Made by a program: the position numbers and the translations under genes. Of a stretch of 29,324 nucleotides of DNA, positions 1 through 29,324 are shown piece after piece. The stretch comes from Tardiphaga sp. (GTDB taxonomy: Bacteria > Pseudomonadota > Alphaproteobacteria > Rhizobiales > Xanthobacteraceae), in the NCBI GenBank assembly GCA_014377915.1, contig JACMOT010000132.1:1-29324 (forward strand), given 5' to 3'. A model generated the notes under the pieces. It was not told the origin of the DNA. It did no database searches and was given only the letters and a program-made list of their open reading frames with translations. Each line of letters opens with the position of its first letter. The stretch's first letter is position 1.

Positions 1-513
1 GCCCATGTAGGCCACCGTTTTCGGTTTCATCACGTCGACAAGGTAGGCGTTGAATGCGCTCGAATTGCCTGAGACGGTGTTGTTGATCTGGAACATCCAC
101 GGATTGCCTTGATCGGTGATGGCGTCAGCCTGAGCTCCGGCATTTACCTGCAGCATCCGTCCCTTGGTGACCGACGATTCAGCGAGCACCACCGAGCTGT
201 TGGTTCCACCGGTGCTTGCCTTGACGCGGCCGTCCGACATCAACTTCTGCACAGCCGCGACGCCGCCCTGCGGCGACCCCTTGTCATCCTCGAACACCAG
301 CTCGATCAAGCGCCCGCCAAGGATCCCACCCTTGGCGTTGATCCCTTCAACGGCGAGTTCAGCGCCACGCCTAACGTCCTGCCCGTAAGTTGCGGCACCG
401 CCGGAAAACGGTGCAGCAATGCCGATCCGGACAGTTTCCGCCGCCGTCGCCGCCACGCTGAACAGGGAGCTTAGGGCGACGGCGCAGGCCATCGACTTCA
501 TACGTTGCACCAT
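1..513 (-). CDS. Branched-chain amino acid-type ABC transporter solute-binding protein, partial (C-terminus off window)
   Basis: This periplasmic receptor of a Liv/HAAT-type ABC importer is cut by the left edge, leaving 171 codons. It opens with a typical Sec signal peptide: Met-Val-Gln-Arg-Met-Lys, a hydrophobic stretch, then an Ala-Thr-Ala-Ala processing site near residue 25. The mature start VRIGIAAPFSGG matches the first beta strand of the Peripla_BP_6 fold, and INAKGGILGGR and ELVFEDD are the usual following motifs. The ATG at 513 is used; an in-frame ATG at 501 is also possible. It lies 51 bp downstream of the dienelactone-hydrolase-like gene on the same strand, so it probably shares that transcript, with permease and ATPase genes expected beyond the edge. 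Family members in this group often bind aromatic or dicarboxylic acids rather than amino acids. The ligand here is unknown. Confidence 0.9.
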   Translation of the reverse strand, partial: MVQRMKSMACAVALSSLFSVAATAAETVRIGIAAPFSGGAATYGQDVRRGAELAVEGINAKGGILGGRLIELVFEDDKGSPQGGVAAVQKLMSDGRVKASTGGTNSSVVLAESSVTKGRMLQVNAGAQADAITDQGNPWMFQINNTVSGNSSAFNAYLVDVMKPKTVAYMG

Positions 514-564
514 AACGTTTCCTCTATTTTCGTGTCTATTTGGATGGCAGACTTTTCGGAATTG

Positions 565-1308
565 TCAGAGCGTGCGGCGGAACATTGCAAACAACCGCTC
601 CCAATGACGCTCCGAACTGGCCTTGTGGTAGAGCCGCCGCGTGGGAAACGCGAAACCGTGTTCGGATTCAGGATAGAATTCAATGCTGCCGTTCATGCCG
701 GTCTCAGCAATGATCTGGCGCAACTGGGCGATAATCTCTTCGGTGATGTAATGGTCATGCTCGGCGCAGGCGAAATACATCTCGCCCTTGATGTTCGATG
801 CCAGCAGATGTGCCGAATCCGGCTGGTCCGAAATCAGACGAGCGCCATACACGGAGGCGGCGGCAGCCACGCGCTCGGGAAACGCGCCGGCGACGCGGAA
901 CACATAGCGACCGCTCATGCAGTAACCGACGATGCCCAACTTGCCCTGGCGCGCGGCAGAGTCGGTATCGAGAAAGTCGAACAGCGACTGGGTGTCCTGC
1001 TCGACCATGGTGTTGGTGAGACTACGATTCAGCTTCCAAAGCAGCGCAATACGATCTTCATAAGCCGGATCATGCAGGCGGTTGGCATCGAGATCGACGC
1101 AGCGCGCCAGCCGGTAATATAGGTTCGGCAGGATCACATAATAGCCGACCGAGGCCAGCCGGCGGCACATGTCGGACAGTTCTTCGCGAACGCCGACGGA
1201 ATCCATATAGTGAATGACGACCGGAAACGGGCCTTCGCCGTCGGGGCGGAAGATGTATGTGTTCATCTGTCCATCGCGCGTGGCGATATCGACCACCGAT
1301 TCCCGCAT
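565..1308 (-). CDS. Dienelactone hydrolase-family protein
   Basis: This is a cytoplasmic alpha/beta hydrolase of the dienelactone hydrolase family, whose known members open lactone rings such as 4-carboxymethylenebut-2-en-4-olide. Counting from the ATG at 1308 (247 aa), the nucleophile Cys130 sits in GYCMSGR, the acid Asp185 in CAEHDHY and the base His217 in PESEHGFAFP. These are the DLH-type Cys-Asp-His triad in the right order, and the length fits the family. The frame is open to a TTG at 1320, but AGGG directly abuts that codon. The ATG at 1308 has GGA about 7 nt upstream and is preferred. It lies 139 bp behind the IclR gene and leads into the solute-receptor gene. An inverted repeat at 1392-1440 just upstream could be its operator. 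Its place in a CoA-thioester cluster suggests hydrolysis of a lactone or enol-lactone intermediate, but this is inferred. Confidence 0.85.
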   Translation of the reverse strand: MRESVVDIATRDGQMNTYIFRPDGEGPFPVVIHYMDSVGVREELSDMCRRLASVGYYVILPNLYYRLARCVDLDANRLHDPAYEDRIALLWKLNRSLTNTMVEQDTQSLFDFLDTDSAARQGKLGIVGYCMSGRYVFRVAGAFPERVAAAASVYGARLISDQPDSAHLLASNIKGEMYFACAEHDHYITEEIIAQLRQIIAETGMNGSIEFYPESEHGFAFPTRRLYHKASSERHWERLFAMFRRTL

Positions 1309-1391
1309 TCGTTTATCCAACCCTGCATATTTTTTATCGCGGCTTGCGCCGCCTTGGTTAGCTGCACTATGCGGCGATCAATTGCATCGAT

Positions 1392-1440
1392 CTAGTACTT
1401 TCACATGAGCGTTAGCGTTTCCACATCCGTGAAAGACTAG
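1392..1440. promoter_or_regulatory. Long inverted repeat upstream of the DLH gene, putative IclR operator
   Basis: CTAGTACTTTCAC (1392-1404) and GTGAAAGACTAG (1429-1440) are inverted copies of each other apart from one extra A, with 24 bp between them. The position, between the IclR stop and the DLH start, and the TTTCAC/GTGAAA core shared with 2223-2243 and 7804-7810 suggest a regulator site. The 24-base loop and lack of a T-run make a terminator less likely, though it could also end iclR transcripts. Confidence 0.45.
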
Positions 1441-1447
1441 GTTGCGA

Positions 1448-2203
1448 CTACGCGTCGCTCTCGATGACAAATTTCGCGATTCCCGCCCGCAGTTCACCAA
1501 CGATCTGCTTCTTCTTCTCCTCGAGGCGATCGACGGGGCCTCCTACGCCGATCGCGAGAATGCGGCCATGCCGGCGTATCGGCAGAACCATTCCAATTAC
1601 GCCGGCGCCGACAGTTACCGAATGCTTGGAAAAGACGAAGCCTTGTTTCCTGATTTCCTTCACACGCGCCATCAGATCAGGAAGCGTAATGCGTAATTTG
1701 CGATCTTCTTCTTCTGCGTTGATGCGCCGCAATAATTTCTCGATCATGTCGTCGCTGCGCGCGCTGAGCAGCAGCCAGCCGAGCCCAGACCGCGCCAGCG
1801 GTCGCACGGTTCCCGGTTTGAGGTGAAACCTGATCGCGTAAGTTGATGGGATTATGTGGATATACTGGGCGAACAGATCGCTTTGCGTACCGATGCTGAT
1901 AGTTTCGCGCGTGAGCTCGCTCATGTGCTTCATCAAAGCCAGGATGCGGCTTTCTCCGAACAGCGCGCCCTGCACCCAATTGCCAAGCGTCGCGATGCGC
2001 ATAGTCGGCATGTAGGTCCGCGAGTAACCGTCATAATCGAGATAGCCCATTACAACCATGCTTTTCAGCAGTGCCGATGCACTAGAGACCGGGTAGTCGA
2101 AGTGCGCCGAGATGTCCTTCAAGCTGATTGGCTGCTGGATCTCGTCGAAATATTCGAGGACTTCAAAGAGCCGCCGCGCGGTCTTGATGACGCTGTCTGA
2201 CAT
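1448..2203 (-). CDS. IclR-family transcriptional regulator
   Basis: The 251-residue product has the two-domain IclR layout. An N-terminal winged helix-turn-helix spans roughly residues 8-65, with the recognition region around ISLKDISAHFDYPVSSASAL and the wing at MGYLDYDGYSRTY. A C-terminal effector domain follows from about residue 75, with a late GVIGMVLPIRRHGRILAIGVGG segment typical of the ligand pocket. The ATG at 2203 gives a full-length protein. It is divergent from the crotonase gene at 2307 and upstream of the DLH and receptor genes on its own strand, so it is the obvious local regulator of region A. IclR proteins usually sense a pathway acid or CoA ester and may repress or activate. 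Half-sites with a GTGAAA core lie on both sides of the gene. The effector is unknown. Confidence 0.93.
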   Translation of the reverse strand: MSDSVIKTARRLFEVLEYFDEIQQPISLKDISAHFDYPVSSASALLKSMVVMGYLDYDGYSRTYMPTMRIATLGNWVQGALFGESRILALMKHMSELTRETISIGTQSDLFAQYIHIIPSTYAIRFHLKPGTVRPLARSGLGWLLLSARSDDMIEKLLRRINAEEEDRKLRITLPDLMARVKEIRKQGFVFSKHSVTVGAGVIGMVLPIRRHGRILAIGVGGPVDRLEEKKKQIVGELRAGIAKFVIESDA

Positions 2204-2222
2204 ATCCGCCCTGGTTCTTTCA

Positions 2223-2243
2223 TTTTCACGAGTATGTAAGTGA
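2223..2243. promoter_or_regulatory. Inverted repeat in the iclR/crotonase divergent promoter region
   Basis: TTTTCAC (2223-2229) faces GTGA (2240-2243) across 10 bp, inside the 103-bp gap between the divergent starts at 2203 and 2307. It shares the TTTCAC/GTGA core with the longer repeat at 1392-1440. It is a plausible autoregulatory IclR site, but the match is short. Confidence 0.35.
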
Positions 2244-2306
2244 CGCGCAGCTCAGCGCAATGACTTTTCTTGCATCCTTGCGTTTGATACGCGGGCTGGA
2301 GCTTCA

Positions 2307-3116
2307 ATGGAGATGAACATGACGGCAACGACGGATATTCTGATTGATGTGACGGATCGTGTCGCGACGCTCACTCTGAATCGGCCGGACCGAATGAATG
2401 CATGGTCGCCGGCCATGGAGCAGGCATTGCAGGGGCGTATCGCCGACGCTGTCGCGAATGATGATGTCCGCGCCATCGTTCTGACGGGCGCCGGCCGCGC
2501 GTTCTGCGTCGGCGCCGAAATGGGCAAACTCGCGGAAGGATCCAGTGGCGCGCCGGCGGCAAAGCCGGTGGCCCCCCGCGCGGGAAATTTCGACCAGCGA
2601 TACAGCTATCTGCTCGACGTTCCCAAGCCGCTGATCGCAGCCATCAACGGCCCGGTCGCCGGCGTTGGACTGTGTCTCACGCTGTATTGCGACCTGCGTT
2701 ACATGGCGGCGGGCAACAAGCTGTCGACGTCGTTTGCCCGCCGCGGGCTTGTCGCCGAGCATGGCAGCGCGTGGATGCTGTCGCGGCTGGTTGGCCCGAT
2801 GAATGCGGCGGACCTACTGCTGTCGGCACGCACCGTTGTGGCAGAGGAGGCTGAACGCATGGGGCTGGTCAGGGTACTGCCGGCGGACGGCTTCCGCGCG
2901 GCCGTCCATGCGATAGCATCCGACATGGCCAATCTGTCCTCGCCGCGCGCGATGAGGATCATCAAACAGCAACTCGCGCTTTCGCCGTTCCACGATCTCG
3001 CGGCGGCCACGCAACTCGCTGATGCCGAAATCGCCAAATGTCGCGGAACGGCGGACTACAAGGAGGGTGTCGCTCACTACGTCGAGAAACGGAAGCCCGA
3101 TTTCACCGGGAATTGA
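2307..3116 (+). CDS. Enoyl-CoA hydratase/isomerase (crotonase) family protein
   Basis: This crotonase-fold enzyme of 269 aa acts on an acyl-CoA. The two oxyanion-hole segments are visible: GAGRAFCVGAEMG around residues 61-73 and NGPVAGVGLC around 114-123. The active-site helix region reads GLVAEHGSAW, so Glu151 takes the place of the Asp in the PDGG motif of PaaG-like isomerases. The position of hydratase Glu144 looks like Phe, and Asp169 falls where hydratase Glu164 would be. That pattern fits an isomerase-like or atypical member better than a classical hydratase; this alignment is from memory. ATGs occur at 2307, 2313 and 2319. GGAG at 2298-2301 serves 2307 and a second GGAG at 2309-2312 would serve 2319. 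It is the only region A enzyme gene on the plus strand, divergent from iclR and convergent with the second crotonase. Confidence 0.9.
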   Translation: MEMNMTATTDILIDVTDRVATLTLNRPDRMNAWSPAMEQALQGRIADAVANDDVRAIVLTGAGRAFCVGAEMGKLAEGSSGAPAAKPVAPRAGNFDQRYSYLLDVPKPLIAAINGPVAGVGLCLTLYCDLRYMAAGNKLSTSFARRGLVAEHGSAWMLSRLVGPMNAADLLLSARTVVAEEAERMGLVRVLPADGFRAAVHAIASDMANLSSPRAMRIIKQQLALSPFHDLAAATQLADAEIAKCRGTADYKEGVAHYVEKRKPDFTGN

Positions 3117-3217
3117 CAAGGGCAGCCGCGTGACAGCGCCTCCATAGCAAGGAACTCTTGCGACGAAGCGATCTGGCCACTCGCCTCTGCTTGTGGCTTT
3201 CAGGACTGCTTCGCCGC

Positions 3218-3244
3218 GGAAAAGTCGGCAGGACCGACTTTTCC
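3218..3244. terminator. Hairpin between convergent crotonase genes, likely bidirectional terminator
   Basis: GGAAAAGTCGG (3218-3228) and CCGACTTTTCC (3234-3244) form a perfect 11-bp stem with a 5-base loop. It lies in the 178-bp gap between the convergent stops at 3116 and 3295. The A4/T4 tracts at the stem base suit termination in both directions. Nothing else was recognised in this gap. Confidence 0.7.
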
Positions 3245-3294
3245 AGGCTCCCAATGACGGGACCGGCGTGGGGTCGACGCCAAGACATTCCTGT

Positions 3295-4074
3295 CTAGCG
3301 ACCTTGAAAATTGGCGATGCGGCGCTCAGCTGTGGCCTTGACGCCCTCCTTGAAATCGTTGGTCTCCCTGAGCCAGGATTGCTCCTCAAGTTCGTGGTCC
3401 GTTGCGGCAGCCACGCGGTCGGCCAGGCCGGCGCGCATGGTCGCCCGCGTGGAGAGCAGGCCCAGCGGCGAACATTCGGCAATTTCACTCGCAAGCTGCA
3501 ACGCCGCCGCACGCACCTCGTCCCGCGCCACCAGAACCGATGCCAATCCCATGCGGTAGGCATCCTCGCCGGTGAACCGCCGGCTGGTGTAGAACATCAG
3601 CGCGGCGTTGGTCTTGCCGACCGCCTCGGTCAGCGTAACGGTGAGACCAAAGCCCGGGTGAAATCCGAGTTTGGTGAAATTCGCGGCAAACCTTGCTTCC
3701 GGGCACGTCACACGAAAATCCGCCGACATGGCAAGGCCAAACCCGCCGCCGATCGCAGCGCCATGCACGGCGGCAATGATCGGTTTCTTGTTGCGGAATA
3801 TTCGGACCGCCTCGCGATATAGTTCGCCCGAGCTGGCCTTGGCTGCGGCTGGCGTCGGCGGGCCGGAATTAGCAAAATTGGCACCCGCGCAAAACGCCTT
3901 GCCGTTGGCCGCGAGCACCACTGCGCGGCATTGGTCGTCGCGGTCGATCTCTTCCAGAGCATCGGCTATCTGCTGGATGAGCGCCATGTCAAAGAAGTTT
4001 AGCGGCGGGCGCCGGATTTCGATGGTCGTCACGTAGCCACTGGATTCGACGTGGATGTCTTTGACTTCGCTCAT
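3295..4074 (-). CDS. Crotonase-family protein lacking both classical hydratase glutamates
   Basis: This 259-residue crotonase is the last gene of the CoA-transferase operon. Oxyanion-hole motifs are clear at AFCAGANF (about residues 60-67) and HGAAIGGGFGLAM (about 104-116). Aligned by eye with enoyl-CoA hydratase, Glu144 corresponds to Phe in ANFTKLG and Glu164 to Leu in AALMF, so neither catalytic acid is present. The protein may therefore be an isomerase, a thioester hydrolase or a C-C cleaving member such as those that open cyclic keto-CoA rings. The frame runs open well upstream into the acyl-CoA dehydrogenase, but the ATG at 4074 has AAGGA six bases ahead and begins the conserved fold, so that start is chosen. 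It sits 22 bp behind the dehydrogenase stop. Confidence 0.9.
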   Translation of the reverse strand: MSEVKDIHVESSGYVTTIEIRRPPLNFFDMALIQQIADALEEIDRDDQCRAVVLAANGKAFCAGANFANSGPPTPAAAKASSGELYREAVRIFRNKKPIIAAVHGAAIGGGFGLAMSADFRVTCPEARFAANFTKLGFHPGFGLTVTLTEAVGKTNAALMFYTSRRFTGEDAYRMGLASVLVARDEVRAAALQLASEIAECSPLGLLSTRATMRAGLADRVAAATDHELEEQSWLRETNDFKEGVKATAERRIANFQGR

Positions 4075-4096
4075 GGCATGTCCTTGATCAGTGGTG

Positions 4097-5260
4097 TCAG
4101 CGCAACCCAAGGCCGCGCGCAATGATTCCGCGCAGCACTTCTGTGGTGCCGCCCTGGATGGTAAGTTTCGGCGCGATCTTGATGTTGAACGCCAGGCGTT
4201 CGTTGAGGGTCGCGTGGTTGGTGGCGTCGGGATCGATGAACGCGGCGAGATCGCGCACACGGTGTGGCAACTGCTGCTCCCAGATCGTTCCCATGTCCTT
4301 GACGATAGCGGCTTCGACCACCGGCTCCCGACCTGCTTCCAGCATGCCGGCGACCGACACCGACATCCGCCGCAATGTGTGCAACTGCGCGACAAGGCGG
4401 CCAACGCCTTCCGCAGCGCGGATATCCGGATTGGGTCCGAGCGCGCGCACCAGTTCGGTGAGTACCGTGTAAGTTTCCAGGAATCGTTCCGGCCCGCTCC
4501 GCTCATAGGCCAGTTCGCTGGTCGCCTGCTTCCACGCGCCGTTGATTTCGCCGAGCACATGGTCATCCGAAATGAAGGCGTCGGTGAACACTACCTCGTT
4601 GAATTCCATCTGACCGCTCATCTGTCCGATCAGATTACAAACGATCCCGGGCGTCGTCATGTCGACGAGGAAAGACGTCAGACCGTGGCGGCGATTATCT
4701 TTCGTGGCCGGCGATGTCCGGAAAAGGCCGATCATGTAGTCGGAAACGTTGGCGTTGCTCGTCCAAATTTTGGTCCCGTTGATGCGCCAGCCGCCCTCCA
4801 CCTTGGACGCCTTGGTGTTAGCGGCAAACAGGTCGGAGCCCGAATTCGGTTCGCTCATACCGACGCAGAAACTGATTTCGCCACGGATGATCCGCGGCAG
4901 AATATCCTGCTTAATGCGCTCGGCCGCATAGCGGATCAGCGTCGGCCCGCTTTGCCGATCCGCCACGAAAAACTGGCGCACCGGCGCGTTTGCGACACGC
5001 ATCTCTTCGGTGACCACATAGCGCTCCAGAAAGCTACGGGCCTGGCCGCCATACTGTTTGGGCCAGGTCATTCCAATCCAGCCACGCGCGCCGACGCGCT
5101 TGCTGAATCCCCTCGCGTCATCGGAGTTGGCGCTGCCAGGCGATTGCGGATTGAAGGTCCCGGCGGCGATTTCCTCGGCGAGAAAGCCGCGGACCTCGTT
5201 GCGCAATTGCTGGCAATACGGCGGCAGGCGGATCGGATCGAAACGGAGAGCAGTCGACAT
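4097..5260 (-). CDS. Acyl-CoA dehydrogenase, larger member of a tandem pair
   Basis: This FAD enzyme of 387 aa would make an alpha,beta double bond in an acyl-CoA. It has the whole family layout: an N-terminal helical domain, the FAD/substrate segment FCVGMSEPNSGSD near residues 131-143, WRINGTKIWTSNA at 158-170, and the C-terminal GGTTEVLRGIIAR near 370-382. The MCAD-type base (Glu376 in YEGT) is replaced, since the loop here reads QGGT. Glu253 in LAYERSG lies where isovaleryl- and long-chain acyl-CoA dehydrogenases carry their base, so activity is still possible. The ATG at 5260 is preferred over an upstream start at 5305 that overlaps the previous gene. It lies 20 bp after a smaller dehydrogenase, an arrangement typical of two-subunit enzymes. 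The electron acceptor would be ETF. Confidence 0.92.
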   Translation of the reverse strand: MSTALRFDPIRLPPYCQQLRNEVRGFLAEEIAAGTFNPQSPGSANSDDARGFSKRVGARGWIGMTWPKQYGGQARSFLERYVVTEEMRVANAPVRQFFVADRQSGPTLIRYAAERIKQDILPRIIRGEISFCVGMSEPNSGSDLFAANTKASKVEGGWRINGTKIWTSNANVSDYMIGLFRTSPATKDNRRHGLTSFLVDMTTPGIVCNLIGQMSGQMEFNEVVFTDAFISDDHVLGEINGAWKQATSELAYERSGPERFLETYTVLTELVRALGPNPDIRAAEGVGRLVAQLHTLRRMSVSVAGMLEAGREPVVEAAIVKDMGTIWEQQLPHRVRDLAAFIDPDATNHATLNERLAFNIKIAPKLTIQGGTTEVLRGIIARGLGLR

Positions 5261-5280
5261 GATGATGATTCCGGAACGGT

Positions 5281-6366
5281 TCAGCGAGACGAAACGAGGG
5301 GCCACAGTTCGTCGGCGCCGCGCCGACCGATGAGGTTGCCGAGTTCAGCCGCCCAGTAGCTTTCGACGCCAAAATCGTCGCGCCACGCAAGCGCGCGCAA
5401 TGTAAGCCGGTGCAGGATATGCTCGGAGGTGTAGCCGATGGCGCCGTGTACCTGATGTACGATCGCCGCGCCCTTCTCGGCCGCTTCACCGCAACGAATC
5501 TTGGCGGACGCAACTTCGAGAAATACGTCGTCACCGTCCAGGCCCGACGCCAGCGCATCCGCGGCGGAGCATGCTGCGCTGACGGCCGCGGCTACTTCGC
5601 CGCTGAGCCGGGCGAGGTTGTGCTGCACCGCCTGATACTTCGAAATCTGCTTTTCGAAGGCAATCCGCTCGGTGGCGTAACGCGTGGAGATGTCGAGCAT
5701 GGTTTCAAGCGCGCCGGCAATCTGCTGGCAGCGCGCAACGCTGCCCATCAGCAACAGTGCGCGGACATTCCATCCGGCGGGCGCCGCTCCAATAACGAGC
5801 GGATGCACAGCCGAGAACATCACCTCGTCGGCTGGATCGCCTGCCAGATTGACGCCCTGCTCGATCATGCAATCGGTCACGGCCACAAGCGCGATCGATA
5901 AATCCCGATCGCCGGACGCCAGCACCGCGATCGACTCCACATCGCGCGCGAACGGAACCCGTCGCGCCCGCCCAGTGAGACGACCATCCGCACCCAGAAT
6001 GACGCGATCCCGCGGTCCGGCCGGCGCGACCGTCATCGCCGTGTTCGGCGGTTCGATGCCGGCTTGCGCAAGCAGCCATCCCGCCAGCATTGTTTCCGCG
6101 AGCGGCAGCGCCACAGCGGCCCTGCCCGCGGCGCGCAGCGCGCCGAATCCATCGGCGAGATCTGCCGATCCGCCGTCCGTCGCGACCCAAGCCATCGGCA
6201 GCCCGGAATCGCTCAACGCCCGCCAAAGCGGTGCCTTCCATGCGTCGCCGCGCGATTGAATGACCGCCTGCGAATCCGCAAGGTCTGCGAAAATCCGCTC
6301 GGCCATCTCGACGACGAGATTTCCTTCATCAGACACGACAACGCCCCCTGCAATCATCTCGTTCAC
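5281..6366 (-). CDS. Acyl-CoA dehydrogenase, smaller member of a tandem pair
   Basis: This 361-residue protein is a divergent acyl-CoA dehydrogenase. The C-terminal half carries the recognisable signature ERIAFEKQISKYQAVQHNLA, with the arginine and glutamine that contact FAD across the dimer, and VHGAIGYTSEHILHR. The middle beta domain is poorly conserved and the C-terminal loop with the catalytic Glu is absent. Heterotetrameric enzymes such as the mycobacterial ChsE pairs combine one complete and one such degenerate subunit, so this is probably the partner of the 4097-5260 product rather than an independent enzyme; this is inference from the tandem order. A GTG start at 6366 is used because it gives the fuller N-terminus; an ATG at 6357 is an alternative, and neither has a clear Shine-Dalgarno. 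It follows the CoA-transferase stop by 32 bp. Confidence 0.87.
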   Translation of the reverse strand: MNEMIAGGVVVSDEGNLVVEMAERIFADLADSQAVIQSRGDAWKAPLWRALSDSGLPMAWVATDGGSADLADGFGALRAAGRAAVALPLAETMLAGWLLAQAGIEPPNTAMTVAPAGPRDRVILGADGRLTGRARRVPFARDVESIAVLASGDRDLSIALVAVTDCMIEQGVNLAGDPADEVMFSAVHPLVIGAAPAGWNVRALLLMGSVARCQQIAGALETMLDISTRYATERIAFEKQISKYQAVQHNLARLSGEVAAAVSAACSAADALASGLDGDDVFLEVASAKIRCGEAAEKGAAIVHQVHGAIGYTSEHILHRLTLRALAWRDDFGVESYWAAELGNLIGRRGADELWPLVSSR

Positions 6367-6398
6367 GTTTATTATTGGATGTCCGGCGCGATACGTCG

Positions 6399-7625
6399 CT
6401 ACATAGGGGCCGGCTCGGCGATACCGATCACGCCGTCAGCCTCCAGACTGCCAATTTCCTCGGGCGTCAGATTAAGCATGCTTGACAGGATTTCGTGGTT
6501 GTGCTGGCCGAGTCGTGGCGAGGGCTGGCTGGGCACCTTATCGACGCCATGCAGCCGCAGTGGACTGTTGGGTACCACGATGCGCCCGAACTGCGGATGG
6601 TCGATCCATTCCAGCATGCCGCGTTCGTGCATGTGCGTGTCGTTGGTGACCTCGATGAGATCCCGAACCGGTGCTGCCGGCACCTTGTACGTGGTGAAGA
6701 TTTTTCCCGCTTCGGCCTTGCTGTGCCGTCCGGTCCATTCCGAAATCAGCCCATCGACCTCTTCGATATGACGAACCCGCAATTCCTTTGACAGATATCG
6801 CGGATCGCCGATTAGGTCAGGGCGCTCGATGGCCTTGAGCAGGTTCGACCAATGGCTTTCGTTGATGCCGATGATGGCGATGAAACCATCGGAGGTCGCG
6901 TAGACATTATACGGTGCGGCAGCCAGCCCCCCGTGCCGGTTTCCGGTGCGCGGCGGCGCGATGCCCTTGTCGTAAACAAAGGCGAGGTTCGAAGCGAGCG
7001 TCGGATATACCGTCTCCTGCATCGCCACCTCCACCAACCGCCCTTTGTTGGTGAAGGTGCGCTCGTACAGCGCAGTCATGATACCGCCATAGAGATGGAT
7101 GCCGCTGAGAAAATCGACCACAGCGGGACCGCACTTGACCGGCGGACCGTCGGGAAAACCGGTAACGCTCATCATGCCCGACGCCGCCTGGACGGTGACG
7201 TCCATCGCGAGATTGTCGCGGTCGCGCCCGGTAATGCCGTATCCCGATCCCGACGCATAGATTAGCAGAGGATTTATTTTCGAAAGCACTGACCAACCGA
7301 CACCAAGCTTGTCCATCACGCCGGGCGCATAATTTTCCAGCAACACATCAGCCTGTGCGGCGAGTTTCTTCAGCACGTCTTGGCCGCGAGGACTTTTCAG
7401 ATTCAGCGTGATATCGCGCTTGTTCGCATTCAGCATAGCGAACGGTACCGCCGCGCCCCTGCTAACCGCCACACGCTGCCGCACCGGCTCGCCTGCCAGC
7501 GGCTCGACCTTAATGACATTGGCGCCGGCCTTTGCCATCAGCAACGTTGCATAGGGGCCTTGATAGACTTGGCCGAGATCAATCACCGTCACGCCGTCTA
7601 GCGGAAGATTCCTGCGTTCAGACAA
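6399..7625 (-). CDS. Class III CoA-transferase (CaiB/BaiF family)
   Basis: This 408-residue enzyme would move CoA from a donor such as succinyl-CoA to the pathway acid, the activation step for the dehydrogenases and crotonases downstream. The N-terminus LPLDGVTVIDLGQVYQGPYAT and the VIKVEP segment are classic for the family. Asp142 in LAMDVTVQAASGMMSVTG is the catalytic aspartate that forms the mixed anhydride. Length is normal. The start is TTG at 7625: GAGG lies about nine bases upstream, the only nearby ATG is out of frame, and the next in-frame ATG would remove the conserved N-terminus. It is first in a four-gene operon with both dehydrogenases and a crotonase. A 228-bp AT-richer region precedes it, ending at the IS3 element. 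Confidence 0.93.
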   Translation of the reverse strand: MSERRNLPLDGVTVIDLGQVYQGPYATLLMAKAGANVIKVEPLAGEPVRQRVAVSRGAAVPFAMLNANKRDITLNLKSPRGQDVLKKLAAQADVLLENYAPGVMDKLGVGWSVLSKINPLLIYASGSGYGITGRDRDNLAMDVTVQAASGMMSVTGFPDGPPVKCGPAVVDFLSGIHLYGGIMTALYERTFTNKGRLVEVAMQETVYPTLASNLAFVYDKGIAPPRTGNRHGGLAAAPYNVYATSDGFIAIIGINESHWSNLLKAIERPDLIGDPRYLSKELRVRHIEEVDGLISEWTGRHSKAEAGKIFTTYKVPAAPVRDLIEVTNDTHMHERGMLEWIDHPQFGRIVVPNSPLRLHGVDKVPSQPSPRLGQHNHEILSSMLNLTPEEIGSLEADGVIGIAEPAPM

Positions 7626-7853
7626 ATTGGTTTCCTCGCCATTGGATGTCGGCAGACTGCAATGCGCACAGAAGTGCGATTAAAGTGACCACCGAGTTGC
7701 CTGACAGGCTATTTTTTATGCTACGCTCAAGCCGTAAGTCACCATGAGAGACGCGAACTTTGAAATCCAGTCAAAACACAGGTGAAGATGCATTTGCATA
7801 TCTGTGAAAGTGGCTTGTTGCGTAAAGACTAGCCTCACTAGAGTTTTGTATCT
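7626..7853. promoter_or_regulatory. Promoter-bearing region upstream of the CoA-transferase operon
   Basis: This gap holds no convincing gene and is visibly AT-richer than its surroundings. It should contain the promoter of the minus-strand operon starting at 7625. CAGGTGAAG (7781-7789) and CTGTGAAAG (7802-7810) are direct half-sites similar to the GTGAAAG arm at 1429-1435. The strings GTTGCG and AAAGACTAG following at 7817-7832 also recur just after that arm around 1431-1446. A shared IclR regulator is the simple explanation. The region is truncated on the right by the IS. Confidence 0.45.
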
Positions 7854-7879
7854 TGAACCGCTCCGGGTTTCCCGGAGGC
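7854..7879 (+). repeat. IS3 terminal inverted repeat, orfB end
   Basis: This terminal repeat starts TGAACCGCTCCGGG and pairs with 8916-8941. It contains its own hairpin, CTCCGGG-TTT-CCCGGAG (7861-7877), which could stop transcripts entering or leaving the element. Confidence 0.85.
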
Positions 7880-7892
7880 CAATTGGTTCAAG

Positions 7893-8565
7893 CTATGCCG
7901 CCATGTCCTGTTGTTCCAGCATGGCGTAATAGCGTCGCTCGCCTTCGGCCGGCGGAATATGTTCGATGGGCGCCAAGAGCCGCCGGTTGTTGAACCAGTC
8001 CACCCATTAGAGAGTGGCGAACTCAACGGCCTCGAAGCTTCGCCATGGCCCGCGTCGGTGAATCACCTCGGCCCTGTAAGGACCGTTGATGGTTTCGGCG
8101 AGGGCATTTTCATAGCAATCTCCGACGCTGCCAACAGAGGGCTCGACGCCTGCTTCAGCCAGGCGCTCAGTGTACTCAATGGATACGTGTTGGCTTCCTC
8201 TGTCGCTGTGGCGAATGAGCCCGCCACGATGGACTGGCCACCGATCTTGAAGCGTCTGTTCCAGCGCAGCGAGCACGAAGCCGTCGCGCGCCGTGCGCGA
8301 CGCTCGCCAGCCTACGGTCCGGCGAGCATAAGCGTCGATGACGAAGGCGACATAAACGAAACCGCTCCAGGTCGCCACATAGGTAAAGTCGCAGAGCCAG
8401 AGGGCATTCGGCCTTGGCGCCTTGAACTGGCGTTCGACGCGATCCAGCGGGCATATCGCGCCGCTTGGCCACATGGGCGTGGTAGGTCGACGGGGCGATC
8501 CGCAAGACCTCGCAGATCGCCGCGACCTCATGCGCCCCACGATGATCGTCAATGAAGGCGATCAT
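7893..8565 (-). pseudogene. IS3-family transposase orfB, pseudogene
   Basis: This is the remnant of the DDE integrase subunit. It begins with an ATG at 8565 overlapping the orfA stop (ATGA), and reads [12 protein letters not shown] through HAHVAKRRD, the start of the HTH_21 domain. Near 8453-8457 the frame shifts and jumps straight to CPLDRVERQFKAP, so a segment of very roughly 80 residues seen in related transposases is missing. The rve core is then readable: Asp in LWLCDFTYV, Asp in HSDRGSQ and Glu in NALAETING. A TAA interrupts the next part at 8008-8010, after VEFATL; WVDWFNNRR and the natural TAG at 7893 follow in the same frame. Deletion, frameshift and nonsense codon together make function very unlikely. 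Confidence 0.88.
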
Positions 8566-8891
8566 GGCTTGGATCGGCGGTCGAGCTCCGCCATCGCAAA
8601 ATAAGCGCTGGCCTTGCGCAGGATCTCGTTGGCCTGCCGGAGCTCTCGGTTCTCCCGTTCGAGGGCCTTCATCTTGTCGGCCATCTCGGCTGGAACGCCG
8701 GCACGGTGCCCGCTGTCGATCTCTGCCTTCATGACCCAGTCATGCAGCGTCCGCGGGGTGCAGCCGATCTTGGTCGCAATCGAGGTCACGGCCGCCCAGC
8801 GCGACGACTGCTCGCTCGCGTGATCCAGAACCATCCGTGCCGCACGGGCCCGGACCTCGGGTGGAAACTTGTTCGTTGTCTTGCTTGTCAT
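8562..8891 (-). CDS. IS3-family transposase orfA (helix-turn-helix subunit)
   Basis: The 109-residue product is a complete IS3 orfA. It has an N-terminal HTH_Tnp_1 domain, with its helix-turn-helix around residues 35-57 ([18 protein letters not shown]). A leucine-zipper-like helix follows at about 72-98 ([18 protein letters not shown]), ending in [17 protein letters not shown] as in many rhizobial elements. It binds the element's ends and normally joins orfB through ribosomal frameshifting. Here the junction is an ATGA overlap and I saw no A6G slippery run. With orfB broken this protein has no catalytic partner in this copy. It starts 25 bp inside the terminal repeat. Confidence 0.9.
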
Positions 8892-8915
8892 GGCTCCATC
8901 CTCTCAGAAGCTGGA

Positions 8916-8941
8916 GCCACCGATCAACCCGGGGCGGTTCA
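8916..8941 (-). repeat. IS3 terminal inverted repeat, orfA end
   Basis: Read on the minus strand it begins TGAACCGCCCCGGGTT and pairs with 7854-7879. Immediately outside is GAACCGGTTC (8942-8951), a perfect 10-bp palindrome that may have been part of the target. Confidence 0.85.
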
Positions 8942-8974
8942 GAACCGGTTCGATCACTGCATCATCATGGCCGC

Positions 8975-9439
8975 CTACTTTGCAGCGGGAAACGCGGCGA
9001 TCATGTCGAGTTCGATCCTGGCGCCAGGCGTCGACAACTGGTTGATGCAGATCGTGGTACTGGCGGGCGTCCAGGAGCCGAAATATTCCTTCAGCACGGC
9101 CACCATGCCGTCCTGGTCGCGGATGTCGGTCAGATACTTCGTCACCTTGACGATGTCGGTCCAGGTCAGACCCTCGTGATCGAGGATCGTCTTGATGGTT
9201 TCCATCGCCCGCCTCGTCTGATCCTCGATCCGATTGGGGTGGTCGTGTTCGCTGATGTCGTGCGGATGCTTGTGATACAGCGGCGACGGCGTCGCGCCGG
9301 AAATGAACAACAGGCCACAGGGACTCTCGACCCGGATCGCCGGCGCATAGGGGATGTCTGGGCGCCGTTCCGGAATGGTCTGGATTTCCTTGATGTGCGG
9401 ATTGGTCGGCGAGGACTGAAACGCTGCCTTGCTGGTCAT
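8975..9439 (-). CDS. RidA/YjgF/YER057c-family protein
   Basis: The 154-residue product belongs to the RidA fold family, trimeric enzymes that hydrolyse enamine/imine intermediates; some members are catabolic, such as 2-aminomuconate deaminase. The family pattern is visible in PCGLLFISGATPSP (near residues 40-53), in the helix QTRRAMETIKTILDHEGLTWTDIVKVTKYLTDI, and in the C-terminal IELDMIAAFPA. The RidA arginine expected in the xxRxx(V/I)xV segment near the C-terminus appears shifted here (GARIELDMIA), consistent with Arg in the usual site. The N-terminus is about 25 residues longer than housekeeping RidA. It is the last gene of the molybdenum-hydroxylase operon, 57 bp after the large subunit, with the IS3 end 34 bp beyond its stop. 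Its position suggests deamination of an imine or enamine made by the pathway. Confidence 0.85.
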   Translation of the reverse strand: MTSKAAFQSSPTNPHIKEIQTIPERRPDIPYAPAIRVESPCGLLFISGATPSPLYHKHPHDISEHDHPNRIEDQTRRAMETIKTILDHEGLTWTDIVKVTKYLTDIRDQDGMVAVLKEYFGSWTPASTTICINQLSTPGARIELDMIAAFPAAK

Positions 9440-9496
9440 CGAGAACTCCGGGACGGGTTGGAAGCTGAAGGAAGTTTGCGCTCGCGCGCAATGATG

Positions 9497-11847
9497 TCAA
9501 ATGGCGTCGCCCGCCATGCGGCCGGCGGGCCGTTCCGCCCTGATCAACTGCCGCAGCCGCGCCGGCGAGACCGGGTGCTCGTTGACGCGGACACCCAGCG
9601 GAGCCAGTGCGTTCTCGATCGCCGCGATGATGCAGGCCGCCGCGGGGATGGTGCCGCCCTCCCCGGCGCCCTTGACCCCGATCGGGTTCAGAGGCGATGG
9701 CGACTGAACGTGGATGATCTCGATGCGCGGCACTTCCGGCGCCGTCGGCAGCAGATAGTCGGCATAGGTCGTGGTCACGGGCTGACCGGCCTCGTCGTAG
9801 ATCATGCGCTCGAACAGCGCGTTGCCGATGCCGTGCACGACCCCGCCGCGCACCTGGCCATCGACCAGCATCGGATTGATCAGCAGGCCGCAGTCATGGC
9901 CGACGATGTAACGGGAGATCTTCACCTGGCCGGTGTCGATATCGACTTCAACTTCGGAGAGATGCGTGCCATTGGCAAAGGTGTTCTTGCGCGCTTCGTA
10001 ATAGGCCGTGGCGGCAAGGCCCGGCTCGACGCCGGGCACGATCGGAATGCCGCTCATGCCGTTCAGCCGCGAGGCAATCTGGCCGAGCGGCACATGCAGG
10101 GCGGCCGCGCCGACCACACGCACCGCGCCGTCTTCCAGCACCAGATCGGCTTCGGAGGCTTCGAGCATGTCGCTCGCCACCTTGAGCGCCTTGGCGCGGA
10201 CCGCGACGGCCGCCAGATGCACGGAGGAGCCCGCGGTCACCGCAGTGCGGCTGGCGATGGCGCCGATGCCGAGCGGAAACTTCGCCGTGTCAGCGGCTTC
10301 GACGACGATATCCTCGACGCGCACGCCAAGAATGTCAGCGCAGATTTGCGCAAATATCGTGGCGTGGCCCTGCCCCTGGCTTGCCGCGCCGGTGGAGATA
10401 ACGACCTTGCCGCTCGGCTCGACGCGAATGGTCGCCCCTTCGAACGGCGCAAGCCCGGTATCCTCCGTATAGCTGGCGATGCCGCGGCCGATATAGCGCC
10501 CTTTGGCGAGCGCCACTGCCTGCCGTTTGGCAAAATCGCAACCGGCACGTTCCAGCACGGCCTCCAGGCAGGCATGATAGTCGCCGCTGTCGTAAGTGAT
10601 CGGCGAACCGTCGCGCGCGTTCATGCCGGTGAGATAAGGGAACTGGTCCTTGCAGACAAAACTACGCCGCCGCACCTCAGCCGGATCCAGCGACAATTCG
10701 CGCGCCACCCGATCGGCCAGCCGCTCCAGCACGAAGCACGTCGTCGGACGGCCGGCGCCGCGAACCGGCGTGTTGGGCACCAGATTGGTGAACACGATGT
10801 CGATCTTGATATCGACGGCCCGCAGCGCATAGGGCCCGGGAAACGCGGCCATCGACGTCACCGCCGCGCCGAGCCCGTAGGGAACGTAGCCGCCATTGTC
10901 GTGCAGGCAGCGGCCGCGAACGGCCAGCAGGCGCCCGTCGGCATCGGCCGCGACTTCCAGCGTCCAGGCTTGGTCGCGCTGCTGCGCGGTCGCGACAAAA
11001 TGCTCGCTGCGGTCCTCGACCCATTTGACGGGACGCTGCAGCTTCAAGGCCGCCAGCGGCAGCACAATCTCTTCAGGATAGAACACGCCCTTGGGGCCGA
11101 AGCCGCCGCCGACGTCCGGCGCGATCACGCGCACCGTGCGCTCCTCGCGGCCAAGATGATCGGCGATCAGGCGGCGCACCATGTGCGGCATCTGGGTCGA
11201 GGTCCACACCGTCAGCCCGTCGCCCATCGGATCCGGCATCGCGACGACGCCGCGGCATTCCATGGAGTGGCAGCCGCCGCGGTGCACTTCGAAAGTTTCC
11301 GCAAACACGTGTGGAGCTTTCGCGAATATCTTCTCCACCTCGCCGAAACGGCCGTGCAGTGACGCCACCAGATTGTCCGGCGAGTCAGCGTGCACGCGCG
11401 GCGCAGAAGGATCGAGCGCCCGGCGCCAGTCGACAACAGCCTCGAGCACCTCGTAGTCGACCTCGACCAGCGCCGCGGCATCCTCGGCGATCGAGCGGCT
11501 CTCGGCGATCACGACCGCGATCGGCACGCCGACGTGGCAGACTTCGCGATCGGCGAGCGGCTGGTAGTCCAGGGGCTGCTTGACGTTGCCGACCGGAACC
11601 GTATGCGGCAGTCGCTTACTGGCAAGCCCGCGCAGATCCGCCGCGGTGTAGACGGCGACGACGCCGGACAATTGTCGCGCCGCCGCGACATCGACGCCGA
11701 CGATGCGCGCATGCGCATGGGCGGAACGCACGAAGGCGGCATGCAGCACACCGGCGATGGCGAGATCATCGAGGTAGCGGCCCTGCCCCCTGATCAGCCT
11801 GGGATCCTCGACCCGACGCACCCTGGATCCGAAATATCGCACGCCCA

Positions 11848-11848
<1 letters not shown>
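9497..11848 (-). CDS. Xanthine dehydrogenase-family molybdopterin-binding large subunit (operon B)
   Basis: This is the catalytic subunit of a molybdenum hydroxylase, 783 aa from the ATG at 11848. The N-terminus has the Ald_Xan_dh_C domain (residues about 20-130, RGQGRYLDDL onward). The molybdopterin domains carry DVGGGFGPKG (246-254), PVRGAGRPT (361-369) and GVKGAGEGG with the catalytic Glu at about 730. The active-site loop reads VRGAGR, not the CSFR loop of true carbon monoxide dehydrogenase, so CO is not expected as substrate. Enzymes of this type put a water-derived hydroxyl on an aldehyde or an electron-poor ring carbon. Its ATG overlaps the small-subunit TGA by one base (TGATG). The frame is open upstream to 11923, but that would overlap the small subunit heavily. 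No FAD subunit gene lies in this operon. Confidence 0.95.
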
Positions 11849-12360
<512 letters not shown>

Positions 12361-12361
12361 G

Positions 12362-12652
12362 CTATTCGCCCTCCAGGAAATACACCCGCGAGGTCGACGC
12401 CTCGTCGCGGATCGCGAGGATGCGCTGGAACTCTGGCGAGTGAAACCAGGCCAGCGCGCGCTCGCGGCTCGGAAATTCCAGCACCACCACGCGCGGGCTC
12501 GGTGCCTCCCCGACAATCGGTTCAGGTGCACCGCGCGAGACGTACTGGCCGTCGAACAGCGCCAGCGTCGCCGGCACCTGGTCCTGATAGTCCTTGTAGC
12601 GCACCGGGTCGGTGACGATCAGCTCGTTGACGATGATGCTGCGCATCTTCAT
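12362..12652 (-). CDS. DUF1330-family small protein
   Basis: The 96-residue product looks like a dimeric alpha/beta ferredoxin-like-fold protein of the DUF1330 group. It shows VNELIVTDPVRYKDYQDQVPATLALFDGQYVSRG at the start, then VVLEFPSRERALAWFHSPEFQRILAIRDEAS, the pattern of strand-helix-strand with the conserved W-F/Y-SPEY segment. The ATG at 12652 overlaps the preceding stop (ATGA). These proteins have no firmly established chemistry; several relatives of the fold bind aromatic or polyketide-like small molecules. Its place between an AA_synth protein and the molybdenum-hydroxylase subunits implies a role in handling the same metabolite, possibly an isomerase- or cyclase-like step. The family call is good, the function open. 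Confidence 0.85.
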   Translation of the reverse strand: MKMRSIIVNELIVTDPVRYKDYQDQVPATLALFDGQYVSRGAPEPIVGEAPSPRVVVLEFPSRERALAWFHSPEFQRILAIRDEASTSRVYFLEGE

Positions 12653-13185
12653 GACGCCTTCTTCACTCGCGCGCGCGGCCGTCCGCCGTCGGCCAGAGCC
12701 ACGATCACCAGGATCTCGTCCGGCCGCGGCGCATTCGCCACCATGACGCTCAGCGTATCGAACTGGTCGAAAACCCACACGTCATCCTTGTCGCCGAGCG
12801 GCACGTCGATGGTCGCGCCGACCGCGCCGATCTTGACGTTGGATGGAATGATCGCCTGGCCGCCGCCGATCGCCGCCCGAATCGGTTTGCCCATTCGCGG
12901 GTGCAGGATCGCGGGCGCGTGTTCCAGATCGCCGGAGGTGCCGACGATGGCGGCCTTGCCGTAGGAGATCGCCGGCCGTTTCAACGCCGTCAGCGCCTCG
13001 CGGACCAAGAACTCGCCGAGCTCCGCGCCGAAGCCGATCAGTTCTTCGAGGTCATCCTGGACACGGCCGGCGAGCGGATTGGCGATCACCGCGCAGGCGG
13101 CGACGCGCGTCACCGGCGCATAGGCGGGTTGCCCGCCTTCGAAATAGATCACGTCCTTGATCGTGGTGAGCCGTCGGATTTCCAT
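12649..13185 (-). CDS. AA_synth (DUF1185) family protein
   Basis: This 178-residue protein resembles the family annotated as 'amino acid synthesis' (DUF1185). The opening MEIRRLTTIKDVIYFEGG and the run VTRVAACAVIANPLAGR, then GKAAIVGTSGDLEHAPAILHPRMG and IDVPLGDKDDVW, are characteristic by my recollection. The family name rests on thin genetic evidence and the reaction is not known. In this operon the gene begins immediately after the amidohydrolase stop (TGA followed directly by ATG at 13185) and ends in an ATGA overlap with the DUF1330 gene. That makes a catabolic role on an amide, imide or ring-cleavage product more likely than biosynthesis. No signal peptide or membrane segment is visible, so it should be cytoplasmic. 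Confidence 0.8.
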   Translation of the reverse strand: MEIRRLTTIKDVIYFEGGQPAYAPVTRVAACAVIANPLAGRVQDDLEELIGFGAELGEFLVREALTALKRPAISYGKAAIVGTSGDLEHAPAILHPRMGKPIRAAIGGGQAIIPSNVKIGAVGATIDVPLGDKDDVWVFDQFDTLSVMVANAPRPDEILVIVALADGGRPRARVKKAS

Positions 13186-14163
13186 TCAGGCCTCCAGCAT
13201 GCGGGTGAAATTGCGGCGCAGGATCAGGTCGACCTGATCGGCTGGCAGTGCATTTTTGACGAAGTTGACCGGATCCGGCTCGCCCAGAGGAAACGGCGCA
13301 TCGCTGCCGAGCATCAGATGCTCGACCGGCACCACGTCGGCGACGTAGCGCAGGATCGCCGGCTCGAAACAGATGGTGTCGAAATACAGCCGGCGCAGAT
13401 AGTCGCCGACCGGCATGGTCAGTGTGCTCGACAGCGCTGGATTGGTATCGACCTCGCGCTGCATGCGCGCCCGCAGCACCGGGCTGAACGCGCCGGCATG
13501 GGCACAGACCAGCTTCAGCGTTGGCCAGCGGTCGAGAAAGCCGGAGCAGATCATCTTCAGGATGTTGATGGTGTTGTCGAACAGATAGCCGGCGACGATG
13601 GTCAGTTCGTATTCACGGGTTCGGTCCTTGCCGAGTGGGTCGGCGGGATGCACGAACAGCGGCACGTTGAGATCGACCGCCGCCTGGAAGATCGGCTCGA
13701 ACTGGGCGTCGTGCAGATAGACGCCGCGCACGTTGGAGGCGATGTGGCCGCCGACAAAGCCGTGATCACGGACGCAACGGCGCAATTCCGTTGCCGCCGC
13801 CTGCGGGTCCTGCATCGGCAACAGCGCCCAGCCGCCGAACCGCGTCGGGTCCGAGGCGATGGAAGAGGCCAGCGCGTCGTTGAAGACCCGCGCCGCTTCG
13901 GTCGCGATCCTGGCGTCGAGATGATAGTCGATGAACGGCGTCGCCAGCGACAGAATAGTCCGCTCGACGCCATCGCGCTGCATCCGCTCGCGCTGCTTGT
14001 CCATCTCGAAGAACGTCGTGTTAAGCCCGAAATGCATGCCGCGGATGTCGAGGTCGATCAGATCGCCCTCGCGGCGCTTGATCCGGATCGCGAACTCGTC
14101 CCGCGTCTGCGCAAAGCGAAAGAATTCGTCCGGTACAAAGTGGCAGTGAATGTCGGTAATCAT
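13186..14163 (-). CDS. Amidohydrolase family protein, ACMSD-like (operon B)
   Basis: The 325-residue product is a metal-dependent TIM-barrel enzyme of the amidohydrolase-2 group, which includes ACMS decarboxylase, gamma-resorcylate decarboxylase, OMA hydratase and lactone hydrolases. Metal ligands are in place: His6 and His8 in DIHCHFVP, His172 in LFVHPAD, His222 in CAHAGAF and Asp288 in LGSDAPFP. It should decarboxylate, hydrate or hydrolyse a ring-derived acid in the cytoplasm. The ATG at 14163 is chosen; a TTG at 14169 is in frame but overlaps the livF stop. Only two bases separate it from livF, and the next gene follows without a gap, so importer and enzymes are one transcript. A second, distantly similar amidohydrolase lies in region C. 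Confidence 0.92.
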   Translation of the reverse strand: MITDIHCHFVPDEFFRFAQTRDEFAIRIKRREGDLIDLDIRGMHFGLNTTFFEMDKQRERMQRDGVERTILSLATPFIDYHLDARIATEAARVFNDALASSIASDPTRFGGWALLPMQDPQAAATELRRCVRDHGFVGGHIASNVRGVYLHDAQFEPIFQAAVDLNVPLFVHPADPLGKDRTREYELTIVAGYLFDNTINILKMICSGFLDRWPTLKLVCAHAGAFSPVLRARMQREVDTNPALSSTLTMPVGDYLRRLYFDTICFEPAILRYVADVVPVEHLMLGSDAPFPLGEPDPVNFVKNALPADQVDLILRRNFTRMLEA

Positions 14164-14165
14164 CG

Positions 14166-14870
14166 TCAAAGTCCCAGGTAAGCCGTCTTCAGCCGCTCGT
14201 CATTGAGCAGCGCGCTGCCCTTGCCTTCCATGACGATGCGGCCGTTCTCCAAGACGTAGGCGCGGTCGGCGGTGTGCAACACGTGGTGCACGTTCTGCTC
14301 GACGATCATCACCGTCAGGCCCTTGGCGCGCAGGTCGATGATCAGGTCGAACAGCAATTTCACGTAGATCGGCGCGAGGCCTTCGGTCGGCTCGTCGAGC
14401 AGCAGGACGCGCGGGCGGGCCATCAGCGCGCGGCCGATTGCCAGCATCTGTTGCTCGCCGCCGCTCATCGAACCCGCAACCTGCCGGCGTCGCTCGGCCA
14501 GCACCGGCAGCAGTTCGAACACCTCGTCGAGCGTCTGCCGCGCCACGGCGCGCGCTCCGGCCGCGTAAGCGCCGATCTCTAGATTTTCCAGCACCGTCAT
14601 GAACGGAAACAGCCGCCGCCGCTCCGGCACCAGCACGAGTCCCTTGGCGGGCCGCTCGAAGGCCGGCAGGCCTTCCATGGCGACGCCTTCGAGCAGCACC
14701 TCGCCCTGGTAGGTGGTGCGCAGCCCCGCCAGCGTGAACATCAGCGTGCTCTTGCCGGCGGCGTTGGCGCCGACCAGGCCGACGATCTCGCCGGCGCCGA
14801 CGGTCAGGTTAACGTCGTGCAAGACCTGCACGGCGCCGTAGGAGGCATTTAAGTTGCGAACTTCAAGCAA
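14166..14870 (-). CDS. livF: ABC transporter ATPase, LivF-type
   Basis: This 234-residue ATPase energises the branched-chain-amino-acid-type importer of operon B. The Walker A is GANAAGKST (34-42), the signature MSGGEQQ (135-141) and the Walker B VLLLDEP (155-161). PERRRLFPFMTVLENL is the LivF hallmark. The start is TTG at 14870, eight bases inside livG, with GAGGAG seven bases ahead (within the livG end). It overlaps livG and precedes the amidohydrolase by two bases. It acts at the inner membrane with LivG, LivH and LivM. Confidence 0.95.
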   Translation of the reverse strand: MLEVRNLNASYGAVQVLHDVNLTVGAGEIVGLVGANAAGKSTLMFTLAGLRTTYQGEVLLEGVAMEGLPAFERPAKGLVLVPERRRLFPFMTVLENLEIGAYAAGARAVARQTLDEVFELLPVLAERRRQVAGSMSGGEQQMLAIGRALMARPRVLLLDEPTEGLAPIYVKLLFDLIIDLRAKGLTVMIVEQNVHHVLHTADRAYVLENGRIVMEGKGSALLNDERLKTAYLGL

Positions 14871-15591
14871 GGATCATCTCCTCACCGAGATAGGCTTTCA
14901 CGACAGCGGGATCGCGCGCCATCACCGCCGGCGTGCCCTCCGCAATCTGCTTGCCGCGGTTGATGACCACCATACGCGTCGCCGTCTTCATGATGGCGTA
15001 GAGCACATGCTCGACCCAGATCACCGTGATGCCGCGCACAGGCAGCTCGGCTACGAACTTCGTCATCGCGCCGACTTCCGTCGGAGTCAGGCCGGCCATA
15101 ATCTCGTCGAACAGCACCAGCTTCGGCCGCATCGCCAGCGCGCGGGCAACCTCGAGACGTTTCAGCAGGCCAACCGTCAGCGCGCTCGCCGGCGATCCAG
15201 CGTAATCGGCCAGGCCGACATCCGCCAGGGTGGCTTCCGCGAGCTTGCGGGAGCCCGCGATCGACTTCTCGCGAAGAAAAGCGCTAAGCATGACATTCTC
15301 GATGACCGACAGCTGCCGGTACGGCTTCGGGATCTGAAAGGTGCGGGCGACGCCAATTCGCGCCATGTCATGCGCCTTCCAGCCGGTGACCGGCTTGCCT
15401 TCGAACAGGGTCTGCCCCGAGGACGGCGGCAGCACGCCAGCGATCAGGTTGAACAGTGTGCTCTTGCCGGCGCCGTTTGGCCCGATCAGGCCGAGCAACT
15501 CGCCAGGCTGCACGGAAAAGGAGACGTCGTTGACCGCCATCGTCGTGCGGAACGAGCGGCTCACATTGCGGACTTCCAGCAGCGCGCTCAT
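14863..15591 (-). CDS. livG: ABC transporter ATPase, LivG-type
   Basis: This is the second ATPase of the importer, 242 aa. The Walker A GPNGAGKST (37-45) and Q-loop TFQIPKP (Gln86) are standard. The signature helix reads LTVGLLKRLEVARAL (138-152) rather than the usual LSYGxQR form, and after Walker B the sequence is DEIMAGL instead of DEPAAG. Both changes are seen in a subgroup of aromatic-acid-associated LivG proteins as I recall, and the rest of the fold is normal, so activity is expected. The ATG at 15591 overlaps the livM stop by four bases (ATGA), and its end overlaps livF. Confidence 0.94.
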   Translation of the reverse strand: MSALLEVRNVSRSFRTTMAVNDVSFSVQPGELLGLIGPNGAGKSTLFNLIAGVLPPSSGQTLFEGKPVTGWKAHDMARIGVARTFQIPKPYRQLSVIENVMLSAFLREKSIAGSRKLAEATLADVGLADYAGSPASALTVGLLKRLEVARALAMRPKLVLFDEIMAGLTPTEVGAMTKFVAELPVRGITVIWVEHVLYAIMKTATRMVVINRGKQIAEGTPAVMARDPAVVKAYLGEEMILA

Positions 15592-16601
15592 CGGAACAGC
15601 CTCCAGCGCTTCAGCTTGTTCAGGGCGCCGGCGAGGCCTGCCGGGAAATAAAGCATCACGATGATCAGGCCGAAGCTGTATATCACAAGATGCAGGCCGG
15701 CCGCGGCATTACCGAGATGCGACCGCAGCAATTCGGACAAGGGCGTTATCAGGAATGAGCCCAGCACTGGGCCAATCGCGGTACCGAGCCCGCCGACGGC
15801 CGGCAGCAACGCGAACTGGAACGAGAGCTCCGGCGAAATCACGTAAGTGGGATCGAGATAGAGGAAATACTGCGCGAACAGTGAGCCGCCGATCCCGGTC
15901 AAGGCCGCGCTCAACGCCATCGCCAGCGCCCGGCCGAGCAGCGGGTTGACCCCGGCCGCGCTGGCCGCGTCCTCATTGTCCCGGATGGCAAACAGGTAAT
16001 AGCCGTAGCGCGACGCCTCGAGCGATTTGGTGATGGCATAGACAAAGACCAGGTAGCCCAGCATCAGCGCCGCATAGGACTGTTTCGATGCGAACACCAT
16101 GCCGGTCAGGCTGGACATCGGCGGGATCGACAGGCCCTCGGGGCCGCCGGTAAGCACCGCCCAGTTCAGCGCGATGATGCGGACCACTTCGGCAAACGCC
16201 AGCGTCGACAGGATGAAGAACGGGCCGCGCAACCGCGCGCAGATCAGCGCCAGTACGGCACCAAACACGGCGGCGATCAGGGCGCCAACCCATATGCCGA
16301 CCCAGGGCGAGATGCCGTAACGCGTCAGCAGGATTGTCGACGTATAAGCGCCGACACCGAAAAACGCCGAATGGCCGAAAGAGATCAGCCCGGCATAGCC
16401 CCCGGCGATATTCCACGCCAGCGCCAGCCCGGCGAACAGGAAACTGAGCAGGATGACGTCGCGCAGGCTGGGCGCGATGCCTGACCCGACCAGCGCTACG
16501 CAGATAGCCAGCAGCGCCAGTTCGAACCACGAGATACGGCCGCGCTCGGGCAGCACGGCGATGCGTCGGGATGATACCTGATTGGTTGTGATGCTCGACA
16601 T
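15588..16601 (-). CDS. livM: ABC transporter permease, LivM-type
   Basis: This 337-residue inner-membrane permease has a polar N-terminus of about 25 residues followed by eight to ten hydrophobic segments. The family motifs NIAGGYAGLISFGHSAFFGVGAY (written here only as its core, GYAGLISFGHSAF) and AVGGLGTAIGPVLG are present. The latter region contains the cytoplasmic loop that meets the ATPases. It pairs with LivH to form the channel for the ligand delivered by the operon's receptor. The start at 16601 follows the livH stop by four bases. Confidence 0.94.
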   Translation of the reverse strand: MSSITTNQVSSRRIAVLPERGRISWFELALLAICVALVGSGIAPSLRDVILLSFLFAGLALAWNIAGGYAGLISFGHSAFFGVGAYTSTILLTRYGISPWVGIWVGALIAAVFGAVLALICARLRGPFFILSTLAFAEVVRIIALNWAVLTGGPEGLSIPPMSSLTGMVFASKQSYAALMLGYLVFVYAITKSLEASRYGYYLFAIRDNEDAASAAGVNPLLGRALAMALSAALTGIGGSLFAQYFLYLDPTYVISPELSFQFALLPAVGGLGTAIGPVLGSFLITPLSELLRSHLGNAAAGLHLVIYSFGLIIVMLYFPAGLAGALNKLKRWRLFR

Positions 16602-16605
16602 GGCC

Positions 16606-17490
16606 CTACTCGTTCATGCCAACGGTCGCAGCGCCCTGCTGACCGAGCAGGCCGTTGGGCCTAAAGACCATCACCAGCAGGAACAGCACGAAAAAGAAAA
16701 GCTGACCGAACGCCGGCGCGATATAGTAGCTGCTCAGCGACTGCATGACGCCGACGCAGATGCCGCCGAACAGCGCGCCCTCGATGCTACCCATGCCGCC
16801 AAGCACGACGATAACGAAGGCGATCAGCACGAAATTCAGGCCGACCGAGGGGAACACCGAGAACAGCGGCATCATGACGCAGGCCGCGAGGCCCACCAGC
16901 GCCGAACCGCCGGCGAAGGTGATGAGGAAGATGCGCGGCACCGGGATGCCCATCAGCATGGCGGCCTCGCCGTCCTGCACCGGGGCGCGGGTTGCCTTGC
17001 CGAGATAGGTCTTCTTGATCATCCATTGCAGAGCGACAGTGCACAGGATGGTGATCAGGAAGCCGAGCAATAGCTCGATCTTGAGATAGATCGGGCCAAT
17101 GGTCAGCGAGCGGCCGAATATCGGCGGGATGTCGCGCAGATCCGCGGTCATCGCCATCAGAGCGGCGTTCTGCAGGAAGATCGACAGTGCCATGGTGGCG
17201 AACACCACCACCAGATGCGGCTTGTCGAGCGCCGGGCTGATGACCAGCCGGTAGACCACCGCACCGAACAGGAACATCGCCGGCACGATCGCGATCGCCG
17301 CAATATACGGGTTGAGCCCGAACAGTTGTGAGATCGCCCAGGCGCCGTACATGGCGATCATCAGGAATTCGCCATGGGCGAAGTTGACGATGCGCAGCAC
17401 GCCGAAGATCAGGGTCAGGCCGATGCTCATCAGCGCATAGACGCTGCCGATCAGCACTCCGGATAATACAAGCTGGATGAAGGTGCTCAT
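16606..17490 (-). CDS. livH: ABC transporter permease, LivH-type
   Basis: This 294-residue permease starts FIQLVLSGVLIGSVYALMSIGLTL and continues IFGVLRIVNFAHGEFLMIAMY, both diagnostic for LivH. It has about eight hydrophobic segments, and VVLGGMGSIEGALFGG near the C-terminus is the ATPase contact loop. The ATG at 17490 lies 49 bp after the receptor gene, and that gap holds a stable hairpin. It is the first membrane gene of the importer. Confidence 0.95.
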   Translation of the reverse strand: MSTFIQLVLSGVLIGSVYALMSIGLTLIFGVLRIVNFAHGEFLMIAMYGAWAISQLFGLNPYIAAIAIVPAMFLFGAVVYRLVISPALDKPHLVVVFATMALSIFLQNAALMAMTADLRDIPPIFGRSLTIGPIYLKIELLLGFLITILCTVALQWMIKKTYLGKATRAPVQDGEAAMLMGIPVPRIFLITFAGGSALVGLAACVMMPLFSVFPSVGLNFVLIAFVIVVLGGMGSIEGALFGGICVGVMQSLSSYYIAPAFGQLFFFVLFLLVMVFRPNGLLGQQGAATVGMNE

Positions 17491-17507
17491 GAGATGGACC
17501 GAGCGGC

Positions 17508-17532
17508 CGCGCGAGGTTCAGGCCCTCGCGCG
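17508..17532. other. GC-rich hairpin between receptor and permease genes
   Basis: CGCGCGAGG (17508-17516) and CCTCGCGCG (17524-17532) form a perfect 9-bp stem with a 7-base loop, immediately after the receptor stop at 17540 and before livH at 17490. No T-run follows. Such intercistronic hairpins after a receptor gene commonly protect the upstream mRNA or partly end transcription, giving more receptor than permease. Confidence 0.6.
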
Positions 17533-17539
17533 AGCCGGA

Positions 17540-18808
17540 TCAGCGATTGCTCCACTTCGGCATCGGTACCCCGGCGGCTTCGCTGGTGGCGAGGCTCGGC
17601 GGGTAGACTTCTTCGTTGCCGGCTTTGGTCCACTGCCAGACGCCGATCGACGCCCGCAGGTTCTGCCCGGCATCCTTAGGATCATCAGCCCAATCGAAAT
17701 TGGTAAACTTGATGCCGCTGCCATTGACCAGCGAGCCCTCTGGCAGATCGAGCTTGAGTGCGATATCGCGCAACTCGTCCGGCTGGAAGGTCTTGGCCTT
17801 CGGCAGCACCTCGGTGAACAGCGCCCACACCGCGGAAAATCCCGCAGCGGCGTGACCCGCGGGCGCGCGCTTCAGCTTGGCCTCGTAGCGCTTGTAGAAT
17901 TCCTCGGCGACTTTCTTGATCTCCGGCTTCAGCACATTCGCGTTCACCTTCGGCGGGAAGTCGGCAACGAAGATACCGACGACGGAATCACCGATCGAGT
18001 CGCGCAGGTCGGGTGACGAATAGCCGGCACTGACGCCAACAAAGGCGTTGACGTTGAAGTCCAGTTCCTTGGCCTTGCGCTGGAACAGGATGGCATCGTT
18101 GGGGAACGAGATGGCGATCAGGATATCCGGCGCGACGTCCTTGAGCTTCTGCACGACGGGCGTCATGTCGGTCGCGGTCTGGTCGTAGCCCTCATCATAC
18201 ACAAGCTTGATGCCTTTGGTCTGCGAGTACGCGCGAATGCCATCGCCGACCGACTTGCCGAATGCGCGATTTTCCCACAATAGCGCGATCTTCAACTCGC
18301 CAGCGGGCTTGTTGAGACGCTTGGCGAGATCGTCGAACACGAAGTCGACGGCGGCCTGACCATATTTGCGCGCCGGCGCGCCGACCTGGAAGGTGTACTT
18401 GAAGCCACGGCGGGTGATGACCTCGGCAGCACCCGTGGTCTCCCAGTGAAACGCCCCGTTACGCTCAGCCGCCTGGCTCACGGCAATCGCGATCGGCGAC
18501 GCGAACGAGCCGGTCGTAATCTTGATGCCTTCCTTGGATATCAGCCGCTCGGTCTCGCTGATAGCGGCATTCGGCGTGGTCGCGTCGCCTTGCACGTACT
18601 CCACCTTGCGCCCGTTGACGCCGCCGCGCTCGTTGATCATCTCTCGGGCGATCTGCATCGCTTCCCAGTTCTCGATGCCGTTCTTCGCCAGCGGTCCGGT
18701 GAACGGCAGCAGCACGCCGATCTTGATCGGCTCCTGCGCCCCTGCCGACATCGTGGTCGCGAGCAGCAGGCTCGCAAACATCGCGCTCAAACGAAGAAGA
18801 CGTCGCAT
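17540..18808 (-). CDS. Branched-chain amino acid-type ABC transporter solute-binding protein (operon B)
   Basis: This periplasmic receptor of 422 aa is the first gene of operon B. The signal peptide MRRLLRLSAMFASLLLATTM ends at an AGA-Q site near residue 25, and the mature protein opens IKIGVLLPFTGPLAKNG, the Peripla_BP_6 start. DEGYDQTATDMTPVVQKLKD and ILIAISFPNDAILFQRKAKEL belong to the second lobe. The ATG at 18808 has GGAG eight bases ahead; an upstream frame to 18847 adds residues unlike a signal peptide. The adjoining enzyme genes suggest the ligand is an aromatic or heteroaromatic compound rather than leucine. A divergent LysR gene starts 127 bp upstream. Confidence 0.94.
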   Translation of the reverse strand: MRRLLRLSAMFASLLLATTMSAGAQEPIKIGVLLPFTGPLAKNGIENWEAMQIAREMINERGGVNGRKVEYVQGDATTPNAAISETERLISKEGIKITTGSFASPIAIAVSQAAERNGAFHWETTGAAEVITRRGFKYTFQVGAPARKYGQAAVDFVFDDLAKRLNKPAGELKIALLWENRAFGKSVGDGIRAYSQTKGIKLVYDEGYDQTATDMTPVVQKLKDVAPDILIAISFPNDAILFQRKAKELDFNVNAFVGVSAGYSSPDLRDSIGDSVVGIFVADFPPKVNANVLKPEIKKVAEEFYKRYEAKLKRAPAGHAAAGFSAVWALFTEVLPKAKTFQPDELRDIALKLDLPEGSLVNGSGIKFTNFDWADDPKDAGQNLRASIGVWQWTKAGNEEVYPPSLATSEAAGVPMPKWSNR

Positions 18809-18860
18809 TGGTTCAGCTCCGGTGCAATTCGGGTCCCAGCGAGGCAAAGCCTAACGCCGA

Positions 18861-18901
18861 CATTTACATGCAGCAATCGAATTTTTTCCATACATTGTAT
18901 G
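18861..18901. promoter_or_regulatory. Putative LysR-regulator binding region with repeated CATTnnATGCAG elements
   Basis: This lies in the 126-bp gap between the divergent receptor and lysR starts. CATAC-ATT-GTATG (18889-18901) is a perfect 5-bp inverted repeat. CATTTACATGCAG (18861-18873) and CATTGTATGCAG (18893-18904) are near-direct repeats about 32 bp apart, and ACGTATG follows at 18908. The spacing resembles the recognition and activation half-sites of LysR-type promoters. The gap is also conspicuously AT-rich near 18881-18900. Confidence 0.5.
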
Positions 18902-18934
18902 CAGAAAACGTATGATGTGTGAACGGAGACGACG

Positions 18935-19849
18935 ATGGACAAGCGCAAGATCGAATACTTCTTCTCGGTGATCGAACATGGCAACCTGAGCAGCGCCGCG
19001 CAGGCGCTGCGCGTGTCGCAGCCGACGCTGAGCCGCCAGATCCAGGCGATCGAGGAAGAATTCCAGACGCCGTTGTTCGTGCGCGGCGGCCGCGGCATGA
19101 TGCCGACCGAGGCTGGAAAGCAACTGCATGAAGGCCTGCAGAGCATCGAACGCCAGTTGCGCCTGTTGAAAAGCGACGTCGCGGCGGTCACGCTGGAGCC
19201 TTCCGGCGAAGTGGCGTTCGGCATTCCGCCCTCGCCGCGCGGGCTGATCGCTGTGCCGCTGGTCAAGAAGTTCAACGCGGCCTACCCGCGGATTGTGGTG
19301 CGCATCGCGGAAGAAACCAGCGGCCAACTGCGCGATCTCGTCGCCAACGGAACCCTCGACGTGGCGATCACCAACACCAACGAGCCGACACAGGGCATTT
19401 CGTCGCAGCACCTCGGTCGCGAGCGCATGCTGCTGGTTGGGCCGGCCAGCGCCAAACTATCGATGCGCAAGGAGACATCGATTGAATCTTTGGCAGGCCT
19501 GCCGCTGATTCTGACAATGCGGCCGAACAGCTTGCGGCTAACCATCGAGACCGGGCTCGGCCGGCATGGTTTGCAGCCCAATATCCGTTTCGAGGCCAAC
19601 ACACTGCCGCTGATGACCGACCTGGTTGCTGCCGGCCTCGGTTACACCGTGCTGCCGGCTTGCGGCGTGCGCGCCTTGTTGAAGCAAGGCGACATCTCAG
19701 CTAGCCCGATCAGAGATCTGTCGATCACCTGGATGGTCGCACGGCCGAAGACACGGTCTCTTGGCGTGGCCGCCGAACGGTTCCACGACATGGTGTGCGA
19801 GTTCGGCCGCAAGCAGATCCGCGACGGCGTATGGGAGCCGGCGAGTTAG
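18935..19849 (+). CDS. LysR-family transcriptional regulator
   Basis: The 304-residue product has the N-terminal LysR helix-turn-helix (residues about 1-60: NLSSAAQALRVSQPTLSRQI, then LFVRGGRGMMPTEAG) and a periplasmic-binding-like effector domain from about 90 (GEVAFGIPPSPRGLIAVPLV onward). Length is normal. The ATG at 18935 has CGGAGA just upstream. It is divergent from operon B and most likely controls it, typically as an activator that needs the pathway substrate as co-inducer. The effector domain resembles the Nac/Cbl-like group with a conserved PP-S start. The gene is followed by a dead hydrolase gene on the same strand. Confidence 0.94.
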   Translation: MDKRKIEYFFSVIEHGNLSSAAQALRVSQPTLSRQIQAIEEEFQTPLFVRGGRGMMPTEAGKQLHEGLQSIERQLRLLKSDVAAVTLEPSGEVAFGIPPSPRGLIAVPLVKKFNAAYPRIVVRIAEETSGQLRDLVANGTLDVAITNTNEPTQGISSQHLGRERMLLVGPASAKLSMRKETSIESLAGLPLILTMRPNSLRLTIETGLGRHGLQPNIRFEANTLPLMTDLVAAGLGYTVLPACGVRALLKQGDISASPIRDLSITWMVARPKTRSLGVAAERFHDMVCEFGRKQIRDGVWEPAS

Positions 19850-19911
19850 ATCGCTCTGCGAAGTGGCCGCGTTCTTGCTCGCCGTTTTGCGGCTTTCTAA
19901 GGAGACGTCCC

Positions 19912-20526
19912 GTGAACCATCCGAATGCGCCACTCTCGATCGACCGCCGTTCGTTGCTTGCCGGAATTGCCGCAATCGGTGTGGTTTGCTGCGTGCCGTC
20001 GGCGACGGCGTAAAGCGCGACCGACAAACCCGCAAAAGTCTGGCTCGACATGGATCAGAAGGCGCTCGGCGACGCCTACGACCATGCGAAATATGCGCCG
20101 AACTTCCAGCAGGTCATCAAGCGCTATGCCTCAATCAGCGACGCCATGCGCGCCAGGGTCGGCGGAACGAAACGCGTCGCCTATGGGCCGAGCGCCATCG
20201 AGAAGCTCGACATTTTCTCGAAGAAGCAGGCCTCGGCGCCGATTCACATCCATATTCAGGGCGGCGCCTGGCAGCAGCGGCCGGCTTCCGACTACGCCTT
20301 TCCCGGCGTGATGCTGATGCATGCGGGAGCGCACTACGTCGTGCCCGATTTCATCTTGGTCGATGAATCGACCGGCAACCTGGCGTCAATGGTCGAGCAG
20401 ATGCGTCGCTCGAACGCTTGGACGATAGACAACGCCGCGAGCTTCGAAATGATGGAGACGTTCGGCGATCCCTACGCGCTGCTGGCGCGCGCGGTGCTTG
20501 AGCAGATTCAGCTGCACCGCATCTGA
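19912..20526 (+). pseudogene. Alpha/beta hydrolase (esterase/formamidase-like) pseudogene
   Basis: A GTG at 19912 with AAGGAG seven bases ahead opens a frame that encodes a twin-arginine-like signal (SIDRRSLLAGIAAIGVV). TAA at 20011 interrupts it at codon 34, at what looks like the ATA-Q processing site, so a single CAA-to-TAA change would explain it. The same frame resumes as SATDKPAKVWLDMDQKALGDAYD and continues to a TGA at 20524. The oxyanion-type motif HIHIQGGAW is present, but NAASF is joined directly to EMMETFGDPYALLARAVLEQ near 20445. The part that should hold the GxSxG nucleophile and the catalytic Asp is gone, by an in-frame loss of about 100 residues compared with related enzymes as I recall them. 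Both lesions argue that it is dead. The segment from the ATG at 20050 could still be translated but would be inactive. Confidence 0.8.
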
Positions 20527-20553
20527 TACAATTTTTCAAGATTCGGCGCGGCG

Positions 20554-21327
20554 TTACCGTTTGCGCCACGGCACGACGGCGCGTTCGATCGCGTCGATTC
20601 CGGCGTTCATGACGAAGCCGATGATCGCGATGACGAACAGGCCGACATACATTCTTTCAACATCGAACAGCTCCCACGCATTCCAGATCATGTAGCCTAG
20701 ACCTTCCTTGGCGCCGATCATTTCGGCGATCGCGATCAGCACCAGGCCCATGCCGGCACCGAGCTTGATGCCGGTCATGATCAGCGGCAGCGCGCCCGGT
20801 AAGGCCACGGTGCGGAACATGTTGAAACGGCTGGCCCCGAAATTGTGGCCGACGTCGAGAAAGATCGGCGGGATCTGCCGCACCCCCGCGGCGGTGTTGA
20901 TCACCACTGGGTAGAATACTCCAATCGCCACCATCGCGATCTTCGAGCTCTCGCCGAGCCCGAAGATCAGAAGGATCAGCGGCAGCAGCGAGCTTTTCGG
21001 GATCGGGTAAGTCGCGGAGATCAAGGGATCGAACGCGGCGCGCACCGGACGATACAGGCCGATGGCAAGGCCCAGCACGATTGCCGGCAAACAGCCGACC
21101 ACAAAACCGACGACGAGACGATACAGGCTGGCGATGGTGTGCTTCCATAGCGCCCCGGAAGATGCCAGTTCGAAGAGGTGAATGATGATGTTGCTGGGCG
21201 CGGGAAAAAAACGCGTGTCGATCAGATGGCTGCGCGCGCAGATTTCCCACAGTCCGAGCAGCACCAGCGGCGACAGGATGCTGATGGTCCGGTCGTTCAA
21301 GACTGGCGAGGCGGTATGATCGCTCAT
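20554..21327 (-). CDS. ABC transporter permease, SsuC/TauC-like
   Basis: This inner-membrane permease of 257 aa belongs to the nitrate/sulfonate/taurine-type importer class. It has about six hydrophobic segments. The EAA loop lies in GASRFNMFRTVALPGALPLIMTGIKLG, shown here only by its core GASRFNMFRTVALPGALP, where it contacts the ATPase. The N-terminus SPLVLLGLWEICARSHLIDTRFFPAPS is typical of the group. The ATG at 21327 overlaps the ATPase stop (ATGA). It is the last gene of operon C and converges with the dead hydrolase gene, 27 bp away. Confidence 0.93.
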   Translation of the reverse strand: MSDHTASPVLNDRTISILSPLVLLGLWEICARSHLIDTRFFPAPSNIIIHLFELASSGALWKHTIASLYRLVVGFVVGCLPAIVLGLAIGLYRPVRAAFDPLISATYPIPKSSLLPLILLIFGLGESSKIAMVAIGVFYPVVINTAAGVRQIPPIFLDVGHNFGASRFNMFRTVALPGALPLIMTGIKLGAGMGLVLIAIAEMIGAKEGLGYMIWNAWELFDVERMYVGLFVIAIIGFVMNAGIDAIERAVVPWRKR

Positions 21328-22151
21328 GCGCGCTGCCCCGGTTCGCGGCTGCGGGCACGGTCGACCTCTTCGCGCAATTGCGCCCAGATGTCATAGACCA
21401 ACTCGCCGTAAGCCGGCGTGTGGCGCAGTTCGACCACATTGCGCGGCCGCGGCAGGCCGACGGGAACGATGGTCTTGATGCGACCCGGACCGGCGGTCAT
21501 CACCATGATGCGATCGCCGAGCGTCACCGCCTCGTCGACGCTGTGGGTGATAAACACCACCGTCTTGCGGGTTTCCTCCCAGATCCGCAGCAGTTCTTCG
21601 TGCAGAAGCGTCTTGTTCTGCTCGTCCAGCGCCGAGAACGGCTCGTCCATCAGCAGGATCACGGGTTCGTTGGCGAAGGCGCGGGCGATAGAGACGCGCT
21701 GCCGCATGCCGCCGGAGAGCTGGTGCGGATAGAGGTCGCGGGCGCCCAACATTCCGGTCTTGTTGAGATAGTGACCGACTACGTCGGCGATGGTCGACGG
21801 CGCGGCGTGCCGCATCTTGAGTCCGTAGGCGGCATTGTCCCAGACCGTCATCCACGGAAACAACGAGTCGCCCTGGAACACCATCGCGTTTTGTCGGTGG
21901 CCCGGCGCGGAATTGCCGATCAGGATCTCGCCCTCGCTCGGCGCATCAAGGCCGGCGAGAATGCGCAGCAACGTCGTCTTGCCGCAGCCGGAGGGACCGA
22001 CCACCACAAAGAACGTACTGGCCGGGATGTCGAGCGTGATGCGATCGAGCGCCACGGCTGCGCCATGGCGCTTGGTGACGTCTCGCAGGCTAATCTTAGG
22101 CGACGTCGTCGGTTCACTCTCTGCCACATCCGTCGAAAAATGTATCGCCAT
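21324..22151 (-). CDS. ABC transporter ATPase, SsuB/TauB-like
   Basis: This 275-residue ATPase drives the importer of operon C. The Walker A GPSGCGKTT lies at about 52-60, the signature LSGGMRQ at 145-151, the Walker B ILLMDEP at 165-171, and THSVDEA holds the switch histidine. The C-terminal tail after VPVGLPRPR is usual for the nitrate/taurine class. The ATG at 22151 is chosen, with AGGA about nine bases upstream; a GTG at 22157 lies too close to that site. It starts 28 bp after the receptor gene and overlaps the permease. Confidence 0.95.
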   Translation of the reverse strand: MAIHFSTDVAESEPTTSPKISLRDVTKRHGAAVALDRITLDIPASTFFVVVGPSGCGKTTLLRILAGLDAPSEGEILIGNSAPGHRQNAMVFQGDSLFPWMTVWDNAAYGLKMRHAAPSTIADVVGHYLNKTGMLGARDLYPHQLSGGMRQRVSIARAFANEPVILLMDEPFSALDEQNKTLLHEELLRIWEETRKTVVFITHSVDEAVTLGDRIMVMTAGPGRIKTIVPVGLPRPRNVVELRHTPAYGELVYDIWAQLREEVDRARSREPGQRA

Positions 22152-22179
22152 GGCCACTTTCCTTCTGCAGTCGCTTCCA

Positions 22180-23208
22180 CTATTTCGGCCGCGAGTACGG
22201 GCCCAGCACCGGCTTCAGCGACTCGACAAAGGACATGTCGACGACGTTGGCGGTCGTGACGTCGGAAGTGACGAGTCCGCGCGACTTGAAGTAAGCTAGG
22301 TCGGTCTCGATGCTGGCGGTGTCGACGCGACCGTCAGGATCGATGAATACCGGTACCATCTGGTGCAGCAAGGTGATGTCCTTGATGCCGGTCATCTCGG
22401 CGATGTCTTTGATCATGTCGTCCGCGCCGGGCCCGGCGATCTTGCCGTCCTTGAGCGTGGCCACATAGGCGCGAACGCCGCGCAGATAGGCTTTCAGGAA
22501 GCTGGTGACCGTCTTGCGGTCATCGGCGAACTTACCGTTGATCAGCAACATCGCGGTCTGCTGCACCGGGTAGAAGTCGTCGAGACCGACAAAGCGCACC
22601 GCGACGTTGTTGCGCACCATGGTGGTGATGCTCGGCTCGGCGGAGATCGCGACATCGATCGCCTTGTTGCTGAAGGCCGGCAGGTGCTGCGGGAACGGCA
22701 GGAACACCTTCTCGATGTCGGCGTCGGCCAAGCCCGCTTTCTTCAGCGCCTGGTGGATCACCGATTCATCGGCGGCCCCGTTGGCGATCAGGGCGACCTT
22801 CTTACCCTTCAGGTCGGCCAGCGACTTGAAGGCACCGGAGTCGATCAGGTCCTTGCGTACGGTCAGTGCCTTGTAGCTGTAGCCCGAGATGTTGGTGCCC
22901 TTGTCGGCGACGATCTTCAGCTTGAGGCCGCGGTTCACCGCGTTGTAGAGTCCGGCGGACGCCGCACCCGCGGCGGCATCGAGGTCGCCGGCGCCGAGCG
23001 GCGCGACCATCTTGGCGCCGGAGTCGAACGATATCAGTTCGACCTTAATGCCCTCCTCCGTGAAGTAGCCGCGCTTCTGCGCGAGAAACAACCCGATGTC
23101 CGACGACAGGTTGGTGGTGCCAACCTTGACGGTCTTCATCTCCTGCGCGTGGGCACTTTCCAGAGCCAGAGCTGCGACGCTGGCGACAACAAGCAGATGC
23201 TTCAGCAT
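22180..23208 (-). CDS. NMT1/THI5-like ABC solute-binding protein (operon C)
   Basis: This periplasmic receptor of 342 aa has a signal peptide (MLKHLLVVASVAALALESAHA, cleaved before QEMKTV) and the NMT1/SsuA fold. VKVGTTNLSSDIGLFLAQKRGYFTEEGIKV gives the substrate-binding start, and LKGKKVALIANGAADESVIHQALKKAG follows, both only partly quoted here. Relatives bind pyrimidines, sulfonates, nitrate or aromatic acids. The ATG at 23208 has AGGGA five bases ahead, better than the upstream frame start at 23229. It follows the amidohydrolase by 42 bp and precedes the ATPase, so it supplies the operon's ligand. With a hydroxylase and amidohydrolase alongside, an N-heterocyclic or aromatic ligand is a fair inference. 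Confidence 0.92.
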   Translation of the reverse strand: MLKHLLVVASVAALALESAHAQEMKTVKVGTTNLSSDIGLFLAQKRGYFTEEGIKVELISFDSGAKMVAPLGAGDLDAAAGAASAGLYNAVNRGLKLKIVADKGTNISGYSYKALTVRKDLIDSGAFKSLADLKGKKVALIANGAADESVIHQALKKAGLADADIEKVFLPFPQHLPAFSNKAIDVAISAEPSITTMVRNNVAVRFVGLDDFYPVQQTAMLLINGKFADDRKTVTSFLKAYLRGVRAYVATLKDGKIAGPGADDMIKDIAEMTGIKDITLLHQMVPVFIDPDGRVDTASIETDLAYFKSRGLVTSDVTTANVVDMSFVESLKPVLGPYSRPK

Positions 23209-23250
23209 GATCGTCCCTCTGAAAGACACGTTGAAATGATGGCGGCGAGG

Positions 23251-24255
23251 CTATGGCAGTCGGGGAAAGAGCCGTCTGGGATTGGTCTCGGTGATCAGTT
23301 CGATATCGGCCGCGGAAAACCCCGCGGCCCTGACGCTGGCCAGCGGGTCGCGATCCGCCGGCGGAAACGATTCATCGGTGCCGAGCGCGATCCGCTCGAT
23401 GCCGACCGTGTCGGCGAGGAAACGCAGCGCCTTCGGCGCATGCACGATGGTGTCATAGCCGATCCGTACCGCATAGGAGGAAGGCGCCAGTTGCGCGACA
23501 TCGCCCTGCGCCACTTTGTCCATCCGGGCATGCATGACGTCGAAGCGCCCCAGTAGATAAGGGAAGGCGCCGCCGCCATGGCTGAGCACCAGCGACAGCG
23601 CCGGAAAACGATCCAGCACGCCGGAGAACAGGATCGATCCGACGCCGAGGGTGGTATCGAACGTGTATTGCGCGATCTGGGTCAGCGCGAACTTGGCCGC
23701 GCGCGGCGCGGGACCAACCAGTACAGGATGCAGGATGATCGGCAGACCGAGCGCCTCGGCCTTGGCCCAGAACGGATCGAGCAGCATCTCGCCGATGTTG
23801 ACGCTCTCGACGTTGGCCGAGACCATCACCGCGACGGCGCCGAGCGCTACGGCACGATCGAGCTCGGCGGCGGCGTCATCGGCATTGACCAGCGAGACGG
23901 AGGCAACGAAGGAAAACCGGTCGGCATTGGCGTCGCACCATTCCGCCAGCGTGTCGTTCAGCATGCGGTGCCACTGCGCGCAGGCTTCGCGGCCGAGCCC
24001 GTAGCCATAGATGTCCGGCCATGTCGCCACCAGCTGACGGTCGAGGCCCTGGCGGTCGAGGCTGGCGCAACGCTGCGCGACCGGCTCGACCAGCGCCGGA
24101 AAGAACGGCCGCACCTTGAAGCCGTAGTCGAAGCCGAGCGCCGGCGGCTTGTCGCCGGGCGACGGCAACAGCGTCACGCCACATTCGGCACCTTTCGCGG
24201 CGATGGCGGCGAGCAGTTGCGGCGGGACGTAGTGGGCGTGGATGTCGATCGGCAC
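23251..24255 (-). CDS. Amidohydrolase family protein, ACMSD-like (operon C)
   Basis: This 334-residue amidohydrolase-2 enzyme has the metal-site residues His6 and His8 (DIHAHYVP), His176 (ILHPVLV), His226 (LSHGGGAFP) and Asp294 (LGTDESFPP). HGGG and the DES segment place it nearer the ACMS decarboxylase group than the operon B paralogue, whose corresponding motifs are HAGA and DAPF. The start is GTG at 24255, with AGGGGA five bases upstream. It sits 9 bp after the molybdenum large subunit and 42 bp before the receptor. A decarboxylation or hydrolysis after ring hydroxylation would fit. Overall identity to the operon B protein is low by eye. Confidence 0.92.
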   Translation of the reverse strand: MPIDIHAHYVPPQLLAAIAAKGAECGVTLLPSPGDKPPALGFDYGFKVRPFFPALVEPVAQRCASLDRQGLDRQLVATWPDIYGYGLGREACAQWHRMLNDTLAEWCDANADRFSFVASVSLVNADDAAAELDRAVALGAVAVMVSANVESVNIGEMLLDPFWAKAEALGLPIILHPVLVGPAPRAAKFALTQIAQYTFDTTLGVGSILFSGVLDRFPALSLVLSHGGGAFPYLLGRFDVMHARMDKVAQGDVAQLAPSSYAVRIGYDTIVHAPKALRFLADTVGIERIALGTDESFPPADRDPLASVRAAGFSAADIELITETNPRRLFPRLP

Positions 24256-24264
24256 GGCGTTCCC

Positions 24265-26568
24265 CTAGGCAGCCCAAGAGGCGCGGGTTCGCGCGTCCTG
24301 AATGAGACGCCACAGACGTGGCGGCGTCAGCGGCAGATCATGGATCCCGACGCCGAGCGGCGCCAGTGCGGCAGCAACGGCATTGGCGGTGGCCGCGGCG
24401 ACCGCGACGATGCCGCCCTCGCCCGCGCCCTTGGCGCCCAACGGATTGGTCAGCGACGGCCGCAGTTCCAGCGTCACCGCGCGCACCATCGGATAGTCGC
24501 TTGCGGTTGGCACCAGATAGTCGGCGAGCGAGGCGTTCAGGAGCTGTCCCTGGTCGTCGTAGATCAAGTGATCGAGGAACACGCCGCCCAGTCCCTGCAC
24601 GATCGCGCCGATCGCCTGGCCATGCACGATCGCCGGGTTGATGGCGCGGCCGACGTCCTCCACCGCAATGTAGTCGAGGATCTCGACGCGCCCGGTGCGC
24701 GGATCGACGGTGACGTGCGCGGCATGGGTCCCGTAGCTATAGGTACGCGTGGTGTTGGCAAACGTGCCGTCGGCGCTGAGCACGGCCTGGCTCGCCAGTT
24801 CCGCCAGCGACACCGCGGTGCCGTTGGCGGCCACGACGTGTTCGTTCGCGATGGTCAGCTCGACATTGGGCCGACCGAGATGCTCGGCCGCCCGCTGCAG
24901 GATTTTTTCGCGCAACTTGTTCGCAGCGTCCAGCACGGCGGAGCCGCCCATCACCACGGCGCGGGAGTGGTAGGTGCCGAACCCCTCATCGAGCAGCGTG
25001 GTCGAGCCATGCAGCACGCGGATGCGCTCGAACGGGATAGTCAGCGTATCGGCGGCGATCTGGCCGAGTACGGTTTCCAGCCCCTGCCCCAGCACCGACG
25101 AGCCGACCGCCACGGTCAGCGACCCGTCGCGCTCCAGCGTCAGCGCGGCGTTTTCCTTCGGCCCGGCGCCACCGCTTTCGACGAAGCAGCCGAGGCCAAG
25201 GCCGTGGCGCACGCCATCGATCAGCCTGCCCTGCAGATGCCGCTTCCCGGCCCAGCCGATTTCCGCAAGCGCGCGCTCGAAGGTCTCCAGATAGTCGCCG
25301 GTGTCGTACGAGGTCGGTCCCTCGTAGGGCACCAGCCCGTTGATCGGATACGGCAGTTCCGCTTCAGTGATCAGGTTGATGCGGCGGATTTCGACGACGT
25401 CGAGGCCGAGGTCGGCCGCCGCCATGTCGATCAGCCGCTCGCGAAAGAAATTAGCCTCGAAGCGGCCGGGGCCGCGATAGGTGCCGACCGGCGTCTTGCT
25501 GGTCATGAAGGCCTCGACCGAGACGCTCACGTTAGGAATGCGATACGGCCCCGGCAGGAACTGCGCGGCCTTGGCCGGCACGACGCCGCCATTGGTGCGG
25601 ATATAGGCGCCCATGTCGCTGAACACCGTGCCGCGCAGGCCAAGCATTGTGCCGTCGCGGCGGCAGGCGATCGACAATTCGCAGGCGATATCGCGCGAGT
25701 GGTTGATCGCCATCAAGTGCTCGCGGCGGTCCTCGATCCATTTCACCGGCCGCGCGAGTTTGCGCGCCACGAACGGGATCAGAAAGTCCTCCGGATAGAA
25801 TTCACCGCGCACCCCGAAACCGCCGCCGACGTCGACTTCGATCAGGTCGATGTCTTCCTGCCGCAGGCCCATCATCTCCGCCAGCGCGCGACGGTTATAG
25901 AAGGTCACCTTGGTAGCGCCCGTCACGACCAGCCGCGACGTCGCCGCGTTCCACTCGGCGAGCAGCCCACGGGTTTCCATCGGCAGCGCGGTGTGACGCT
26001 GCACGCTGAATCGCTCGGTGCGGACATAGTCGGCCCCGGCAAAAGCGGCATCGATCTCGCCGAAGCCGGCGGTGTAGCGCAACGCCACATTATCGGCGGC
26101 GGCGTCGAACAGCGCGTGCTCGGTCGCGCCGCGCAGCGTGACCGGCGACAGCACCTCGAACTCCACCTCGATCGCCTCCAGCGCATCCTCGGCGCTGGCG
26201 CGGCTATCGGCGATGACCACAGCGATGGGCTCGCCAACATAGCGGACCTTGCCGTCGGCGATCACCGGTTGGCGGAACGGCTCGAATTCCGGCAACGGCG
26301 CCAGCCGCAGCGGGATCAGCGGTACGTCACCGCCGAGGTCGGCGGCGATGAGGACCGCGTGCACGCCGGGCATCGCCAGCGCTGCGGAAGCGTCGATCCC
26401 ACGGATACGCGCATGAGCAACCGGGCTGCGCAGGATGGCGGCGTGCACCATGCCGGCGCGATCGAGATCGTCTACGAACACGCCCGTGCCGGACAGGAAA
26501 CGCGCGTCTTCCATCCGCTCGACGGGCTGGCCGACCAACAACCCGCTGAGATTGTCCAACGGCCTCAT
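24265..26568 (-). CDS. Xanthine dehydrogenase-family molybdopterin-binding large subunit (operon C)
   Basis: This catalytic subunit has 767 aa from the ATG at 26568. It shows VERMEDARFLSGTGVFVDDL at the start, DVGGGFGVRGEFYPED (from about 247), TYRGPGRFEANFF (363-375) and GAKGAGEGG with the catalytic Glu at about 717. The YRGPGR loop again excludes the CO dehydrogenase CSFR type. It belongs with hydroxylases of aldehydes or heteroaromatic rings. The start overlaps the small-subunit stop in an ATGA; the open frame to 26652 would run into that gene. With the FAD and 2Fe-2S subunits encoded just upstream, this is a complete three-subunit enzyme. Confidence 0.95.
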   Translation of the reverse strand: MRPLDNLSGLLVGQPVERMEDARFLSGTGVFVDDLDRAGMVHAAILRSPVAHARIRGIDASAALAMPGVHAVLIAADLGGDVPLIPLRLAPLPEFEPFRQPVIADGKVRYVGEPIAVVIADSRASAEDALEAIEVEFEVLSPVTLRGATEHALFDAAADNVALRYTAGFGEIDAAFAGADYVRTERFSVQRHTALPMETRGLLAEWNAATSRLVVTGATKVTFYNRRALAEMMGLRQEDIDLIEVDVGGGFGVRGEFYPEDFLIPFVARKLARPVKWIEDRREHLMAINHSRDIACELSIACRRDGTMLGLRGTVFSDMGAYIRTNGGVVPAKAAQFLPGPYRIPNVSVSVEAFMTSKTPVGTYRGPGRFEANFFRERLIDMAAADLGLDVVEIRRINLITEAELPYPINGLVPYEGPTSYDTGDYLETFERALAEIGWAGKRHLQGRLIDGVRHGLGLGCFVESGGAGPKENAALTLERDGSLTVAVGSSVLGQGLETVLGQIAADTLTIPFERIRVLHGSTTLLDEGFGTYHSRAVVMGGSAVLDAANKLREKILQRAAEHLGRPNVELTIANEHVVAANGTAVSLAELASQAVLSADGTFANTTRTYSYGTHAAHVTVDPRTGRVEILDYIAVEDVGRAINPAIVHGQAIGAIVQGLGGVFLDHLIYDDQGQLLNASLADYLVPTASDYPMVRAVTLELRPSLTNPLGAKGAGEGGIVAVAAATANAVAAALAPLGVGIHDLPLTPPRLWRLIQDARTRASWAA

Positions 26569-27056
26569 GCGGCAGCCCCGGCTTGAGCGGCGTACGCGCT
26601 CCGCGCGTCCAGGATCGCGGCGACGATGGGCAGATAGCCCGTGCAGCGGCACAGGTTGCCGGAGACGACCTCGCGAATGCGGGCCTCGTCAGCGTCCGGC
26701 TCTTCCAGCAGCAGCGCGTGCGCAGTGGTCAGGATGCCCGGCGTGCAGAAGCCGCACTGCAGCGCGTGGTGCTTGCGGAATGCCAGTTGCAATGGACCGA
26801 GATTATCGGCGTCGCCGAGGCCCTCGACGGTCGTGACCTCGCAGCCTTCCGCCTGCAGCGCCAGCATCAGGCAGCTTCGCACCGCCGCGCCGTCGACGAT
26901 GACAGTACAGGCCCCGCAGACGCCGTGTTCGCAGCCGAGATGGGTACCGGTGAGCCGCAACTTGCCGCGCAGCGCATCGGCCAGCGTCGTGCGGGCATCG
27001 ACGCTGAGAGACCTGGCCGATCCGTTGACCGTCAAATGGATTGTCGAAGGTACCAT
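26565..27056 (-). CDS. [2Fe-2S] small subunit of a molybdenum hydroxylase (operon C)
   Basis: The 163-residue subunit carries both iron-sulfur sites: Cys42, Cys47, Cys50 (CEHGVCGAC) and Cys62 for the first, Cys101, Cys104 (CGFC), Cys136 and Cys138 (CRC) for the second. It starts with ATG at 27056, sharing one base with the TAA of the FAD subunit (TAATG), and overlaps the large subunit by four bases. It links the Mo centre to FAD. It is clearly homologous to the operon B small subunit, including the VDGA-VRSCLM segment, but differs in the loop between the two domains. Confidence 0.96.
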   Translation of the reverse strand: MVPSTIHLTVNGSARSLSVDARTTLADALRGKLRLTGTHLGCEHGVCGACTVIVDGAAVRSCLMLALQAEGCEVTTVEGLGDADNLGPLQLAFRKHHALQCGFCTPGILTTAHALLLEEPDADEARIREVVSGNLCRCTGYLPIVAAILDARSAYAAQAGAAA

Positions 27057-27934
27057 TACGCCGCTGCCGTCAGCGGGATATTGCCGGCGCGGGCCAGAGC
27101 GCGTTCGACGAGCACGCCGACCAGGTCGCGGCGATAGGCGGCTTCGGCATGGATATCGTCGGAAGGATTGACCGCGTCGCGCGCTAGGTCGGCCGCCATT
27201 GTGATCAGGCGGGTATCGAGCCGCTGGCCGTCAAGCAGCGTTTCCACGGCTGTCAGGCGCGCGGGACGATGGTCGACGCCGATCACGCCCACATGTGCGT
27301 TGTAAACATTGCCGTAAGCGTCAAGATCGTAAAACACCGCCACGCCGGCAAGCGCGAAATCGCCGCGACGGCGCGCAAATTCCTCGAACGCCCAGCACCG
27401 GCCTGATCTCCAAGGCGGCAACCGCAAGTTAACGACGAGTTCATCCGGCGCCAGAGCGGTGTCCAGTCCACCGAGAATGAAGGCGTCGGCGCGCAGCGAA
27501 CGTGATCCGTTCGGGCCGACAAGCGTCAGCGTCGCGTCGCACGTCACCGCGATGCCCGGCAGCTCTGCAGCGGGATCCGCATGGGCGAGACTGCCGCCGA
27601 CCGTGCCACGGTTTCGGATCTGATAGTGAGCCACATGAGCGATGGCCGCTACAAGCAGCGGGTGCACGTCAGCAAGCCGCTTGTCGCGCTCGATGGCCCG
27701 CCACGTCACAAGCGCACCGAGGTCGATGCCCTCTTCCGACACGACGATCTGGTCGAGGCCGGGCAGTCGCCCGATATCGACGAGCAGCTTTGGACTAGTC
27801 AATCGAAACGCCAGCATTGGCATCAGGCTCTGGCCGCCCGAAATCACCTTGGCATCCCCGTCATGCGCGCCGAGCGCCGCAATCGCGTCGCTGAGCGTCG
27901 CCGGGCGTATGTAGTCCAACAAAGGAAGCTTCAT
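27056..27934 (-). CDS. FAD-binding medium subunit of a molybdenum hydroxylase (operon C)
   Basis: This 292-residue subunit of the CO dehydrogenase/xanthine dehydrogenase medium-chain family binds FAD. The two pyrophosphate-contact motifs are KVISGGQSLMPML (29-41) and the GTVGGSLAHADPAAE segment (110-124). The CO_deh_flav_C domain follows from about 170. The ATG at 27934 is used; the frame extends upstream to 28012, but those residues are not part of the fold and would cross the operator region. It is the first gene of operon C, so order is M-S-L. It passes electrons to a soluble or membrane acceptor. Operon B has no counterpart, so this protein could serve both enzymes. Confidence 0.93.
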   Translation of the reverse strand: MKLPLLDYIRPATLSDAIAALGAHDGDAKVISGGQSLMPMLAFRLTSPKLLVDIGRLPGLDQIVVSEEGIDLGALVTWRAIERDKRLADVHPLLVAAIAHVAHYQIRNRGTVGGSLAHADPAAELPGIAVTCDATLTLVGPNGSRSLRADAFILGGLDTALAPDELVVNLRLPPWRSGRCWAFEEFARRRGDFALAGVAVFYDLDAYGNVYNAHVGVIGVDHRPARLTAVETLLDGQRLDTRLITMAADLARDAVNPSDDIHAEAAYRRDLVGVLVERALARAGNIPLTAAA

Positions 27935-27942
27935 AAGGCCAC

Positions 27943-27980
27943 TTCTCACTTTATGAGAACATAGTATTATTCTATAAGAA
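27943..27980. promoter_or_regulatory. Palindromic operator candidates between operon C and its IclR gene
   Basis: TTCTCA-CTTTA-TGAGAA (27943-27959) is a perfect 6-bp inverted repeat. TTCT-ATA-AGAA (27970-27980) is a second one, with the same TTCT/AGAA ends, about 22 bp away centre to centre, i.e. two helical turns. Both lie just upstream of the FAD-subunit ATG, in a strikingly AT-rich stretch. A paired IclR-type site that blocks the operon C promoter would explain them. Confidence 0.6.
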
Positions 27981-28065
27981 GATCGCCGCTTGGCAAGTTT
28001 GTTGGTGCGCAAATGATAAACAGCGCGTGCTGGTTAGGTCGGCAACCGTCGTCGAGGAGATATCG

Positions 28066-28860
28066 TTGATCGCGAAGTCCAATGCTGCGGTGCGGCGGCA
28101 AATCAAGAAATCGACGGCCGACGGCGTGTCTCGCAAAATCCTGCGGGCGTTGTTTGCCTTCTCGGCGGAGCAGCCTCGCCATACGGCGGAGAGCTTGTCC
28201 GCGCATCTCGGCACGCCGCTGTCGTCGACCTACCGCTATATCGGCATTCTGCGCGATGCCAACATCGTCGACGAAGACGGTCGTGGCACGTACATGCTCA
28301 CACCGCGCGTGATCAGCCTGGCGCAGGCCGCGCGGGCGGGCACCGATCTGGCCAGCATCGCGCGGCCGCATATGCAGCGTATCGCCGCGGAACTCGGTGA
28401 GACGGTGATCCTGTTACGCCGTTCCGGAGACCGGGCGGTCTGTATCGAACGCGCCGAGTCGTCGTCCCGCATTCGATTGAGCTTCGACCTCGGTACCGCT
28501 CTGCCGCTTCATCGTGGCGCGGGCCCGAAGCTGTTGCTGGCCAACGAGTCGCCAACTGAAATCGAGCAGACACTCGACGAGGTCGCGCGTCGCGACCCCG
28601 ACTTCTCGACGAAAAACACATCCTTCATGCGCGAGCTCAAGACCATTCGCGCGCGCGGCTGGTCGGAATCCCGTGCGGAGATTACCTCCGACGTCTATGC
28701 CGTCGCCGCCGGTATCGTCAACAACGCCGGCCTTGTCGCGGCCATCTCGTTTGTCACCCCGGCCTTCAGAACCCCGAAAACCCGAGAATCCATTCTGCGC
28801 GAACAACTGACGAGTGCCGCGACGGCCATCAGCCGTGACCTTGTCTCAATAAGCATATGA
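28066..28860 (+). CDS. IclR-family transcriptional regulator (operon C)
   Basis: This protein has an N-terminal winged helix-turn-helix (HTAESLSAHLGTPLSSTYRYIGIL, wing EDGRGTYMLT) and the IclR effector domain, with the conserved LPLHRGAGPKLLLA helix and GLVAAISFVTP strand. The start chosen is TTG at 28066, because GAGGAGA lies five bases upstream, giving 264 aa. A GTG at 28027 is in frame but lacks a clear ribosome site. It is divergent from operon C and is its likely regulator. It is not closely similar to the region A IclR by eye. A terminator-like hairpin follows 13 bp after its stop. Confidence 0.92.
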   Translation: MIAKSNAAVRRQIKKSTADGVSRKILRALFAFSAEQPRHTAESLSAHLGTPLSSTYRYIGILRDANIVDEDGRGTYMLTPRVISLAQAARAGTDLASIARPHMQRIAAELGETVILLRRSGDRAVCIERAESSSRIRLSFDLGTALPLHRGAGPKLLLANESPTEIEQTLDEVARRDPDFSTKNTSFMRELKTIRARGWSESRAEITSDVYAVAAGIVNNAGLVAAISFVTPAFRTPKTRESILREQLTSAATAISRDLVSISI

Positions 28861-28873
28861 GCCTGCTAAACAT

Positions 28874-28917
28874 GGATAGCTCGGCCTGACAGCCAACACC
28901 GTCGGGCCGAGCTATCC
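28874..28917. terminator. Strong hairpin between convergent IclR and Bug-receptor genes
   Basis: GGATAGCTCGGCC (28874-28886) and GGCCGAGCTATCC (28905-28917) are a perfect 13-bp stem. Inner bases TGAC/GTCG can extend it to 17 bp with one U-G pair, leaving a 10-base loop. It begins 13 bp after the IclR stop, before the converging receptor stop at 28974. There is no adjacent T-run; a T5 lies at 28936-28940. Confidence 0.65.
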
Positions 28918-28973
28918 GACGGCAGCCATCCGCGCTTTTTAGAGCGGACGGCCATCATTCCGGTGACCCGATG

Positions 28974-29324
28974 TCAGCGCGTCGCCGACTCGGCCGCCAC
29001 GACGACCTTGCCGTAACGCTCAGCGTCGCTGCGCAGTTCGGTCTCGAAGGCCTCGGGCGTGGAGGTCGTCAGCGTGACGCCCTGGGCCGCGTACTGTTTG
29101 CCGATAGCTGGATCGGCCATCACCTCGGCAAGGTCGCGGGCGATCTGGTTCACGATCGCCTTAGGCGTGGCCGCCGCAGCCATCATGCCGAACCAGCTGT
29201 CGTAAACGAAACCCGGCAAGCCGGCTTCCGCGAAGGTCGGCACGTCGGGCAATTGCGGCAGGCGCGCGTTGCCGGTCACAGCCAGAGCGCGCAACTTGCC
29301 CGACTGGATCAGGTCGCCGCCGAC
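28974..29324 (-). CDS. Bug/TctC-family tripartite tricarboxylate transporter receptor, C-terminal part
   Basis: The last 116 residues of a periplasmic receptor are present; the N-terminus lies beyond the right edge. The segment SGKLRALAVTGNARLPQLPDVPTFAEAGLPGFV is the best-known Bug signature (here partly given), followed by SWFGMMAAAATPKAIVNQIARDLAEVMADP, where the W-G and P-x-x-I/V pattern is typical. It ends TGA at 28974. Bug proteins are numerous in Bradyrhizobium and Bordetella-like bacteria and bind carboxylated compounds. It is on the same strand as operon C but separated from it by the divergent IclR gene, so it belongs to another transcript. Confidence 0.9.
   Translation of the reverse strand, partial: VGGDLIQSGKLRALAVTGNARLPQLPDVPTFAEAGLPGFVYDSWFGMMAAAATPKAIVNQIARDLAEVMADPAIGKQYAAQGVTLTTSTPEAFETELRSDAERYGKVVVAAESATR

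Follow-up and report, generated by a model that had tools for sequence, protein, structure and literature searches.

In the soil bacterium Tardiphaga sp., the eleven genes between positions 8975 and 18808 of a contig may form an operon for the catabolism of an N-heteroaromatic acid, or of a ring lactam derived from one, under the control of a LysR-type regulator. This is the preferred reading, with a probability of about one half. The eleven genes are not one indivisible unit. The conserved unit consists of the LysR gene and, diverging from it, the genes of a receptor, LivHMGF, an amidohydrolase and an AA_synth protein; the tail, with a molybdenum hydroxylase (Mo-hydroxylase), RidA and a DUF1330 protein, is optional.

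Layout of the operon and its upstream gap

The window, i.e., the whole analyzed stretch of 29,324 nucleotides, carries on its minus strand eleven co-directed open frames (8975-18808). As stated in an earlier note on this DNA, they are tightly packed, the largest gap being 57 bp. From the receptor to RidA, the spacings are 49, 4, -4, -8, 2, 0, -4, 1, -1 and 57 bp, computed with the start codons proposed here. Pfam returns the families that the note had named:

17540..18808, minus strand: periplasmic receptor (substrate-binding protein) of the Liv-type ABC importer, Peripla_BP_6 (PF13458, 9.6e-47)
16606..17490, minus strand: LivH permease, BPD_transp_2 (PF02653, 6e-40)
15588..16601, minus strand: LivM permease, BPD_transp_2 (PF02653, 5.7e-41)
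14863..15591, minus strand: LivG ATPase, ABC_tran (PF00005, PF12399)
14166..14870, minus strand: LivF ATPase, ABC_tran (PF00005)
13186..14163, minus strand: Amidohydro_2 enzyme, ACMSD-like, 325 aa, proposed start ATG 14163 (PF04909, 2.9e-32)
12649..13185, minus strand: AA_synth, directly abutting the end of the amidohydrolase gene (PF06684, 3e-58)
12362..12652, minus strand: DUF1330 protein, 96 aa, proposed start ATG 12652 (PF07045, 5.3e-21)
11848..12360, minus strand: [2Fe-2S] small subunit of the Mo-hydroxylase, Fer2/Fer2_2, proposed start TTG 12360 (PF01799, PF00111)
9497..11848, minus strand: molybdopterin large subunit of the Mo-hydroxylase, Ald_Xan_dh_C/MoCoBD_1/MoCoBD_2, 783 aa, proposed start ATG 11848 (PF02738/PF20256/PF01315)
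8975..9439, minus strand: RidA/YjgF-family protein, Ribonuc_L-PSP (PF01042, 4e-18)
18935..19849, plus strand: LysR-type regulator, divergent from the operon (PF00126, PF03466)
18809..18934, no strand: putative promoter region shared by the LysR and receptor genes (36 invariant columns in 8 sequences)

Remnants of an IS3-type transposase (HTH_Tnp_1, rve, ALIL pseudoknot) adjoin the 3' end of the operon.

The 126-bp gap between the LysR and receptor genes was aligned with that of seven relatives (G271, G409 and L002 were left out). Across the eight aligned sequences, 36 columns are invariant, and the motif ATACG...TAT as well as the block CGATTG-TGCATG are conserved. The gap fits a single divergent promoter, putatively controlled by the LysR regulator. 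A consensus scan for promoters and terminators was uninformative, with 5 and 10 sites found where 3.2 and 11.2 are expected.

Core and tail of the operon in relatives

Ten loci of relatives were compared, from eight fetched genomes together with L001 of Bradyrhizobium sp. URHD0069 (G001), which carries the operon, and L002 of G002. Since the amidohydrolase or AA_synth had served as bait in picking them, the presence of the bait is no independent evidence, and that of the importer and the LysR gene is. The amidohydrolase_2/AA_synth pair is adjacent in all ten loci. The order receptor-LivH-LivM-LivG-LivF-amidohydrolase-AA_synth is kept in nine of them, at 48-97% protein identity (58-96% for the receptor, itself present in nine), a recurrence that goes beyond chance. 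The LysR gene was likewise found in nine; at G409, where no match was obtained, ~1.5 kb remain to the contig end. The tenth locus, L002, keeps only LysR-amidohydrolase-AA_synth, together with another importer and an aminotransferase IV. The core importer is therefore not obligatory. By eye, the importer of L002 reads as the polar amino-acid type.

The last four genes are much less constant. CoxS-CoxL follow AA_synth in four of the ten loci (G402, G429, G001 and G271), and RidA occurs in four (G402, G429, G001 and G044, in the last of which it lies immediately 3' of AA_synth). DUF1330 is present at one locus, that of G429. An eleventh genome, G495, has DUF1330, CoxS, CoxL and RidA in an operon split by contig ends. 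With the Mo-hydroxylase and RidA each at 4/10 loci and DUF1330 at 1/10, the claim of the earlier note that all eleven genes form one functional unit is not supported. The conservation of gene order extends from the receptor to AA_synth in nine loci and breaks down in the last four genes. The combination of AA_synth, DUF1330, amidohydrolase-2 and CoxSL was recovered in G429 and on the broken contigs of G495; the other nine of the ten loci lack it.

An unrooted tree built from the seven core proteins shows a patchy distribution of the Mo-hydroxylase, for which either three gains or five losses are needed. No protein more than 56% identical to CoxL was detected elsewhere in the genomes of G044, G168, G450, G533 and G409, which have a Liv-type locus without CoxL. 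An old member of the operon that was lost repeatedly is favored, since the position after AA_synth is common to the loci and the identities to the window (93, 88, 78 and 67%) drop in step with those of the core; the tree alone does not force loss over gain. The DUF1330 gene moves independently, as an 88% identical copy sits on a different contig in G168.

The amidohydrolase of Tardiphaga sp. vice352 is 96% identical to that of the window. In a draw of 296 genomes from the family to which Bradyrhizobium sp. URHD0069 belongs, eight (G001 included) have an amidohydrolase homologue at E ≤1e-80. At E ≤1e-70, no genome beyond G001 was found in the order draw (1/397) or the phylum draw (1/398). An AA_synth homologue (E ≤1e-40) is present in 258 of the 265 genomes from the genus of G001, with the window type in only three of them (E ≤1e-85, 77-80% identity; the next match is at 2.7e-49 and 52%). 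No copy of the operon was found in the plasmid collection, where megablast matches cover ≤2% of the query.

The Mo-hydroxylase, the amidohydrolase and RidA

The Mo-hydroxylase has the features of the xanthine oxidase family: hammerhead and MoCo large-subunit domains (PF01315, PF02738, PF20256) and a two-domain [2Fe-2S] small subunit (PF00111, PF01799). The best PDB match of the large subunit is quinoline 2-oxidoreductase (516.6 bits, 1.2e-153, residues 8-777), followed by CO dehydrogenase (490.1 bits) and 6-hydroxypseudooxynicotine dehydrogenase (457.8 bits). Against NF040766, it scores 816.5 bits, below the cut-off of 950. Its loop PVRGAGR aligns opposite VAYACSFR of the CO dehydrogenase 8uem. 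The sequence AYxCSFR, with its Cys, is what we take to be the active-site loop of form I CoxL; as the large subunit lacks this Cys loop, identity as a CO dehydrogenase was rejected. The operon contains no FAD-binding M subunit, and a tblastn search with the M subunit of a second cluster matches only itself in the window (27059-27934). The hydroxylase had been called "two-subunit", which suits an operon with no co-directed FAD subunit gene. In G001, an FAD subunit gene is found in the opposite orientation between the CoxL and RidA genes.

ACMS decarboxylase is the best PDB match of the amidohydrolase (2.2e-36), and the 5-carboxyvanillate and gamma-resorcylate decarboxylases are among its further top matches. 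His6, His8, His172, His222 and Asp288, presumably the metal/catalytic set, are invariant in an 11-row alignment and aligned with ACMSD. In 10 of the 11 rows, Gly stands opposite Arg47 of ACMSD, which we take to be the residue binding the substrate carboxylate. This mismatch speaks only weakly against ACMSD, because the alignment is of low confidence there and the aligned chain, 4ign, itself has Ala. Identity as a true ACMSD may still hold but is not supported on sequence grounds, and decarboxylation by this putative enzyme would be a family-level guess.

The 3-hydroxyanthranilate/2-aminomuconate route consists of the decarboxylation of aminocarboxymuconate semialdehyde and a subsequent deamination. 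The operon could encode such a lower aromatic-amine pathway, with the ACMSD-like enzyme and RidA acting as in that route and the Mo-hydroxylase serving as the aldehyde dehydrogenase. The PDB match of the amidohydrolase points this way, as does the name "aminocarboxymuconate-semialdehyde decarboxylase" that many source records give it, and the third PDB match of RidA is 2-aminomuconate deaminase (6.9e-10). However, this pathway is quite unlikely: in addition to the Gly opposite Arg47, no 3-hydroxyanthranilate dioxygenase or aldehyde dehydrogenase was seen among the window proteins scanned or read by eye, RidA is missing in six of the ten loci, and AA_synth would be left without a role.

AA_synth and its genomic neighborhoods

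The AA_synth protein belongs to PF06684, formerly DUF1185: its profile match lies above the curated cut-off, and it has the family fold (pLDDT 95 for the predicted model). The PDB search returned 2qtp (7.9e-43); the family is represented by two crystal structures, released in 2007-2008. With the Toblerone-fold cyclic amide hydrolases, considered as kin beyond the general chorismate-mutase/YjgF arrangement, only a weak, tied match was obtained, and no kinship is claimed. In the accessible parts of the open-access literature on the family, no activity of a PF06684 protein was found.

For a survey of the family, contigs of 84,980 species genomes were scanned with an alignment of close homologues, and the analysis was confined to the best 80 of 575 confirmed places, with flanks of up to 10 kb a side, some of them short. 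Among these best 80 of 575, 39 loci have a 6-hydroxynicotinate-reductase-like gene, 34 UPF0280, 34 MarR and 33 an enamidase-like gene; a Mo-hydroxylase is present at 41 and a Liv-type importer at 36. The enamidase-like genes are presumed to encode enamidases, and the reductase-like cluster near AA_synth is what we take to be 6-hydroxynicotinate reductase. Two findings support the latter name: records with the genes in the same order carry the annotation "6-hydroxynicotinate reductase", and the accessible text of PMC3511419 describes this cluster as conserved, two of its proteins being of unknown function; we infer that these two are UPF0280 and AA_synth.

The distances from AA_synth, again in the best 80 of 575, are not evenly spread. 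In the bins ≤1.5 kb, 1.5-5 kb and 5-10 kb, there are 38, 0 and 11 copies of UPF0280 and 17, 2 and 14 enamidase-like copies. In narrower bins of the same best 80 of 575, 3-5 kb holds 0 UPF0280 and 1 enamidase-like copy, and 5-7.5 kb holds 5 and 11. By HMM count, a reductase, enamidase, amidohydrolase_2 or HyuA/HyuB gene lies within 5 kb of AA_synth at 52 of these 80 (best of 575), and none of the counted ring enzymes at 28. The neighbors in 25 AA_synth loci without nicotinate-type genes have no single theme (Amidase in 4/80 proteins, GST_N_2 in 4, Amidohydro_1 in 3).

Other samples add to this picture. The genus sample L085-L114, 30 loci with three of the window type, yielded a reductase match in 26, UPF0280 in 26 and a receptor match in 26. 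In the operon genomes, nine extra AA_synth places were analyzed: an enamidase-like gene lies 3-44 bp off in five of them (L133, L134, L135, L136 and L142) and one gene distant in L141, Pfam confirming Amidohydro_1 for the four that were scanned, L133, L136, L141 and L142. L137 is near a Mo-hydroxylase, and L138 and L139 have DUF1989 and FAA_hydrolase neighbors. In a different phylum, Thermomicrobium roseum carries a plasmid on which a Mo-hydroxylase, AA_synth and an Amidohydro_1 protein stand in a row.

An amino-acid-like substrate of the importer-amidohydrolase-AA_synth core, with the Mo-hydroxylase as an unrelated passenger, would be in agreement with the best PDB match of the receptor (named a probable Leu/Ile/Val-binding protein), with the company of the pair in L002 and with the plasmid record M382, where an aminotransferase and an M20 hydrolase flank AA_synth. 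It is nevertheless very unlikely. According to the accessible text of PMC2954203, the family owes its name to a Bacillus chorismate mutase-like fold and Liv-type neighbors, not to an activity. Moreover, Liv-type importers also occur in 27 of the 39 reductase-bearing loci (among the best 80 of 575), and the Mo-hydroxylase has diverged at the pace of the core. The family name, which steers readers to amino-acid synthesis, looks misleading. A tie to the catabolism of N-heterocycles has better support, though the 28 loci (among the best 80 of 575) with none of the counted ring enzymes within 5 kb and with mixed neighbors do not fit it neatly; the neighborhood counts offer the alternative of an amidohydrolase partner in such catabolism.

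The ring itself may be of another kind. HcdD, a PF06684 member, belongs to the operon for 7-hydroxycoumarin, an oxygen-ring compound, and in the accessible text of PMC7913881, attempts to demonstrate its proposed stimulating effect failed. PF06684 may therefore be tied to ring chemistry at large, or have a non-catalytic role. LigI-type lactonases are members of the same amidohydrolase superfamily. If the substrate were a ring imide or a ring without nitrogen, of lactone, coumarin or furan type, the amidohydrolase would open the lactone or cyclic amide, with AA_synth as an accessory, and the Mo-hydroxylase would oxidize an aldehyde or a ring carbon. HyuA/HyuB near AA_synth (≤5 kb) at 4 of the best 80 of 575 loci would suit this possibility, too. 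It is judged rather unlikely, however, as the largest group of AA_synth neighborhoods resembles N-heterocycle catabolism and, in the PDB, the Mo-hydroxylase is closest to a quinoline oxidoreductase.

For N-heterocycle breakdown, we tentatively propose that AA_synth could be an enzyme, or an obligate partner of the ring openers of the amidohydrolase superfamily, acting on lactam or enamide intermediates and not in amino-acid synthesis; the operon would then represent a second, reductase-free pathway type with an ACMSD-like partner. Having a single importer, metal enzyme and AA_synth, it offers a compact system for studying the role of this family.

Proposed pathway and comparison with known systems

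From the gene families and the neighborhood, on which the steps rest, we infer the substrate and the chemistry of AA_synth. The Liv-type importer would take up an N-heteroaromatic compound. The Mo-hydroxylase, where present, would put an oxygen beside the ring nitrogen, giving a hydroxy-heterocycle or lactam, which the ACMSD-like metal enzyme may decarboxylate, or whose ring it may hydrolyze. AA_synth, co-produced with the amidohydrolase, might handle a lactam or enamide intermediate, by a tautomer shift or ring opening, or form a complex with the amidohydrolase. RidA would hydrolyze the released enamine or imine. Precedents are found in the accessible texts of PMC10142695, in which PicC is an amidohydrolase-family decarboxylase of picolinate breakdown, and of PMC7688666, with a nicotine cluster that includes a Rid6 protein. 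Strains lacking the Mo-hydroxylase would utilize a compound that is already hydroxylated; the optional hydroxylase thus predicts strains using the unhydroxylated compound and strains using only the hydroxylated one. It counts against the proposed pathway that neither a ring dioxygenase nor an amidase, a deformylase or a 6-hydroxynicotinate reductase was found among the proteins of the operon.

The logic of the earlier note, an importer joined to a hydroxylase and an amidohydrolase, is supported, and the suggested link to N-heteroaromatics gains weight from the AA_synth neighborhoods and the quinoline 2-oxidoreductase match. In keeping with that note, no described pathway with the gene set of the operon was found in the open-access literature searched.

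Quinoline 2-oxidoreductase (Qor) is the closest PDB sequence to the large subunit. Its subunit make-up is presumably QorLMS, whereas the operon has no co-directed FAD subunit gene and its other pathway genes differ. The nba genes, which we take to be those of a 2-aminomuconate pathway with ACMSD and 2-aminomuconate deaminase, resemble the operon in that these two enzymes are PDB matches of the amidohydrolase and RidA. In contrast, the window has AA_synth and the importer in addition, and no dioxygenase or aldehyde dehydrogenase was seen in it.

A further likeness is offered by the pic (picolinate) cluster of Alcaligenes/Bordetella. Its picolinate dehydrogenase, PicA, is presumably of the molybdenum type. 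PicA is followed later in the pathway by the amidohydrolase-family decarboxylase PicC (accessible text of PMC10142695), likened here to the operon amidohydrolase by family description and not by sequence. However, the 2,5-dihydroxypyridine dioxygenase, deformylase, maleamate amidase and maleate isomerase of this cluster are not among the scanned window proteins.

The Azorhizobium/Bradyrhizobium-type reductive nicotinate cluster comprises nicotinate hydroxylase, 6-hydroxynicotinate reductase, enamidase, UPF0280, AA_synth and a Liv-type importer. In the window, the reductase was not detected by tblastn or with the HMM of the reductase-like cluster, nor the enamidase (Amidohydro_1) by query or HMM, both amidohydrolases of the window being PF04909; UPF0280 was not found there either. 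Of the 11 genomes with the amidohydrolase, eight have no reductase match (G044, G168 and G002 have the reductase). Since the three genes are absent from the window and the reductase from these eight genomes, membership of the operon in this cluster was ruled out. The regulator, mostly MarR there, is LysR in the window, Amidohydro_1 is replaced by Amidohydro_2, and the AA_synth proteins are only ~50% identical. What the two have in common is the clustering of a Mo-hydroxylase, a Liv-type importer, AA_synth and an enzyme of the amidohydrolase superfamily.

Downstream side of the operon

Beyond RidA, the last gene of the first cluster, the window carries the following:

8007-8891: IS3-type transposase pieces (HTH_Tnp_1, rve), beginning 83 bp beyond the RidA stop
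565-7625, operon's strand, downstream: genes for a CoA-transferase III, an acyl-CoA dehydrogenase, an enoyl-CoA hydratase, an IclR regulator and a dienelactone hydrolase

An ALIL pseudoknot, which matches Rfam RF01497 at 102.6 bits, accompanies the transposase pieces. The genes at 565-7625 possibly form a lower pathway.

Related loci in other genomes

Additional molybdenum hydroxylase genes are present in relatives. In Bradyrhizobium sp. URHD0069, an FAD-subunit gene (L001:13449-14273), 39% identical to the M subunit of the window, lies between CoxL and RidA on the opposite strand. In the closest relative, G402, the stretch beyond RidA (L123:7357-11557) encodes a further molybdenum hydroxylase with reversed MoCo domain order, a [2Fe-2S] subunit, and a flavoprotein resembling flavocytochrome c sulfide dehydrogenase.

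Elsewhere, a protein of 428 aa that contains Ribonuc_L-PSP in three stretches (L130:8087-9373) adjoins a second Liv-type importer. Two loci contain two AA_synth genes in tandem, followed by HyuA/HyuB genes (L069:9411-14719 and L080:9414-14440, the latter's gene content read by eye); the matches of the L069 HyuA/HyuB genes to caprolactamase CapA/CapB were under the cut-off.

Second importer-plus-enzyme cluster

Another importer-plus-enzyme cluster occupies 20554-28860 of the window, and within it are found:

importer: BPD_transp_1/ATPase/NMT1-type
Amidohydro_2 protein: 29% identical to that of the first cluster
molybdenum hydroxylase: three-subunit
regulator: IclR, divergent

This cluster may be part of the first cluster's pathway. 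In G402, a fragment beyond LysR (L124:3395-3517) has 90% identity to 15% of the second-cluster permease, which suggests that the second cluster formerly lay next to the operon in that genome. The two clusters are alike in their logic, but their importers are unrelated.
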